From: Emticicia sp. BO119
GTDB taxonomy: Bacteria > Bacteroidota > Bacteroidia > Cytophagales > Spirosomataceae
DNA length: 64,000 bases
Assembly: GCF_013912375.1 (NCBI RefSeq)
Contig: NZ_JACETV010000002.1
Span: 1 to 64,000 of the forward strand
Direction of reading: 5' to 3'
Below, one piece after another: positions 1 through 64,000 of the stretch (position 1 is the stretch's first letter; each line of letters opens with the position of its first letter). Below the pieces are notes generated by a model. That model ran no database searches, was not told the origin of the DNA, and worked only from the letters and a program-made list of their open reading frames with translations. A program made the position numbers and the translations under genes.

Positions 1-132
1 TGTACTTTTTTCAGTAAGCATTTTATTACTGGGGAAAGCATAACCTGCTTTAAATTCTATTATATCAACTAATTTCTTCTCCTCCCATTCCTCATTAAAC
101 TCTGGGAATCTTAAATTAGGAACATAAAGTAT
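1..132 (-). pseudogene. hsdS: HsdS specificity-subunit fragment lacking a start (silent cassette?), runs off window
   Basis: Reading the minus strand from 132 towards 1 gives an open frame that continues beyond the window edge. It contains VPNLRFPEFNEEWEEKKL followed by FKAGYAFPSNKMLT, the usual opening of a type I specificity-subunit target-recognition domain. The in-frame codon at 135..133 is TAA, and no ATG, GTG or TTG lies between that stop and the conserved motif, so this copy has no visible way to be translated. That is how silent hsdS cassettes look in invertible type I loci. The neighbouring tyrosine recombinase (198) and hsdR (1230) support this. It could instead be a decayed hsdS; the rest of the locus is outside the window. 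Confidence 0.7.
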
Positions 133-197
133 TTAGCGTTTCAAATCCTATTAGTGTTGTTTTGTGATTCATAAATAATTTTTAAATCCAATTTCTT

Positions 198-1124
198 ATG
201 AATGTACAAAAACAAATGTCAGAAGTGATTAGTCTGTGGAAAACAGACAAAAAACAGTATGTGAAAAAATCAAGTTTTTCAGCTTATGTGCTATTAATTG
301 AAAATCATTTATTACCTGTTTTTGGTGATAAAGGTCAAATTGAAGAAGTAGATGTGCAAGCCTTTGTGTTTCAGAAATTAGAGAGTGGGCTGAGTCAGAA
401 GACGGTAAAGGATATTTTGATCGTCCTAAAAATGATTCTCAAATTCGGAGCTAAAAACAAATGGCTGGAATACAAACCCTTCGACATTCAATACCCAACA
501 GAGCGCGAGAAACATAGTATTGAAGTACTTAGTCGCTCTGATCAAAAAAAGATAATGAAATACATCAATGAACACTTTACCTTCCGGAATTTAGGTGTTT
601 ATATCTGTTTGAGTGCAGGTATGAGAATTGGTGAAGTGTGCGCGCTCACCTGGGAGGATATTGATACAGAAAACGAAATAATTAGTGTGAAACGAACTAT
701 TCAGAGAATTTATACAGTTGAAGATGGGCATCGCAAAACCGAGCTTATTCTGGATACCCCTAAAACAAAGAACTCTATCCGTGATATTCCTATGAGCAAA
801 GATTTATTACGAATGCTTAAGCCTTTCAAAAAAATAGTAAACAACAGCTTTTTCGTATTAACCAACGACGCCAAACCTACCGAACCAAGAACCTACCGAA
901 GTTATTATAAAAATATGATGAAGGAATTAGGTATGCCTGAACTAAAATTTCATGGGCTTAGACATAGTTTTGCTACAAGGTGTATAGAAAGTAATTGCGA
1001 CTACAAAACAGTGAGTGTTTTGTTGGGGCATTCTAATATCAGTACGACTTTAAATCTCTATGTTCATCCTAATCTTGAACAAAAAAAGAAAGCGATTGAG
1101 CAAATGTTTAAAGGATTACGATAA
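198..1124 (+). CDS. Tyrosine recombinase (probable hsdS invertase or integrase)
   Basis: A 308-residue tyrosine recombinase. Residues 1-100 form the SAM-like DNA-binding domain and about 110-300 the catalytic domain. The catalytic set is visible: R143 in SAGMRIGEV, H252 and R255 in HGLRHSF, H278 in LLGHSN, and the nucleophile Y288 in LNLYVHP. The size is that of compact XerC/D-like or site-specific invertase enzymes rather than the longer Bacteroidota transposon integrases. It lies between an inverted, start-less hsdS fragment and hsdR, as do recombinases that shuffle hsdS genes and change methylation specificity. That role is inferred from position; it could instead mobilise the island. No strong promoter was recognised in the 65 bases before the ATG. 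Confidence 0.9.
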   Translation: MNVQKQMSEVISLWKTDKKQYVKKSSFSAYVLLIENHLLPVFGDKGQIEEVDVQAFVFQKLESGLSQKTVKDILIVLKMILKFGAKNKWLEYKPFDIQYPTEREKHSIEVLSRSDQKKIMKYINEHFTFRNLGVYICLSAGMRIGEVCALTWEDIDTENEIISVKRTIQRIYTVEDGHRKTELILDTPKTKNSIRDIPMSKDLLRMLKPFKKIVNNSFFVLTNDAKPTEPRTYRSYYKNMMKELGMPELKFHGLRHSFATRCIESNCDYKTVSVLLGHSNISTTLNLYVHPNLEQKKKAIEQMFKGLR

Positions 1125-1132
1125 GTTTTAGC

Positions 1133-1224
1133 TTATGAATTAGGAGTAATGAATTAGAGTTATTTAATTTGTTGAATTTGTGATTCGGTACGTGGCTAAA
1201 ATAACCTGAACTCCTAATTCATAA
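1133..1224. repeat. 15-bp perfect inverted repeat between recombinase and hsdR
   Basis: TTATGAATTAGGAGT at 1133-1147 is exactly matched by its reverse complement at 1210-1224, with a 62-base spacer. It starts 8 bases after the recombinase stop and ends 5 bases before the hsdR GTG start. It may be a small dispersed palindromic element, a weak processing hairpin, or a recombinase site. Nothing in the sequence decides between these. Confidence 0.55.
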
Positions 1225-1229
1225 CTACT

Positions 1230-4100
1230 GTGAGTAAACAATCAGAACAAGTATTAGAAGAGCAACTCATTGCTCAATTGCAAAAACTGGGCTATCGTTA
1301 TGTTCTCATAGCTGATGAAAAAGCATTACTAAATAACCTAAAAACTCAGTTAGAAAAGCATAACAATATAGAAATCAGCAATGCCGAATTTGAGAAGGTA
1401 TTGAATATATTAAACAAAGGCTCAGTTTTTGAGAAAGCAAAAACACTACGGGAAAAGCAGCATATTCTAAGGGATAATGGAGACAATCTTTATTTTGAAT
1501 TATTGAATGTAGACCATTGGTGCCAGAATGAATATCAGGTTACTCATCAGATAAAGCAGGAAGGAAAATATGAGAACCGCTATGATGTGACCCTACTTAT
1601 TAATGGCTTACCTTTGGTACAGATTGAGTTGAAGCGAAGGGGATTGGAGATGAAAGAAGCTTTTAATCAAATCAATCGTTATCAAAAACATAGTTTTGGT
1701 GCAGGGAATGGTTTATTTCATTTTGTTCAATTGTTTGTTATTAGTAATGGAGTCGACACCAAATATTTCAGCAACTTTGGTGTACATAAGCCAGAATTTT
1801 TACAGACATTTCAATGGACAGATGAAAACAATAAACCACTAAATAATATTCTTACTGAATTCACGGATGTCTTTTTAGAACCCTGTCATGTTAGTAAAAT
1901 TATCTGTAAGTATATTGTATTGAACGAAACAGACAAGAGGCTGATGGTACTACGTCCATACCAATATTTTGCAGTTGAAAAAATTATTAAAAAAGTTACT
2001 GAAAATGAGATTCTGAATGGCTACTCGGTGGAAAAGAATGGTTATATCTGGCATACGACAGGTAGCGGTAAAACACTTACCAGTTTTAAAACCAGCCAGA
2101 TATTGTCCAGAATTCCTGCTATCAAGAAAGTAGTTTTTGTAGTAGATAGGAAAGATTTAGACTATCAGACTAATCAGGAATACGAAAAATTCAGCAAAGG
2201 ATGTGTGAGTTCGGCAACTGATACAGATGACCTTATTCGAAAATTTAATGACCCTAACATAAGGATTATTGTTACCACTATTCAAAAACTCAATAATGCC
2301 ATTGTGGGGCGAAATATTTCTAGAATGAGTGCTATTCAGCACCAAAGAATGGTTTTTATTTTTGATGAATGTCATCGGTCACAATTTGGCGATACTCATC
2401 AGCACATAGTTAGCTATTTTTCCAATATTCAATTATTTGGATTTACCGGTACGCCTATTTTAGCCGAAAATGCCAATGGAGAAAAAACAACTGTAAGTTT
2501 GTTTGGTAAGTGCTTGCATAAATACGTGATTACTGATGCTATTAGAGATGAAAATGTATTAAGATTCTCAGTTGAATATATCAGGACATTTAGGCAGAAA
2601 GAAAATATAATAGACTTACAGGTAGAACAAATTAATGAAACAGAAGTATTTGAAGCCCCTGAACGTAAAAATGCGATTGTAGATTATATTATCAAATATC
2701 ATGACCAGAAAACGCAAAACAAGAACTTCTGTGCTATGATGTGTGTGCAGGATATTGATGCTGTAATTCAATATTACGAAATTTTTAAGGCTAAAAAATT
2801 AAGAGGCGAACACAAGCTGAAAGTAGTAACTATTTTCAGTTTTATGCAGAATGAAGAGGAGATGGATAATCAGGTTGCGATGTATGGGAACGCGAGTATG
2901 GCAGCCGAACCTCAGTTACAATATGGCTATAAACCACATCGTCGGGAGCTTTTAGATGCCTATATTCATGATTTTAATATATTATTTGGTACTTCGCATA
3001 GCACTAAAGACAGTCAAAGCTTTTATAACTATTATAATGATGTTGCTAAGAGAGCAAAATACAAGGAGGCAGATATTCTATTAGTTGCAAATATGTTTCT
3101 GACTGGATTTGATAGTAAGTACGTAAATACGTTGTATGTAGATAAGAACTTGCAATATCATGGTTTGATACAGGCTTTTAGTCGTACTAACCGGACATTC
3201 GATAAAAATAAGACACAGGGGAATATTGTTTGTTTCCGTAATCTGAAAGATAGGACCGATGAAGCCATAGCTTTATTTAGTAATAAAGAAGCGATTGATG
3301 AAATCATTGTAGAGCCGTATGAAAAATATGTAGAGGAATTTAATGAGGGTGTTCAAAGGTTAATGGAAATTGCTCCACAAGTTAATTCAGTTGATAGCTT
3401 ATATACAGAAGATGAAAAAATGCAGTTTATTATCGCCTTTAGAACATTAATAAGACTGCATAAGAAAATGAGTCATTATAGTGAGTTTGAATGGGACGAT
3501 TTAGTTATCGAAGAACAACTTTTTGCTGATTATACAAGCAAATATCTGGACATAAAAGATGGAATCCCACTAATACCTAATGAAGATAAGATTTCTATTT
3601 TGAATGATATTGATTTTGAATTAGAGCTGATAAGACGAGATACGATTAATGTAACTTACATTCTTCAATTGCTCATAAAGTTAAAATCTAAACACAATCC
3701 AAATGATAAAGAAGGCATAGAAAAGGAAATCTTTAATCTTTTAAATACTGAAGTTTCTTTAAGGAGTAAAAGAGAATTGATAGAAAAGTTTATTCAGGAG
3801 AATCTACCCTTTATTGAAGATACGGATGCTATTCCAGATGCTTTCGAAAAATTCTGGAGCAAAGAACAGGAAAAAGCATTTATTGAATTAGTAAAAGAAG
3901 AAAATCTGTCTAAAGAGAAAGCGGAAAAGATAGTTGAAAATTATCTTTTTTCTGAAAGAGAACCATTGCGTGATGAATTATTAGAATTGATAGAGGGAGA
4001 AAAGCCTTCTGTTTTGCAACGTAAAAAAACAGGAGACAGAATCTGGAATAAGCTGCTAAACTTTGTTGATATGTTTGTTAGGGGAGTTACTGGAAGTTAG
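1230..4100 (+). CDS. hsdR: Type I restriction enzyme R subunit
   Basis: A 956-residue motor/endonuclease subunit of a type I restriction-modification enzyme, which cuts DNA unmethylated at the HsdS-specified site after ATP-driven translocation. The N-terminal nuclease core of PD-(D/E)xK type is visible as D119 and E133-L-K135. The SF2 helicase part has Walker A HTTGSGKT near residue 275, motif II DECH near 379 and motif III FTGTP shortly after. The C-terminal region is helical and charged. Length is typical of the family. The start is GTG at 1230: an in-frame TAA at 1215 leaves no earlier choice. HsdM and a working HsdS are needed and are not in this window; they are presumably to the left. 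Confidence 0.95.
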   Translation: MSKQSEQVLEEQLIAQLQKLGYRYVLIADEKALLNNLKTQLEKHNNIEISNAEFEKVLNILNKGSVFEKAKTLREKQHILRDNGDNLYFELLNVDHWCQNEYQVTHQIKQEGKYENRYDVTLLINGLPLVQIELKRRGLEMKEAFNQINRYQKHSFGAGNGLFHFVQLFVISNGVDTKYFSNFGVHKPEFLQTFQWTDENNKPLNNILTEFTDVFLEPCHVSKIICKYIVLNETDKRLMVLRPYQYFAVEKIIKKVTENEILNGYSVEKNGYIWHTTGSGKTLTSFKTSQILSRIPAIKKVVFVVDRKDLDYQTNQEYEKFSKGCVSSATDTDDLIRKFNDPNIRIIVTTIQKLNNAIVGRNISRMSAIQHQRMVFIFDECHRSQFGDTHQHIVSYFSNIQLFGFTGTPILAENANGEKTTVSLFGKCLHKYVITDAIRDENVLRFSVEYIRTFRQKENIIDLQVEQINETEVFEAPERKNAIVDYIIKYHDQKTQNKNFCAMMCVQDIDAVIQYYEIFKAKKLRGEHKLKVVTIFSFMQNEEEMDNQVAMYGNASMAAEPQLQYGYKPHRRELLDAYIHDFNILFGTSHSTKDSQSFYNYYNDVAKRAKYKEADILLVANMFLTGFDSKYVNTLYVDKNLQYHGLIQAFSRTNRTFDKNKTQGNIVCFRNLKDRTDEAIALFSNKEAIDEIIVEPYEKYVEEFNEGVQRLMEIAPQVNSVDSLYTEDEKMQFIIAFRTLIRLHKKMSHYSEFEWDDLVIEEQLFADYTSKYLDIKDGIPLIPNEDKISILNDIDFELELIRRDTINVTYILQLLIKLKSKHNPNDKEGIEKEIFNLLNTEVSLRSKRELIEKFIQENLPFIEDTDAIPDAFEKFWSKEQEKAFIELVKEENLSKEKAEKIVENYLFSEREPLRDELLELIEGEKPSVLQRKKTGDRIWNKLLNFVDMFVRGVTGS

Positions 4101-4216
4101 AATAATGGCATTTATTGAATATATTTTATTAGTGAAAGTACTATCAATCAGTAATTGATTTCAAGCTTCAAATTAAAGTTATAAAAAATTCCTGTGCAAA
4201 TCTTGTGCAAATAAAA
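4101..4216. other. Short gap after hsdR with tandem TGTGCAAAT copies
   Basis: AT-rich DNA without a gene. It contains TGTGCAAAT twice in direct orientation separated by two bases (about 4193-4212), next to the terminator and tRNA-Lys fragment. Short direct repeats beside a tRNA attachment site resemble integrase arm-binding sites, but this is only suggestive. Confidence 0.3.
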
Positions 4217-4248
4217 AAGCACTTACAAGAAAAATCTCATAAGTGCTT
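4217..4248 (-). terminator. Intrinsic terminator downstream of the tRNA-Lys fragment
   Basis: AAGCACTTA (4217-4225) pairs with TAAGTGCTT (4240-4248). On the minus strand the hairpin is followed by a run of six T. It directly follows the 3' end of the tRNA-Lys fragment, so it is probably the original terminator of that tRNA gene and marks the chromosomal side of the junction. Confidence 0.75.
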
Positions 4249-4258
4249 GATTATCAGG

Positions 4259-4300
4259 TGACCCCGGAGAGGCTCGAACTCTCGACCCACTGATTAAGAG
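4259..4300 (-). tRNA. 3' fragment of tRNA-Lys(CTT), attachment-site remnant
   Basis: On the minus strand the sequence runs from the anticodon loop CTCTTAA (anticodon CTT) through the 3' side of the anticodon stem, the variable loop, a perfect T arm (GAGAG-TTCGAGC-CTCTC) and the 3' acceptor strand CGGGGTC plus discriminator A. The D arm and 5' half are missing: upstream of the anticodon loop the sequence changes abruptly to unrelated DNA at 4301. This is the 3' tRNA fragment left on one side of an element integrated into a tRNA gene. By the usual geometry the element lies on the 5' side of the fragment, towards higher coordinates. Confidence 0.8.
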
Positions 4301-4483
4301 ATAATAGACAGGAATGCTATCGAAAATCCTGCGCATATCGCTACCTTATTAGTCAACAAAGGTGTTCCTACCCGTCAACTGGATGTGTATATAGAAGACC
4401 TTGAAATGTTTTTCTTACGAACAATTATAATTTTGCCATTGTTCAAGATATTTTATAACGACTTCGCTTATATAATTCTTTAA
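4298..4483 (+). pseudogene. C-terminal stub of an ABC-transporter ATPase gene
   Basis: An open frame of 61 codons without a start encodes NPAHIATLLVNKGVPTRQ followed by LEMFFLRTI. I read this as the C-terminal tail of an ABC exporter ATPase, where a 'residue-hydrophobic-LVxxG...DLExxFLxxT' ending is common. The similarity region ends near 4429 and the frame then runs into AT-rich sequence to the stop at 4481. The join to the tRNA-Lys fragment at about 4300 cuts it off from the rest of the gene. The assignment rests on motif memory over about 35 residues, so it is tentative. Confidence 0.45.
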
Positions 4484-4634
4484 TATAAATTGTAAACAGT
4501 TAATCTTTTTAAAAATAAAGCTCACTATTGAGTAATATTATGCTAAGTAATTTTTCAGTTTATTAAAATTGTAAAGTTGGGAGTGTGTTCGTATAATTAT
4601 TTACGTTTATATGGATTTTAAATCTTTTGATGAG
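4484..4634. other. AT-rich gap
   Basis: Low-complexity AT-rich DNA between the ABC stub and the integrase stop. No gene, RNA or repeat was recognised. Confidence 0.5.
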
Positions 4635-5849
4635 TTAATTTCCAATAACTGCATCTAAGGCATCATCAGCAGTTTTGTGTATGAAGTTTGCTTGATACCC
4701 AATTGTTGTTCTAATATCGGAATGGCGATAGAGTTTCTGAAGCATTTTAACATCAATTTTATCACCTGAGATATTACCAAATGTGTGTCGTGAGATGTGC
4801 ATGGTAAGAGGTTTGGTCAATTTAATTCTAGTAGCGACTTTCTCCAATGCTTCATTAATGCTTTTATCTGCATAAGAAGACTTTCTTTGTACATTATAAG
4901 TGTCTTCGATATTTTCTAATACTTTTAACTCTGGGAATATCAAATCATGCTTACTTTCATCTTTTCGATACTGGTTGAGTATTCTCAAAGCTTTTTCAGG
5001 AACCTTAAGAGAGCCAGGTTTTAAGTTTTTACCCATTGAATAGAATAAGCGGTCATTTTGTAAATCTGACCATTTCATAAGTATAAGATCAGAAAACCGG
5101 ATACCAGCAAAATAGAATGAAATGAGCCATAAATTTCGAGCATGGTTTAAATAAGAATTATCTCTTAAGTCAATCTCCTCAATCTGTTTTACTTCCTCAA
5201 GATTTAATCCTACTTTTAAGGAGTCAGGGAATTTGATTTGCACTTTATCTTTACCAAACGGATATTTCTTTTTATCAATGATTTCACTGTTTACAGCCTG
5301 ATTATATATGGTTCTGATAATAAGAAGATGATTTATTATAGATCTTTCGGAAAGCTTACGCACCCCTCTTAAATATGCCCTGAAGCGATTTAATAATGGT
5401 ATCGTAATTTCATCAAAATTTATATCTTCGTCATTCAAGAAGGTTTTAAAACAATCGATGCGAGACTGATCTGGTTTTTCTTGATTATATTTTCCTGCCA
5501 TTTTCTTGTTCTCAATGAATAGCTTCGCCTGGCTGAAAAAACTTACACCTCCTGATGGTTTTATTTTCGTTCGGACATTTTTTAAAGAAACAGTGTTGTC
5601 ATGACTTTGTAAGTCAATTAATCCATCGCTTGTTTCCGCTTTCTTTTTAAGAAGTAGATTATTTAGACGAGTTGAATTAGGATGTGATTTGCGAACTTTC
5701 TGACCAACCGAATCCCAATCAGATTCCAAGAGATTATAACCTAAATAGATATAAGTGGTCTTACGATCTATTGTAACCCGGACGGCCAAAGGATATGTAC
5801 CATCACTATTTCTCTTTTTTCTGAGGACAATTTTTACTGAAGATGCCAT
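4635..5849 (-). CDS. Bacteroidota-type tyrosine integrase
   Basis: A site-specific integrase of 404 residues from the chosen ATG at 5849 (starts MASSVKIVLRKK). The N-terminus is an arm-type DNA-binding domain, then a SAM-like domain (about 100-200) and the catalytic domain. Catalytic residues are R251 (AGIRFSD), H351 and R354 (HISRHTF), H376 (YRHSD) and Y385 (TTIGYQ), all intact. A longer reading frame to 5918 exists, but it would translate across a promoter-like box and the direct repeats, so 5849 is preferred. The gene sits between two different tRNA 3' fragments. The tRNA-Met one lies just upstream of its start, the usual place for an integrase's own attachment site. Confidence 0.9.
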   Translation of the reverse strand: MASSVKIVLRKKRNSDGTYPLAVRVTIDRKTTYIYLGYNLLESDWDSVGQKVRKSHPNSTRLNNLLLKKKAETSDGLIDLQSHDNTVSLKNVRTKIKPSGGVSFFSQAKLFIENKKMAGKYNQEKPDQSRIDCFKTFLNDEDINFDEITIPLLNRFRAYLRGVRKLSERSIINHLLIIRTIYNQAVNSEIIDKKKYPFGKDKVQIKFPDSLKVGLNLEEVKQIEEIDLRDNSYLNHARNLWLISFYFAGIRFSDLILMKWSDLQNDRLFYSMGKNLKPGSLKVPEKALRILNQYRKDESKHDLIFPELKVLENIEDTYNVQRKSSYADKSINEALEKVATRIKLTKPLTMHISRHTFGNISGDKIDVKMLQKLYRHSDIRTTIGYQANFIHKTADDALDAVIGN

Positions 5850-5880
5850 AGAAATTATTATCTTTAATTGTAATATATAA

Positions 5881-5888
5881 CAAAGATA
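5881..5888 (-). promoter_or_regulatory. Candidate -7 box of the integrase promoter
   Basis: The minus strand reads TATCTTTG, a perfect match to the Bacteroidota -7 consensus TAnnTTTG, 31 bases upstream of the integrase ATG at 5849. No clear TTTG -33 box at the usual distance was found. Confidence 0.4.
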
Positions 5889-5897
5889 ATAAATTTT

Positions 5898-5917
5898 GGT
5901 ACAACATAGGTACAACA
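5898..5917. repeat. Tandem GGTACAACA, probable integrase arm sites
   Basis: GGTACAACA occurs at 5898-5906 and 5909-5917 in direct orientation, 11 bases apart. A one-mismatch copy (GATACAACA) lies at 6107-6115 on the other side of the tRNA-Met fragment. Repeats flanking a tRNA core site next to an integrase gene fit arm-type binding sites; those near the promoter could also let the integrase repress itself. Confidence 0.45.
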
Positions 5918-6017
5918 AATGGTGTTTTTTTGAGTATTTTATTGAATTTAAATTTTTATAAAATACTGATAATCACAGGATTTAAATTCAATAAGGGCCA
6001 ATAGGATACAATATAAT

Positions 6018-6064
6018 TTGGGCTCATAACCCAAAGGTCACAGGTTCGAGTCCTGTTCCCGCTA
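6018..6064 (+). tRNA. 3' fragment of tRNA-Met(CAT)-type gene, attachment-site remnant
   Basis: The sequence has an anticodon arm TTGGG-CTCATAA-CCCAA (anticodon CAT), a variable loop, a T arm (ACAGG-TTCGAGT-CCTGT) and a 3' acceptor strand TCCCGCT with discriminator A. Nothing upstream can form the D arm or the matching 5' acceptor strand, so this is not a complete tRNA. It is best read as one end (att site) of the element carrying the integrase at 4635-5849. CAT could also denote tRNA-Ile2. Confidence 0.8.
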
Positions 6065-6073
6065 CAGAGTAGC

Positions 6074-6100
6074 AAAAGCCCTGATAATCAGGGCTTTTTT
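6074..6100 (+). terminator. Intrinsic terminator after the tRNA-Met fragment
   Basis: AAAAGCCCTGAT and ATCAGGGCTTTTTT form a strong stem ending in a T run. It is the likely native terminator of the tRNA-Met gene and so marks chromosomal DNA on the right of the junction. Confidence 0.8.
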
Positions 6101-6236
6101 CATTTTGATACAACATAAATGATATAGTATACAAAATTGATCGCTATACTTGGCTCCAAAGAGTTTTTTCGGATCAAACCTAAAAGTTGTGGGGTGATAA
6201 AATAATTTAGACCTTTGCATTTTACTAATTGAACAG

Positions 6237-6607
6237 ATGCAAGAGAGTTACGGAGAACTATTAAAGTTATTACTTCCCACAATCATAGTTGAGAATTTTG
6301 AACTTACTTCCTATAAGACTACAGAGGAGGTAATGCATTTATATCTACTGGAGATTAATCAGATACCCAAGGAGTTTGAAGGTCAGAAGATGGAGTCAAA
6401 GCCTACGCGGCCCGAGGTTTCTTTGATGAGATTACAGTTCAGGATTTTCCAATCAGAGGACATAAAGTTTTTCTACACATTAAACGCCGCAGGTGGTATA
6501 GCTATACTCTAAATAAAGTAGTTTACAGAAATTGGGATTTAGTGGCAGATGGAACGCGAATAACTAAGGAATTCGCAGCTTTTTTAAAAGCTATCAATCG
6601 ATTCTAA
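6237..6607 (+). pseudogene. Transposase N-region protein, frameshifted
   Basis: The first ORF of the insertion sequence starts at ATG 6237 in frame as far as EGQKMESK (about 6405). After that point the family-like sequence (GFFDEITVQDFPIRGHK ... LHIKRRRWYSYTLNK ... KEFAAFLKAINRF) continues only in the frame one base back, ending at TAA 6605. A single base, probably a G in the TCAAAGGCC region, seems to be lost. Read in the original frame, translation ends early at 6512. The intact protein would have about 123 residues and is the DNA-binding N-region found before ISAon1-like transposases. Confidence 0.7.
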
Positions 6608-7580
6608 TGCAGATGCTACACAATCTATTGCTGGTTATTATGGAGTCAACGGTAAGAGACTACAGGAACAGTATAAGAATTATCTAAGTGATTTTAGGAG
6701 TTGGTCACAGCGAAGTCATGCTAAGAAATGGCTTCTTTTTCCAGAGAATATAGGTAAATATTTATCCATCGATGAGACCAGTTTGTCTGATGGAGAACTT
6801 TATACTATTCTAACAAATAAAGCAGCTAAAGGTAAAAAAGGCAGTATTGTTGCCATTATAGCGGGTACTAAGGCAGAAACGGTGATTGATGTGTTACAGA
6901 AAATCCCTATCAATCTTCGCAAGAAAGTCAGAGAGATTACCTTAGATATGGCTGCTAATATGGAATTAATTGCCAAAAGAACTTTCCCAAATGCTACCAG
7001 AGTTACAGACCGCTTCCATGTACAAGAACTAGCCACAGAGGCTTTACAGGAAATCAGAATCAAACACAGATGGGAAGCATTAGATGCTGAAAATGATGCT
7101 ATCGAATTGGCTAAGAAAACCGATACTGAATACATCCCCAAAATACTTTCTAATGGAGATACTGTTAAACAGCTATTGGCCAGAAGCAGGTATGTCTTAT
7201 ACAAAAAAGAGAGAGACTGGACAGAAAACCAGAAACAAAGAGCCATATTATTGTTCGAGTTATATCCTGACATTAAGCAAGCCTATGACTTGACGATGAG
7301 CCTATCTTATATCTTTGAAAATACCAATGACAAACTGTATGGATTGACAAGGCTGGCTAAATGGCATGAAAAAGTAAGACAGGCAGGCTTTAAAGCCTTC
7401 AATACAGTGGCAAGGTCAATCCAGAATCATTATAAAACGATTGTAAACTTCTTTGAGAACAGAAGTACTAATGCTTCTGCTGAATCTTTTAATGCCAAAA
7501 TCAAGGCGTTTAGAAGCCAGTTCAGAGGCGTCAAGAATATACCTTTCTTCTTATACAGACTTACTCAAATCTATGCTTAG
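6588..7580 (+). CDS. ISL3-type DDE transposase (no normal start codon)
   Basis: An open frame from 6588 encodes an ISL3-type transposase. The first catalytic aspartate is in LSIDETS (codon 6771-6773). The second lies in the LDMAANME region with a following TDRFHVQ segment, and the catalytic glutamate is in NASAESFNAKIKAFRS. No ATG occurs near the beginning; the first near-start, TTG at 6783, would drop the first catalytic aspartate. The reading frame overlaps the end of the N-region protein around TTTTTTAAAAG (about 6580-6590), so expression by ribosomal frameshifting is plausible, but a second decay mutation would look the same. Confidence 0.7.
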   Translation, partial: KLSIDSNADATQSIAGYYGVNGKRLQEQYKNYLSDFRSWSQRSHAKKWLLFPENIGKYLSIDETSLSDGELYTILTNKAAKGKKGSIVAIIAGTKAETVIDVLQKIPINLRKKVREITLDMAANMELIAKRTFPNATRVTDRFHVQELATEALQEIRIKHRWEALDAENDAIELAKKTDTEYIPKILSNGDTVKQLLARSRYVLYKKERDWTENQKQRAILLFELYPDIKQAYDLTMSLSYIFENTNDKLYGLTRLAKWHEKVRQAGFKAFNTVARSIQNHYKTIVNFFENRSTNASAESFNAKIKAFRSQFRGVKNIPFFLYRLTQIYA

Positions 7581-7676
7581 AGATACCTACCCCACAGGTT
7601 TTAGTCTTGATCCGTTTTTTCATACAAAATTCCTTTCTTTACAAAATCTTCTCTCAGTAAATCTTTAAATCAGGTA

Positions 7677-8519
7677 TTATTCTAATTTTTGATTTGGTAA
7701 AAAATTTTCAAATCTAAAAAAAGCATAACTACAAAAACTACTTAAAGCAGTTAAGAAATGCCATAAAGCATGGCCTTGGTACCATGAGTGAGGGTCACAA
7801 CTTACTTTCTGGACATCTAAGGTGCGTATTTTTATCGCAATAATAATTAATGCAAAACCCAGAAAGGCCAATAGGATGGAACGTTCTTTTCGGAATTGAA
7901 AATAATTAATCGCATTCATAATAGTCAATGATAAAATCATTGCAGGTAACAGAATCGAACTTGAAACCAATAATGCAATTTTGAAAAATGCGAAGATAAA
8001 TACTACCAATGCGCCAATCCAAATGTATTTGGCAGTATCAGATAGATGGATTTTGTGGAAAACATGATAGACTCCAATACTTAATAGTGTAATTGAAACG
8101 CCATACGTACCGTTCATATCTACTCTTTGCCCGATATAAGTAAGAGAAGCATGAAAAAAAGCACTGCCAAAACTCAGGTAAATGAAATAGAAGCCCATTA
8201 ATACAGATAGTAATGGAAATTGTTCCATTCTATTAAGTGATTTCTTATTCTGGTTTTTATAGTCTTCCAGGGCAATCTGAATAATCAAAACACCAAAGAA
8301 GAAATAGGATAGATTCGAATAGGTATTTATACGTTGATGGAAAAACTGAGTTATGTCGTTAAACTCGCAATATTCAACAGTCAATGCAGATTTGCTGATA
8401 GTCATGCCATCCCAGATATGTGGAGAAAGAAATGTATTGATACCTATCCAAAGCAAAAGCATTCCTATGGTAAAAAAGGCCGATTTAATTAATAGCTTTA
8501 TAAATAAATGTTTGGACAT
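7677..8519 (-). CDS. Alkaline-ceramidase-like (CREST-type) membrane hydrolase
   Basis: A 280-residue protein with about seven membrane segments. It has the motif layout of alkaline ceramidases and the CREST superfamily of metal-dependent membrane hydrolases: an early CE pair (EYCEFND), then FHASLTYIGQRVDMNG (His, Ser and Asp ligands or catalytic residues), and a late H-x(3)-H motif (QGHALWHFL). Family members cleave amide bonds in ceramides. Bacteroidota commonly make sphingolipids, which gives a possible substrate. It lies downstream of the GH106 operon but is separated from it by a strong terminator, so it is probably transcribed separately or by read-through. Function is inferred from motif order only. 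Confidence 0.65.
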   Translation of the reverse strand: MSKHLFIKLLIKSAFFTIGMLLLWIGINTFLSPHIWDGMTISKSALTVEYCEFNDITQFFHQRINTYSNLSYFFFGVLIIQIALEDYKNQNKKSLNRMEQFPLLSVLMGFYFIYLSFGSAFFHASLTYIGQRVDMNGTYGVSITLLSIGVYHVFHKIHLSDTAKYIWIGALVVFIFAFFKIALLVSSSILLPAMILSLTIMNAINYFQFRKERSILLAFLGFALIIIAIKIRTLDVQKVSCDPHSWYQGHALWHFLTALSSFCSYAFFRFENFLPNQKLE

Positions 8520-8563
8520 AGAGGCGTTAAGTTTATGGGGTATTTAGAAAAGAGTATTTACGA

Positions 8564-8599
8564 AAAATCCCTGAAAGGTATTAACAATTCAGGGATTTT
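8564..8599 (-). terminator. Terminator after the GH106/ABC operon
   Basis: AAAATCCCTGAA (8564-8575) pairs perfectly with TTCAGGGATTTT (8588-8599) around a 12-base loop. On the minus strand the stem ends in a T run. It lies 24 bases beyond the GH106 stop and separates that operon from the ceramidase-like gene. Confidence 0.75.
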
Positions 8600-8623
8600 C
8601 GATAAAACGTATTTAAAGTGTTT

Positions 8624-11600
8624 TTATTTGTTCAAGTATAGGTTAACTGGAGTTAATAGGCCTGAGGGCAACAATTTTGCATCCTTTCTATAAAAAGGCA
8701 TAGTAGTGAATGTAGTTTTTTTGGCGTCCGGTTGAGCGTCACCAATCAAACGGTTCACCCATAGATTTGTAACATTAATCTGGATACTATTTTCTCCAGC
8801 CTTTACTGCTTCTGAAATATCCAGTTTAAAAGGTTTTTTCCAGGCTGTGCCTACATTTTTTCCATTGACAATTACTTCAGCTATATTCTTCACATCACCT
8901 AAATCAATTATATATTTCCCTGATTTATCAACAGAAGACAGATTGAATGTATTTTCGTAAGTAACCGTTCCTGAAAAATACTTAATATCTGTATCTGTGT
9001 TTTCTGACCAAGAAGAAAGCTTGGCAAAATCAGCGGTTTTGCCATTAAAATTCACTTTCCAAGTACCTGCTATTTCTTTAATCAATTTATCGGAGGTTGC
9101 GGCTTTTGTATAACTCTTAGCTGCTGAACTACCTTTGAAAATGATAAAGTAAGCATCCCAAGATTCAAATTTTAGAGGAATAATTGTCCGGCCATTCACT
9201 ATTTTATAGGATACTCTTTCTGTTTTTCCGGTTTGTGGGTTCCACAATTCAGGTATCTTTCCACTTATCCTGAAACTTATTTCTGCATTTGTTGATTCTG
9301 AGCTACGGTTATCTAACCAATAAATATCCTGGTCTGCACTCTGACGGTGACGGTAAAGTATTTTATTCTTTGCTCCACTAATGATTACATCCGGCTTTAA
9401 ATTTACTTTATCAAAGGTTGTTATATTAGGCTTAGACCAGATTTCATTAGCAAGTTTTTTAAATTCTGAATCATTATCACTTAAACTTGGTGATTTTTCT
9501 GGTTTTTCTCCGATTACTTTTGCTCCACTATCTACTAAAGCTTTGATTTTTTTCAGAACTGTTAAGGTCATAGCCTTTGTAGATTCATCTAACATCAACA
9601 CTTTATAGGTATTTCCACTATTAGCTACCAACTGACCATTTTTAGCTTGGATAGCATTTATTAAAGCCGATGAGTTTACATAGTCAAATTCAAAACCTGC
9701 AGGAATATTGGGTAATTTTTCTCTACTAACCCATGTGATATTAGTATTTTCACCATAGAGGTATAAGATATCAGCCACGTTTTTGCCTTGTTGAAGCAAA
9801 TAGCAACTTCTACCCAGATAATCCATCCAGGCTTTTGCTCCTGCTCCAGACCATGTTTCCTGACGAGTAAAATATTGTCCGAATGGTCCAAGTGAAAAGC
9901 CCGGTTTTTTATCATCAAGCGGCTGATGCACGGAGGTATGAATGACAAAACGATTTAAGCCGGATGCCATTTCAAGGTCTGCCGTACGTTTCAACTTTTC
10001 AGGATGCCATGAAAAAGCATTTTGTACCGCAGTCATTGATTCTGCAGCCACGTAAGGTTTCCCATAAATATTGGCTACTGAGGCAGATTCACGAATATCG
10101 GCTTCACTACGTACTTCCTCATTTGCTCCCCCTGCTAAACTACCCGGTGTCCACATGGCAGCCATTGGCACTTCCGCATTGCGTTTCACGTCCATTCCAT
10201 CAGCTAAATAAATGCGTTTGCCTTCATGAGATTCAGTATAGCGTTTCATGCCGCGCTTATGCAATTCTTCACCTATCACATCGTAATGATTCTCAGCTAT
10301 TAATTCACCAATAGTTTTACGAAAATCCCATAAAAACTTCTCGGTATCTTCTGCGCTTTTCACCACCCTGCCTGTTAAAGCTGGAATCCATTTAATTAAA
10401 TCGTACCCACGACGTTTTCTGAATTCTTCTGGAAAAGTCTTAGTCCAGTTCATATGTCCGGCCTCATAACTATCTAAAACCATAAATTGAAGACCTTTCG
10501 CACCCATCATACCACCTGTAGCATCTTTGTACATATCCAGATAGGTATTGATATATCTTCTTACGGCGTCTTTGTCTAATTTATCTACCTCTAAACCTGT
10601 TGCTTCCGGCGAAGCCGGGTGATTCTGACGACCTGTCAAAGAATAACCCAAACGCACAATCATCCAGTTCCCTGCAGGGGCTGTCCAGTTTAAAGTACCG
10701 TCATTGCTCATTTTAGCCGTTACATCTATGATGTCGTCTGCGGCTATTGCATCAGTGTTATCGGGCAAATAAGAAGCGGTGGTTTCTGTCCACGGCAAGA
10801 AACCTGCTTTATCTTCGGCTTTATCAATACGGCTGGTAGTATATAAAACGAACTCTGCTACGCTTACACCTTCAGGTCGCGGAGGTGGTGCATTACCCCC
10901 CATCATGGCTGCAAATCCAGCAGAAGATGCCAGCGTTTTATACACAAATCGAAAATATTTTGCCTTAGTTGGCGCAAAACTGACTGTAGTTTGTGGCACA
11001 GCACTACCATGTATTTTAGTGACTTCTCTGAAATTAACGCCGTCGTCACTTACTTGTAAAGACCTGTTTTCAGGACTACCATTAAATTGTTCTAAAGGGC
11101 CATGATTAGCTCCAACCACTGACAATGCCCTGAAAGTTTGCGGCGAATCGAACTCATACTGAATCCAGATATCTTCATCTATGGCTTTAGGCGGTAATGG
11201 TGTTGATTTGCTTAAATCACCATCAGTCAATTTTTTGAGGTCAAATTCTCCTCCACTTGATGTCACTTTTGGATTGAGTTCTGCCAAAGTTTTTTCTTTA
11301 GCAGGAATCCGGTAAGCAATTACTAAGGCATCTCTATAAAAATCAGGTTTTGTTCCTACAAATCCCCCTGATAAACCTTCACCAAAGGCCTCAACATTCT
11401 GAAAATTACTCAGAGCACCGGATGGTTGTGGTAATTTCCCGGCAAATGGCTTACCGCCTTCAATTTTTAATTCTGTCCACACATATTTCTTCATGCCATC
11501 TTCGGGCTTTACCCAGGGGCCACCCGTAACACTCCAACCGGGAGAGCCTGCGATAGCCATTTCAAGACCGTTTTTATCGGCATGTTCTGTTGCGAATCTG

Positions 11601-11878
11601 AATGCATCTTTCCAGTCAGGCTGCATGAATACCAGTTTTTTAGGCACTACGACTGGCGTAAACAAATTAGCATCAAAATTCTGAAAGCCACCTATGCCCA
11701 CTTGTTTCATCCAGTCTAAGTCTTTCCGGATGCCTTCTTTGGTGATATTCCCATTCATCCAATGCCACCAGACTCTTGGTTTAGCTGCATTAGGAGGGGT
11801 TTGGAAATCTTTCAATTGCTGACTTTGAGCCAAAGCCAGACCTGGAATGAACAGAATGAGGGCGATAGTTTTTTTCAT
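8624..11878 (-). CDS. GH106-like alpha-L-rhamnosidase
   Basis: A secreted glycoside hydrolase of about 1084 residues. ATG 11878 gives a clean signal peptide (MKKTIALILFIPGLALAQ); two in-frame ATGs lie 2 and 4 codons upstream. The region after cleavage has RVWWHWMNGNITKEGIRKDL, the characteristic opening of the GH106 catalytic domain. A discoidin-like segment (about 230-350) and C-terminal beta domains with a jelly-roll fold ending in NVTNLWVNRLIGDAQPD follow, as in GH106 enzymes. GH106 removes terminal alpha-L-rhamnose from glycans such as rhamnogalacturonans. It is the last gene of the ABC-transporter operon, 32 bases after the binding protein, which points to rhamnose or a rhamnoside as a pathway substrate. 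Confidence 0.85.
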   Translation of the reverse strand: MKKTIALILFIPGLALAQSQQLKDFQTPPNAAKPRVWWHWMNGNITKEGIRKDLDWMKQVGIGGFQNFDANLFTPVVVPKKLVFMQPDWKDAFRFATEHADKNGLEMAIAGSPGWSVTGGPWVKPEDGMKKYVWTELKIEGGKPFAGKLPQPSGALSNFQNVEAFGEGLSGGFVGTKPDFYRDALVIAYRIPAKEKTLAELNPKVTSSGGEFDLKKLTDGDLSKSTPLPPKAIDEDIWIQYEFDSPQTFRALSVVGANHGPLEQFNGSPENRSLQVSDDGVNFREVTKIHGSAVPQTTVSFAPTKAKYFRFVYKTLASSAGFAAMMGGNAPPPRPEGVSVAEFVLYTTSRIDKAEDKAGFLPWTETTASYLPDNTDAIAADDIIDVTAKMSNDGTLNWTAPAGNWMIVRLGYSLTGRQNHPASPEATGLEVDKLDKDAVRRYINTYLDMYKDATGGMMGAKGLQFMVLDSYEAGHMNWTKTFPEEFRKRRGYDLIKWIPALTGRVVKSAEDTEKFLWDFRKTIGELIAENHYDVIGEELHKRGMKRYTESHEGKRIYLADGMDVKRNAEVPMAAMWTPGSLAGGANEEVRSEADIRESASVANIYGKPYVAAESMTAVQNAFSWHPEKLKRTADLEMASGLNRFVIHTSVHQPLDDKKPGFSLGPFGQYFTRQETWSGAGAKAWMDYLGRSCYLLQQGKNVADILYLYGENTNITWVSREKLPNIPAGFEFDYVNSSALINAIQAKNGQLVANSGNTYKVLMLDESTKAMTLTVLKKIKALVDSGAKVIGEKPEKSPSLSDNDSEFKKLANEIWSKPNITTFDKVNLKPDVIISGAKNKILYRHRQSADQDIYWLDNRSSESTNAEISFRISGKIPELWNPQTGKTERVSYKIVNGRTIIPLKFESWDAYFIIFKGSSAAKSYTKAATSDKLIKEIAGTWKVNFNGKTADFAKLSSWSENTDTDIKYFSGTVTYENTFNLSSVDKSGKYIIDLGDVKNIAEVIVNGKNVGTAWKKPFKLDISEAVKAGENSIQINVTNLWVNRLIGDAQPDAKKTTFTTMPFYRKDAKLLPSGLLTPVNLYLNK

Positions 11879-11910
11879 ATTCATAAACATAGATTAGTAC
11901 TTGAATAAAA

Positions 11911-12828
11911 TTATTTCAAAAACTCACTGATATTAGTTTTCGTCACTAACTGAAATGGAATCATGACTTCCTTTTCAACCGCTTCCTTTTTTGCTAATTT
12001 TAAAGCAGTCTCAATCGCGCCTGCCCCTTGTTGTTTGGCATTCTGAAAAACAGTAGCATCTAAAGAACCATTTTTAACAGCCTGTAGTCCATCCTGAATG
12101 GCATCAATGCTTACCACGAGTACCTTGTCTTTCATGCCTGCTGCCTGTAGTGCTTTTACAGCTCCTAAACCCATTTCATCATTATGCGCAAACACCGCAT
12201 TTATTTTTGAGCCGTAAGACTGAATCCAGTTTTGCATCAAATCCATTCCTTTAGCTCTGTCCCATTCAGCAGTCTGGCTGGCAATTAGTTTGAGATCGGG
12301 GTATTGCTTTAGAATTTCTTTTGCTCCTTCTTCTCTTTGAATTTGGGCGGCCTGACCCATGAAACCATTAATCATTACCACGTTTCCTTTTCCTCCCAGT
12401 TTTTCAGCAATATGTTTCATGGCAATTCTACCGGATTCTCTATCATCTGACCCAACAAAAGCAGTAGGGGAGGTACTGGTAGCTGAATTGACATTAACTA
12501 TTGGTATCTTTGCTGCTAATGCCTTGCTTACTCCTGGCGAACTTGCCTCTACCTCGCAAGGATTCATGATGATAACATCTACTTTCTGAGAGATAAAGCT
12601 TTCCACCTGTTCGATTTGCTTCAAAGGCGAATGTTCGGCATCAACCAGAATCAATTCTACTCCAAGCTCATCAGCCTTTTTCTGCATTTCGTCACTGATA
12701 TTGACAATGAATTCGTTTTGCATACTGAGCATGGTAGCGCCTACTTTGATTTTCGCCTTTTCTTCTTTTTTGGCAGAATTACAAGATAGAAGCATTGAAA
12801 CTGCGGCAAAAAGGATGAGTTTTTTCAT
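11911..12828 (-). CDS. Ribose-type sugar-binding lipoprotein of an ABC importer
   Basis: A 305-residue periplasmic binding protein of the RbsB class (Peripla_BP_4). The lipoprotein signal MKKLILFAAVSMLLSC ends in the lipobox LLSC. The ligand-binding fold shows TMLSMQNEF at the start, an HNDEMGLGAV hinge segment and VVSIDAIQDG near the end, all typical of monosaccharide binders. It starts 1 base after the permease stop and is followed by GH106. Its ligand is not identifiable; neighbouring isomerase and oxidoreductase genes suggest a hexose, deoxyhexose or 3-keto-sugar. Confidence 0.9.
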   Translation of the reverse strand: MKKLILFAAVSMLLSCNSAKKEEKAKIKVGATMLSMQNEFIVNISDEMQKKADELGVELILVDAEHSPLKQIEQVESFISQKVDVIIMNPCEVEASSPGVSKALAAKIPIVNVNSATSTSPTAFVGSDDRESGRIAMKHIAEKLGGKGNVVMINGFMGQAAQIQREEGAKEILKQYPDLKLIASQTAEWDRAKGMDLMQNWIQSYGSKINAVFAHNDEMGLGAVKALQAAGMKDKVLVVSIDAIQDGLQAVKNGSLDATVFQNAKQQGAGAIETALKLAKKEAVEKEVMIPFQLVTKTNISEFLK

Positions 12829-12829
12829 A

Positions 12830-13768
12830 TTAATCTTTAATTTTTTGATTCCAACTATCTAATAAAACAGCGCCAATAATGATAACACCCATCACCACTT
12901 GCTGATAATACGAACTCACATTCAGTAAGTCTAAGCCATTATTTAAAACACCTATTAAGATTACGCCAAACAATGTTCCCTGAATACTCCCTACACCTCC
13001 CGAAGTACTTGAGCCGCCAATGACGGCTGCTGCAATAGCATCTAATTCAAAACTCATTCCGGCATTGGGCTGGCCAGTTGTGATTCTGGATGTCAGTAGA
13101 ATACCTGCTAAACCTGATAATAAGCCACAGAGTGCATAGACTGCCATTTTTACCTGATTGACATTAATGCCTGATGCCCAGGCCGCTTGCTGATTGCCAC
13201 CTACGGCATATACATATCGCCCGAAGATGGTTTTTTTTAAGACAATCGAACAGATAATGAATACTACAAACAAAATGATTATCGGAAACGGAATGCCCAG
13301 AATATCGCCTCCCCCTATGAAATTAAAGGACTCAGAAAGATTAGAGATTGGGCGACCCTTGCTGATAATCAATGCTAAACCCCGACCAATGGTCATCACG
13401 CCTAATGTGACAATGAATGGTGCAATTTTACTTTTGGTAATTATTAATCCATTTAATAGTCCAAACAATAAGCCTACGAATAACCCGCCAAGAATAGGAA
13501 TAATAACCGGATAACTGTCCTGCCGGGCCAATAAGGCTGCTGCAACCCCTGTAACTGCTACTACTGAACCAATGGAAAGGTCTATTCCGCCTGTAATAAT
13601 GACGAATGTGACTCCAAAAGCCAATAAGGCATTGATAGAAACCTGGGTAAAAATAATTAACCAGTTTGAGAGTGTCAGAAACTGGGGACTGATCAAACTT
13701 AGGGTAAGACAAACGGCCAAAAAAGCAATGAGAATGCCGTATTGTCTTAGGTTTTTAATGTATTGCAT
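12830..13768 (-). CDS. Ribose-type ABC sugar permease
   Basis: An RbsC-class inner-membrane permease of 312 residues from ATG 13768 (MQYIKNLRQYG). The upstream frame to 13840 overlaps the ATPase gene and encodes a basic stretch that is not part of the family, so the internal ATG is preferred; it overlaps the ATPase stop by 14 bases. It has about nine hydrophobic segments and the conserved permease motif GGIDLSIGS, plus AAAVIGGSSTSGGVGS in the second half. It forms the channel with the ATPase and the binding protein. Confidence 0.92.
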   Translation of the reverse strand: MQYIKNLRQYGILIAFLAVCLTLSLISPQFLTLSNWLIIFTQVSINALLAFGVTFVIITGGIDLSIGSVVAVTGVAAALLARQDSYPVIIPILGGLFVGLLFGLLNGLIITKSKIAPFIVTLGVMTIGRGLALIISKGRPISNLSESFNFIGGGDILGIPFPIIILFVVFIICSIVLKKTIFGRYVYAVGGNQQAAWASGINVNQVKMAVYALCGLLSGLAGILLTSRITTGQPNAGMSFELDAIAAAVIGGSSTSGGVGSIQGTLFGVILIGVLNNGLDLLNVSSYYQQVVMGVIIIGAVLLDSWNQKIKD

Positions 13769-15239
13769 ACTGCATGACTTTTTCCTGGGTCGCTTCTTGT
13801 CTTGACAATAGGGCAGTTTTTTTGCCTTTTGACAATACAAGTATCCGGTCGCTCACGCCAAAAATTTCAGGCAATTCAGACGAAATCAGGATAACTGCTA
13901 ACCCCTTACTCTTTAATTCATTAATTAATTTATAAATTTCAAATTTTGCTCCTATGTCAATTCCACGCGTGGGTTCATCTAAAATAATGATTTGGGGGGA
14001 AGACGATAAAACTTTGGCAATAACCACTTTCTGCTGATTACCCCCGCTCAGATAAATTAGCTTCTGATTGATGCTTGACGCTTTAATTTTCAGATTATTC
14101 TTCATCTGATTAGCCAGGGCTTCTTCTTGTGTATCAGAAACAAACCATGAATTTGACAGGCTTGGCAAAGATGATAAAGTGATATTTTGCTTGATCGATA
14201 ATTGTGGGATAAATCCTAATGCTTTACGGTCTTCGCTCACATAGCCAATACCCAATTTCATGGCAGCTTTCGGTGACCGAACAGCTACTTTTTCTTGATT
14301 AATAAAAATCTCTCCTTCCTCAAATTCATCTAATCCGGCAATTGCCCGGGCTACTTCGGTGCGGCCTGCACCCACCAATCCGGCAATCCCTAAGACTTCT
14401 CCTGATTTTACCTCAAAGTTGATATTTTCAAACTTTCCTGTCTGGCTTAAATTACTAACTCTGATGATGGTTTCACCAATAGAGTGTTCGGTTTTAGGGA
14501 AAATGTCTTCTATTTCTCTACCTACCATCATTGAAATGAGGTCTTTTATGGGTAGTTCCTGTGCAGATTTTGTAGCAATGTATTGACCGTCACGCAAGAC
14601 GGTAATTCTATCTGAAATCTGATAGATTTCGTCCATTTTGTGTGAGATATAAATTATGGCGACCCCTTTGCTTGTCAGGTCTTTAATGATAGTAAAAAGC
14701 GTAGAAACTTCTTTATCAGAAAGCGCCGATGTGGGCTCGTCCATGATAATGATTTTGGCATTGTTTGAGATAGCTTTAGCAATTTCTACCATTTGCTTAT
14801 CAGCAATGCTCAGATGCTTCATTTTTGCGTTGGCATCAATATTTACATTCAGCGTTTTGAGTAACTCTCTGGTTTTTTTGTAAATAGCTGCATCGTTTAA
14901 CCAACTGAAATGATGGATTTCTTTCCCTAAAAAGATGTTTTGTGCAACGGTTAATTCCGGAACCATCAGTATTTCCTGATGAATCATCGAAATGCCTCTT
15001 TTCAGCATCTCATGCACATTGGTATGCTGTATTTGTTCGCCATCTAAAATTATTTCACCCGAATCAGCCGGAAGCAACCCCATCAGAATCTTCATAAAAG
15101 TAGATTTCCCTGCACCGTTTTCTCCCATCAGTGCATGAACTTCTCCCTCTTCAAGATTAAAAGTAATGTGATCCAACACTTTCACTCCCGAAAAAGATTT
15201 ACAAAGATTTTGTACTTCGAGGATTCTCTTCTGACTCAT
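13755..15239 (-). CDS. Ribose-type ABC sugar ATPase (two nucleotide-binding domains)
   Basis: A tandem-domain ATPase of the RbsA/MglA class, 494 residues from ATG 15239 (MSQKRILEVQN). The first domain has Walker A GENGAGKST, signature LSIADKQMVEIAKA and Walker B IIIMDEPTSAL. The second has the degenerate P-loop GLVGAGRTE, signature LSGGNQQKVVIAK and IIILDEPTRGID. A degenerate second P-loop is normal in this class. It powers sugar import with the permease and binding protein encoded next. The upstream gene, an oxidoreductase, ends 61 bases before it. Confidence 0.93.
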   Translation of the reverse strand: MSQKRILEVQNLCKSFSGVKVLDHITFNLEEGEVHALMGENGAGKSTFMKILMGLLPADSGEIILDGEQIQHTNVHEMLKRGISMIHQEILMVPELTVAQNIFLGKEIHHFSWLNDAAIYKKTRELLKTLNVNIDANAKMKHLSIADKQMVEIAKAISNNAKIIIMDEPTSALSDKEVSTLFTIIKDLTSKGVAIIYISHKMDEIYQISDRITVLRDGQYIATKSAQELPIKDLISMMVGREIEDIFPKTEHSIGETIIRVSNLSQTGKFENINFEVKSGEVLGIAGLVGAGRTEVARAIAGLDEFEEGEIFINQEKVAVRSPKAAMKLGIGYVSEDRKALGFIPQLSIKQNITLSSLPSLSNSWFVSDTQEEALANQMKNNLKIKASSINQKLIYLSGGNQQKVVIAKVLSSSPQIIILDEPTRGIDIGAKFEIYKLINELKSKGLAVILISSELPEIFGVSDRILVLSKGKKTALLSRQEATQEKVMQYAIH

Positions 15240-15300
15240 ATATTCAAAAAATGCTGACAAGGCATTACACCTTGCCAGCATCATATATTACTATATCGAT

Positions 15301-16464
15301 TTAAACAAAATCACCATCAACGTTAGTATCCTTCCAACTTCTGCTATTGGCCGAATTAATTACGGCTTCGCATACTTTCTGGGTTTGCAATGCTTCTTTG
15401 AATGTTGGCGGGCAAGGAGTTCCTGCTTCCAGACTTTTCAGGAAGTCGGCTACTTGATGGACAAAGCTATGCTCATAGCCAATGCCAAGACCACCAACCC
15501 ACCATTTGTTCATATATGGTTGGTCGCCATCTGTTACGATGATTGAACGCCAGCCACGCACAATAGAATCGTCGCGGTGGTCGAAATATTCCATACGGTT
15601 TAAATCATGTAAATCCCAACGAATAGACGCATCTGCCCCATTGATTTCAAAAGTGTAAAGCGCTTTGTGTCCACGTGCATAACGAGTTGACTCAAAAAGT
15701 CCTAATGAACCATTCGCAAAGTGACAATGGAAAATACAGGCATCATCAATACCCACTGGTTGAACCTTGCCTGTCAATTGGTGCATACGTTCTTTCACGA
15801 ATGTTTCAGTTACTGCCGAGACATCAGTAATGGCACCATTTAACCACATAGCGGTATCAATACAGTGTGCCAATAAGTCTCCTGTTACACCAGAACCTGC
15901 TGCTTCTGAGTCCATTCTCCATAAGCCTGTACCTCCTTGCGGAAGGTCAGCGCTGATGGTCCAGTCTTGCAAGAAATTAGCGCGGTAGTGATATATTTTC
16001 CCTAATTTGCCCGAATCCACAATTTGTTTGGCCAGTGTTACCGCAGGTAATCTGCGGTAGTTGTACCAAACGGTGCTTTGTACTCCTGCTTCTTCAATAG
16101 CCTTAACCATTGCCTCGCCCTCTTCCAGATTACGTGAAAGTGGTTTTTCGCACAGAATCATTTTTCCTGCTTTGGCAGCAGCAATCGCGATTTCTGCGTG
16201 GCTATCGTTAGGTGTACAGATATCTACTGCATCAATATCATCACGTGCAATCAATGCTCTCCAATCGGTTTCGATTGATTCATAGCCCCATTGGTCGGCA
16301 AATGCCTGTACTTTTTCGGCATTTCTTGAACAAACCGCCTTTAAGACAGGTGTGTATTCTAATTCCGGGAAAAAGTTCGGAACACGGTTATATCCATTGG
16401 AATGGGTTCTACCCATAAAACCCGTTCCTATTAATCCTATTCTGAGTTGTTTCTTTGTTGACAT
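15301..16464 (-). CDS. Gfo/Idh/MocA-family oxidoreductase (cytosolic)
   Basis: A 387-residue NAD(P)-dependent dehydrogenase without a signal peptide. The Rossmann motif is [12 protein letters not shown], the conserved lysine motif is CEKPLS and the C-terminal alpha/beta substrate domain is complete. Relatives oxidise or reduce sugar hydroxyls, inositols or 3-keto-sugars. It starts 19 bases after the TIM-barrel isomerase stop in the same operon. Its cytosolic location and the neighbouring importer suggest that it reduces or oxidises the imported monosaccharide. Substrate unknown. Confidence 0.88.
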
Positions 16465-16483
16465 TGTTTAGTTGATTTTCGGT

Positions 16484-17512
16484 TTATTCTACCCATCCAT
16501 GTTGCTGACGAACTTTTATCATAGCTGCCAGAATATCGTTCCATGTTTTTTGTTGCGTCATCACATCATTGGCGAACATACAACCATCCCAACAGATATG
16601 TCTGAATGCTTTGGTCAATACACCTGCCTCATCGCGTAGCCAATAACCCGCATCATGTGCAATATCTAATTTACCATTCGGGTCTGTTGCCTGGCAGTGG
16701 CGACCTGTTTTATCATGTGAGCCTGAACCATAAACAGTACCATCGTTTTGTGCCACATGGAAATCAATTGTCCACGGACGAAGCGCTTTAGTCAGTTCTT
16801 TCAACCCTTTAAGGAATGTCTCTCTATCGCCCCATTGAAAATCTTCCGGCAGGATGCGGTGTTCCGGTGCATTATAGCCTAATAGATAGAGTGTTGTATG
16901 CGACATATCAGCCTGGAAACCAATATTCGGGCGGCCAACGGCTTCTAAGGTTTCAAGCATGGTTTTCCAGGAATGCATACCTCCCCAACAGATTTCACCT
17001 TCTGCCGCTAATTTTTCACCGTAATCGGCGGCTACATCGCAGGCTTCTCTGAAAGTCTGAGCTATTAATTTTGAATTACCAGCCGGGTCATTAGCCCAGT
17101 CATGAACGCCACTTGCTGAGTCGATTCTGACAATGCCATTGGGACGAATGCCCATCGCACGTAGTTTCTGACCAATTTCGCAGGATTTACGCACCATTTC
17201 AACAAATTGTTTGCGCTCATCAGCTGAACCCATCGCAGGACCTCCCCAGATAGGCGCAACCAGACTTCCTATTTCAAGATTATGTTTGGCAACTTTATCG
17301 GCTAATCTTTTTACTCCATCGTCTGATGTATCTAAATCATAATGAGGGTCGAAAAGACCTAAATCAACACCATCGAATTTTACACCATCTACCTCAGCCG
17401 CAGCCGTCATTTCAAGCATAGTGTCTAATGAAATCGGTGGCTCTGAATCCGGCCCTTTTCCTACAATACCAGGCCAGGTAGCGTTATGAAGTTTGGGATA
17501 ATTATTTTCCAT
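16484..17512 (-). CDS. Sugar phosphate isomerase/epimerase (xylose-isomerase-like TIM barrel)
   Basis: A 342-residue cytosolic TIM-barrel protein of the AP-endonuclease-2/xylose isomerase-like superfamily. Candidate metal ligands are in [19 protein letters not shown] and [11 protein letters not shown], followed by [14 protein letters not shown] near the end. Family members interconvert keto- and aldo-sugars or act on keto-sugar acids. It sits between the cupin isomerase and the oxidoreductase, each within 35 bases, so the three are surely cotranscribed. No signal peptide. The exact substrate cannot be read from the sequence. Confidence 0.85.
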
Positions 17513-17547
17513 TGAATTAATAGATTTTGAGGTTGTATTTTAATGTT

Positions 17548-18753
17548 TTATATCACCAAATCAGGATTATTCGGGCCAAAATGCTTCAACATCACAATCG
17601 GGTCGCAAGATGAATGATTGGTTATGGTTACACCTTCGACAGCAGCTTGCTCTGTAATAAAAAACTCATCATTCGTCAACTGTCCGTAACGGATTAATGA
17701 TGGGGTTTCAATATCCCAAACGCCCATTTTACCATGCCCCTGCATCATAATGATACCGTAAGCGGCACTATCTTTAATAGTTACTGTTTGCCCCGGAAGG
17801 ATAGTTAATTCTTTAGCCGAGAATGCTTCTGAACGGTAACAAACCCAGCTTTCGTTATAGCCTTCTGCTTCCATTTCGGCTACATCTTTTACTGGTCTTG
17901 GCGCCATGAAACGGGTCTCCAAAAGATTAGGATTTGTATTCAATTCCCAGTCAATTACACCCATCAATTGGTCATAATTACCAATCTGGTCTGGTGGTGT
18001 TCCATTCCACAATAATTCTTCCGGAATGATGGCTTCGTTTACCAAAGACTGGTACATGGCAAATACATCAGATGCTTTTTGTGGCTCGTAAGTACACATA
18101 CTGCCAGGCGCATGCAACATGCCCGGAGGAACGTCCCAACCCGTACCCGGAATCAATGGGAATGCCTGGGAGAACATGGTTATTTTGTTATCACCTTTGG
18201 TGAAATTCATCAGACATTCTTTGATTTGCTCTTTGGTTGTACCCGGTGCAATACCAAAAAATGTATATGGGAAATCTCCACCGTGGTTATTCAATTGTGG
18301 CGGAAAATAATAGGCTTCTGGTTTTCCTAATTGACCGATTTTCGCAGCTTCTTCGTCATTATGGTGAATATGGTGTGGCAATGGTCCCATATTGTCAAAA
18401 AACTTCGAATACATTGGCCAGCTTTTATATTCGTCCCAGAGGCGGCTTCCGATTATTTCTGCACCCAATTCATCTATCGCATCTTTGAGTAATACTCTTT
18501 CTCCTTCGTTTAAAACCACAAAGCTCAAACCTTCATTTTCTCCTGTTAGTGGACCGTTTTTGGCAGGTGTGGTTGATGACAGCCAACGCTCATCGATACC
18601 GCCACGCACGCCGCCTAATACGTAATAATCATCTGGATGTAATTTTATTCTTCGTCCGGGAACACAAAATGAACGAGGAACCCAAGTCGGAGCTAATCGT
18701 AAAATTCCTTTTCCTTGTTCTAATGCTTTTTGTGCTAAACTTAAATTTGACAT
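17548..18753 (-). CDS. Cupin, mannose-6-phosphate-isomerase-like
   Basis: A 401-residue two-cupin protein resembling class I phosphomannose isomerases. The metal-binding motif is HHIHHNDE, the following glutamate lies in KPEAYYF and the distal histidine in DVPPGMLHAPGS. It lacks a signal peptide, so it acts in the cytosol. The set is of the right type for an aldose-ketose isomerase or lyase acting on sugars, not necessarily phosphorylated ones. It is embedded in a catabolic operon with 35-base gaps on either side. The homologous family is poorly characterised, so 'isomerase' is an inference from the fold. Confidence 0.7.
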   Translation of the reverse strand: MSNLSLAQKALEQGKGILRLAPTWVPRSFCVPGRRIKLHPDDYYVLGGVRGGIDERWLSSTTPAKNGPLTGENEGLSFVVLNEGERVLLKDAIDELGAEIIGSRLWDEYKSWPMYSKFFDNMGPLPHHIHHNDEEAAKIGQLGKPEAYYFPPQLNNHGGDFPYTFFGIAPGTTKEQIKECLMNFTKGDNKITMFSQAFPLIPGTGWDVPPGMLHAPGSMCTYEPQKASDVFAMYQSLVNEAIIPEELLWNGTPPDQIGNYDQLMGVIDWELNTNPNLLETRFMAPRPVKDVAEMEAEGYNESWVCYRSEAFSAKELTILPGQTVTIKDSAAYGIIMMQGHGKMGVWDIETPSLIRYGQLTNDEFFITEQAAVEGVTITNHSSCDPIVMLKHFGPNNPDLVI

Positions 18754-18788
18754 AATATAATTCTTTGGGGTTGATTGTATTTTGATTT

Positions 18789-19847
18789 CTATATTTCTAA
18801 GGCATTTATTGCTAAGTCAAATGTACGGGTTTCGTAGGGGTACAGGAAGATTAATTCTTTATTGGCTCTTGCCTGTGCTTGTCCTATTGGTGGATTAGTG
18901 GCCGGTTCTATGCCTGTTACATACTCACCTTTACCCCAATGCTGCCAATTTATCAAATGTGGCAATTCGCTTTTGTTGAAATTGATTTCAACCTTTAAAC
19001 CTATTTTAGTATTGGAGAGTCCACAGGTACATTCACCTGAGTCGTTGGCTGTCGGGTCAATAAATACTACCTCTTCGCCAGTACCCAGATGGTCGTCAAT
19101 CGGAGCAGGGCATTTCTTGAAATCATTTCCTTCTCTGAAGATTCTGGCATTTTTAGATCCAAAACGTGGTTGCCATTGGCCTTTCCATAGAATTTCTGTT
19201 CCTTCATCAACCAGGGGATAACCAAAATTGAAGTGGTAAAGCAGCATCAATGGGGTAGGGGTATTGCCACGGTTAATCACCTCATCATGAATTCTGATGG
19301 TAGGTTCACCCAATCTCCCTGAAATGGTTCTGCGCAACTCTAAACTTGGTCCGAATACCTTGGTTTCTTTGATGATTCCGGTAATACTTATGTCCATTTT
19401 TCCTGCAACAGGATCAGGCTGAATGATTGACACGATTTCAGCAGGGGTATTGGAAATTTGTCCATGAACACCTCTTTCGCCAAATTCATCTTTTTCAGGA
19501 CCACCTACGTGCGATAGTCCGCAGGTAGTGAGTAAGCCGCCGCCAAATGTTCTAAGCCAGTCAATTCCTTTGTCTGACTGCGGTTGTGGAGCAGTGAACC
19601 CTCCATGACTCAACCATGCCAGACTATATTGGTTATAGAAGGCATCGGCTATGTCCATCCCTCTATCAAAAACAACTTTGTATCTTAAGCCAGTACCAGT
19701 ATTTATCCAGGCGATTCTGTTGCCGCGCCCTAATCCATTGTCTAAAATAGCTGTTTCGATACCACCAAGCTGAGCCGGATTTGATATTTTATTTTTCCAC
19801 CCTGGTTCTGTTGATAGAGACGCATCTACTTTTTGTTCATCATTCAT
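18789..19847 (-). CDS. DUF4432 aldose-1-epimerase-like protein
   Basis: A 352-residue protein of the galactose-mutarotase-like fold (DUF4432 group). ATG 19847 is preferred over an in-frame TTG ten codons upstream. Visible features are VVFDRGMDI near residue 60, a glycine-rich FGGGLLTTCGLSHVG, LLYHFNFGYPLV with the histidine expected in the active site, and a glutamate in VTGIEPATNP. Mutarotase-like proteins interconvert anomers or bind sugars. It is in the catabolic operon between DUF1080 and the cupin protein. No signal peptide is seen. Confidence 0.8.
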   Translation of the reverse strand: MNDEQKVDASLSTEPGWKNKISNPAQLGGIETAILDNGLGRGNRIAWINTGTGLRYKVVFDRGMDIADAFYNQYSLAWLSHGGFTAPQPQSDKGIDWLRTFGGGLLTTCGLSHVGGPEKDEFGERGVHGQISNTPAEIVSIIQPDPVAGKMDISITGIIKETKVFGPSLELRRTISGRLGEPTIRIHDEVINRGNTPTPLMLLYHFNFGYPLVDEGTEILWKGQWQPRFGSKNARIFREGNDFKKCPAPIDDHLGTGEEVVFIDPTANDSGECTCGLSNTKIGLKVEINFNKSELPHLINWQHWGKGEYVTGIEPATNPPIGQAQARANKELIFLYPYETRTFDLAINALEI

Positions 19848-19992
19848 ATTTCTGATACTTTCTTTGGTGCTTGTCAAGCATTACTCAACTATTTGAATGA
19901 TTGACTATTCTTGGTAGTTATAATTGTAGGTTTAAGATGTTTACCTGCCTGATACAAATGATTAGTGAAACTTTCTGTATTTTCTGGGCTAA
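19848..19992. other. 145-base gap within the operon
   Basis: AT-rich DNA between the DUF1080 stop and the DUF4432 start. No convincing promoter or terminator was recognised, so cotranscription is possible but a separate promoter cannot be excluded. Confidence 0.4.
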
Positions 19993-20766
19993 TTATAATT
20001 GTTTCAATCTTAAATTACGGTATTGCACTTTCATTGGTGGACCAACATGCACCTGAACACCCAAAAGCCCTTTTGATTTGCCATTTATTAAATCGTTGTC
20101 TGTTACATCGCTCATCAGGATACCGTTGATATAGTGTTGTAAACGATTACCTTTAATAATCAGATGAAAAGTATTCCAGTCTTCACTTTTGATTTTTGTT
20201 TTTAAAGCCTCATTTTCACCTAAACTTCCAATAACTTTTCGTTCTGTCCAGGCATTTCTTTGTACTTTAGCTCTTACATCTTCAGGCTTCCAAGTACCAC
20301 TCTGTGGATTGATACTGGCAATCTCCCCACGGTAAGCCAGAGTTGTGCGTCCTCGTTCTTCGTAATTCTGGCCTGTATAACGATTTGCTCCGTCTATATC
20401 AGCCTGATATCCTCTTAATGCGTAAGGTATATCAGGCAATTTTTCACTGCGATAATTAATCCCGGAGTTTCCTTTTTCAGTTATATTAAATTCTCCTTTT
20501 AATTCAAAATCGGCAGGTTCTCCGCCTTTCCATGTGATAAATGAATTGGTTTTAAGCAGGGTTTCGGGTGTAATTTCTCCTACTAAATTACCATTTTCTA
20601 CTCGCCAGTATTTAGTATCTCCTTCCCAGCCATTTAATGTTTTTCCATCGAAAATAGACTTGAAACCTTTTTCACTGTTACCTGAATTTGATACCTTGCA
20701 ACCTGTTAGCAAGATAATGAAAAGTAAAATTACTTGGCTAAGTTTTGAAATTTTTTTTGTTTTCAT
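19993..20766 (-). CDS. DUF1080 (3-keto-disaccharide hydrolase-like) lipoprotein
   Basis: A 257-residue lipoprotein from ATG 20766 (MKTKKISKLSQ). The longer frame to 20892 runs through a strong hairpin and the preceding gene, so it is rejected. The lipobox is LLTGC. The domain is a concanavalin-like beta sandwich, with FKSIFDGKTLNGWEGD at the start and a GNSGINYRSE strand, both hallmarks of DUF1080. Members of this family have been linked to cleavage of 3-keto-glycosides. Its neighbour upstream is a periplasmic heme dehydrogenase, which could make the keto group, so the two may work in sequence outside the inner membrane. Confidence 0.85.
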   Translation of the reverse strand: MKTKKISKLSQVILLFIILLTGCKVSNSGNSEKGFKSIFDGKTLNGWEGDTKYWRVENGNLVGEITPETLLKTNSFITWKGGEPADFELKGEFNITEKGNSGINYRSEKLPDIPYALRGYQADIDGANRYTGQNYEERGRTTLAYRGEIASINPQSGTWKPEDVRAKVQRNAWTERKVIGSLGENEALKTKIKSEDWNTFHLIIKGNRLQHYINGILMSDVTDNDLINGKSKGLLGVQVHVGPPMKVQYRNLRLKQL

Positions 20767-20790
20767 TGTATTATTTTGTTTTTCAGGAAA

Positions 20791-20836
20791 GTTTAGAGCG
20801 TGACACACGCGTTTATCTGTGTGCCACGCTCTAAAC
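20791..20836. repeat. 18-bp stem hairpin between dehydrogenase and DUF1080
   Basis: GTTTAGAGCGTGACACAC and GTGTGCCACGCTCTAAAC pair over 18 bases with one mismatch and a short loop. It lies in the 79-base gap between two genes transcribed in the same direction. No T tract follows on the minus strand, so it is more likely an mRNA-processing/stability hairpin or a small palindromic repeat than a terminator. Confidence 0.6.
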
Positions 20837-20845
20837 CCTAAATCG

Positions 20846-23539
20846 TTATTTTTGTGACTCAGCTTTCGCTGTAAACATTGGATTGTTTGCATTGCCTCCT
20901 GACATCAGGTAAGCCATCAGGTCTTTAAACTCTTCTTCATTCAGGCTATTAATCAGTCCCTGAAACATGATTGAAACATTAGAAGGCTTTTTAGAAGTCA
21001 CATTCTTTTTCAATACTTTTTCAAGGGTTTCAGGCGAATAAGGATTCTGTGAAACATAATAAGCAGTTTTATCTTCATTCACAAGACGACCTACAATTGA
21101 GCCCCCATTTTTCAAACTGAACTGAGTAGCTGCGTATTGGTCTGATACCGCTTTGTTAGGGTCAACAATAGCTTCCAGCATATCTTTTGCTGAAAACCTG
21201 GTGCCTAATTGCGTTAAGTCAGGTCCGGTTGCCCCCCCTTCGCCTTTCATGGTGTGGCAGGCTTTACAAGTGGTAGCTGCAAACATGGCTTTCCCCTGTT
21301 CAAAGTTACGTCCGGTCAGACCATTTTCTATTAATGGAAGTCCGGTTCTTAAATTCCAGAAACGACCTGGCCCTTTCGGAGTCGCTGCTGTAATTAAATC
21401 GTTGCCCGATTTGCTTAACATTTCTGCCCCTGAGAGTTTATCGAAATAATCTTTCTTAGTATCAGGCACGTTTTTCAGGGCTAATTTACGAGACCTGTCG
21501 ATGAATCCTACATAACTACGGCCACCTTTGTAATTGAAAGCATCACTAAACCATTTAAAGTAAGTTTCCTGCTCTTCTGGTGTCCAGCCTGTTTTTGCCA
21601 TCGTGAGTACATTAGCGTAATAAGTATGCTGGGCAGGCGGAACCTTAGCCAACATGGCCGCAATGTCGCCTCCATATTGTGAGCTTCTCAGAATCAAATC
21701 GCTTGAAGCAGTTGCTGTTTCCTGCATAAGGGCATTAGTGCCTGGTTCGTCTTTAATGGTCATCAATGCCAATGTTTTCTTGATAGCACTTGGCTCATCT
21801 AAGTAGTGCAAAAGTTTACTCAATGAACGATTTAATTGTGCCGAATTGGCTGGATAAAGCGGGCTTAGATAAGCCACAATTTTTGGTTTGATTGTAGCAT
21901 CTGGTTGCCCCATTCGTAAAAACGCCAGCTCAAAAGCACGATACACATCTAACTGTTGCGCCTCGTTCAAAGCTTTTATATTAATTCCTAATAAGGCATT
22001 CAGAATTTCACTTTGTTTATCGTTTTTACCCATACGGATCAATGAGATAAGGGCTTGTGTTGAAGCAACAGGGTCTTTTTCTTTAAGGGCTAACTCCTGC
22101 CACTCGCCTACCGGTTGATGCTCTATAGCTAAACGGGCAGCGTAACGGATAAATCTATCAGGGTTTTTTAATTGAGGCCATGCTGTAGCTACCGCATCTT
22201 TATTTGGCCCTCCTACATGAAATTTCTCTAAGTTTCGTCTTAAAGAGTTGGCCGCATTGATAGGAGCAGCAGCAACTGGAGCAGTACTTTCTGTACCTGT
22301 ATAATAAACACGGTATAAATCAGACTCTAATCTGCGTCCACCTGCAAGAAAATATAAGGCACCGTCAGGGCCAATTGCCCCGTCGGTCAATGGTAATGGC
22401 AGACCTGATAAAAACTCTTCCCTGGTACCTGTAAAAGAGGAGCCTGAAGGTTTCAGATTAATGGCGTGCATAATGCCGAAGCTCCAGTCGAAAGCTAATA
22501 AAGTGTTTTTATATCTGGCAGGGAATTTGGCGTCTTTTAAATGTAGTAAATTGGTTGGTGAACCTTGACCGATATTTACTACCGGAGGTAGATTGTCTGC
22601 AAAAGTCGGCGACCATTTGCTGTTTCCGGTTCTCCAGCCAAACTCACTGGCACTGGTAGCGTGGCAGATACGGGTTGGCCGATACCAAGGCAAGCCAAAA
22701 TCCCATTCCATGTCTGCATCATACACAAACAAATCCCCGTTTGCATCAAAGGCCATATCAAAAGCATTACGGTAACCAGCACTTACTAATTCCCAGTTTT
22801 TGCCTTCAGGGTCAGTATGGGCAATCCACCCACCGGGTGCCATGCGGTCGTTGGCGTGCCCACGTGGGTCTTTTATTAATGGGAATAAATTGTCTTCTTT
22901 CCAGTTTGATGGCAAACGATATGAGTCCATCGGAGGTACATCAGTATGATTTCCTGATATAACATATAATGATTGTTTATCAGGCGAATAGATAACGCTG
23001 TGAGGGCCATGTTCACCATCACCATTCATTTCTTTCAGCAGTGTGATTTTGTCAAACTGATCGTCGTTGTTAGTATCTTGCAAGCGGTAAAGGCCACTTT
23101 TTCTTGGGAATATCCTGTTATTCTTACTATTGTTAATCATTACATACAAGCTATTAAAAGCATATAATAGCCCATGTGCGTAACCCATACCAGTGGTATC
23201 AATATTCGGGCTTATACCAATCTGAAGTTTTTCAACTTCAACCTTATTGGCTGAACTAATGGCAGGGATTTTCAGTCGATATAGTTTCCCGTATTGGTCA
23301 GAGGCAATCATCCGGCCTTTGTCGTCAAAAGTCATGGAGACCCACGAACCCTGGTTATTTTCTGAAGGGCTGTAGAGGTGCTGTGCTGAAAATCCTTCTG
23401 AGAGCTTTAATTTTTTAATTTTCGGATCATCATTGTTTGATGCAGGTGGTGGCGTATTCCTTAGCATCGTAAAAGACGCTGCGGAGACTAAAGCCAGTAA
23501 GCCGACAGAAAGTTGGAGTGTTCGTTGATTGGATAACAT
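20846..23539 (-). CDS. Periplasmic beta-propeller dehydrogenase with HEAT-like and cytochrome c domains
   Basis: An exported protein of 897 residues. After an N-terminal membrane anchor or signal (about 8-25) comes a propeller of the membrane-bound sugar-dehydrogenase type (about 40-420; APGGWIAHTDPEGKNW, VYDADMEWDFGLPWYR, LPLPLTDGAIGPDGALYF). A helical HEAT-like region follows (about 430-650), then a cytochrome c domain with CKACH at 758-762 and a candidate methionine ligand near 858. Proteins of this layout (PVC-type heme-binding) are thought to pass electrons from an oxidised substrate to the respiratory chain. Next to DUF1080 and Gfo/Idh/MocA genes, sugar oxidation is the obvious guess. 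The substrate is not known. Confidence 0.85.
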   Translation of the reverse strand: MLSNQRTLQLSVGLLALVSAASFTMLRNTPPPASNNDDPKIKKLKLSEGFSAQHLYSPSENNQGSWVSMTFDDKGRMIASDQYGKLYRLKIPAISSANKVEVEKLQIGISPNIDTTGMGYAHGLLYAFNSLYVMINNSKNNRIFPRKSGLYRLQDTNNDDQFDKITLLKEMNGDGEHGPHSVIYSPDKQSLYVISGNHTDVPPMDSYRLPSNWKEDNLFPLIKDPRGHANDRMAPGGWIAHTDPEGKNWELVSAGYRNAFDMAFDANGDLFVYDADMEWDFGLPWYRPTRICHATSASEFGWRTGNSKWSPTFADNLPPVVNIGQGSPTNLLHLKDAKFPARYKNTLLAFDWSFGIMHAINLKPSGSSFTGTREEFLSGLPLPLTDGAIGPDGALYFLAGGRRLESDLYRVYYTGTESTAPVAAAPINAANSLRRNLEKFHVGGPNKDAVATAWPQLKNPDRFIRYAARLAIEHQPVGEWQELALKEKDPVASTQALISLIRMGKNDKQSEILNALLGINIKALNEAQQLDVYRAFELAFLRMGQPDATIKPKIVAYLSPLYPANSAQLNRSLSKLLHYLDEPSAIKKTLALMTIKDEPGTNALMQETATASSDLILRSSQYGGDIAAMLAKVPPAQHTYYANVLTMAKTGWTPEEQETYFKWFSDAFNYKGGRSYVGFIDRSRKLALKNVPDTKKDYFDKLSGAEMLSKSGNDLITAATPKGPGRFWNLRTGLPLIENGLTGRNFEQGKAMFAATTCKACHTMKGEGGATGPDLTQLGTRFSAKDMLEAIVDPNKAVSDQYAATQFSLKNGGSIVGRLVNEDKTAYYVSQNPYSPETLEKVLKKNVTSKKPSNVSIMFQGLINSLNEEEFKDLMAYLMSGGNANNPMFTAKAESQK

Positions 23540-23578
23540 GATTGTAATAAGTTAAGGCGTAAATAGAGGATTGTATAG

Positions 23579-23713
23579 ACACTGCATAAATGTAGAAATA
23601 ATTAATAAAAGATAAAATATGAGGTATTAATGATGCTTAAATAGATATTTAAGTTAATGCTTAATACCCCTATTTTCCCTAAATTACATATTTATTTTTT
23701 ACTTATGCAGTGT
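23579..23713. repeat. MITE-like palindromic insert with 11-bp terminal inverted repeats
   Basis: ACACTGCATAA (23579-23589) is exactly complementary to TTATGCAGTGT (23703-23713), enclosing 113 bases. Inside is a second nested palindrome: GGTATTAA (23623-23630) with TTAATACC (23661-23668), and CTTAAAT (23636-23642) with ATTTAAG (23647-23653). It fills most of the gap between susD and the dehydrogenase gene. It may be a miniature non-coding element or an attenuating hairpin that lowers expression after susCD. No clear target duplication is seen. Confidence 0.5.
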
Positions 23714-23723
23714 TTAAATTAAA

Positions 23724-25229
23724 TCAAAAATAAGGCGATAATGCTGCTTCGTCAGCAGGTAAACCATATAGTAAACTGATATTAGAAAAAGCATGGCTAC
23801 GGACTGTGGCACCTTCAGGGTAATAATATTCTACCGGATTGGCTTTAACTCTTTGCCCATAGGCAGTAATTACCTCAACGGCTGTGCCTGTGCGTACCAA
23901 ATCAAACCAACGTTTGTTTTCAAATGCCAGCTCACTTCTGCGATCCTGATAAATCTGCTTTCTTAAATCTGCCTGCGCTGTCATGGTAGCTTCCGGTAAC
24001 CCTGCACGCGTACGTACCTGATTAAGATAAGTTAATGCTTCTGCTCCTTTTCCTTGCTCCATTAATGCTTCTGCTAAGAATAAAAGAGCCTCCGCATAAC
24101 GATAAATCGGGAAATTATTACCTGTATTACCATGCAATGAGTGTGTTTTTGCAAATTTTTTGTTGTAAGGGAAAACCTTATTTGCTCGCAGACTTCCGCT
24201 TATCGTTACGTAACCAATGGTGGCATCTTTTCGCTTGTCACCAGCTTCAAAAGCATTAATTAAATCAGGAGTTGGAGCTCCATTCCCTTCGCCTGTTAAT
24301 GGTTGAGGGTTTGATGTTCCGGTGATTGGCTTTAACTCTTCCGGACTCATCGGACGAGGCAGATAGTTATAAATGATAGCACCGTTATAGCCAGAAGCAC
24401 CTTCCTGAAACTGTACTTCAAACATAGATTCTATATTATTTTTGTTTCCTGTATTGGTAGAGAAAGCATCATTGAAATCTGGCATCAATTTATATTCGCC
24501 ACTTGCTACAATTTCTTTCAATAATTTTTCTGCTTCTGCCCAGTTCTTTCTTACCATATATACATTTGCCAGTAACATTCTTGCAGTACCTGACGTAACT
24601 CTTCCTGCTTCTTGTTTCGATTTTGGTAGAAGCCCTGTTATAGCGGCACTTGCATCTTTGATAATTTGTGCATAAACAGCTTCAACATCTGATAGCTCGA
24701 GCGTTGCTTCCTGGCGGTTTGTTACCGGCGTAAGGTGCAAAGGCACTTTACCAAAATAACGCACTAATTCAAAATAGGCATAGGCTCTTAAAAACTGTGC
24801 TTGTCCTTTCAGATTATTTTTAGAATCAGCATTAAACTCAACCTTATCAATGGCAGATAAGACCTGATTAGTACGTGCAATTATCTGATAGTCTAGACGA
24901 TATTGATTCAGAACATGAGTGTTTGAAGTAACACCATTAGCTGTTGGTACAGCAAAATCTGCAATATCTTCCTGTTGCTCAGTAGCACCAAAAAGGATAT
25001 TTCTGAAATAATAAGCATTATCTGAGTGCATTTCTCCTAATAGCCATGCACGGTCGTTGACAATCGGGCGTAAAGGTACATAGGATGCATTTACTGCTTG
25101 TTGAAAATCAGCTTCTTTAGTAAAGAATATGGCGGTACTAAGATTCGTTTCTGGGACAACCGTCAAAAAGTCTTTGCAGCCCGTTAACCCCAAAAACATA
25201 AACAAGGTTATTATTGATATCTTTTTCAT
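23724..25229 (-). CDS. SusD/RagB-family outer-membrane lipoprotein
   Basis: A 501-residue glycan-binding lipoprotein with lipobox LTGC at residues 15-18. The SusD N-terminal TPR segment (AQFLRAYAYFELVRYFGKVP) and the C-terminal RagB/SusD domain (FPIYRYAEALLFLAEAL, then FENKRWFDLVRTG) are intact. It forms the lid of the SusC channel encoded 23 bases upstream and delivers oligosaccharides for uptake across the outer membrane. Binding specificity cannot be inferred from sequence. Confidence 0.95.
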   Translation of the reverse strand: MKKISIITLFMFLGLTGCKDFLTVVPETNLSTAIFFTKEADFQQAVNASYVPLRPIVNDRAWLLGEMHSDNAYYFRNILFGATEQQEDIADFAVPTANGVTSNTHVLNQYRLDYQIIARTNQVLSAIDKVEFNADSKNNLKGQAQFLRAYAYFELVRYFGKVPLHLTPVTNRQEATLELSDVEAVYAQIIKDASAAITGLLPKSKQEAGRVTSGTARMLLANVYMVRKNWAEAEKLLKEIVASGEYKLMPDFNDAFSTNTGNKNNIESMFEVQFQEGASGYNGAIIYNYLPRPMSPEELKPITGTSNPQPLTGEGNGAPTPDLINAFEAGDKRKDATIGYVTISGSLRANKVFPYNKKFAKTHSLHGNTGNNFPIYRYAEALLFLAEALMEQGKGAEALTYLNQVRTRAGLPEATMTAQADLRKQIYQDRRSELAFENKRWFDLVRTGTAVEVITAYGQRVKANPVEYYYPEGATVRSHAFSNISLLYGLPADEAALSPYF

Positions 25230-25252
25230 TCTCTTAAGGATGTTTATGTTAA

Positions 25253-28200
25253 TTAAAAGTTCAAGTTTATGCCAAGCGTGTAAGTTCTTGGAACAGGATA
25301 GTTCGAGAGGTCGATACCTTGGCTAAGGTTTCCACCGTTACCGTTACCATCACCTTGAGCTGATGTTTCAGGGTTTGGTCCACCCCAGTATTTGGTAAAT
25401 ACATATAGCTGTTGAACTGAAGTATAAATACGTGCTGATCTGAATACTTTATTAGGTCTTGGGATCGTATAACCAATAGTTACGTTTTTAATTGTAAAGA
25501 ATGAGGCATCAGCAATAAAACGGCTATTCATCCAGTCTCTTTCGATACCTGTTACGTTACCGCCACCAACAGTAGTACCATACATTCCTTTTCCGGGATT
25601 AGATTCAGAACGGAAACGATATTTTACGCCTTCTACTAAGTTAAATACCCCATCAAGATTGGCAGTACTGTAAATATGTCGAACTAACAGCTGATTGCCT
25701 TGTGAACCTGAACCAACGATGCTTGCATCAAAATTGCCATAGGTGAAGTTATTGACAATTCCATAAGTAAATTTAGGGAAAGGATTACCAATGATTACCC
25801 TATCATCAAAATCACCGCCGTTGGTAATAATTCCATCACCATTCTGGTCGGTTAATTTGATACTACCTACTACCGAACGACCAGGTACCTGTGGTGAGTT
25901 TTTCAGGTCTTCGGCATTCTGGTACATACCTTGAGAAACGTGTCCGTAGAATTGACCGAACGGATAACCCACTTTTGTAATATGGAAAGTTCCGTAAACA
26001 CGGTCAATACCATTAGCCAGAGCGATAACTTTATTGCGGTTGATAGAAATGTTGGCATTAGTACTCCATTTCAATTTTCCGGTTGTATTTCTGGTATTCA
26101 AGGCAAACTCATGACCCCAGAATTTAATTTCTCCGATATTATCGTTAAAGTTGCTGAATCCTGCCTCCTGAGCAATTTGTACACTATACAACAAATTAGT
26201 AGTACGCTTTGTATAGTAATCATAGACAAATGTGATTCGGTCATTGAATAAGCCGAGATCTAAACCAAGGTCTAATTGTTTGGTTGTTTCCCAACCTAAA
26301 TTATTGTTTGCCAATGATGTAACCACAGCACCAGGTGCTACAGTGTTGCCAAAAACAGCATTTACTGTATTATTTATCAAGGCATAAGGGGTGTAGTTAC
26401 CAATATTATTGTTACCGATTACACCGTAGCTTGCTCTTAATTTGGCAAAAGATATTTTAGGAATTGATTTGATAAAGGCCTCATCTGAAAGAACCCACCC
26501 TAATGAAACTGATGGGAAGGTACCCCAACGGTTGTCGGAACCAAAACGGGAAGAGCCATCTCGACGAACCGCAGCTGTTAACAAATATTTACCTTTATAG
26601 TTATACGTTAACCTCGAAAGGATTGAAGTTAAAGCCCATTCCTGCACCTGGCTTGATGTACCACCACGGTTGATATTAATGGCACCCTGAATTGTAGGAA
26701 GTCGGTCATCGGCATAGGTATCAGCTTGAACACGTGTACCTTCTTGTTGGAAACGTTGCTGTGTAAAACCTGCTAGTAGTTCAAAATTATGATCGTTTAT
26801 GGTTTTTGTGTAAGTCGCGAGGTTTTCGTTCAGCCATGTCAGATTTTCAAAGTTTTGGCGTATCGAAACTGCTGTTGTCGGAATGGCCACGTTAATGGCA
26901 CTTGTAGCAGTGGATGGATTAAAGAAGAAAAACTTTGAACGCAACATTTCAACATTGAAAGTTGATTTTAAAACAAGGTCTTTAATTGGACGATATTGAA
27001 TGTAAGCATTTGTAATTAAATTGGTTGTGGTAGTTTCATTTACCAATTCTTCAGCTGCCCTTACCCAGTTCGGATACGCAAAGATATTTCCAGTACTGGC
27101 CGGGAATCTGTTAAACAAAGTTAACGTTTTGCCATCTGCTTCATAAATAGGCATGATTGGCCAGGTATGCAAGGCATTAAACAAAATTCCTGTTCCTCTG
27201 TCTCCGTCAGTTCTTGGGGTATTGTCAAACACATATTGCGGAGCAATATTAAAACCAAGTGTTACTTTGTCAGATACGTCATATTCTGAGTTCATTCTTA
27301 ATGAATATCTTTTATATTCATTATTCAATACAACTCCTTGTTGGTTGAATACCCCACCCACAAAAGAAGTTCTTGCTTTTTCTCTGTTCGACGTAACGGT
27401 CAGATTATAGCTTTGAACAGGTGCTTTTCTTAGTAAAGCATCATACCAATCATTGTTTTTATCTCGGTATTGTGCAGGATTCTGAAATTCAACAGGTACT
27501 GCCTGACCAGCATCTTCGTAGGACTCTTTTTTAAACTGTGCAAACTCTTCAGCATTAAGCATTTTAATACGTCCTCTTTGTGGAACCTCCTGAATACCTG
27601 CAAAAGTGTTGAAACTTACAGTAGTGCCGGCCGATTTGCCTTTTTTAGTTGTAATTAATACTACACCATTAGCAGCTCTTGAACCATATAATGAAGTAGA
27701 AGAGGCATCTTTCAGAATAGAAATATCTTCAATTTCATCAGGGTTCATTGCACCGATATCCCCTGTGATAGGGAATCCATCAATTACATATAAAGGGTCA
27801 CTTCCGGCTGACACAGATAGCTGCCCGCGGATGCGGATACTCATACCTTGTCCGGGCTTTCCAGTGGTCTGGTTAATTTGTACTCCAGCTAACTGACCTT
27901 GGAGTTTTTGTCCGATTTGTGATACAGGAATATCTTTTATTTCTTTTGCTCCAACCGTTTGTACTGCTCCGGTTACATTTTTCTTTAGCTGGCTACCATA
28001 ACCTACCACAACGATTTCCCCTAATAGCTTTTCGTCAAGTTCTAAGGTTACGTTAATTTCAGATTCGTTGCCAATTGTTACTTCTTTTGCAGTAAAACCA
28101 ACAAAACTGTAGACTAAAACTGAGCCTTTAGTGGCATCAATTTTATAGGTACCATCAACTCCAGTCTGAGTTCCACGGGTTGTTCCTTTTACTGAAACGT

Positions 28201-28345
28201 TTACTCCTGCTAATGCCGCTCCATCAGAACCTTTTACAGTGCCCTTTATTTGTGAGAAGGCAAAGGATGAACAGAATAGCATTAGCAAAAAGGCTCCTCC
28301 CATTGCATAAATCCTATTCAAATGAATAGTAAATTTTGGTTTCAT
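25253..28345 (-). CDS. SusC/RagA-family TonB-dependent transporter
   Basis: A 1030-residue outer-membrane barrel. The signal peptide (MKPKFTIHLNRIY...SFAFSQ) is followed by a carboxypeptidase-regulatory-like domain (IKGTVKGSDGAALAGVNVSV), a plug with DPLYVIDGFP and LKDASSTSLYGSRAANGV, and a barrel ending in YTLGINLNF. It lacks the STN domain present in the second SusC of this window, so it is not expected to signal through FecR; no local regulator is evident for this locus. It heads the operon with susD and probably imports the oligosaccharide used by the downstream dehydrogenase/DUF1080/ABC genes. Confidence 0.96.
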   Translation of the reverse strand: MKPKFTIHLNRIYAMGGAFLLMLFCSSFAFSQIKGTVKGSDGAALAGVNVSVKGTTRGTQTGVDGTYKIDATKGSVLVYSFVGFTAKEVTIGNESEINVTLELDEKLLGEIVVVGYGSQLKKNVTGAVQTVGAKEIKDIPVSQIGQKLQGQLAGVQINQTTGKPGQGMSIRIRGQLSVSAGSDPLYVIDGFPITGDIGAMNPDEIEDISILKDASSTSLYGSRAANGVVLITTKKGKSAGTTVSFNTFAGIQEVPQRGRIKMLNAEEFAQFKKESYEDAGQAVPVEFQNPAQYRDKNNDWYDALLRKAPVQSYNLTVTSNREKARTSFVGGVFNQQGVVLNNEYKRYSLRMNSEYDVSDKVTLGFNIAPQYVFDNTPRTDGDRGTGILFNALHTWPIMPIYEADGKTLTLFNRFPASTGNIFAYPNWVRAAEELVNETTTTNLITNAYIQYRPIKDLVLKSTFNVEMLRSKFFFFNPSTATSAINVAIPTTAVSIRQNFENLTWLNENLATYTKTINDHNFELLAGFTQQRFQQEGTRVQADTYADDRLPTIQGAININRGGTSSQVQEWALTSILSRLTYNYKGKYLLTAAVRRDGSSRFGSDNRWGTFPSVSLGWVLSDEAFIKSIPKISFAKLRASYGVIGNNNIGNYTPYALINNTVNAVFGNTVAPGAVVTSLANNNLGWETTKQLDLGLDLGLFNDRITFVYDYYTKRTTNLLYSVQIAQEAGFSNFNDNIGEIKFWGHEFALNTRNTTGKLKWSTNANISINRNKVIALANGIDRVYGTFHITKVGYPFGQFYGHVSQGMYQNAEDLKNSPQVPGRSVVGSIKLTDQNGDGIITNGGDFDDRVIIGNPFPKFTYGIVNNFTYGNFDASIVGSGSQGNQLLVRHIYSTANLDGVFNLVEGVKYRFRSESNPGKGMYGTTVGGGNVTGIERDWMNSRFIADASFFTIKNVTIGYTIPRPNKVFRSARIYTSVQQLYVFTKYWGGPNPETSAQGDGNGNGGNLSQGIDLSNYPVPRTYTLGINLNF

Positions 28346-28751
28346 AAATACGCCTGATTTAGGGTGAATAAAAGTAGATATTGGTTAAAAAGACACGGAT
28401 TAATCATGTTTTTTATAAAATTATTTACTTTTTATCCTTAAAGCGTCCTGTACTCTTCTGTTTATGACAAAAAGAGTCATATTCTTTATTGAAATATTAC
28501 TATATTGGAATTATAGGTATTATATGGAGGTTTTGATCTTATGATTTAATTGCGCGTAGAATTTTGTGTTTGGTAAGGCAATGAGGGCAATAATGTTGAG
28601 GGACTTTTGGCAAAAGCATGAATAAATACTTCTGGTTGATGAGTTGAATACATCTTTTATCCAGGATATAGTATAAGCAGTTTTAGCAAAAAGTTTTCAT
28701 AATTTATTGGCAAGTTTGGACAAGTTGACTTGCCCAAACTATAAAGAATCT
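28346..28751. other. 406-base gap between loci, with a hairpin at 28713-28740
   Basis: This gap holds the upstream region of susC (right to left) and the downstream region of GH92. AGTTTGGACAAG and CTTGCCCAAACT (28713-28740) form a 12-bp stem with one mismatch, 12 bases past the GH92 stop. No T run follows on the minus strand, so terminator function is uncertain. A near-consensus -7 box (TACTTTTA on the minus strand, about 28370-28377) lies before susC but has no clear -33 partner. No gene was seen. Confidence 0.45.
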
Positions 28752-31124
28752 TTAGGGGTTTAATGACATCGATAAAGGGGCATTTTCAGGGTTACTCCCC
28801 CAATTCTTATTTGGATTTTGCCCCATTTTCAATACAAGTTTTCCTCCATTAACAAAATTCTCGTGCAATATCCAGGGCTTGTTAAGCGGTTTATCATTCA
28901 ATTGAGCCGATTGAATATATACATTGTTTGAGGAATTATTATTGGCTTCAATCACAAACTGTTTGCCTTTATAATATTGGGGGTTGAGATGAAAAGTAAT
29001 TTTGTTGAAAATCGGACTACTGATTTCATAATAAGGCTTGGGTGTAGTGCCCCCATTAGTTGAAAATATGCCTGTTTTTAATAGAACAGAGAGACTGCCC
29101 ATTAAACCCTGGTCTTCGTCGCCACTATAGCCAAAGTCTGGCGAGATACCGCTGTAAACTTTACCAATAATCTGCCGTGTCCAGTATTGAGTGAGCCAGG
29201 GTGAACCAGAGAAATTAAACAGAAATGGTGTTTGCATGCAAGGCTGATTACCATAATTGATGAAGACCTTCCTGTATTCTTCAAGAGTTTCTTTATCGTG
29301 CGATTTCCCTGATACAAAATCATGTTTCTGCGCTTTTTCAAACGATGAGTTGAGCTTTGCAGTGAAGGCTTCACGGCCACCCATCAGGTTGATTAAGCCT
29401 TGGATGTCGTGCGGCACAAACCAGGTATATTGTGCGGCATTGCCTTCTTCCCAGCCATTATCATAACGCAATATATCTACGGGTTCTCCCCATTTTCCGT
29501 CAAGTGTCCTGTTCCACATCCAGCCTATTTCCGGGTTCCAGATATTTTTATAGTTTTCGGCGCGTTTCATAAACAATGCATAATCATCTGTTTTACCTAA
29601 TGCTTTTGCCATCTGTGCCAGGGTATAATCCTGATAAGCATATTCAAGAGTCTGCGTGGAGCCATCCTGATGAAACCCGTATCTGATATTAGCTAAAGGA
29701 TGCGGCACATAACCTCTTTCTAAATAATATTCAATTCCACCGCCTTTAAATGTCTTGTGTTCATATCCTGCCTTGCTCATCAATCCACCCGGAAAATGAT
29801 TTTTCCTCATACCTTCGTAGGCTGTTTCAATATCAAAACTTCTGATACCTTTCAGATAAGCACTTACAATAAATGGGGTAGAAGAGGCTCCGGTCATTAC
29901 AAAACTATAATTTCCTCCGGCAGGCCCGCGCGGAATCAAGCCGCCATCATTATACATTAATAGCATCGAATTAACAAACGATTCGGTTACTTCGGGGTAA
30001 ACCAGATGCCAGAGTGTATTGAGCGACCACTGCGCTCCCCACATAGCATCAAAATTATGATGGTTGAATTTGGGTTTTCCATCAGCACCTAATGGAATCT
30101 GCTTTATCAGGCGTTCAGGCCCTGTCATATCCGAGTATTTTCCATTGGCATCAGAAATGATTCTCCTGCCCAGAAGAGCATGCCATAAATCGGTATAGAA
30201 ACGACTTTGTTCCATCTGGGTTCCTCCCTGAATTTCGATTCTGCTCAACCAGTTATTCCAGTCAGTCTGGCTGTCACTTACAACTTTTTCAAAATCCCAA
30301 TGCGGCAGTTCTGCTTTAAGGTTGAGTCTTGCCTGTTCTTCACTTACATAAGAAATAGCCACTTTCATCTTCCGCACTTCTCCCTGATTCGTTTTGAAAC
30401 TTACATATACACCCGTTTTTTCGCCTTCTATAGATTCTTTTATCTCTTCTAACTGCCCTTTTCGCCATCCTTTAAATGTTTCAAATGGTTTATCAAAAAC
30501 AGCTACAAAAAAGACGGTTAAAGTTTTTGGCCGACGGGTGGTTGGAGCCATAATGGCATAACCTTCTATCTCCTGATTACTGATTTTTTTCACATATCCT
30601 TTTTGTGTATCCGAGGGACCCAGGAAGGTTGAAAAGTCAAAAAGTATATGACTTTGAGCAGATTTCGGGAAAGTATATTTATGAAAACCTACTCTTGTAG
30701 TAGAGGTTAGTTCAGCAGTTATGTGATAGGCATCTAAAACAACTTTATGATATCCTACCTTAACCACTTCTGTGTTATGAGAAAATGTTGAACCATATCT
30801 GGCAGTACCCAAATGCCCTTTGAACTCCCCGGTAACAGGCATTACAGGAACTCCAGACAGTTGCCAGCCATGCACATGGCTGAAACATTTGATACTATCT
30901 GAATGATAACGATACCCCGAACCCCAATCGGAGTTTACACCATTATCAGGGCTTAAATTGACCATGCCGAATGGCCTGGAGGCCGAATTGAAAAAGAACC
31001 ACCTTGAGTTAGCCGCGTCAACCAATGGATTCACTAAATCGACTGGTCTTGTTTTCTGCGAAAAAGAAGAGGTAACGGCAAAAATGCTAATCAGGCAACC
31101 AAGAATATATTTTAATCTTTTCAT
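28752..31124 (-). CDS. Divergent GH92 glycosidase (alpha-mannosidase family)
   Basis: A secreted enzyme of about 790 residues. ATG 31124 (MKRLKYILG) gives a better signal peptide than the in-frame ATG at 31145. GH92 hallmarks are RPFGMVNLSPDN, FSHVHG, the EEGNAAQYTWFVPHD segment with the probable acid glutamate, and GYSGDEDQGLMG with the two aspartates of the catalytic base. The spacing from that glutamate to the aspartates (109 and 111 residues) fits what I recall for characterised GH92 enzymes. The usually strict GNEP motif reads GNQP, and the usual LSGxG segment after FSH is changed. GH92 enzymes remove alpha-mannose with calcium. This diverged copy may have another specificity. It ends the sulfatase/rhamnosidase operon. 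Confidence 0.85.
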   Translation of the reverse strand: MKRLKYILGCLISIFAVTSSFSQKTRPVDLVNPLVDAANSRWFFFNSASRPFGMVNLSPDNGVNSDWGSGYRYHSDSIKCFSHVHGWQLSGVPVMPVTGEFKGHLGTARYGSTFSHNTEVVKVGYHKVVLDAYHITAELTSTTRVGFHKYTFPKSAQSHILFDFSTFLGPSDTQKGYVKKISNQEIEGYAIMAPTTRRPKTLTVFFVAVFDKPFETFKGWRKGQLEEIKESIEGEKTGVYVSFKTNQGEVRKMKVAISYVSEEQARLNLKAELPHWDFEKVVSDSQTDWNNWLSRIEIQGGTQMEQSRFYTDLWHALLGRRIISDANGKYSDMTGPERLIKQIPLGADGKPKFNHHNFDAMWGAQWSLNTLWHLVYPEVTESFVNSMLLMYNDGGLIPRGPAGGNYSFVMTGASSTPFIVSAYLKGIRSFDIETAYEGMRKNHFPGGLMSKAGYEHKTFKGGGIEYYLERGYVPHPLANIRYGFHQDGSTQTLEYAYQDYTLAQMAKALGKTDDYALFMKRAENYKNIWNPEIGWMWNRTLDGKWGEPVDILRYDNGWEEGNAAQYTWFVPHDIQGLINLMGGREAFTAKLNSSFEKAQKHDFVSGKSHDKETLEEYRKVFINYGNQPCMQTPFLFNFSGSPWLTQYWTRQIIGKVYSGISPDFGYSGDEDQGLMGSLSVLLKTGIFSTNGGTTPKPYYEISSPIFNKITFHLNPQYYKGKQFVIEANNNSSNNVYIQSAQLNDKPLNKPWILHENFVNGGKLVLKMGQNPNKNWGSNPENAPLSMSLNP

Positions 31125-31149
31125 ACTTATTTCAGTTTTATTCATTTAA

Positions 31150-32661
31150 CTATTTACCAAGCCAATTCAGCTGACTCCAGTGAGTCGGGCCATCGTTGGT
31201 CTGATTCTGTCCTTTAGTACTTCTGCCATCCTGCACGTGTTTAGTAAGTAGCGCTGTTAGCTCTTTTACAATTTCAGGATATTGTGCATATACATTGTTA
31301 GTTTCGTCGAGGTCAGTTTTTAAGTTATATAGTTGTATAGGAGGCAGTTTTTTTGCTTCTTCGCTGTCTTCTTTTGGTTTACTGTTTCCGCCAGAATGTG
31401 AACACATAATCAGTTTCCAAGGCCCTTTTCTGATAGCAAAATAACCATTGGATGAATGGTGAATAATAGATGCTCTTTGCTCATAGCCTGATTTTTTGTC
31501 GGTTATCTCACTTAAAAAACTATAACTGTCTTCTGCTACATTATCGCCCAGTCTGGCTTTGTTCAACTCTGCAACTGTTCTGAAAAGATCAGAACTACAG
31601 ACCAATTGCTCTGAAACTTTACCTTTTTTTATCACATTACCCCAATGAACAATAAAAGGTACGCGATGGCCGCCTTCGAAAATATCCGTTTTCAACCCCC
31701 GGTAATCAATTGAGGGATTATGACCTTTAGCTAATTGCGCCTGCAGGTTGGCTGAATTAGCAAAACCGTTATCAGAAGTAAAAATGATAATGGTATTATC
31801 GTAAATACCATTTTTTTTGAGGGTTGCTACCACCTGTTTCACTACGTCATCAACCATCAGCACAAAATCTCCATAGGGAGAAACCTTACTTTTACCTACA
31901 AAATCACCAATTGGCAAAACTGGTGTATGCGGAGCCGCCAGGGGAAAATACAAAAAGAAAGGTTTGTCTTTATTGGCATTCTGATTAATAAAACTGAGGG
32001 CTTTTTCCGTAAACTTGCCTATAACATCTTCAGGTTTAAAGTCCGGCGCACTGATACCTGCTCTGAATAATTCTATTCCTTTTCTACCTTCACACGTGTC
32101 TTTAGGAACAGAAGTACAAAAACCATTTTCTACATAGGCATAAGGAGGCATATCTAAAGATGCCGGAATACAGAAAGAATAATCAAAACCTCTGGAGTTA
32201 GGGTTATCAGCTACCTTTTTAGAGAAATCCACTTTCTTTTCTCCGGCCTCTATATTATTCCAGGTCCAACCTAAATGCCACTTGCCTACAACGCCTGTTT
32301 TATAGCCTTGTTTTTGCAGAAACGAGCCGACGGTTTCTCTTTTGGCGTCGATTAATGGTGTATCGTAGCCATGTAAAACACCTTTTTTCATAGTGGTGCG
32401 CCAGTTGTAGCGACCTGTCATGATACTGTATCGGGTAGGAGTGCAGACCGCTGAAGTCGTATGAGCATCAGTAAAGCGAACACCATTCTGAGCTAATTTA
32501 TCAATATTCTCAGTCTGTATCTTTCCATTCGGATTGTATGATGATACATCTCCAATACCTAAATCATCGGCCAATATGTAAACAATATTTGGCTTTTGCG
32601 CAAACCCTACCGACAGGATATTGCAGCAAATAAGTATGCTTAAAATGTATTTTTTCTTCAT
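31150..32661 (-). CDS. S1-family sulfatase
   Basis: A secreted 503-residue sulfatase. The signal peptide runs to about residue 21. The formylglycine motif is C73-TPTR within AVCTPTRYSIMTGRYNW, and metal-binding aspartates are D32-D33 in ILADDLG. Further metal-site residues are in FTSDNGF, and the lysine/histidine contacts in VVGKWHLGW are present. It hydrolyses sulfate esters, presumably from the glycan handled by this locus, and requires a maturase that is not in the window. Subfamily (arylsulfatase-A-like) and substrate position cannot be set by eye. Confidence 0.93.
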   Translation of the reverse strand: MKKKYILSILICCNILSVGFAQKPNIVYILADDLGIGDVSSYNPNGKIQTENIDKLAQNGVRFTDAHTTSAVCTPTRYSIMTGRYNWRTTMKKGVLHGYDTPLIDAKRETVGSFLQKQGYKTGVVGKWHLGWTWNNIEAGEKKVDFSKKVADNPNSRGFDYSFCIPASLDMPPYAYVENGFCTSVPKDTCEGRKGIELFRAGISAPDFKPEDVIGKFTEKALSFINQNANKDKPFFLYFPLAAPHTPVLPIGDFVGKSKVSPYGDFVLMVDDVVKQVVATLKKNGIYDNTIIIFTSDNGFANSANLQAQLAKGHNPSIDYRGLKTDIFEGGHRVPFIVHWGNVIKKGKVSEQLVCSSDLFRTVAELNKARLGDNVAEDSYSFLSEITDKKSGYEQRASIIHHSSNGYFAIRKGPWKLIMCSHSGGNSKPKEDSEEAKKLPPIQLYNLKTDLDETNNVYAQYPEIVKELTALLTKHVQDGRSTKGQNQTNDGPTHWSQLNWLGK

Positions 32662-32688
32662 GTCTAATTCAATTTATAATCAATACTG

Positions 32689-34956
32689 TTAGTTCAAAAT
32701 GAAAGCATAACTACCTGGTTTCGTATGAGGTAGTAGATAATAACCGCTTTGTGCTTTAATATTGCTTGATTGTCCGTTGATACTTAAGGTTTTTCTTTTA
32801 CCATCAGCAGGCACATAGATATCAGCATGTGTTCCTCCGGGAATAATAACCTTCATAGTTGTAGATGTTTCTCCCTTATTAAATGAAACCGAAACCGGGC
32901 CTTTGATAGTCGGTGTTTGGAGACTGGCAGAAGTCAGGCTGCCAAATTGGGGTTTAATCTGAAAGGTTTCAAAGCCCGGGGTGATTGGTTCGACACCCAT
33001 TAATTTCCGGACTATAATATTGGCAGGCACTGAACCCCAGGCATGGTTCCAGTCGAGATTGGGTTTGTACACTTTATCCCATGCTTCTAAAGAGATAGTG
33101 GAGCCTACCCGAATCATATTGTACCAGCTTCTGTGAGCCGTTGAGGAGAGTAGTTCAAGTCCATAGTCTGCTTCTCCGGCTTCATATAAGGCATCCATCA
33201 GAAATTGCGAACCATATACACTACAAGCCATTTTTCTGCTTTTGATGAATTGAACCACATTAGTCAGGTCTTTTTTCGGAACAAGCCCAAAAGCCATAGC
33301 AAACATATTGGCATGCAATGAAGTATGGTTGGTACTATCGCCATCTTTGATAATTCCTGTTTTAGTATCCTGAAACGTTTGCAGAAAAGAATTATATACC
33401 TTTTTGGCCTTGGCTTCGTATGCTTGCGCTTCTTCGTTTTTGCCTAAAACCGTCGCTATTTTTTGGAGCAAGACAAGGTTGCGATAATAATAGGCATTAA
33501 TAACTGAATTATAGGTATTGAACACAAAACCATCGTTTTCGCCTTTGTACTCTTTTTCGTCGCCGATAACATCTCCGTTTTGTGGCCAGTCTACAATATC
33601 ATGTAAGCCCCGCCTGTTATCGAAAGTTTTGGTGATATGAATGGTCTTTAAAAACTCATCGGTTTGTTTATTGGTGCGGGTACTTATTAGTCCTCCCTTA
33701 CCCTCTAACGGTATCAGAGCTTTGTTTCGTAAATCAGCATAATAGTTTTTCAGAAACGTAGTATCTCCTGTGTACAGGTAATCATTCCAGGCAATCAATA
33801 CATTCTGTAAACTCCATTCAGTTGGCCAGGTTGGGTGGTAAATCAGGTAATCCATCGAGCGCCGCCCGATGCTATATTCAGCATCAACTGCATAATGCGA
33901 TAACTGATTAATCAATGCATCAGCTTCATAGGGAATCCGTTCACGGTCTCCATCAACATAAAAGCCTGTAAAACTGGTAGCTTTCATGGAATACTTACAT
34001 AAATCCCATATCTGATTCAGAACAGTATCACTTGAAGTAAAACTTGACGCGTTTTCATCAAAAGGATAGAATACAGTCTTTCTTTTGACAGACTGTTTAT
34101 TAATAGTACCCTTAAAGTTATGAATACTTATATACCTGAAAGGGTAAACTTCGCCGATGTAATCGGGCATTAAAATTGGGTTACGACTATTTCGTTTTTC
34201 GTTGGTTTCCCAGACTATGTCATAATCATGGGTGCCGGGTTTAATAAAAAGAGGAAGTTTTAAATATCGGATATTCCGTCCGGCATTTTTTTGAATGCGA
34301 GCCGGACTCTCTAAGACCTCACCCACTTCGACCCAGACAGAATCACTTTCGAGGCTTGTCAGACATAAGGTGAGTTGCCCCAATGCGTCTTTTCCAAAAT
34401 CCAGAAAATAAGAATCCGGACCGGTTTGGATAATCTGCGTTGGTTCCTGAATTTCTGCTGCTAAAGGTTGGTAAGCAAAGGGTTGGGTTTCGTCGGGTGA
34501 ATCGAGATAAAAAGAGGATGTTTTTGAAAATTCAGAAACCTTTCCTTTGTCATCCCAGACCTGTACTTTCCAATAATAAATTTTACCCGGTTCTAACAGT
34601 TTTCCATTATATATAGCTTTGTTCTGATTTGAATTGGTTCTTTTTGAATCCCAGAAATCAGCTTTGTTTTGCTTTAACATTTGTGCATTGGAGGCAAGTA
34701 AAACACGGTAAGCTGTTACTTTACCTACTGAATTGACTATCTCCCAGCTAAAATGAGGCTGTTTATTGCTGATAAAAGCAAACTGAAATTGCTGTTTTTG
34801 AGTAATGGCAGATTCGAGCGGTTCATTTACTGGAATACCCTTTTGATACACCTGACTGGTATTGAGCAATAAATCGCAACGTAGCCGAAAAGGGGCTTGA
34901 CTTTTTGATTCAAAAACCAATAAAATACAAAGTATGCTCAAAAGAATTTTATTCAT
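32689..34956 (-). CDS. GH78-like alpha-L-rhamnosidase
   Basis: A secreted 755-residue enzyme with the GH78 layout: a fibronectin-like N-domain (HFSWEIVNSVGKVTAYRVLL), beta-sandwich domains, then a six-hairpin catalytic barrel. The catalytic-acid region DGDRERIPYEADALI corresponds to the GH78 motif with its conserved Asp and Glu. A second glutamate lies in SLEAWDKVYKPNLDWNHAW and probably acts as the base. The C-terminal domain ends in FETFQIKPQFG. It is expected to remove alpha-L-rhamnose. It is cotranscribed with the sulfatase and the Tat-exported oxidoreductase. Confidence 0.88.
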   Translation of the reverse strand: MNKILLSILCILLVFESKSQAPFRLRCDLLLNTSQVYQKGIPVNEPLESAITQKQQFQFAFISNKQPHFSWEIVNSVGKVTAYRVLLASNAQMLKQNKADFWDSKRTNSNQNKAIYNGKLLEPGKIYYWKVQVWDDKGKVSEFSKTSSFYLDSPDETQPFAYQPLAAEIQEPTQIIQTGPDSYFLDFGKDALGQLTLCLTSLESDSVWVEVGEVLESPARIQKNAGRNIRYLKLPLFIKPGTHDYDIVWETNEKRNSRNPILMPDYIGEVYPFRYISIHNFKGTINKQSVKRKTVFYPFDENASSFTSSDTVLNQIWDLCKYSMKATSFTGFYVDGDRERIPYEADALINQLSHYAVDAEYSIGRRSMDYLIYHPTWPTEWSLQNVLIAWNDYLYTGDTTFLKNYYADLRNKALIPLEGKGGLISTRTNKQTDEFLKTIHITKTFDNRRGLHDIVDWPQNGDVIGDEKEYKGENDGFVFNTYNSVINAYYYRNLVLLQKIATVLGKNEEAQAYEAKAKKVYNSFLQTFQDTKTGIIKDGDSTNHTSLHANMFAMAFGLVPKKDLTNVVQFIKSRKMACSVYGSQFLMDALYEAGEADYGLELLSSTAHRSWYNMIRVGSTISLEAWDKVYKPNLDWNHAWGSVPANIIVRKLMGVEPITPGFETFQIKPQFGSLTSASLQTPTIKGPVSVSFNKGETSTTMKVIIPGGTHADIYVPADGKRKTLSINGQSSNIKAQSGYYLLPHTKPGSYAFILN

Positions 34957-35000
34957 AATTAAGAACGGGTTGAATGAAAGAGACCATTGATGCCCGAAAT

Positions 35001-36326
35001 TTATACCTTTGGAAAAACAAAACCGTTATGATACGTTGGTTTTATTAAACTATTAGCTGTTTTATTATCAAATTTCCCTTTAGTAGCATCCCAATAAATC
35101 TTATCTCCACTACGGAGCGAAACATTGCCCATGTGTGCATTGACAGCCACAGTTGCTCCGGCATGAATGGGACAAGCTAACTGGTCTTTTTTACCATTTT
35201 TGATGACATCTATAAAGTTCCGGGTGTGTAACTCCAGCCCGTTATCTGATTTTTCGATTAATGGTATTGCTTCCATTCTGAACCCTTTGCCTTCCTTCTC
35301 AGGTATTACTTCCCAACCATTACGGGTTACTACCAGAGTGCCTTTGGTACCAATAAAGGCAATGCCATGATTTTTGCCATATTGCCCTTCACTAATACCC
35401 ATATAATGCTCCCATGTATTGGAAAAACTGCCGAAATCATAAGTAACATGGATATAATCCGGGGTTTCGCGGGCATCGTTCGGGAAAAGCCTTTTTCCTC
35501 CGACAGAAGAAACCGATAAAGGTTCGTTAACGCCCATACCCCAAAGCATAATATCCAATAGGTGTACACCCCAGTCGCACATCAACCCTCCGGCATAATC
35601 CCAGAACCAACGGAATTCATAATGAAAACGATTGGCATTAAAAGGTCGTTTTAATGCAGGCCCCAACCACATATCATAATCAACACCTGCCGGAACTGGC
35701 GTGTCAGGAACTATCGGTAAAGGCTGTGTACCGCGGTACATCCAGGTTTTGGTATTGATGATTGTGCCCAGTTTACCTGATTTCACAAAGGCTACCGCAT
35801 CTTTAAAGTGTTTCTGACTACGCTGCCACTGATTTACCTGCACTACTTTACCTGATGCCTCTACTGCACGAACCATTGCCTTAGCTTCACCTATAGAATT
35901 AGCTACGGGTTTTTCAACATACACATGTTTTCCGGCAGAAAGAGTATCAACCAATTGGAGGCAGTGCCAATGGTCAGGCGTCGCCACTACTACGGCATCT
36001 AACTCTTTATCTTCAAGCATTTTGCGGTAGTCTTTATAAGTTGTGAGATTCTGGACTCCGGCCTTGCTTAAATCATCCTTTCGTTTGGCTAGCTGGTCAT
36101 CATCTACATCGCAGATAGCTTTCAGATTCACCTCGTTTATTTTTAAAAAGGCACGTATATTATTGAAGCCCTGATTTTTGACTCCAATCAGACCCACATT
36201 GATTTTATCGCTGGGAGCAACTTTTTTTCTGATAGATGCAAGAGCTTCTAAGGGCAATAGCTCCATTAAGCCTAAACCTCCAATGGCAGTAGCCGTATGT
36301 CTGATAAAATTTCTACGAGAATTCAT
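35001..36326 (-). CDS. Tat-exported Gfo/Idh/MocA oxidoreductase
   Basis: A 441-residue oxidoreductase with a twin-arginine signal (MNSRRNFIRHTATAIGG) that sends a cofactor-loaded enzyme to the periplasm. The Rossmann segment is atypical (GLIGVKNQGF), while VEKPVANS is canonical. The C-terminal substrate domain includes a YAGGLMCDWGVHLLDIMLWG helix with the usual histidine. Exported members of the family are thought to use tightly bound NAD(P), in some cases as glycosidases by a redox mechanism. Its place between rhamnosidase and secreted toroid genes supports a role in extracytoplasmic glycan processing. Confidence 0.87.
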   Translation of the reverse strand: MNSRRNFIRHTATAIGGLGLMELLPLEALASIRKKVAPSDKINVGLIGVKNQGFNNIRAFLKINEVNLKAICDVDDDQLAKRKDDLSKAGVQNLTTYKDYRKMLEDKELDAVVVATPDHWHCLQLVDTLSAGKHVYVEKPVANSIGEAKAMVRAVEASGKVVQVNQWQRSQKHFKDAVAFVKSGKLGTIINTKTWMYRGTQPLPIVPDTPVPAGVDYDMWLGPALKRPFNANRFHYEFRWFWDYAGGLMCDWGVHLLDIMLWGMGVNEPLSVSSVGGKRLFPNDARETPDYIHVTYDFGSFSNTWEHYMGISEGQYGKNHGIAFIGTKGTLVVTRNGWEVIPEKEGKGFRMEAIPLIEKSDNGLELHTRNFIDVIKNGKKDQLACPIHAGATVAVNAHMGNVSLRSGDKIYWDATKGKFDNKTANSLIKPTYHNGFVFPKV

Positions 36327-36347
36327 TTTTAATTAACGGATTAATAT

Positions 36348-37901
36348 TTATTGGTTAGGTGATATTTCAATTAAGGTTTGGTCTTTGTTCCAGTTGTCTG
36401 GTACTTCATAAATGAGCTTGTAGAAGTAAGGAATTGCATCTGAAATGGCATATTTGCTTTCAGCCTCTTTACCATTGGTTTTTACAATCTGAACAGGTTT
36501 AAGAGAGGTTCTGGTATTTAATTTCAGACCTGACAAATCCCATATTCTCTTTTCTAAGGCTTCTTTTTCAAGACCCGGGGCATATACTAAAATCTCGAGC
36601 TTAAAAGACAAAGGACTATTTGTATAGACAGACATGGAGGATTGGCTTACTTTTACGTTCGTATTTCCATTACCTAAAATTGCCAGCCAACCAATATCGC
36701 CATTATCGGTTTTCCAATGAAAAGTGCCGATTTTTAACTGTTCCCATACTCGTTTACTACCCCATAAGCCACCCATCATCCAGTTTTTATTAATCAGAAT
36801 GCTTACTTTTTTTATACTGTCTCCTTTATAATGATTAGGAACATTAACAGTAATATAACGTGGTTTTGAGAACGATTTCAATGCATTTAAATCTTCTTTC
36901 GGAATAGATAAACCCAGGTTCAGAATAGTAGAAAGATTGCTCATTTCGCCATATTTAGGGCCATTAGCGGGTGCTAAAGGTGCCATTTTTTCATTATCAA
37001 GTGCCAGGGCAATCCAGATGCCCGTGATGGCAAAATATTTAGTCATGTCCATGCCATAGCCTCTGAAATACGGACCGGGCATATTTTTAAGATTAGGGTT
37101 ATAAGATTTAGCTATCTCATGCCAGAATTCTTTTTCAAGATTTTTACCCATTGTCTGCATTTCTTTTGAGAAGGCCAGCTCGCGCCATAAGCCAAGCCCC
37201 ACAAGTGTTACGCCATAATAGGTCGGAGAATTATATTCGCTGAATGTTTTATGAGATTGATATAAACTAAAAATAGCTTTTGCTTTGGCAATACCTGCAT
37301 TTTTAAGGTTATCTATATTAAAGGTTGTTCCTACATACTCCATCAGAAAGGCGCTCATAATAGATATATTGGTGTAGTCTGCACCAACGTTTCTTTTGAA
37401 TGCTCCCTTAGCTGCATGAACAAGACCTGTTTCTATATCTTTAATTAATGCTTGTGGGAGCAGGTCTTTGAATTTATGGCGTATAATTATCAGATCACTG
37501 CCAATAAACTCTCTCCAGTTCTTGTCGAATCTATCGTTTTCGACAGAGGTTTTCCAGATACCATATAAATCAGAGTTTTCATCCTGATACTGGTTTTTCA
37601 AAATCCAACTTAGAATAGTGATAGCTTTCTCTTTATCTCCGGTATTGTTTCTGAATAGTAAGCCTTGCGCCACACGGGTTTTTGTACGTAGGCTTGCATG
37701 ATTGGTTAAAGTATTTTCGATAGGTATGTTGTCAGGAACTTCGCTCTCAAGAAAAGTATCGAATAGTTCTTTCTGATAAGCTGATAGATTTTGATAAGTA
37801 AATTTCTGGATATATATATTGTCTTTTGGCTGGGCCTTTGCTGATAAAAAGCCCAACACCCCGACAAAAACTATAACCCAACTTATAAATTTCTTTTTCA
37901 T
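36348..37901 (-). CDS. Secreted protein of unknown function, (alpha/alpha)-toroid-like
   Basis: A 517-residue exported protein (signal MKKKFISWVIVFVGVLGFLSAKAQ). Not confidently recognised. The first 330 residues are rich in amphipathic helices with EYNSPTYYGVTLVGLGLWRE and GPYFRGYGMDMTKYF, patterns seen in alpha/alpha-barrel glycan-degrading enzymes and heparinase-like proteins. The last 150 residues look like beta strands (FHWKTDNGDIGWLAILGNG). This helical-barrel plus beta-sandwich arrangement is common in polysaccharide lyases and some glycosidases. It lies directly after the tandem GH27 genes in a carbohydrate operon. A new glycan enzyme is plausible but unproven. Confidence 0.6.
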   Translation of the reverse strand: MKKKFISWVIVFVGVLGFLSAKAQPKDNIYIQKFTYQNLSAYQKELFDTFLESEVPDNIPIENTLTNHASLRTKTRVAQGLLFRNNTGDKEKAITILSWILKNQYQDENSDLYGIWKTSVENDRFDKNWREFIGSDLIIIRHKFKDLLPQALIKDIETGLVHAAKGAFKRNVGADYTNISIMSAFLMEYVGTTFNIDNLKNAGIAKAKAIFSLYQSHKTFSEYNSPTYYGVTLVGLGLWRELAFSKEMQTMGKNLEKEFWHEIAKSYNPNLKNMPGPYFRGYGMDMTKYFAITGIWIALALDNEKMAPLAPANGPKYGEMSNLSTILNLGLSIPKEDLNALKSFSKPRYITVNVPNHYKGDSIKKVSILINKNWMMGGLWGSKRVWEQLKIGTFHWKTDNGDIGWLAILGNGNTNVKVSQSSMSVYTNSPLSFKLEILVYAPGLEKEALEKRIWDLSGLKLNTRTSLKPVQIVKTNGKEAESKYAISDAIPYFYKLIYEVPDNWNKDQTLIEISPNQ

Positions 37902-37931
37902 TTGTCTTTGATTTAAGATTGATAATATCCG

Positions 37932-39950
37932 TTACTGTTTTTTCACAGGAAATACTCTCAGCAATACGACTCCGTGGTGCCTGATTTCGGCTTTGAATGA
38001 ATCTGTAAAAATTCCTGAATCTTTTTGCCTCCAGACATCGCGGAATCTGTATTTGCCTGTCAATCCGATTTTTTTCAAATCAAGCGTGAATACTTTTGAC
38101 TTTTCGTTTCCCCAATGGAAATAGGATTGAGGGTTTTTACCAAAATCTGCTGTATTAAACAGTCCAATGGCATAAGAGCCATCTTCTAATGGCTTTTGCC
38201 ATACTTCAATTCCGTTTTCATTCAGTATCAATCTTCCTCCTTTCCCTAAGGGATCCTGGTTAATCTCTATCACTTCGTCATTAGATAGCAGGTTAAGTGT
38301 AAATTCATCTAATTGGTCAATCGGGCAACCGATCAGCAAGGGTGCGGCCAGTATGCTGAACATACTTACATGGCTGTACTGCTCATCTGGAGTTAGCCGC
38401 GTATCGTGCATCACCGGACCAATAGAAACCTTTCCGATAATCATCATATCGGGGTCGGCCCAATGCCCATGACCCGAATAGGGCGACCATTTATCAAGTG
38501 AAAAAGAGGTGAGGTAAAGGCTTGTCCAGCTATCTTTAATATCTGGCCCGGTACGATACATATTAGAGGTACGAACCCAATCCTGTACTTTGTCAAAGGG
38601 GGCGTTATTAGATAAGCTAAAAACAATATCGCGCCCTGAGTTCTTTAAAGCTGTCTGCATTCTCTCGGCAGAGTTAATATCTATCCGCCAGTCGTATTTC
38701 AAAAAATCGACTCCCCAGTCTGCCATTTGTTTAGCGTCTACATCTTCAAATCTATATCTGGCAATTCTATTAAAAGCTCTTCTGTTAACTATGATAGATT
38801 CATGAGTTTCGCCGCCTTTTTCAAAATCAGAAGAGGCTCCGGTATAACCCCCATAACTTGAAATATAAGGTGTAGAATATAAGCCTGTTTTTAGACCAAG
38901 AGAATGTATGTAATCAAACATACCTTTGATATCGGGAAATTTTTCATTGGGTTGAAGCGCATACCCTGGCCCGCCACGTTTCCCTTGCCAGGCATCATCA
39001 ATATTGATATAGGTCCAGCCGTGGTCTTTCAGGCCTGTTTTTACCATCGCCTCAGCGGACGCTATTACTTTTTCTCTGTCAATTTTAGCCTCCCATGAGT
39101 TCCATCCGTTCCATCCGATAGGCGGGGTCAGTGCAATGGTATCACCAATTCTGATAGTTAACTCTTTAGTAGCTTCGCCGAGCCTATTTCTGGCTTTGAG
39201 TATAGTTTTATAAGTGCCTTTTTCGTGGATACTTCCGGTAATGATACCCGTCTGACTATCTAAATTTAATCCTTTGGGTAGCTTGGAAGCCGAGAAACTC
39301 ATTGGTTTCTGCCCTGTGGCAGCAATGGTATATAAAAACGGATTGTCTGGAGTTGCCCCAAATAATCTGGCCGAGTTGATTTTTGGTTTGGAAGCCGGTT
39401 GGGGTGTCAGTATATATTTCTCGCCTGAGTTTATTACATGCTCAGGTATATAATCGCCAGTCATTTCTATCTGCGCATCTATCCAGTTACAGTAGGTTCG
39501 CTTATTATTGACTCCCCCCACGTTATCTGTTACTAAGAGTCCCAGTTGTTTAATACCCTTTAAATCTACCTCAACTTTTACGGGTTCATCGCCGATTCTC
39601 ATGCCAGTTTTTTCAAAAAGCACTTTCCCATCGCCCAGAACGTAAAAATTCAACGGAATATTCTTATTGCCTAAATCATCAGCACCAATAGAGGCTGAGA
39701 AATGCCTCGCTTTATTGTTCAGTAAAAAAGCTAATACGCATGGAGATTGCGCTCCCAAGCCCCTTTCGAACTTTTTGCCATTCATGCGCAGCGTATCTCC
39801 TGAATAATTTTTTTTGGTCTGTACCGGGCGTATCCCTTCCGAGTATGTCTGGATTAGCAAGTCATCTAACCACACCGCTCTGATGTTTTGAGCGGATGCA
39901 GTCAGCGACAGAGTTATAAAAATAGTGGTTAAGTGCTTATTTAATTTCAT
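37932..39950 (-). CDS. NPCBM-GH27 alpha-galactosidase-like enzyme, copy 1
   Basis: A secreted 672-residue protein. After the signal peptide come an NPCBM (carbohydrate-binding) domain (about 23-165), an Ig-like domain (about 195-270) and a GH27 barrel beginning TPPIGWNGWNSW at 275. The catalytic nucleophile is D420 in LKYDWRID and the acid/base is probably D470 in RTGPDIKDSW. GH27 enzymes are mostly alpha-galactosidases; some act on beta-L-arabinopyranose or alpha-GalNAc. It is a tandem duplicate of the upstream gene, 15 bases apart. Confidence 0.9.
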   Translation of the reverse strand: MKLNKHLTTIFITLSLTASAQNIRAVWLDDLLIQTYSEGIRPVQTKKNYSGDTLRMNGKKFERGLGAQSPCVLAFLLNNKARHFSASIGADDLGNKNIPLNFYVLGDGKVLFEKTGMRIGDEPVKVEVDLKGIKQLGLLVTDNVGGVNNKRTYCNWIDAQIEMTGDYIPEHVINSGEKYILTPQPASKPKINSARLFGATPDNPFLYTIAATGQKPMSFSASKLPKGLNLDSQTGIITGSIHEKGTYKTILKARNRLGEATKELTIRIGDTIALTPPIGWNGWNSWEAKIDREKVIASAEAMVKTGLKDHGWTYINIDDAWQGKRGGPGYALQPNEKFPDIKGMFDYIHSLGLKTGLYSTPYISSYGGYTGASSDFEKGGETHESIIVNRRAFNRIARYRFEDVDAKQMADWGVDFLKYDWRIDINSAERMQTALKNSGRDIVFSLSNNAPFDKVQDWVRTSNMYRTGPDIKDSWTSLYLTSFSLDKWSPYSGHGHWADPDMMIIGKVSIGPVMHDTRLTPDEQYSHVSMFSILAAPLLIGCPIDQLDEFTLNLLSNDEVIEINQDPLGKGGRLILNENGIEVWQKPLEDGSYAIGLFNTADFGKNPQSYFHWGNEKSKVFTLDLKKIGLTGKYRFRDVWRQKDSGIFTDSFKAEIRHHGVVLLRVFPVKKQ

Positions 39951-39965
39951 GCTTATAATACAACA

Positions 39966-41966
39966 TTATTTTACGGGAAACATTCGTAACAATATAACCC
40001 CATGATGCTTGATTGCTGTTGAGAAAGATTTACTGAAAATGCCTATATCTTTTTGTTTCCATACATCTCTTAATCTGAATTTACCTTGCAAACCAATTTT
40101 GTTGAAATCAAACTCATAATTCACTGTCTTTTCATCTCCCCAATGAATATATGATTCAGGAGTTTGGCCAAAATGAGCAATATTAAAAAGCCCGACTGCA
40201 TACGAACCATCTTCTAAATGTTTCAGCCATATTTGTACCCCGTTTGTTTCATTTACCAATCTGGCAGGTTTACCTGAAGGATCCTGATTGATTTCTATTA
40301 CTTCGTCATTGGTCAATAGATTCAGGGTAAAGGCATCTAATTGTTCTATCGGGCAGCCAATTAATAAAGGGGCTGATAAAAGACTGAAAAGACTCACATG
40401 ACTGTATTGTTCGTCAGGTGTAAGGCGGGTAGGGTGTAAGGCTGAGCCGGTTGTAACATTACCTAATATCATCATGTCGGGGTCAAGCCAGTGTCCACGA
40501 CCACCGTAAGGTGCCCATTTATCCAGCGTAAAAGCAGAATGATAAAGGCTTAGCCAACTATCCCTGATATCAGGGCCGGTTCTGAATGTATTGGTTAGAC
40601 TCGCCCAATCTTTTGCTTTTGCAAAAGGTGCAGAATTTGAAATACTATACACGATATCTCTGCCTGAGTTTTTAAGAGCGACAGACATCTTTTCTGCAGA
40701 ATTAACGTCAATCCGCCAATCATATTTCAGATAGTCAATACCCCAGGCTGCCATTTGTTTAGCGTCGTTTTCTTCGAACCTGTATTTGCCTACATAACGA
40801 AAAGCCCTTTTATTGTTAATGATTGAATCGGTAATTCTACCATCTTCAAAATCTGAAGAACCGCCATTATACCCGGCATAGCTTGTAATCATAGGCGTTG
40901 AATATACCCCTATCTTTAGACCAAGACCGTGTATATAATCTATCATCTCTTTGAACCCGGGAAATTTTTCATTGGGTTGAATAGCATTAAACATACCACC
41001 TCTTTTCCCTTGCCACGCGTCGTCTATATTGATATAAGTCCAGCCATGTTGGCTTAAACCCGTTTTAACCATCGCATCTGCTGAAGCAATTACTTTTTCC
41101 TGGTCGATATTTCTGGCCCATGAGTTCCAGCCGTTCCAACCGATAGGAGGGGTTAAAGCAATCGTATCGCCGATAACAATCTTCAACTCTTTCTGCGTTT
41201 CACCAAAGCTGTTTTTGGCTTTCAGTATAGTTTTGTAAGTGCCTTTTTGAGAGACTTTACCTGAAACAATTCCGGTTTTTTCATCTACAGAAAGCCCACT
41301 GGGCAGGTTTGTGGCTGAAAATGAAATTGGTCTTTCTCCGGTTGTAGCTATGGTATAGAGAAACGGATTGCCAGGCCTTGCCCCAAATATTTTTGCTGAA
41401 TTTATTTTAGGGTTTTTATCGGCCCCGGGGGTTAATATATATTTATCGTCAGTGTTTGGTAAAGTTTGTGGAAGTGCATCATTCTTCATTAGGAACTTTG
41501 CATTTGCCCAGTTTGAATAAGTTCTGTTTACTTCCATATCTACCAGCACCAGAAGCCCCAGTCGTTTAATCCCGCTCACATCTACTTTTACAGTTTTGGC
41601 GGCATCTCCCAGTTGCATTTCGCCGCTTTCAAATAATATTTTCTTATCGCCGATTACATAAAATTTATGGGGAAGATTCTTCACACCTTTATCATCTACC
41701 CCTACTATAGCAGAAAATTCTGTGGCGTTGCCATCCAGATAAAATGAAAGAATACTGGTAGAATTGACACCCACGCCATGCGTGTAATATACTCCTGTGA
41801 TTTTCATAGAATCTCCGGCAGCATTTGTTTTAGGCAATACTGCGGGAATCCCCTCTGAAAATGATTTGATGGGTAACTCATCTAACCAGATGTTTTTTAT
41901 GTGTTGTGCAACAGCACTTGTGTTTAATAGGATAAACACAAGCACCCGTGCTGCTATTCTCTTCAT
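39966..41966 (-). CDS. NPCBM-GH27 alpha-galactosidase-like enzyme, copy 2
   Basis: A secreted 666-residue paralogue of the downstream GH27, with the same signal, NPCBM, Ig-like and GH27 order. The nucleophile motif is LKYDWRIDV and the acid/base motif RTGPDIRDSW. The two catalytic domains are alike over long stretches (shared TPPIGWNGWNSW and RLTPDEQYSHVS), whereas the NPCBM domains are more diverged. This pattern suggests duplication followed by adaptation of the binding module. Confidence 0.9.
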   Translation of the reverse strand: MKRIAARVLVFILLNTSAVAQHIKNIWLDELPIKSFSEGIPAVLPKTNAAGDSMKITGVYYTHGVGVNSTSILSFYLDGNATEFSAIVGVDDKGVKNLPHKFYVIGDKKILFESGEMQLGDAAKTVKVDVSGIKRLGLLVLVDMEVNRTYSNWANAKFLMKNDALPQTLPNTDDKYILTPGADKNPKINSAKIFGARPGNPFLYTIATTGERPISFSATNLPSGLSVDEKTGIVSGKVSQKGTYKTILKAKNSFGETQKELKIVIGDTIALTPPIGWNGWNSWARNIDQEKVIASADAMVKTGLSQHGWTYINIDDAWQGKRGGMFNAIQPNEKFPGFKEMIDYIHGLGLKIGVYSTPMITSYAGYNGGSSDFEDGRITDSIINNKRAFRYVGKYRFEENDAKQMAAWGIDYLKYDWRIDVNSAEKMSVALKNSGRDIVYSISNSAPFAKAKDWASLTNTFRTGPDIRDSWLSLYHSAFTLDKWAPYGGRGHWLDPDMMILGNVTTGSALHPTRLTPDEQYSHVSLFSLLSAPLLIGCPIEQLDAFTLNLLTNDEVIEINQDPSGKPARLVNETNGVQIWLKHLEDGSYAVGLFNIAHFGQTPESYIHWGDEKTVNYEFDFNKIGLQGKFRLRDVWKQKDIGIFSKSFSTAIKHHGVILLRMFPVK

Positions 41967-41990
41967 GTCAGGGTTATAGGGAACTTAGAT

Positions 41991-43697
41991 TTATGATAAT
42001 CTAATGGTATGTTTAAAAGGGGTGAAGCCTGTTATATAAACCGTTGGAGCATCTAAAGCCGGCAATGCTCCTCGTAGCTGAATGTTTTTATGTTCGATTC
42101 TTCCTGATGAAAAATGTATAGTATCGCCTCCTGCTGAATACGAACCACTCTGACCTGCAAAAAGATAGGCCTTGGGATTAACAGGATGGCTGCTAACTCC
42201 TGCAAATGTTCCGCCCGTTCTGAAAATCAATTCGAGCGTGACGGGAACACCTTCGGTTCCCGCCATGTCGATTTCTACTTCTATTCCGTTATTAGTTTCC
42301 TGAATCTTTATTGTAGTATCCAGTTTCTGAATCTCGCTTTGCTTCCGTAGTGTTCGCGGCATTTTATCTAAATCACCATCAGCAGAGATTTTATCTTTAT
42401 CAAGAGGTTGGTAATAGGGGCCTTCCAGATGATTTTTTAATATCCATACATTGTCTTCTTTCTCTATATTTTCAGATTGAAACTGCCCTTTGCCGAAAAA
42501 AGAAGCAGCTACCCGCATGGCTTGTAAAACGGCATTTCCTTTATGAAAAGTAAGCCAGCCGGTATTTTTGGATAAAATGGTAGTATCCCAGTTTCCTCTT
42601 CTGATTCTGACAACGCCAGAGTAAGGAAATGCCTTGGTATAGCTGGTTGGTAAAGGTTTATCGGCAGGTAATTCTCTCCATAATGAAGGGTCTTCAAGGA
42701 AGTAATCAAGATAGCCTGCTAATTGTTCTTTTGTACTTGTCTTTTCTATTTGTCGGCACATAGCGGCCATTTCGCCGTTATTTTTCTGGATAGCCATGAA
42801 CCGGTAACAATAGTAATATTTATACATATTGCCAATCGTGCCTTTATCCTGGCGGTTAGAGGCCTCGGTAACCACTTCACCATTCGGATGAACATAATAC
42901 AATGTCATTTCCAGATTTTTTAGAACAGGTTCTAGTAGTTCGGGTTTCCCAAGACCTCTCGCCATAATAATCAGAGAGCGGTTGACGATTGGAGAATAGC
43001 TATTTGTACTTTTTTCGGTATATTGCCCATCAGGGTCAAGGTCGATATGTTCGGCTAACCACTGGTTAATACGGTTGGTATAACGTTTGTCTGGAAATAG
43101 TTCGTTCAATTTGGTCAATGCTGCCGATACTACCCAACGGTGGTTAGGAGTATGAATACCCCCGACAATCAATGCCTCACCCGCATTTTTCAGAAAACTT
43201 TGTAATGAACTCAAGGCTTTTTCAGAACCTTTAGTCTGCGATTGTTTAAGAAACTTATAGGCCGGAACCATATTTTCTAAAATAAAAGCAGTATCGGGGG
43301 TTGAATGAAAGTTGGTTGCCAGCAAGTCGATCGTGCCGTCTGAATGCTGAAATCTGAGCATGGCATTTGCAGCTTCTTCAACATTTTTGAGTACATCTTT
43401 TGACTGATAATAAATTGATTCAGGACAGGACATCAACATACAGGCTTTCAGTACAAAGCTACCGGTCGAATGCGGATTCGGTATCTCTACATCGTCCATA
43501 TATCCTCCGAAATATTTGTTCCCGGTATCGGTTACTTTAAATGTTTCGAACTTCGGAAGTTGTTGGTCGTGAATCTTTATCCATTCCAGTAGCCAACCAG
43601 GTTTGCTTTGAAAACTCGTAGGGTAAGCGTTAATTTTTAAAAAGGGTACTGCGCAAACCGAAAGAAAACCTGTATGTACAAATGTCCGTCTATTCAT
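41991..43697 (-). CDS. Secreted protein of unknown function, helical-toroid-like
   Basis: A 568-residue exported protein with a Tat-like N-terminus (MNRRTFVHTGFLSVCAVPF). Not confidently assigned. Residues 30-360 look like an alpha/alpha toroid with GGIHTPNHRWVVSAAL, YTEKSTNSYSPIVNRSL and YYVHPNGEVVTEASNRQD, conserved-looking polar segments in which H, R, Y and E could form an active site. The C-terminal 200 residues are beta-rich. Similar proteins are often named heparinase II/III-like. It sits between the DUF1080 protein and the GH27 pair, so a glycosidase or lyase role in this locus is likely. Confidence 0.6.
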   Translation of the reverse strand: MNRRTFVHTGFLSVCAVPFLKINAYPTSFQSKPGWLLEWIKIHDQQLPKFETFKVTDTGNKYFGGYMDDVEIPNPHSTGSFVLKACMLMSCPESIYYQSKDVLKNVEEAANAMLRFQHSDGTIDLLATNFHSTPDTAFILENMVPAYKFLKQSQTKGSEKALSSLQSFLKNAGEALIVGGIHTPNHRWVVSAALTKLNELFPDKRYTNRINQWLAEHIDLDPDGQYTEKSTNSYSPIVNRSLIIMARGLGKPELLEPVLKNLEMTLYYVHPNGEVVTEASNRQDKGTIGNMYKYYYCYRFMAIQKNNGEMAAMCRQIEKTSTKEQLAGYLDYFLEDPSLWRELPADKPLPTSYTKAFPYSGVVRIRRGNWDTTILSKNTGWLTFHKGNAVLQAMRVAASFFGKGQFQSENIEKEDNVWILKNHLEGPYYQPLDKDKISADGDLDKMPRTLRKQSEIQKLDTTIKIQETNNGIEVEIDMAGTEGVPVTLELIFRTGGTFAGVSSHPVNPKAYLFAGQSGSYSAGGDTIHFSSGRIEHKNIQLRGALPALDAPTVYITGFTPFKHTIRLS

Positions 43698-43740
43698 GAT
43701 TAGGGTTAATTTTTTAAAATTTGTTGATGAAGCATATCAA

Positions 43741-45108
43741 CTATAATTCTCTGATTTTTATACTTCTGAAATGCACTTCATCGCCGTGGTCCTGAAGCAG
43801 GATATGTCCGGCATAAGCCTGCGCAAAGTTCGGATAAGATACATATTTGCTTTTGGCTACCAGATTTCGGAATATTTGCGAATGACGGTCATATTCTACC
43901 ATTTTGAGGTTATTCAGCCAATGCTCTACATGGCCGTTTTTAGATACAATTCTTAATTTGTTCCATTTACCAGGTGGGTTAATCCGTTTCTCCTTATTTC
44001 CTTCTGAAAGGTTTTCAGCGGTGATAAGGTCATATAATGAAGCTGTGGTTCTGTTACCATTTATTCCTGCTTTGGCGTCAGGGTGGACGTTGTCGTCCAG
44101 AATCTGAAATTCAGGCCCGGCACCTGTGCCTTCTTTTTTCTTAGGGTCATCTACTACAAAATATTTCAAACCGCTATTTGCTCCTGTTGTTAATTTAAAA
44201 TCTAATTCAAGTTCAAAATTTGAAAACTCTTCTGCGGTTTCTATATCGCCACCTTTGCGTACACTGTCTTTTTTAGAACCCATTACTTTTAAAACTCCAT
44301 CTTCAATAGCCCAACCAGCTTTCGGAAATGTGCTGCCGTTAGCCAGTTTCCAGCCTGCCGAAGTTTTGCCATCCCATAATAATCGCCAGCCTTTTCTGAT
44401 TTCATTTTCAGATAATTGGTTGACCAGGTAACTCACCTCGGGTGCTTCTTCACCTTTCCATACTACTTCTTTTAGGTTTTCAGTGGCAATTCTGATATTT
44501 CGCCATTGAACGGTCAAGCCCTCCTGCTCAGGCTTTTTGATTTGATGAACCTGTAAGGCTATCAGCCCTCTGGCTGTCTGTGAATCAAGCACGTTGGCAC
44601 ATGGAATACCATTAATCCAGGTTTTGATACTATTGCCAATAGCTTCTATATGATATTTATTCCATTGTCCGTTTCTAAAGGCTTTTTGCCCATGAGGGTT
44701 GGCCGAAAGCGGGTATAACCAGCCATTTCTTGCTTCATCATAAATACCGCCACTCCATGCACGTTGGGCCGGGTCTATCTCAACCTGATACCCGTGTACC
44801 CTTCCTTTCATAATATTAGGGTCACTGATGCTTCGTATCTGGATACCGGAATTTAAACCTACCTCAACTTTTACGTCTACTTCTAAAACAAAATCTCCGT
44901 AGAGGGCTTCGGTACAAAGAAATGTATTAGGTGTGTTCAGCCGAGAAATTCCAATAATGGTCTTATTTTCGATTTTATATTCAGCATTGCCATTACGTTT
45001 AATCCACCCTTTCAGGTCTGTACCATTAAACAGGTCTTTCCATTGAGCTTGCGAAGTGAAATTTAAGAGTAGCATTCCGAAGAATGCTACTTTACTTATA
45101 CGAATCAT
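43741..45108 (-). CDS. Two-domain DUF1080 (3-keto-disaccharide hydrolase-like) protein
   Basis: A secreted 455-residue protein with two concanavalin-like DUF1080 domains in tandem: the first begins WKDLFNGTDLKGWIKR (about 23) and the second GWRLLWDGKTSAGWKL (about 240). Each has the family's NSGIQIRS / NSGLKYFV strand, and the second domain adds GAGPEFQILDDN. Single-domain relatives act on 3-keto-glycosides. It starts 136 bases after the susD stop, beyond a hairpin, and is the first enzyme gene of the second locus. The double domain may widen substrate range or combine binding with catalysis. Confidence 0.88.
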   Translation of the reverse strand: MIRISKVAFFGMLLLNFTSQAQWKDLFNGTDLKGWIKRNGNAEYKIENKTIIGISRLNTPNTFLCTEALYGDFVLEVDVKVEVGLNSGIQIRSISDPNIMKGRVHGYQVEIDPAQRAWSGGIYDEARNGWLYPLSANPHGQKAFRNGQWNKYHIEAIGNSIKTWINGIPCANVLDSQTARGLIALQVHQIKKPEQEGLTVQWRNIRIATENLKEVVWKGEEAPEVSYLVNQLSENEIRKGWRLLWDGKTSAGWKLANGSTFPKAGWAIEDGVLKVMGSKKDSVRKGGDIETAEEFSNFELELDFKLTTGANSGLKYFVVDDPKKKEGTGAGPEFQILDDNVHPDAKAGINGNRTTASLYDLITAENLSEGNKEKRINPPGKWNKLRIVSKNGHVEHWLNNLKMVEYDRHSQIFRNLVAKSKYVSYPNFAQAYAGHILLQDHGDEVHFRSIKIREL

Positions 45109-45185
45109 AGTGTTCAGGTTGAATAGATGGTTAGGTTAAAGTAAGGTGTGTCTAAATGTAGCCCTAATCTATAAATTCCTTTTTT

Positions 45186-45224
45186 CAACTGTGGAGAGAG
45201 AATTTACTCCCTTCTCCATAGTTG
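45186..45224. repeat. Hairpin between susD and the DUF1080 gene
   Basis: CAACTGTGGAGA (45186-45197) pairs with TCTCCATAGTTG (45213-45224), 11 of 12 matching. It lies in the 136-base gap after susD. On the minus strand no T run follows, so it is more likely an attenuating or mRNA-stabilising hairpin than a full terminator. Confidence 0.5.
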
Positions 45225-45244
45225 AGTGAGGATTGGGGATAGAG

Positions 45245-47104
45245 TTAATATCCTGGATTCTGTGTCATTTTAGGGAAAGAAAGGTCTATTTCTGATTGTG
45301 GAATCGGCCTTAGATTGTGCTTGTCAGTGATTGATTGTCCTTTTACCCATGGATTGTATTTTTTTATACGCTCAACCAGTTTGCCTGTTCTTTTTAAATC
45401 AAACCAACGACCATATTCACCCATTAATTCACGAGCTCTTTCATCTAAAATCATATCAATACTGATATTGGAAGCAGTTGCCCGATATGAAACAGCATCC
45501 AGCGACTTCTGGTCTTCAGGAGTGGCAGCCCGTTTCGGGTCTGAGCCCTGTTTAGCACCTAAAGCGCGGTCAAGTACCTTATTATAATAGTTTTCTGCGC
45601 TACTCAATTTCCCTCCTTTAGCTCCTTTTACAATAGCTTCGGCAGCTATAAGATAGGCCTCGGCAGATCTGAAAATAGCTTCATTGAATGTACCATATGC
45701 ATCACCATAAGGAATACCCGGTTGCCAGAATTTCCACATCAATGGCGCTTGTACGTTCAAGCCGGAATTATCAATAGGATAACCTCCACCGTATTCGTAA
45801 GTGTTTACTACGGCATAGTTTTTAGTTCCTCCCAGATCAACCCCTCTTTCTGCTAAAGTGGTTGTCGGTTTATTCCAGGGGCGGTTAACTAAAACGGTGT
45901 CACCTACGGCAAAATTAATTTTGAGATTCGGGTTACTTTGCGGCAGCGGTTTATAATCTTTTACAGCTGAGAGCGCATAACCTATACTTACGAAATTATG
46001 GGCATAACGGGTGTCATTATCTGGGTCGAAAAGACGATATGTTGCTGTATTTATCTGGTGAATACCTAAACAACGGTTATAGTCACTGGTGCGTCCTTTA
46101 CTACCGATAAAACCCTCTCCACTTGGGCCAAAACGAGAGTGTAGGTCGTTTCCTCCGGCTGCATCCTGTGTAAATGCAGGGTCTGTTTTATTAGTTAGTA
46201 CATCACTATTATATTGAACTGCAAAAACAATTTCTGCATTTTTATCATTCTGTGCTCCCGTATATTGGGTTAACGGATTATCAGAGCGTTTTGGAAACAA
46301 ATCTTTATAATTAGGGGCCAGAGGATAGGTGTCAATGATTTTATCAGCATATTGGAGCGCGGCATCAAAATCTGCATTTGAACCACCCAATGAATTGTTG
46401 AAGTTCCAACCTCTTGTCAGATAGACCCTTGCCAGTAAAAATTGTGCTGCTCCTTTTGTGATACGACCATAGTTTGAGGCAGTAACAGGTAATTTAGTTT
46501 CACACTCGAGTAAATCTGCAATAATCTGTTTGTAAACTTCAGCAGCAGGCACTCTTGGGAAATCTTTTTTAGGAGTTGTAATTTCAGCCAAAGGCATCGG
46601 AATATCACCCCAATGCTGAACCGCATAAAAGAAACACAAGGCTCTTAAAAATTTTGCTTCTGAGACTCTTGTATCTTTCAATGCTGCGGTCATTGTAGTA
46701 ATGCCTTCAGAGCGGGTAATAGCAGTATTTGTTCGGGCGATTTCGGCATATAACATTTGCCAAAGGCTCTGGATTTCGGGCATAGTAGCATTAAAACGTG
46801 TATCATATACATCATACTGACTCGGCGGGGTTTCCTTACCATTTACTGCTGAGGGATTCCAGCCTCCTTGTGCAGAGAAGATGTCAGTACCATTCTGCAC
46901 CAATGCTCTGTTTTGATGGATATTTCTTAATAATGGATAACAGGCTTTTACTAAATCTTCAAAACCGGCTTCTGTTTTATAATAAACATCGGTAGTGAGG
47001 GTACTCTTCGGATTTTCGTCAAGAAAAGAATCTTTACAACTCATCGAAACAAGTAATAAACCTGCGACAAGCAAAAATTTAGTTTTTGAATATATAACTT
47101 TCAT
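45245..47104 (-). CDS. SusD/RagB-family outer-membrane lipoprotein (second locus)
   Basis: A 619-residue lipoprotein (lipobox SMSC, residues 20-23), larger than the first SusD in the window. The N-terminal SusD-like segment (EAKFLRALCFFYAVQHWGDIP) and the C-terminal RagB/SusD domain (FRSAEAYLIAAEAI, RARELMGEYGRWFDLKRTG) are complete. It starts 20 bases after the susC stop and forms the lid of that transporter. Confidence 0.95.
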   Translation of the reverse strand: MKVIYSKTKFLLVAGLLLVSMSCKDSFLDENPKSTLTTDVYYKTEAGFEDLVKACYPLLRNIHQNRALVQNGTDIFSAQGGWNPSAVNGKETPPSQYDVYDTRFNATMPEIQSLWQMLYAEIARTNTAITRSEGITTMTAALKDTRVSEAKFLRALCFFYAVQHWGDIPMPLAEITTPKKDFPRVPAAEVYKQIIADLLECETKLPVTASNYGRITKGAAQFLLARVYLTRGWNFNNSLGGSNADFDAALQYADKIIDTYPLAPNYKDLFPKRSDNPLTQYTGAQNDKNAEIVFAVQYNSDVLTNKTDPAFTQDAAGGNDLHSRFGPSGEGFIGSKGRTSDYNRCLGIHQINTATYRLFDPDNDTRYAHNFVSIGYALSAVKDYKPLPQSNPNLKINFAVGDTVLVNRPWNKPTTTLAERGVDLGGTKNYAVVNTYEYGGGYPIDNSGLNVQAPLMWKFWQPGIPYGDAYGTFNEAIFRSAEAYLIAAEAIVKGAKGGKLSSAENYYNKVLDRALGAKQGSDPKRAATPEDQKSLDAVSYRATASNISIDMILDERARELMGEYGRWFDLKRTGKLVERIKKYNPWVKGQSITDKHNLRPIPQSEIDLSFPKMTQNPGY

Positions 47105-47124
47105 TGTCTTTCGATTAAAATAGA

Positions 47125-50100
47125 TTAGAAACTAAGGTTAACTCCCAGGCTGATGGTTATAGACGGAACATCATCCTGATAAATTGCTGAATTGAATTCT
47201 GGATCAAATCCAACAAATTTTGAGGTTATAACAGGATTAATTACCTGTGTATAAACCCTTGCATTGTAAAGTTTCCATTTGTCCATTAAACCTTTAGGAA
47301 CGTTATATCCTAAAGTAATATCTGAAATCCGTAAGAAACTGGCATCCTGATAGTTAATGGCACTACGATATGGGTTTGGAGCTGCGACACCAAAGTAAGT
47401 ATTTGAGGGGTTTTCACTTGTCCAATAGTCCAGTTCAGCTAATTTGTTGTAGCGTTGGGCAGTTATTTCTCCGAAAGTACCTGATAAAGTTCTGTTGTTG
47501 TATAAGGTACCATTTCTATAATAGGCAAAGAACGATAAATCAAAATTTTTGTATTTAAAACGGTTGGTCATACCCATAATAAAGTTAGGTAATTCAGAAC
47601 CTAAATAGACTCTGTCGTCTTTTCCCTCAGTAGATGATATTACACCATCGTTATTCTGATCTACTACACGAACCGAACCGGGCACCTGGTTATATTTAGC
47701 AGCCAAATCCTTATCTGTTGTTTGCCAGATACCAGCAAACTCATAATCAAAATTAGCTCTGATAGGATATCCTACAAAAAGTTTATTTCCTTTATCGACC
47801 AATTGTCCATTGCCGTACAACTCAAGCAACTTATTGTTATTTTTGGTAAATGTCAGTGTTGTATTCCAGGTAAAATCATTAGTGGCAATATTGACTGTAT
47901 TCAATAAAATTTCGATTCCTTTATTCTGGATTTTACCAACATTTGAGGTTACATCAGAAAAACCCGAGGTGGTCGGGATTTTCTGACTCAATATCAGATC
48001 TTCTGTTTTTCTATCATATAATTCTAAAGTTCCCGAAATACGATTACCGAATAATCCAAAGTCTAAACCAAAATTTAACTCTTTACTTCTTTCCCAACGC
48101 AAATCTTTATTGCCAAGGTTCGCCGGAGCAAATCCATAAGCAGCAGTACCGTCAAAGTCATAGCCTGTATTCAAAAGTCCTGCTTGTGTGCTGTATGGGT
48201 TCACGGTTGAGTTGCCCACTTCACCATAGCTGGCTCTCAGTTTCAGGTTTGAAAGAACTTTGACACGTTGCATAAATGATTCATCAATCAATCTCCAGGC
48301 TAAAGCAACTGAAGGGAAGAAAGCCCATTTATTACCTGCGGCCAATTGAGATGCTCCATCTGAACGACCTGTAACGGTTAGAAGGTATTTGTCCCGGAAA
48401 GTATAATTCAAACGACCCATGTAAGAAGAGAGTGAGCGCTCAATTAAAGAACTGCTATACGCTGTAACAGTTCCGGTATTGATAGCGAACCAGTCTGAAT
48501 CATAGGGTAAATCTTTTACGGCAATGGAAGAAGCCTCATTGCGTTGATAGAAAGCACTTTGCAGACCAGTCAGATTAATTTTGTGCTGACCTAATTCTAC
48601 GTTATAATTAATGATGTTATCAAGTGTATAACTTCCTACGATACGATTATCTAACTGGGTTCTTGGTTTTTGACCAATCTGAGATTTAGTCCATGTTCCT
48701 CTGAAATCTCCTAATTTTGTAGTACCATAAGTAGTAGACAAGGATGAACGAATACTTAAACCTTTAATTGGCGAATACTCAACATAAGCATTAGCCATAA
48801 TATTAGAAACTGTAGTTTGAAGTTTCGACTGATTGGGGTCAACATCACTTAATGGGTTGGGTACTTGCTTGTCGTTAATACCCATCCAGAAAGCTGCACC
48901 ATTAATATCAAAATCCTGATTTTCTGAAGGATTTGGTAAATCTTTAAAATAGGCAACTCCGGTAGGCCTTGCCCGGTAAGCCCCTCTTAGAGACTCCTGA
49001 GAGCCTAAATTCTGAATAGAATAAGTAGCATAAGAAGTAAAACCTACTTTAAAATGCTCGCCTAATTTGCTGTCAAGCCCAGCATTAAGGTTATATCTCT
49101 TAAAGTTGGTGCTCAATACATTGCCATCTTCATTCAGAAATCCACCTGAAAAACGGTAAGTGGTTTTTTCATTACCACCTGATATACTTAGCGTATGATT
49201 AGTCTGCACACCAGGGTCAGTGATTAAGTCAACCCAGTCGGTTGTGTGGCCATTTTTAATATTATCTAATTCTATGGTAGTAAACTTAGCTTCAGTTGCT
49301 CCTTCTAAAATCCGATCGGTGTAAGTAGCTTTATAAAATTGCTCACTATTCATCAATTTGGGTAAGTGAGCCGGAATTTTCACACCTACATAACTATCAT
49401 AATTCACTCTTGGCTTACCAGATAACCCCTTTTTAGTAGTAATTATAATTACACCGTTAGCCCCTCTTGCACCATAGATAGCGGTTGAAGAGGCATCTTT
49501 AAGCACATCCATAGATTGTATATCGTTGGGATTCAAATTATTAATATCTCCTCCCATTAGTCCATCAATCACAACGAGGGGTGCTGTCGAGTTATTAATG
49601 GTGTTTTCACCTCGGATAGTTATGTTATAGGAGCTTCCCGGGCGATTATCTGCCTTTGTAACTGTTGCTCCGGCTACTTGCCCCTGTAAAGCTTTTGATG
49701 CTAAAACGGGATTAGCTCTTACGATATCTTTAGTTTGCATAGAAGCAACCGCTCCTGTCAGATCACTTTTTTTCTGTTCTCCATAACCAATCACTACTAC
49801 TTCGTCAAGGGCTTTATCATCAGGCATGAGCTTTACATCAATCATGGTCTTATTACCCACTACAATTTCCTGTGTAATATAACCTACATAGCTAAAAACC
49901 AATATTGTAGATTCATTGGGTACATCTAAACGAAACACCCCTTCAATATCGGTAGTTACTCCTTTGTTAGTTCCTTTCATTACTACACTTACGCCTGGAA
50001 TTCCGTCTCCTTTTTCATCGGAAACTTTTCCTGAAATAATCTTTAATGGTTTTTCTTCCTCAATTGTATTGCCAGGCAGTATCAGTTTCGGCTCATCTAC

Positions 50101-50469
50101 AAAGCCAACGGCTTCTTTATAAAGTAATATCTGTTTACCATTTACCTCATAAGAGATTTGCAGAGGCTTACAGATTTTTTCTAAAACGGTTTTTAGTGTC
50201 TCGTTCTTGGCTTCAAAAGAAACTTTCTGGCCGATGTTTATTTCTCTCGGATTGTAGACAAATTTTACTTTTACATTATGCTCAATGAAATTGAGCATGG
50301 ACTTCAGATTATCGTTAGAAGCCTTGACACTAATTCTCTGTTCAAGAACCTCTTGACCGATAGCAGAGTGGGCATAAGAAATGCCCAGACCAATCAAGCT
50401 TAATAATAATTGTATAAAGGAAACCCTCATAAGTTTCTTTAATAATAGGGGGGAGAAAAACTCTTTCAT
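47125..50469 (-). CDS. SusC-family TonB-dependent transporter with STN signalling domain
   Basis: About 1114 residues from ATG 50469 (MKEFFSPLLLKKL); the longer frame to 50568 has no signal peptide at its start. After the signal comes a secretin/TonB N-terminal (STN) domain (ISVKASNDNLKSMLNFIEHNV), then a carboxypeptidase-regulatory-like domain (ISGKVSDEKGDGIPGVSVV), a plug (LKDASSTAIYGARGANGV) and a barrel ending ITISLGVNLSF. The STN domain contacts a FecR-type anti-sigma factor when substrate is bound, and fecR and the sigma gene lie directly upstream. This is the classical substrate-sensing arrangement. Confidence 0.95.
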   Translation of the reverse strand: MKEFFSPLLLKKLMRVSFIQLLLSLIGLGISYAHSAIGQEVLEQRISVKASNDNLKSMLNFIEHNVKVKFVYNPREINIGQKVSFEAKNETLKTVLEKICKPLQISYEVNGKQILLYKEAVGFVDEPKLILPGNTIEEEKPLKIISGKVSDEKGDGIPGVSVVMKGTNKGVTTDIEGVFRLDVPNESTILVFSYVGYITQEIVVGNKTMIDVKLMPDDKALDEVVVIGYGEQKKSDLTGAVASMQTKDIVRANPVLASKALQGQVAGATVTKADNRPGSSYNITIRGENTINNSTAPLVVIDGLMGGDINNLNPNDIQSMDVLKDASSTAIYGARGANGVIIITTKKGLSGKPRVNYDSYVGVKIPAHLPKLMNSEQFYKATYTDRILEGATEAKFTTIELDNIKNGHTTDWVDLITDPGVQTNHTLSISGGNEKTTYRFSGGFLNEDGNVLSTNFKRYNLNAGLDSKLGEHFKVGFTSYATYSIQNLGSQESLRGAYRARPTGVAYFKDLPNPSENQDFDINGAAFWMGINDKQVPNPLSDVDPNQSKLQTTVSNIMANAYVEYSPIKGLSIRSSLSTTYGTTKLGDFRGTWTKSQIGQKPRTQLDNRIVGSYTLDNIINYNVELGQHKINLTGLQSAFYQRNEASSIAVKDLPYDSDWFAINTGTVTAYSSSLIERSLSSYMGRLNYTFRDKYLLTVTGRSDGASQLAAGNKWAFFPSVALAWRLIDESFMQRVKVLSNLKLRASYGEVGNSTVNPYSTQAGLLNTGYDFDGTAAYGFAPANLGNKDLRWERSKELNFGLDFGLFGNRISGTLELYDRKTEDLILSQKIPTTSGFSDVTSNVGKIQNKGIEILLNTVNIATNDFTWNTTLTFTKNNNKLLELYGNGQLVDKGNKLFVGYPIRANFDYEFAGIWQTTDKDLAAKYNQVPGSVRVVDQNNDGVISSTEGKDDRVYLGSELPNFIMGMTNRFKYKNFDLSFFAYYRNGTLYNNRTLSGTFGEITAQRYNKLAELDYWTSENPSNTYFGVAAPNPYRSAINYQDASFLRISDITLGYNVPKGLMDKWKLYNARVYTQVINPVITSKFVGFDPEFNSAIYQDDVPSITISLGVNLSF

Positions 50470-50753
50470 CAGATTGAGATAAAATTTAGGGTTAATATGT
50501 TTTTTATCAAAGAATAAATAGGAATATTTTATTTTTCCATTTGCAAAAAGCAATAGGACGCTACCCACTAAGCATACTTAGTGATACGGAAAGAGAGCGA
50601 TCTGGCAAGAATTTAAAAGTCTTTTTTGAAGGGTTACTAAGGTATAGAGTTCCATCCATAGGAAATTGTGGTTTTAACTATGGATGGCAGAGATAGGATG
50701 CAGATACTTGTTTTTATTAAAGTTTTTTTTGAAATAATGCAAAAAAATGTTTT
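50470..50753. promoter_or_regulatory. susC upstream region with a 10-bp stem hairpin
   Basis: The 284-base gap between fecR and susC is the expected place for the ECF-sigma-dependent promoter. It contains CCATCCATAG (50652-50661) perfectly complementary to CTATGGATGG (50679-50688), and a smaller palindrome ACTAAGCATACTTAGT (about 50566-50581). No sigma recognition box could be assigned because the specificity of this ECF factor is unknown. Confidence 0.4.
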
Positions 50754-51833
50754 TCAGCAGCCATTACTATGTATAACTATCTGAGCATCAACCATTTCGT
50801 AAGTTGAATGAGTGATTTTGCAAATCAGATTTAATTTTTCATACAATGACTCATCAGAGAAAGAGGCTGTCAGATAACAGTTCTCCATATTTTTTTCGTC
50901 GTAGATAATATGGATACCATAAGAGTTTTCGAGTTGCTCAAAAACTTTGGCAATAGGAGCTTCGTCAAATACAAAGTTTTTGGGAGATTCAGAACTCAAT
51001 ATTTCTGGATGTTTATTAATTGATTTAAGCAGGCGGGCCTCGGTAATGGAATAGTCAATAACCTGGTTGGGTGTCAGGATAATACCAGCCAGTTCATTCT
51101 TCTTCTGAAGTTTAGCCTTTTCAAGATCTTCTCGGCTATATACTGAAACTTTTCCTGAGTGTACCTCAACTTTTACATTCTTGTCGTTATCGAATGCTTT
51201 TACCATGAAACTGGTTCCTAAAACCTGAGTGGAAATATAATTAGTATAAACCCAGAAAGGCTGTTTAGGGTTTTTAGTAATCTCAAAAAAAGCCTGACCA
51301 GCCAGGTAAACTTCTCTTGCTTGTTCGGAGAACTGCTTAGGATAGCGAATTCTGCTTTTCGGATAAAGCGTAACAATACTCCCGTCTTCAAGAGTTATCT
51401 TTTTGGCCTCAGATGCCTGATTTTCAGTTTCAAAATAATTGTTGGTCAGGCTTGGATTGATTTTTTCAAGAAAAGCTGTTTTCTGAGTGTCAGCATAATA
51501 TCTTAGACCAAAGAATGCGATGCTTGAAATAATAGCAATTGAAGCGGCAATTCTGAATACCTGCGTTTTCCAGAACGGAATTTTGACGCCGTTTTCTTTA
51601 ATAATACTGGCTGTAATTATATCTAATTCATCGTCGTCTAATGCTATCTCTTTCTCATGGAGAGTCAACAAAAAAGCCTTGGCCGAATTGATGCTCTCAA
51701 CACAGTCAGGGTTTTGGGCTATCCAATTTGTCCAGAATAATTCGCTTTTGTTGTCTGGATTGAAAACCCATTGCCGGAAGGAATCATCCCGACTAAAGTC
51801 TTCAAAGCTATAGTTACGATAATCTAAGTTCAT
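50754..51833 (-). CDS. FecR-family anti-sigma factor
   Basis: A 359-residue inner-membrane protein: cytoplasmic N-terminus (about 1-85), one membrane helix (FRIAASIAIISSIAFFGLRYY, about 88-108), and a periplasmic FecR domain (TLEDGSIVTLYPKSRIRYP, VYLAGQAFFEITKNPKQPF). The C-terminal DUF4974-type domain (FVFDEAPIAKVFEQLENSYG) probably contacts the STN domain of SusC. It holds the ECF sigma factor inactive until the transporter signals. It starts 71 bases after the sigma gene stop. Confidence 0.93.
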   Translation of the reverse strand: MNLDYRNYSFEDFSRDDSFRQWVFNPDNKSELFWTNWIAQNPDCVESINSAKAFLLTLHEKEIALDDDELDIITASIIKENGVKIPFWKTQVFRIAASIAIISSIAFFGLRYYADTQKTAFLEKINPSLTNNYFETENQASEAKKITLEDGSIVTLYPKSRIRYPKQFSEQAREVYLAGQAFFEITKNPKQPFWVYTNYISTQVLGTSFMVKAFDNDKNVKVEVHSGKVSVYSREDLEKAKLQKKNELAGIILTPNQVIDYSITEARLLKSINKHPEILSSESPKNFVFDEAPIAKVFEQLENSYGIHIIYDEKNMENCYLTASFSDESLYEKLNLICKITHSTYEMVDAQIVIHSNGC

Positions 51834-51904
51834 CAGCTAAAAGAAAGTAATATGTATAAGATGTCAGTAACTGGTTTAAAATACTGCTTTCAGAAAATAT
51901 TTTT

Positions 51905-52519
51905 TTACAAAATAAAATTCAACAGAAACAAATAGTGTATGAAAAGACCTAACCAACTTTCTCGTATGGTCTGGAAACCTACCTGTAAAAGATTAGAAAC
52001 CGATTGAGCATTGATACCCATAATCTGGGCAATTTCGTCTCGTTCCAGGTTTTGGTAATACTTCAAATAAATTGCCTCCCTTTGTCTTTTCGGTAATGAA
52101 TTAAGTAATGCGGCTATTTTTTTTATGGTTTCCTGTGTATTTTCCTGTTCGATAACCTGGAGTTCAGGAGAAAGCTCTGCAAAATTCAAATCATTTTCGA
52201 TGTTGATTATTTCGCTTTCCTGATTGATTTTCTGACGAACGCTTTCACGCAATATTTTTTTCCTGACAGAGCTTAATAGGTATGCTTTTACACTCTCGGG
52301 TTGGGCAATGGTATTTCTACGGCTCCAGATTTCCACAAAAACTTCCTGTACGCAATCCTTTACAAAATCTTCGTTCTTGATAAATTTATAACCATAGTTT
52401 TGTAAAGTATTAAAATATTTTCTTAGTAGTTTTCCCAAAGCCAATTCGCTACCATTCTTCAACTGTTGCCAAAGTTGAGAGTCGGTTGACGCATTTATAT
52501 GTACTCCTTGCGAACTCAT
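51905..52519 (-). CDS. ECF sigma-70 factor (FecI/RpoE-like)
   Basis: A 204-residue ECF sigma factor. Sigma region 2 has DCVQEVFVEIWSRR, and region 4 the helix-turn-helix RDEIAQIMGINAQSVSNLLQ after LPKRQREAIYLKYY. The C-terminus ends in an unusual hydrophobic stretch (LGLFIHYLFLLNFIL) that could be a weak membrane contact. With fecR and the STN-bearing susC it forms a substrate-responsive regulatory circuit and probably drives the susCD-glycosidase operon. Confidence 0.92.
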   Translation of the reverse strand: MSSQGVHINASTDSQLWQQLKNGSELALGKLLRKYFNTLQNYGYKFIKNEDFVKDCVQEVFVEIWSRRNTIAQPESVKAYLLSSVRKKILRESVRQKINQESEIINIENDLNFAELSPELQVIEQENTQETIKKIAALLNSLPKRQREAIYLKYYQNLERDEIAQIMGINAQSVSNLLQVGFQTIRESWLGLFIHYLFLLNFIL

Positions 52520-52934
52520 TGATACTTCACATTACAGTTTGAAACAAAAGGGGTTACAAATAAACTACATTTTTAGAATAATTGATTACCTCTTTATTAA
52601 AATGTAGCTAATGTCACTAAATACGAAGACAAATTAAATATTTCAAGAAGAATTGCCATTTGTAGCCAAAAGAAATAAGTTTAAACAGGTTCTATCTATA
52701 AAATATTCATTTGAAGGTATTTTTTATGCTTTTTCTATTGTAAATATTACGAAAAAGTAAAATATCGATAAAGTATTTGTAGTAAATCGTTCTAAACTTC
52801 AATTTTATGTTCTTAAGGTACTTATCTCTCTAATAGTTTTAGGGTTTATTTATTCTTTGATAGAATCTGATTACAAGTAATCAAAGTAAATACTTTTGAA
52901 AAGAATAAGGGTTTTGACCCAATAGGATTAATTT
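52520..52934. other. 415-base AT-rich gap with a small palindrome
   Basis: The DNA upstream of the sigma gene and downstream of nagA. GATTACAAGTAATC (52869-52882) is a perfect 6-bp-arm palindrome, and the surrounding CTTTGAT...ATCAAAG repeat extends it loosely. It could be a repressor site, but it is at the 3' end of nagA, not at a clear promoter. No gene was found. Confidence 0.35.
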
Positions 52935-54119
52935 CTAACGTTTCTGGAAAACTACTTTGCCATTAACAATAGTGCTTCTAATGTTAAAATCATTATCAAA
53001 AATCACTAAATCAGCATCAAAGCTTTTTTCTATTTTCCCTTTTGAGTTTTGTACTTTCATTATTCTGGCTGGTGTAGCTGTGAGCATTTTTACTGCCTCT
53101 AAAATGGATATACCTACATTTTTAACAAGATTTTTTAAAAGCTTGTCGGCGGTAGCTACACTTCCAGCAAAGGATTGTCTGTCTGGTAACTTAGCTACCT
53201 CGTCTTCTACTATTACATCAAGCCCATCTTCAAGACTTCCCAATTTGCTTGTAGTTGCATTCGTTCCGGCTGCACGCATGGCATCGGTAATAAGTGCCAT
53301 ACGGTCTGAACCTTTAATTTTATAGACTAATTGAAGCAGTTCGACAGGTAGGTGTTTTAAATCGGCAATTACCTCCACATCCATATCATCTAATAAGAAG
53401 GCACTTTCAACCGTACCCGCATAGCGAAAGCCCTCTTTTCTGATTACGCCCACCATTCCTGAATACAGGTGTGTCATTAATGAATAGCCAACTTCCTGTG
53501 CTTTTATTACATCAGCATATAATGCTTCTGTATGGGCTATTGAAGCAATAATATTGTTTTTATGCAGCACCTTACCAAACTCAACAGCACCGGGTAGTTC
53601 AGGTGCAGCACTCCAACGGGTAATAAACGGAAACCTGTTAAGAATTTCATTGTATTCGTCGGCATCAGGTAAGCGGATATATTTAGGGTCTTGTGCCCCT
53701 CGCTGGCTCATAGCAAAATAAGGACCTTCAATATGAACACCTAAGAAACCGGCTCCTTTGTATTGGGTCTTTGTCGTTAATTCATAAGTTTCAAGTGTTT
53801 TTATGAGATTCCCTTTGGTAGAGGTAAGTGTAGTGGGCACCATTGCCGTAGTACCATGCTGGGCATGGGTAATAGCAATTTGCTGAAATGCTTCTATGGT
53901 ATTATCCATAAAATCATAACTTCCTCCGCCATGCAAATGAATGTCAATGAAACCAGGCGACACAAAATTTCCGCAGGCATCAATAATCTGAGCCTCTTCA
54001 ATCTCAATGGGTTGAGTAAATACCCTATCAATTTTTCCGTTTTTCACTACAATAGTAGTATTTTGCAGGATTTCATGAGGGGTAATTACCCTACCATTTA
54101 CTATTTTGGTTAGTCTCAT
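52935..54119 (-). CDS. nagA: N-acetylglucosamine-6-phosphate deacetylase
   Basis: A 394-residue amidohydrolase. Metal and active-site motifs are HLHGGG (HxH), GVHIEGPYF, SIAHTEALY, MTHLYSGM and the catalytic aspartate in ITDAMRAAG. It removes acetate from GlcNAc-6-P to give glucosamine-6-P in the cytosol, which NagB then converts. Its start overlaps the nagB stop by 4 bases (ATGA), so the two are translationally coupled. The kinase that phosphorylates GlcNAc is not present in this window. Confidence 0.95.
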   Translation of the reverse strand: MRLTKIVNGRVITPHEILQNTTIVVKNGKIDRVFTQPIEIEEAQIIDACGNFVSPGFIDIHLHGGGSYDFMDNTIEAFQQIAITHAQHGTTAMVPTTLTSTKGNLIKTLETYELTTKTQYKGAGFLGVHIEGPYFAMSQRGAQDPKYIRLPDADEYNEILNRFPFITRWSAAPELPGAVEFGKVLHKNNIIASIAHTEALYADVIKAQEVGYSLMTHLYSGMVGVIRKEGFRYAGTVESAFLLDDMDVEVIADLKHLPVELLQLVYKIKGSDRMALITDAMRAAGTNATTSKLGSLEDGLDVIVEDEVAKLPDRQSFAGSVATADKLLKNLVKNVGISILEAVKMLTATPARIMKVQNSKGKIEKSFDADLVIFDNDFNIRSTIVNGKVVFQKR

Positions 54120-54847
54120 AACTGACTTGCTGAATCATTATCTAAATACAATTCACAATCAGGATGATTCTGAAGGATACTTGCCGGAAACATAGGGCTT
54201 ATTTTTTGCTTTAGCGTGTTCTTAACAGCTCCTGCCTTCCTTAAATCAGGCACAGAGCAAACAATACTTTTTGATAACATGATTTGTTTGATAGACATAC
54301 TAATAGCCTTTTGTGGCACTTCGGCGAGACTATTAAACCAACCCTCATCAAGTTGTTGTTGTCGGCAGGCCAGGTCTAAATCAACCACAATATAGGCATG
54401 CGCAGTTTCAAAATCGGCAGGTGGGTCATTGAAAGCCAGATGACCGTTTTCTCCTATGCCTACCAGAGCCACATCAATCGGATGCTGGCTGATTTTTTCG
54501 CTGAGCCGCTTTAGCTCTTCAGTAATATCTCCCTCACCATTTATCAGTGTATAACTCATTAATGCAGGCACCTGATTAATAAACCGCTCTCTCAAGTATT
54601 TTCTGAAGCTTGCCTGATGGCTTTCTGAAAGCCCGATGTATTCATCAAGATGAAACATATTTACTTTTGACCAGTCGATAGCATTATCATTCAACAAATT
54701 TAAAAGTGTCTGAAACTGACTACTTCCTGTTGCTAAAATGATATTGGCCTGTCCGTTTTCAGCAATTGTTTTCCTGATTTTTTCTGCGGCACTTTTCCCT
54801 GCTTTCTCTCCTAATTCCCTATTGTTTTCGCTAACTATTATCTCCAT
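54116..54847 (-). CDS. nagB: Glucosamine-6-phosphate deaminase
   Basis: A 243-residue enzyme with the signature GIGENGHLAFNDPP, an early ATGSSQFQTL phosphate-binding loop and the FHLDEY motif of the catalytic region. It converts glucosamine-6-P to fructose-6-P and ammonia. It starts 6 bases after the GH109 stop and overlaps nagA, forming a tight operon. Length is typical of the short bacterial form. Confidence 0.95.
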   Translation of the reverse strand: MEIIVSENNRELGEKAGKSAAEKIRKTIAENGQANIILATGSSQFQTLLNLLNDNAIDWSKVNMFHLDEYIGLSESHQASFRKYLRERFINQVPALMSYTLINGEGDITEELKRLSEKISQHPIDVALVGIGENGHLAFNDPPADFETAHAYIVVDLDLACRQQQLDEGWFNSLAEVPQKAISMSIKQIMLSKSIVCSVPDLRKAGAVKNTLKQKISPMFPASILQNHPDCELYLDNDSASQL

Positions 54848-54853
54848 TGCTGA

Positions 54854-56248
54854 TTAATTGTATTTTCTGATTCCGGTATTTCCTCCTTTTGACATCGTGA
54901 TGTCCATTGACTCGTTTGTTTTCCAGTTACCTCTTGTAAAATCAGGCACATCAATAGATTTCGACCTGTTCTTGACAGAAGCTTCACTCAAAGGAGCAAC
55001 CGCACTCCAAAGTGCGGCATCATATACATCCTGATCGAGCGGAATACCATTGCGTAAGCAATCTATCATGCGCCAGTCCATCATAAAATCCATACCGCCG
55101 TGGCCGCCCACCTGCTTTGCCATTTCGCCTATTTTTTTTACAATAGGTGGTGTAAACTCTTCCTGTAATTTGGCTAATTCGGCTTCTTTTAACCATTCGT
55201 GGTGATGGTCGGAGATTCTGCCCGGTTCAGGGTATTTTTGAGCAATCCCATTGGTGCCACTCACCAGATGGATACGAGAGTATGGACGTGGAGTAGACAC
55301 ATCATGCTGAATCATAATGGTTTTCCCTTTCAGTGTCCTGATTGTGGTTACATTCAGATTTCCTCTGAATTTCTTATCTACAAATTGTTGATAATAGTTG
55401 TCTTTCTTGGCGTTTTCTACTGCAATATCGTGTAAAGTAAAATCATTTGAAGAGGTAGAAACCAGATAGTCCATTCTATCGCCCCGATTCAGGTTCAATA
55501 CCTGGCTCACCGGGCCAAGGCCATGCGTTGGATACAAACTGCCGTTGCGCAGGTTTTGTTTCAATCGCCAGTTATCTGAATATTTCCCATCAGTCATCAG
55601 ACTATCTCTCAAATCATGCAGATATGCCCCTTCAACATGTATAACCTCTCCAAAATAACCCTGACGAGCCATATTGAGTGTCAGTAATTCAAAGAAATCA
55701 TAGCAGGTATTTTCAAGCATCATGCAATGCTTTTTGGTTGATTCGGATGTCTCAACCAATTGCCAGCATTCTTCCAGCGTTACAGCGGCGGGTACTTCTA
55801 TTGCTACATGCTTGCCTTGTTTCATTGCATAAACAGCCATTGGTGTATGCAGATGCCACGGGGTAGCGATATAAATCAAGTCAATATCAGGTCTTTCACA
55901 CATTTTTTTCCAGGAATCCTCATTTTCATAATATAGGTCAACTTTTATCCCCATTTTTTCAAGCTTGTCTGCCGATTCACGGGCTTTCACTTCACGTTTG
56001 TCGCAGATGGCTTTCGTTTCTACTCCCTCAACCCGGTTAACTCTGATTACTGAGCCACTACCTCTGTTTCCAACACCGATAAAACCAATTCTTACGGTTT
56101 CAAGCTTAGGGGCTGCATAGCCTGACATATTAAAGGCTGCCTTCTTTTTATCCTTATTTGCATCTGAAGCACTTGTATCCCAGTTAGTTGCTAATGTAAG
56201 GGCTGAAGCGCCACCTATCTTCAAAAAATCTCTTCTGTTATTTTTCAT
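54854..56248 (-). CDS. GH109-family NAD-dependent alpha-N-acetylgalactosaminidase
   Basis: A 464-residue exported enzyme of the Gfo/Idh/MocA fold, assigned to GH109. The Tat signal NNRRDFLKIGGAS fits export with NAD bound. The Rossmann motif is GFIGVGNRGSG, and the usual EKP is replaced by IEVPAAVT, typical of GH109. Conserved TCYDFFELLTLNMA and GGHGGMDFMMDWRMIDCL segments include candidate catalytic histidines and tyrosines. GH109 enzymes cleave alpha-GalNAc by a redox/elimination route. It is in an operon with the transporter, nagB and nagA. Confidence 0.9.
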   Translation of the reverse strand: MKNNRRDFLKIGGASALTLATNWDTSASDANKDKKKAAFNMSGYAAPKLETVRIGFIGVGNRGSGSVIRVNRVEGVETKAICDKREVKARESADKLEKMGIKVDLYYENEDSWKKMCERPDIDLIYIATPWHLHTPMAVYAMKQGKHVAIEVPAAVTLEECWQLVETSESTKKHCMMLENTCYDFFELLTLNMARQGYFGEVIHVEGAYLHDLRDSLMTDGKYSDNWRLKQNLRNGSLYPTHGLGPVSQVLNLNRGDRMDYLVSTSSNDFTLHDIAVENAKKDNYYQQFVDKKFRGNLNVTTIRTLKGKTIMIQHDVSTPRPYSRIHLVSGTNGIAQKYPEPGRISDHHHEWLKEAELAKLQEEFTPPIVKKIGEMAKQVGGHGGMDFMMDWRMIDCLRNGIPLDQDVYDAALWSAVAPLSEASVKNRSKSIDVPDFTRGNWKTNESMDITMSKGGNTGIRKYN

Positions 56249-56304
56249 CTGTTTAATAGTTCGGCTTATTTAAGAAGCTCGTTATATTTGTTGTAAATAG
56301 AGGT

Positions 56305-57585
56305 CTACTTATTTTTCAATGTCCAATGTTTAAGGTTATATCCATAAAATGTATAGAAAATCAGATATGAAAAACAGGGGATTAATATCCAGTAAGCGGT
56401 TTGCGGATTAGAAATATCAGCGAAGTATCCGTAAATCAAAGGCATGATGGCGTTTCCACTTAATCCCATAATCATAAGTGAAGAACCGATTTTTGTCAGA
56501 TTCCCTAAGCCTTTGATAGCTAAAGGCCATATGCCTGCCCAGATAAGCGAGTTTGCTAAACCTAACAACACAATAAACCAGATTGAGATGTCGGTTGAAA
56601 CGCCCAGAAATTCTACTTTTCCATTTGCAAGAATGATTGAAATGCTGAATAGCAAGCCTAAAATGGTACAGATTTTCAGGGTAGTATGTTGGTTCACAAA
56701 TTTAGGAATCAGAATAATGCCTGTGATATAGCCTGTAATTGTCATGGTGAGTACATAGGAAGGGAAAACCTTGGCTGCATTCAGCGAAAGACCCTGAAAA
56801 ACACCATAATTGATAATGGTATCTACTGCAATCACCTGTGTACCCACATGGAAAAATATGGCGATAGCGCCCAGTATCAGGCTTGGGTGTGATAAAATAG
56901 ACTTGTTGCCTGTCTGCTCTTCTTTTTCATGCTCAATTTCAGGCAGCGAAGAAAAATAGATTAAAGTACCTAATACAAATAAGGCGAAGGCTATTGCTCC
57001 ATAAGGCAATATGACTCTATCTAATAATTGACTTAACAATTCTTGTCTTACAACCTGATTTTCAGCACTCAGATTTTCAATTATCTTAATATCCGTAGGT
57101 TTAAGAATAATAAAGGAGAGAATGAGTGGGGCTATAATACCCGCACCTTTATTACAGATACCCATTATGCTGATGCGCTGCGCAGCACTTTCGAGAGGGC
57201 CGATAATGGTAATGTAAGGATTGGATGCCGTTTGCAGAATAGATAAACCAGTACCCAGCGTAAACAAGCCGGTAAGAAAAAGGCCATAACTTTTGAGCAT
57301 GGCAGCCGGAATAAAAACTAAAGCGCCAAGTGCCATTACCCAAAGTCCGGTAACGATACTTCGTTTATAACCGAATTTATTCAATAATATAGATGATGGC
57401 AACGAAATAATCAGGTAAGAGATATAGAACGCAAAAGCTACCAGATAGGCTTTAAAACTGGTGAGCTGGAACGCAATTTTGAAGTAAGGAATCAGGATTG
57501 CATTTGACCATGAGATAAATCCAAAGATAAAAAATAATGTCGCCAGAATAACAACAGAGGTAACATACGATTTTTTCGATGACAT
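56305..57585 (-). CDS. MFS sugar transporter of the FucP/NagP group
   Basis: A 426-residue major-facilitator transporter with about 12 membrane helices. The first helices carry LFFIFGFISWSNAILIPYFK, the pattern of the fucose/N-acetylglucosamine:proton symporter group, and TLGTGLSILQTASNPYITIIGP is characteristic of it. It is the first gene of the GH109-nagB-nagA operon, so an N-acetylated amino sugar is its likely substrate. The gap to GH109 is 56 bases. Confidence 0.9.
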   Translation of the reverse strand: MSSKKSYVTSVVILATLFFIFGFISWSNAILIPYFKIAFQLTSFKAYLVAFAFYISYLIISLPSSILLNKFGYKRSIVTGLWVMALGALVFIPAAMLKSYGLFLTGLFTLGTGLSILQTASNPYITIIGPLESAAQRISIMGICNKGAGIIAPLILSFIILKPTDIKIIENLSAENQVVRQELLSQLLDRVILPYGAIAFALFVLGTLIYFSSLPEIEHEKEEQTGNKSILSHPSLILGAIAIFFHVGTQVIAVDTIINYGVFQGLSLNAAKVFPSYVLTMTITGYITGIILIPKFVNQHTTLKICTILGLLFSISIILANGKVEFLGVSTDISIWFIVLLGLANSLIWAGIWPLAIKGLGNLTKIGSSLMIMGLSGNAIMPLIYGYFADISNPQTAYWILIPCFSYLIFYTFYGYNLKHWTLKNK

Positions 57586-57691
57586 TACGGCTTTGAATTT
57601 TAGGGTTGAATGGTTATTCTTATCTCTATACTGCTTTTATCTGATTGAAGGCTATTCTTAACTCAGGCGCAGTAATTCAACTATTGAGCTA

Positions 57692-58519
57692 TCAATATTT
57701 CTTCATGATTTTTATCAATGGCTTGGCTATTAATTCATAACCTGCGTCGGATGGATGCAAACCATCGTAAGTTTTGGCAATAGATTCTACCGGATAAGGA
57801 TATTCATCAGTTTCAGGGTTGAAAGGAATATTGATGAAGTCAGGGAAAGTATAATTAACATATTTACCTGTTTGCGGGTCTTTCAGGCGTTTGAATTTAA
57901 CCAGATGCTCCATTTCCAGGCCTTTGGTATGGTATAGGTCAACTACCGGAAATTTTTCAAATTTACCAATAGAATCAATGGCGTAAGCAAATGATTCAAG
58001 TGTTTGCCCACTCTTATTAGGTTTATATGAGCCATAAGCATTGTTCTTATGATTGGCTATATACACAAAATCTACCCGCTGCATAGGGGTAATCAGAATA
58101 ATCGGCGCTTCCGGATTAAGACTTTTCAATTTATCTACAATGATTCTGAAAGAGCCATAGACTGTATTATTGCCCGTGTTGTTTTTATAATCAGTCAATT
58201 GGCCCAATGGTCGTCCTTGCCACCAGTCATTAGTTCCTAGAAAAATAGAGTACACATCTGCTTTGGTTAATCCTAATTTTTCAATGCCATTAGCAATTCC
58301 TCCCGATGTCCAGCCATTATGTCCTTGATTAATGTATTTGATGTTTGGAAGTTTCTCGGTAACCATTGTCATATAACCTCTGATCACACGATCTCCGGTT
58401 TCTTTTTGGTGGTCGTTCAGATAAGTGATAGAGTCGCCGATAGCAACCCATGAAAGTTCTTTGAAGGTAAACGAACTGATCAATGCTATCAGCACGATAA
58501 GAGCGGAGAGTTTTTTCAT
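57692..58519 (-). CDS. SGNH/GDSL-family hydrolase
   Basis: A secreted 275-residue esterase-like protein (signal MKKLSALIVLIALISSF). The four SGNH blocks are visible: AIGDSITYLND (Ser), the glycine in GHNGWTSGG, LGTNDWW (Asn) and DGLHPSDAGY (Asp-His). It probably removes acetyl or other acyl groups from glycans. It lies upstream of the MFS operon, transcribed in the same direction, with a 106-base gap, and diverges from the GH123 gene. Confidence 0.9.
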   Translation of the reverse strand: MKKLSALIVLIALISSFTFKELSWVAIGDSITYLNDHQKETGDRVIRGYMTMVTEKLPNIKYINQGHNGWTSGGIANGIEKLGLTKADVYSIFLGTNDWWQGRPLGQLTDYKNNTGNNTVYGSFRIIVDKLKSLNPEAPIILITPMQRVDFVYIANHKNNAYGSYKPNKSGQTLESFAYAIDSIGKFEKFPVVDLYHTKGLEMEHLVKFKRLKDPQTGKYVNYTFPDFINIPFNPETDEYPYPVESIAKTYDGLHPSDAGYELIAKPLIKIMKKY

Positions 58520-58702
58520 AGTTGAATGTTCAAGGTTGAGTAAAGATAAATACTTTTTTTATTGTTTGATATGCGTTGATGCTTTTTAAGCTACAATCCT
58601 TTCTCTAAATCTAAAGTATTAAGAACTCTACAATATTTTTGCTTAATTTGAGATGAAATTCAACCATATATTTAATACGAACAAAACCTACAATACACAC
58701 GA

Positions 58703-60442
58703 ATGAAAAAAATAGTATTAATCGCTTGTTGCCTGTTTACACAAATAGTATTGGCACAAGATGTAAGCCTTGCCCTGCAAAAAAAGCCAGATACGAATCC
58801 TGCGCAACTGGCTACGCAATGGAGCAAGGTTTCTACCACAACCAATGTGAGTTTTGCCAATAGAAGCAAACGCTTTGCTCAGGAATTACCGCCCGAAATT
58901 AAACAGAATGATACCTGGAATGCCGGCGCATGGAAAGGAGAAAAAGTACATACCCAAATATTGCTATGGAGTAAAAAGGATTTGAGCAATGTAACAGTGA
59001 ATGTAAGTGATTTAAAAAATACCAAAGGAGACCTGATAAAAAAGGAGAATATCAGTACAGGTTTTTTGCAATATGTGATGACCGACGAGTTCAGAAACGG
59101 ATGTGGCTACCGGAAACCACAGGATTTTGATTCATCGAAAGTAGCAGATATTATTAATGTCGATATAAAAAGCATGCAGGTACAAAAGAACACAACGCAG
59201 CCTGTATGGGTGAGTGTGAAAGTGCCTTCTCATACAAGTCCCGGACTTTATTTTGGTACTGTTGTAATTAATGCAGATAAGAAATATACTTTGAAGGTAG
59301 CTCTGAAAGTAGTGGATAAAATTTTACCTCCACCATCTGAATGGGCGTATAGATTGGATTTCTGGCAACACCCATTTGCCATAGCTCGTGTACATAAATT
59401 AGAGCCATGGAGCGACGCACACTTTGCCATGATGCGAAAATACTATACAATGCTTGCAGATGCGGGACAGAAAATCGTAACCACCAGTATTGTAAATGAG
59501 CCCTGGGGACACCAGACGTATGACGATTTTCCAAGCCTGATTAAATGGACAAAGAAAAAAGATGGTTCATGGACTTATGACTATTCGTTATTTGATAAAT
59601 ACGTGGACTTTGTGATGAGTTGCGGTATTAACAAGCAAATCAATTGCTATAGTATGGTTCCTTGGAAAATTGCTTTTACTTATAATGATGAAGCCGCAGG
59701 AAGAGAGGCCGTTTTCACCCAAGCCATCGGCACACCGGCTTACAATGAATTCTGGACACCTATGCTTACAGATTTTACCAGACATTTAAGGGATAAAGGT
59801 TGGTTTGGTATCACAACCATTGCAATGGACGAGCGCCCGATGCCTGCCATGCAGTCAGTTATTAAATTGCTGAAAACCATTGACCCTAACTGGAAAGTGT
59901 CTTTAGCCGGAGATTATCATGCTGAAATTGAAAATGATATTTTTGACTATTGTGTAGCATCAAGATGGAAATACCCGGAAGATGTTTTACAGAAACGTAA
60001 GCAACAAAATAAGTTAAGTACCTGGTACACCTGTTGCGCCGAGAAATATCCGAATGCCTTTACATTCTCTCCACCGGATGAAATGGTTTGGATGGGTTGG
60101 TACACAGCCGCAACCGGAATGGATGGTTATCTCCGCTGGGCATATAATAGCTGGCCAAAATCACCATCGACGGACAGTCGCTTTACAGCCTGGCCCGCCG
60201 GAGATACTTATCAGGTATATCCGGGTGCATTATCATCTATGCGTTTTGAGAAAATTATTGAGGGAATACAGGATTTTGAGAAGATACGAATCTTACGCAA
60301 AGAGTATCAAAGCAAACAACAAACAACCCAGCTAAACAAACTGGAGGCAACCTTAAAAACTTTTGAAATCAAAGACTTAGCCTCAGAAACCGCAGAAGAG
60401 ACTGTAGCGAAGGCGAAGGGGCTTTTGAATGAGATTAATTAA
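58703..60442 (+). CDS. GH123-like beta-N-acetylgalactosaminidase
   Basis: A secreted 579-residue enzyme (signal MKKIVLIACCLFTQIVLAQ). Residues about 75-205 form a beta-sandwich, followed by a TIM barrel (WAYRLDFWQHPFAIARVHK onwards). The adjacent acidic pair D376-E377 in TTIAMDERPMPAM fits the Asp-Glu pair of GH123, which uses the substrate N-acetyl group in catalysis. Many homologues carry the name DUF4091. It faces away from the GH109-nag operon and fits an amino-sugar glycan locus. The exact linkage is not known. Confidence 0.85.
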   Translation: MKKIVLIACCLFTQIVLAQDVSLALQKKPDTNPAQLATQWSKVSTTTNVSFANRSKRFAQELPPEIKQNDTWNAGAWKGEKVHTQILLWSKKDLSNVTVNVSDLKNTKGDLIKKENISTGFLQYVMTDEFRNGCGYRKPQDFDSSKVADIINVDIKSMQVQKNTTQPVWVSVKVPSHTSPGLYFGTVVINADKKYTLKVALKVVDKILPPPSEWAYRLDFWQHPFAIARVHKLEPWSDAHFAMMRKYYTMLADAGQKIVTTSIVNEPWGHQTYDDFPSLIKWTKKKDGSWTYDYSLFDKYVDFVMSCGINKQINCYSMVPWKIAFTYNDEAAGREAVFTQAIGTPAYNEFWTPMLTDFTRHLRDKGWFGITTIAMDERPMPAMQSVIKLLKTIDPNWKVSLAGDYHAEIENDIFDYCVASRWKYPEDVLQKRKQQNKLSTWYTCCAEKYPNAFTFSPPDEMVWMGWYTAATGMDGYLRWAYNSWPKSPSTDSRFTAWPAGDTYQVYPGALSSMRFEKIIEGIQDFEKIRILRKEYQSKQQTTQLNKLEATLKTFEIKDLASETAEETVAKAKGLLNEIN

Positions 60443-60454
60443 TATGCTAACTTC

Positions 60455-60569
60455 TGTCTTGAACTGTGATTTAACTGATTTGATGATTGCACTGATTGTT
60501 AATAATATTTAATTTATCATTTTAATAATCAGCTAAATCATCAAATCAGTTAAATCACAGTTCGAGACA
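60455..60569. repeat. 115-bp element with long near-perfect inverted repeat
   Basis: A 28-base arm at 60461-60488 (GAACTGTGATTTAACTGATT...) is exactly complementary to 60536-60563. The complementarity extends outwards (TGTCT/AGACA with one mismatch) and inwards (CTGATT/AATCAG). The whole can fold into one long hairpin. It lies between GH123 and the GDSL gene. It resembles a dispersed miniature element rather than a terminator, as there is no T tract. Confidence 0.75.
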
Positions 60570-60583
60570 ATCATTCACTCATT

Positions 60584-61705
60584 ATGAAACTCACCTATTG
60601 TCTTTATTTTTTCCTGATGCTGATTGCCACTTCATCGATGGCTCAACAAATGAAGTGGTGGAATCCTGCAGATGCTACTTTCCCTGTCATTGAGGGAAGG
60701 GCCTGGCAGACTGATTTGGTAAGACCTTATGACCGATTGCCTGCCAAAGCCGAAAAGACTGTTCGACAGGCAGTATGGTCTTTAGGGCAAAATACAGCAG
60801 GGGAATATATCAAATTTACTACCGATGCTACTGAATTGACAGTTCGTTACCAGATTTCAAAAGCTAAAAGCATGGATCATATGCCAGCCACAGGCGTGAG
60901 TGGGGTTGATTTATATGCTTTAGATGCCAATAATAACTGGCAATGGATACGTGGCGCTTATAACTTTGGAGATACAGTACAATATAAATTCACGAATATG
61001 ATAAGTGGGGTACCGATTAAAGAATACAGACTGTATTTGCCCTTATATAATATGCCGAAATGGATGCAGATAGGCACACCTAAAGACAAGAACTTTACGC
61101 CTTTACAAGTGAGTAACCAGCAACCATTGGTTTTATATGGTACTTCTATCATGCAGGGTGCTTGCGCCAGCAGACCAGGCCTTGCCTGGACAAATATTTT
61201 AGGTAGAAAACTCAATGTACCTATCATTAATTTAGGTTTTTCAGGAAATGGGCGATTGGAGCAACCTGTTATTGACCTGCTGAATGAAACCAATGCCAAA
61301 CTTTTTGTATTAGATTGTCAACCGAATCTGGTTGATAAAAAGGTATATCCGGGAGCAGATATAGAAAACCGTATCCGTACCTCAGTCAAAAGCCTGCAAA
61401 GCAAACACCCTGATGTGCCAATTTTATTGGTTGAGCATTGTTGTGGAGTGCCTGCGGTAGGGGTAGATACTACTTTCTTTAATAGATATACCTGGAGTAG
61501 CGAAGTGATGAACAAGACGTATGCCGCCATGAAAAAAGAGGGAGTGAAAAATATCCATCTGCTCACTGGCGCAGATATAGGTTTTGATTCTGCCTCAACC
61601 GTAGATGGCACTCACCCAACTGACATAGGCATGATGAAGTATGCCGATGCTTATGAGAAGGCGATTGGGAGGATTTTGGGGAAGAAAGGGGGGAGGAAGA
61701 AGTAG
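60584..61705 (+). CDS. SGNH/GDSL esterase with N-terminal GxDLY domain
   Basis: A secreted 373-residue protein (signal peptide to about residue 20). The N-terminal beta domain contains GVSGVDLYAL, the GxDLY motif that precedes the Lipase_GDSL_3 type of SGNH hydrolase. Catalytic blocks are YGTSIMQGA (Ser), GFSGNGRLE (Gly/Asn), VLDCQPN and DGTHPTDIG (Asp-His). It is probably a carbohydrate esterase. Its stop is 5 bases from the convergent gene at 61711. Confidence 0.88.
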   Translation: MKLTYCLYFFLMLIATSSMAQQMKWWNPADATFPVIEGRAWQTDLVRPYDRLPAKAEKTVRQAVWSLGQNTAGEYIKFTTDATELTVRYQISKAKSMDHMPATGVSGVDLYALDANNNWQWIRGAYNFGDTVQYKFTNMISGVPIKEYRLYLPLYNMPKWMQIGTPKDKNFTPLQVSNQQPLVLYGTSIMQGACASRPGLAWTNILGRKLNVPIINLGFSGNGRLEQPVIDLLNETNAKLFVLDCQPNLVDKKVYPGADIENRIRTSVKSLQSKHPDVPILLVEHCCGVPAVGVDTTFFNRYTWSSEVMNKTYAAMKKEGVKNIHLLTGADIGFDSASTVDGTHPTDIGMMKYADAYEKAIGRILGKKGGRKK

Positions 61706-61710
61706 CCCAA

Positions 61711-63111
61711 TCATGTTTTATTAGCTTGATTGGTTATCTTCTTAAAAAGTTGGCCATTCAGTTTGTAATTAAAGATACGTTTATCAATAGATGAAGGTAT
61801 TTTTTCAATGGGTTCTTCAATGCCATAAATTAGTTCTAATTTAGATGTCAAGGCTTTAATAAAGTCATGCCTTGTTTTGCGTTGATTTTCAATCGTTTTA
61901 TTATTCACCTTCAAGAGTACATTTATTTGTTCTGTATCTATGCCCTCAGTGTTATGCTCTTGAATTAAAATAGCAAGCAAAGCTTTTTCGACATCATCTA
62001 ATTTATCAGACAACCCAAAAACTTCCTTTTTAGCTTTTGGTCTTTTTAAGTAAAAAAGGATAGATACTATGATTAAAGCGACAATTATTGCTGTTAAAAA
62101 CCAATAATTGAGGCCTGATGACTCATAAACTTTGCCTATGAATGTTGCTTCTTTTTTTAATTGTTCTAATGATACTACTTGCTTAGAAATATAATTCTGA
62201 GGGGCAGTTGTGACAAGTTTATAGCTATAAAGGGAATCTCCGATTATATATTCTTTTTCACTGTCCCTGCCTGCATCGGATATCGGTTCAAAGAGCCGTT
62301 TTTTATCTTCCCATTTAAAAACTTCATTCTGAACGGGGTCAATTATAAAAATTTTGTTGTTAGGTGCTTCATATACTCTGATAACGAAGTATTTCCCGCT
62401 CCAATCGAATATTCTGTTTGGGGTTTTTACAATTTTTAGTAAAGCAGGGTTTGTTATTTTTCCTAATGAAGTCCATTTTTTCTCTTTGAAACTGTATTCA
62501 TTCATTCCAAAGTCATTCAGGAAATTTCCATTATTTTCAGCATCGCTGTAGTAATAGTTTAAGCCAGAAAATAGTATATCCCGTTCTTTAAAATACCCGT
62601 TTAATCCTTTGTGAATGGAACTTGGAGGATTGTTTAGACTATTAATAGCGTCCCATTCTTTGGTTTCGTTCTGGAAATAGGTTAGTAGATTATTAGTTCT
62701 AAAACAGCCATATCCCCCTACACAGTACAGCGTATCTTTCCTGATAAATCGTACACTCTGGCAGTTGTATCCTCTATAATAAGTTTTGTCTATTCTTTCA
62801 AAATTCAAAATTTTAAAATCAAACTGATACACCTGATTGGTGCAGTCGACCAATAAATACCGGATATTTTTATTGGAAGGAGTTAAGCATATAATAACAT
62901 TACTTGGAAGAATTTCTTTTTCGTCAACGTTGAGCAGATTGATATGCCCGACAACTTGCCAGATTCCCAGCCTGGTTTCTTTTTCAATAATCTTCTTTTG
63001 TGTATCAATTCTATAAGCACATCTATCAACTTCATCAACCCATTTTAGAGTAATTGCCTTTGAAATTAAAGGACAAGATAGCAAAAGGCATAAGATGAAT
63101 AGTTTTCTCAT
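61711..63111 (-). CDS. Unrecognised membrane-anchored protein
   Basis: A 466-residue protein not assigned to a family. A signal peptide (MRKLFILCLLLSCPLISKA) is followed by about 310 residues of beta-rich sequence with repeated tryptophan/aspartate patterns, perhaps a propeller. Then come one membrane helix (LNYWFLTAIIVALIIVSILFYL, about 335-355) and a cytoplasmic tail of about 110 residues. The tail (ALLAILIQEHNTEGIDTEQI, KTIENQRKTRHDFIKALTSK) is helical and could be a DNA-binding or signalling domain. A periplasmic sensor joined to a cytoplasmic helical output domain is a reasonable reading, but no function is claimed. It ends convergently, 5 bases from the GDSL gene. Confidence 0.6.
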   Translation of the reverse strand: MRKLFILCLLLSCPLISKAITLKWVDEVDRCAYRIDTQKKIIEKETRLGIWQVVGHINLLNVDEKEILPSNVIICLTPSNKNIRYLLVDCTNQVYQFDFKILNFERIDKTYYRGYNCQSVRFIRKDTLYCVGGYGCFRTNNLLTYFQNETKEWDAINSLNNPPSSIHKGLNGYFKERDILFSGLNYYYSDAENNGNFLNDFGMNEYSFKEKKWTSLGKITNPALLKIVKTPNRIFDWSGKYFVIRVYEAPNNKIFIIDPVQNEVFKWEDKKRLFEPISDAGRDSEKEYIIGDSLYSYKLVTTAPQNYISKQVVSLEQLKKEATFIGKVYESSGLNYWFLTAIIVALIIVSILFYLKRPKAKKEVFGLSDKLDDVEKALLAILIQEHNTEGIDTEQINVLLKVNNKTIENQRKTRHDFIKALTSKLELIYGIEEPIEKIPSSIDKRIFNYKLNGQLFKKITNQANKT

Positions 63112-63176
63112 GTTAGAGATAATGTATTAGTAACCATTATAATGTAAAATAAGTAGTTTTTCTTTATTGAGCCCGA

Positions 63177-63184
63177 TAGTTTTG
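63177..63184 (+). promoter_or_regulatory. Candidate -7 box of the S74 protein gene
   Basis: TAGTTTTG matches the Bacteroidota -7 consensus TAnnTTTG exactly, 17 bases before the ATG at 63202. A GTTT but no full TTTG lies at about the -33 position. The implied leader is short. Confidence 0.3.
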
Positions 63185-63201
63185 ATCGAAAATTTTAAAA
63201 C

Positions 63202-64000
63202 ATGATGGAGAAAAATTTTACAAAGACGTATATAGGTCAAATTGATAAAATAGGTAGAGGTTTTATATCTCTTTTATTCCTGGCTCATATGAACACTGTC
63301 AGTATTCAAGCGCAGGTTTTTACACACTCTGATGCAGATGGGTCAATTACGATTAGCCCTAAAGGGTTGCAGGGTAAGACTAATAGTAGCTATGATGTTA
63401 CAAATTTAGCGTTAGGTGACTATGCGCTTTGGATAAACAGTGGGGGTATGGAGAATACAGCTATCGGAACGTTAGCCCTTAAAAATAATACAACAGGAAG
63501 CTGGAATACTGCCAATGGATGCTCGGCTCTATACAGTAATATGACCGGAAACTATAATACAGCAACGGGTAGAGGAGCACTTGCAGATAATATTAGTGGT
63601 GGCTGGAATACAGCTGATGGGCTTTATGCGCTCAGGGATAATAGGGAAGGATATCGTAATACTGCCAATGGGGCTTATGCCCTTCAATTCAACAAGGGTG
63701 GTTATGAAAATACGGCTTTAGGTAATGACGCAGGTTCTGCAAATATTTCAGGGTCAAATAATACCTTTATTGGTTATCAGGCCAATCCCTCCCAAAGTAA
63801 TTTAAAAAATGCTACTGCCATCGGTAATTGTGCTATTGTAAATGCCTCAAACAAAGTCCGGATAGGAGATTCAACTGTTACCGTTATTGAAGGGCAAGTA
63901 CCCTGGACAAACCCATCAGATAGACGACTAAAAGAGAACATAGTTTACACTTCACGATTAGGGCTAACATTTGTTAAACGCCTGCAAACCGTATCTTATA
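63202..64000 (+). CDS. Repeat-containing surface protein with S74 chaperone domain (partial)
   Basis: An open frame of 266 codons without a stop, cut by the window end. A signal-like N-terminus (about 20-38, GFISLLFLAHMNTVSIQAQ) is followed by a short linker and about five copies of a 24-residue repeat built on NTAxGxxAL (WNTANGCSALYSNMTGNY, YNTATGRGALADNISGG, and so on). These are YadA-head-like repeats that form a beta prism. Near the end SDRRLKENI marks the start of a Peptidase_S74 intramolecular chaperone domain, as in phage tail spikes and Bacteroidota surface proteins. Such domains trimerise the protein and are then cut off. ATG 63202 and 63205 are both possible starts. Confidence 0.85.
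   Translation, partial: MMEKNFTKTYIGQIDKIGRGFISLLFLAHMNTVSIQAQVFTHSDADGSITISPKGLQGKTNSSYDVTNLALGDYALWINSGGMENTAIGTLALKNNTTGSWNTANGCSALYSNMTGNYNTATGRGALADNISGGWNTADGLYALRDNREGYRNTANGAYALQFNKGGYENTALGNDAGSANISGSNNTFIGYQANPSQSNLKNATAIGNCAIVNASNKVRIGDSTVTVIEGQVPWTNPSDRRLKENIVYTSRLGLTFVKRLQTVSY

Follow-up and report, generated by a model that had tools for sequence, protein, structure and literature searches.

A conserved Bacteroidota gene unit joining an exported heme protein, a DUF1080 protein and cytoplasmic sugar enzymes: a candidate 3-keto-glycoside pathway

Gene content of the locus

Both the ORF list and family searches place six closely spaced genes, all on the minus strand, at positions 15301–23539 of the window, by which we mean the whole 64,000-nucleotide stretch of Emticicia sp. 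BO119 DNA analysed. The unit reaches beyond the limits set in the original prediction, to a SusD/SusC pair (23724–28345) on one side and an importer (11911–15239) on the other. Its first gene (25253–28345, minus strand, as are all features below) encodes a SusC-type outer-membrane transporter and is followed by that for a SusD-type surface glycan-binding lipoprotein with a lipobox (23724–25229), both ORFs being named from their sequence. Next comes an exported protein of 897 amino acids with a β-propeller, HEAT repeats and a single-heme cytochrome c domain (20846–23539), referred to below as the heme protein and presumed to be a sugar dehydrogenase. The adjacent gene (19993–20766) encodes a member of the DUF1080 (3-keto-disaccharide hydrolase) family, probably a periplasmic lipoprotein (PF06439, 121.6 bits, E 5e-35; lipobox LTGC). 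As the lipoprotein signal begins at Met43 of this ORF, the gene probably starts at 20766 and not at 20892, the first ATG, through which alone the ORF overlaps the preceding gene. The remaining four genes encode a DUF4432 protein similar to aldose 1-epimerases (mutarotases) (18789–19847, the likely start at 19847 lying within an ORF that opens at 19877; PF14486, 331 bits; PDB 3ty1, E 6e-21), a cupin-type protein of 401 amino acids remotely related to mannose-6-phosphate isomerase (17548–18753), a PF01261 TIM-barrel protein resembling sugar isomerases, epimerases and dehydratases (16484–17512; 57.6 bits) and a Gfo/Idh/MocA oxidoreductase related to levoglucosan 3-dehydrogenase (15301–16464). Signal prediction for the window proteins and their relatives indicated export of the heme protein and DUF1080, found no signal in DUF4432, the cupin or the TIM barrel, and detected one in 4 of 66 Gfo/Idh/MocA copies, the window copy not among them; these locations fit those originally predicted.

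The importer comprises an RbsA-type ATPase (13755–15239; ORF opening at 15284, likely start 15239) and an RbsC-type permease (12830–13768; ORF opening at 13840, likely start 13768), both assigned by Pfam and NCBIfam, and an RbsB-type binding lipoprotein with a lipobox (11911–12828; PF13407, 223 bits). Beyond it lies a GH106 α-L-rhamnosidase gene (8624–11890; PF17132, 1091 bits), a local addition and not part of the core. The gap between the oxidoreductase gene and rbsA holds a hairpin with a T-run (15250–15282; 15-pair stem, −23.1 kcal/mol, z −4.35), a putative terminator or attenuator and the sole element to stand out in our promoter and terminator scans. Neither scan gave an excess over shuffled sequences (46 versus 50.9 promoters and 17 versus 17.1 terminators), and the Bacteroidota-type promoter pattern was seen 4 times against 5.65 expected. 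A like hairpin occupies the same site in Emticicia agri, and other loci have unrelated hairpins there.

Conservation of the unit

The cupin belongs to a common family: one genome scan confirmed at least 571 relatives, the best 80 of which (L044–L123, at least 79% identical to the window cupin) formed our sample; having been picked as the most cupin-similar, these loci are a related sample. Conservation was counted in the 53 loci longer than 21 kb, with 27 shorter ones left out, and in these the cupin is present by selection. Gfo/Idh/MocA was found in 52, DUF4432 and the TIM barrel in 51 each, DUF1080 in 50 and the heme protein in 37, so that the six families belong together as a conserved unit, in support of the original prediction. 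DUF1080 has 24 matches in the window's genome, or approx. 0.08 expected per 21-kb stretch, and both DUF4432 and the cupin have a single match there; the co-occurrence check suggested with the original prediction thus found the families together beyond chance. The conserved order is SusC–SusD–heme protein–DUF1080–DUF4432–cupin–TIM–Gfo/Idh/MocA, often with an RbsABC-type importer, and the block recurs in many environmental Bacteroidota. Additional TIM barrels also occur in the full-length loci (TIM2 in 22/53 and TIM3 in 20/53). A literature search, mostly of papers accessible without subscription, found no description of this module.

We looked for the heme protein away from the cupin locus in 16 genomes, i.e. 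those of 14 of the 16 full-length heme-less loci (L085 and L112 excluded) and of two shorter loci (L098 and L110), and recovered it in all 16. In six it lies 8–15 kb from the cupin on the same contig, one of these being a C-terminal portion where its contig stops, and in ten it is on a separate contig. In every one of the 15 split places read, a SusC/SusD pair like that of the window adjoins the heme protein (67–81% and 60–77% identical to the window's SusC and SusD respectively), indicating that the unit is larger than six genes, and in three genomes the gene order continues Gfo/Idh/MocA–RbsABC–SusC–SusD–heme protein. A LacABC enzyme, a dehydrogenase of the GMC/gluconate 2-dehydrogenase subunit 3 type, was considered as a replacement in heme-less loci, and none was seen by eye in those inspected. 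Likewise, no LacABC-type dehydrogenase matched among the ten window proteins scanned, and the genome's five PF13618 matches are on other contigs.

Of 10 genomes whose cupin is at least 50% identical, 9 had the heme protein (E 1e-100), versus 16 of 286 others (Fisher 5e-10, a value inflated by shared ancestry and by inclusion of the window's own genome). It is also found apart from the unit: G111, a congener of G076, has the heme protein and no cupin, and in 10 places inspected outside the window's genome and G190, DUF1080 adjoins the heme protein in two. The window's genome has a second copy, whose neighbours look by eye like members of the enolase superfamily and like epimerases; DUF1080 had no match within that 20 kb. 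As a negative control, a distant cupin subfamily (33–39% identity, L036–L043) was found in other clusters, with relatives of DUF1080, DUF4432, the TIM barrel, Gfo/Idh/MocA and the heme protein in none of eight loci (blastp, E 1e-5).

Similarity of the proteins to characterized families

The heme protein matched the TIGR02603 heme domain with 99.4 bits (cut-off 68.15), and exactly one CxxCH was found in all 65 relatives. It thereby resembles the PVC-type heme-binding CxxCH proteins (TIGR02604/TIGR02603), with a propeller-like N-terminal and a single-heme C-terminal domain, but differs in that its TIGR02604 N-terminal domain falls below the cut-off (73.5 versus 122.2 bits). A Foldseek search of the PDB with the heme-protein model gave PQQ soluble glucose dehydrogenase first (5min and 1cru, E 6e-5), followed by the diheme cytochrome Kustd1711; because the model is weak in the propeller (mean pLDDT 61.9), we treat these fold matches as leads. 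The GSDH family was absent from the Pfam matches, hhalign of the propeller with E. coli YliI recovered only an Arg–Asn segment (E 0.027–0.042), and the GPDG motif, aligned by eye, lacks the two preceding arginines of YliI. No pqqC match was found in nine genomes with the heme protein, nor in any control genome. PQQ glucose dehydrogenases, six-bladed propellers and the closest fold relatives, oxidize C1. The proposed sugar dehydrogenase finds support in that sugar dehydrogenases head the fold matches, but the best of them are C1 enzymes.

Further support comes from Lac161_ORF7 (AGW45552), encoded on a Verrucomicrobial cosmid, which, in the accessible part of its description (PMC5342196), likewise has a TIGR02604-type N-terminus, HEAT repeats and one CxxCH cytochrome c domain and, once purified, released glucose from lactose, a disaccharide, with a Km of 1.8 mM and a kcat of 13.2 per s. 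Its authors assigned it to a new β-galactosidase family and described the activity as hydrolysis, and the same portion of text names no electron acceptor for the lactose assays (PMC5342196). By analogy this lactose splitting fits an action of the heme protein on glycosides, but it could mean plain hydrolysis. The neighbourhoods differ, those next to Lac161_ORF7 being a member of the enolase superfamily, a PF14100 protein and a further reported β-galactosidase, with no DUF1080, cupin or DUF4432 named in that part of the paper (PMC5342196).

The best PDB match of the window DUF1080 protein was 4jqt, a ‘putative glycosyl hydrolase’ (E 1e-14), with weak similarity to solved proteins that bear the name 3-keto-disaccharide hydrolase or a like one (8rr2, E 0.032; 8tda, E 0.033). 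A characterized C3 member of the family is the 3-ketotrehalose hydrolase BT2157, and other activities exist, among them an endo-xanthanase/lichenase, according to the available text of PMC9007349. Like the window, the Bacteroides thetaiotaomicron genes BT2157–BT2159 combine a DUF1080 hydrolase (BT2157) with Gfo/Idh/MocA proteins in a Bacteroidota. Those proteins are 3-dehydrogenases by their NCBIfam names, unlike the window oxidoreductase, which reached 37.9 and 34.2 bits on these families (cut-offs 650 and 750 respectively).

The cupin is without a match in Pfam, even at E 1, and in NCBIfam at E 0.001. A profile of its family does match PDB chains of mannose-6-phosphate isomerase (E 0.0019 at best), so that its designation as an isomerase is a remote one. 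Of the ‘two isomerases’ first proposed, the TIM barrel thus has its PF01261 match, whereas the cupin is a distant assignment. H128, H130, K144, E146 and H214 are invariant in 13 cupin sequences. Type I mannose-6-phosphate isomerases bind zinc through Q/H-x-H, E and H, to which H128, H130, E146 and H214 correspond when matched by eye. This H-x-H/K-x-E/H pattern likens the cupin to that class I cupin enzyme, but no kinase belongs to the conserved set; the AlphaFold model of the window cupin has a mean pLDDT of 53. E. coli YphB was considered as a possible relative of DUF4432 next to an importer of the Rbs type, but showed no similarity. The TIM barrel had no PDB match at E 0.001 and no NCBIfam match. 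The oxidoreductase matched the Rossmann and C-terminal domains of the Gfo/Idh/MocA superfamily (PF01408, PF22725 and PF02894), PDB entries 4h3v (E 3e-101) and 6a3f (E 4e-79), and the levoglucosan dehydrogenase family NF052479 below its cut-off (328.2 versus 650 bits). Its K107, D196 and H200 are conserved in at least 98% of 66 relatives plus the window, Lys-Asp-His being the catalytic pattern of the superfamily. Levoglucosan 3-dehydrogenase is a characterized C3 member of its family, as stated in the accessible portion of PMC7676230.

Proposed pathway and alternatives

Our observations cover which genes are present, that they are conserved together, to which families they belong and where their products are predicted to lie; each reaction, the order of the reactions, the C3 position and the substrate are inferred from these. 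A catabolic unit spanning both membranes, with C3 oxidation, DUF1080 cleavage, import and reduction to hexose, is the reading we favour, although we rate it somewhat short of an even chance; 3-keto chemistry by this unit is plausible. Through SusC/SusD a small glycoside would enter the periplasm, where the heme protein would oxidize a ring hydroxy group, most likely at C3, its single heme passing electrons to the respiratory chain. The DUF1080 lipoprotein would then cut the activated glycosidic bond, and the keto-sugar would be taken up by the RbsABC-type importer or, where this is absent, another carrier; RbsA is present in only 25 of the 53 full-length loci, which counts against the scheme, as does the occurrence of the heme protein apart from the unit. 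In the cytoplasm, the keto-sugar may undergo mutarotation by DUF4432, isomerization or dehydration/hydration by the cupin and TIM barrel, and an NAD(P)H-dependent reduction by the Gfo/Idh/MocA enzyme that yields an ordinary hexose.

The accessible text of PMC9007349 describes a similar 3′-ketolactose route in Caulobacter, in which the membrane-bound dehydrogenase LacABC acts in the periplasm and is followed by a periplasmic DUF1080 hydrolase and then by a transporter, epimerases and a reductase; Pedobacter and Indibacter have relatives. The window likewise has an exported DUF1080 protein beside an exported putative dehydrogenase. As that route is published, a periplasmic 3-keto route is not itself new, and the original wording of a ‘distinct’ version was too strong; the novelty lies in the dehydrogenase type and the downstream enzymes. 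Unlike the single fused propeller–HEAT–cytochrome protein of the window, LacABC, which is likewise respiratory, consists of three parts and belongs to another family. The available description of the LacABC route names neither cupin nor DUF4432 (PMC9007349), and PF14486 had no match in a Caulobacter control genome.

Alternatively, the heme protein might oxidize C1 to a lactone, like soluble glucose dehydrogenase. DUF1080 would then be a lectin or an ordinary hydrolase, and an aldonate-type or other unusual sugar would be processed by the enzymes in the cytoplasm. The fold matches to PQQ glucose dehydrogenases point this way, as do a module in G162 that by eye adjoins a galactonate-type pathway and a gluconolactonase-like gene, and the DUF1080-free surroundings of the second heme-protein copy. 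However, DUF1080 accompanies the unit in nearly all full-length loci, and among clusters recurring in at least 8 of the 80 loci there was, partly by eye, no lactonase or aldonate dehydratase; we regard this alternative as unlikely.

Similarly doubtful to us is a levoglucosan-like cytoplasmic set, in which an NAD-dependent Gfo/Idh/MocA enzyme would oxidize C3 inside the cell, one TIM barrel would carry out β-elimination and another hydration, and preparing or importing the glycoside would fall to the exported proteins. Among characterized proteins, levoglucosan dehydrogenase is the closest to the oxidoreductase, the additional TIM barrels would suit such a set, and Gfo/Idh/MocA and PF01261 proteins together with an ABC importer are also found in the lgd cluster (accessible text of PMC10066097). 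That pathway (LgdA–LgdB1–LgdB2–LgdC) shares C3 chemistry but is NAD-dependent, and its descriptions, as far as available, name no DUF1080, cytochrome or SusC/D (PMC7676230, PMC10066097). Moreover, the oxidoreductase reaches half the NF052479 cut-off and is closer to the uncharacterized 4h3v than to 6a3f, and the heme protein and DUF1080 would be redundant.

Compatible with any of these mechanisms, the unit might be specific for L-rhamnose-containing glycosides and feed a rhamnulose-1-phosphate pathway, a merely suggestive link that we think improbable. A GH106 gene comes after the importer in both the window and E. agri, and rhamnulose-1-phosphate aldolase genes that score above their family cut-off lie next to the module in L027, L034 and L045 and 13 kb off in G076; the link was, however, spotted in those three loci and counted afterwards. 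Within 20 kb of the cupin, a distance in mind beforehand but unwritten, an aldolase was found in 1 of 38 further genomes (0.26 expected, P 0.23, not significant; L076 and L094 left out). The counts within 40 kb (4/38) and 105 kb (8/38) exceed expectation at distances picked post hoc, and among the 80 loci a GH78 relative was near the module in two and GH106 in one (L044, E. agri).

The heme protein may itself be a glycosidase, either a plain hydrolase or one with a redox-neutral cycle, its cytochrome domain having another role, as the release of glucose from lactose by Lac161_ORF7 would suggest. This is a single report on a protein expressed in E. coli, in whose accessible text a host β-galactosidase control was not seen (PMC5342196), and the likeness to the window protein is one of domain architecture. 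DUF1080 and the universally conserved heme would be unexplained, and we give this reading little credence. A chance neighbourhood of unrelated sugar genes, to which the commonness of DUF1080 might lend itself, is refuted by conservation across loci and split genomes and is practically negligible.

Under the favoured C3 scheme, the unit may have evolved independently as a second respiratory pathway for 3-keto-glycosides, in which a single-chain propeller–cytochrome dehydrogenase, possibly not PQQ-dependent, replaces LacABC, and an unnamed mannose-6-phosphate isomerase-like cupin and DUF4432 handle unphosphorylated keto-sugars; we hold this only tentatively. Such a pathway, if real, would be widely distributed among environmental Bacteroidota and would account for the Verrucomicrobial lactose-splitting ‘β-galactosidase’ of this architecture. 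Four poorly understood families (the PVC-type heme protein, DUF1080, DUF4432 and the model-less cupin) are tied into one testable pathway, which, with several of its enzymes unnamed, annotation pipelines barely see. Through the heme protein, the function of PVC-type heme proteins could be tested directly, as could whether Lac161_ORF7 is really oxidative, and sugar oxidation outside the inner membrane would alter the prediction of carbon use in these bacteria.

Gene order and conservation of the unit

In the 6.57 Mb genome of this member of the Bacteroidota, the six genes originally predicted to form a respiratory pathway of glycoside breakdown (15301-23539) are all present, although they are only the middle of a longer series on the minus strand. 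This begins with SusC (25253-28345) and SusD (23724-25229) and continues with the heme protein (20846-23539), DUF1080, DUF4432, the 401-amino-acid cupin-type protein (17548-18753), a PF01261 TIM barrel and the Gfo/Idh/MocA oxidoreductase (ending at 15301), followed by an RbsA/RbsC/RbsB importer and a GH106 enzyme (8624-11890). When likely start codons are used, all intergenic gaps are shorter than 190 bases. The nearest named locus, from Emticicia agri, matches the whole run from SusC to GH106 in gene order, the identity being 86-97%. Positions 1-8000, of low G+C content (0.32-0.36), carry two genes of the phage-integrase family, one for a type I restriction HsdR protein and one for an ISL3-type transposase; they are the margin of a mobile or defence region. 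Upstream of the series, a separate and larger glycan-use cluster (28752-50568) holds GH92, GH78 and sulfatase genes, an alpha-galactosidase-like gene with its neighbour, a protein that has two DUF1080 domains, and a SusC/SusD pair of its own (named by eye); two of its ORFs (36348-37901 and 41991-43697) matched no Pfam model above its cut-off.

We examined 296 Bacteroidota genomes, the window's own included, and found cupin matches in 26, namely ten at 50% identity or more, eight at 35-39% and eight that were very weak and of partial length. Among the nine close relatives outside the window, seven have all five other genes nearby, in variable order; at one further locus (L028) the heme protein is the sole one of the five missing, and another (L035, genome G200) is a 3.7-kb contig holding, besides the cupin, just an RbsB relative. 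Scanning named genomes confirmed at least 571 cupin relatives, of which the best 80 were retained as loci. Among the 53 of these longer than 21 kb, Gfo/Idh/MocA was found in 52, the TIM barrel and DUF4432 in 51 each, DUF1080 in 50, the heme protein in 37, SusD in 27, SusC in 26 and RbsA in 25. These data show that the conserved unit is real, confirming and enlarging the original observation. A distant cupin subfamily (33-37% identity) lies, in six of the eight genomes that have it (L037, L038, L039, L041, L042 and L043), in a different conserved-looking cluster, where another importer ATPase and a gene of GH2 type were named by eye.

Association of the heme protein with the unit

At 16 of the 53 full-length loci the heme protein fell below the thresholds used. 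We searched 14 genomes of those loci, together with two genomes with shorter loci, and found it in all 16 (59-78% identity), one copy being reduced to its C-terminal part where a contig ends and one containing an in-frame stop. Six genomes carry it 8-15 kb from the cupin on the same contig and ten on a different contig, and in 15/15 such places read counterparts of the window's SusC (67-81%) and SusD (60-77%) adjoin it. At L050, L121 and L108 the oxidoreductase gene is followed by RbsABC, SusC, SusD and the heme protein; in genome G190, RbsABC, SusC and SusD are likewise present at the heme protein's place. Across the 296 genomes sampled, nine of the ten with a close cupin also have the heme protein at E 1e-100, compared with 16 of the 286 others. 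The heme protein is thus part of the unit even where it seems absent from the cupin locus. The converse fails, since it also occurs without the rest of the unit, DUF1080 then adjoining it in two of ten places read. The in-frame TAG in one copy (G311:C84:10565-13156, locus L156) reflects either decay or an assembly error. The window's genome holds a second copy (67%; G000:C26:107155-109761, L129:9110-11773), whose neighbours are by eye enolase-superfamily, glyoxalase, hydroxyacid dehydrogenase and ThuA-like proteins, plus an epimerase-like one below cut-offs, with no DUF1080 match in the surrounding 20 kb.

Besides the window's layout there is a second, where up to four additional genes come after DUF1080, encoding two further TIM-barrel-like proteins (D-psicose 3-epimerase at 161 bits and myo-inosose-2 dehydratase at 68 bits are the best NCBIfam matches, each below its cut-off), a ThuA-like protein (by eye) and an alpha/beta hydrolase. 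The third TIM barrel was found at 14 of the 16 full-length loci without a nearby heme protein, compared with six of the 37 with one (n=53).

Protein assignments and a hairpin ahead of the importer

A single CxxCH motif is present in 65/65 relatives of the heme protein. Its AlphaFold model has a mean pLDDT of 61.9 and is poor in the propeller; a structure search with it ranked soluble PQQ glucose dehydrogenase (5min, 1cru) highest and a Kuenenia diheme cytochrome next; evidence on the cofactor is mixed. The cupin matched no Pfam or NCBIfam model, whereas with a profile of 13 relatives the top eleven PDB matches are all mannose-6-phosphate isomerases, though weak (E 0.0019 to 0.067), and an H-x-H, K-x-E, H pattern is invariant in the family. 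DUF4432 is similar to a structurally solved aldose 1-epimerase, and the closest PDB entries to the oxidoreductase are 4h3v and then levoglucosan dehydrogenase 6a3f. By a simple test using our own rules, export signals were predicted for 50/53 heme proteins, 26/28 DUF1080 and 27/28 RbsB proteins of usable length, but for 0/73 DUF4432, 0/80 cupin, 0/68 TIM barrel and 4/66 oxidoreductase proteins.

Between the oxidoreductase gene and rbsA is a 33-base hairpin with a T-run (15250-15282; 15-pair stem), found once in the window (-23.1 kcal/mol and z -4.35 for the 67-base stretch folded), which may end or reduce transcription ahead of the importer. Stems of at least ten pairs, mostly unrelated in sequence, occur at this junction in 15 of the 31 loci with both genes, a raw count made without a shuffled control, in which long junctions favour long stems. 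At several loci, L098 and L113 among them, the junction carries small proteins that by eye read as REP-type transposases.

Proposed route and substrate

The unit probably works by uptake through SusC/D, periplasmic oxidation in which the heme would receive electrons, cleavage by DUF1080, import, and mutarotation, isomerization and reduction inside the cell. The pathway reading of the original prediction is partly supported, by the conserved unit and the predicted export pattern; oxidation at C3 is proposed because DUF1080 and a levoglucosan dehydrogenase relative accompany the heme protein. Oxidation at C1 instead is possible, as is direct cleavage by the heme protein. The sole biochemical lead that we found is Lac161_ORF7, a protein with the same domains from a Verrucomicrobial cosmid; according to the accessible part of that report (PMC5342196) it has an enolase-superfamily neighbour, as has the second heme-protein copy in the window's genome, and the purified protein released glucose from lactose (Km 1.8 mM) and was described as a new beta-galactosidase family, which indicates that such proteins act on a disaccharide, whether by oxidation or by hydrolysis. 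The GH106 gene of the window, together with rhamnulose-1-phosphate aldolase genes adjoining the module in three loci, hints at a link to L-rhamnose, although in 38 further genomes an aldolase lay within 20 kb in only one (0.26 expected); within 40 and 105 kb the counts were four and eight, above expectation at distances picked post hoc.

No published description of the module was found in the literature searched, which took in only a minority of subscription journals. Some of its parts are common to the levoglucosan pathway, as far as the accessible text of PMC7676230 and PMC10066097 goes. In the portion of PMC9007349 available, the LacABC-DUF1080 route of Caulobacter and some Bacteroidetes is a membrane-bound periplasmic 3-keto pathway, near which lie a transporter, two epimerases and a reductase. 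A periplasmic 3-keto pathway has therefore already been published; the window's unit would work in a similar way, but departs from it by using no LacABC, and has at its core an enzyme family, the cupin, without a library model.
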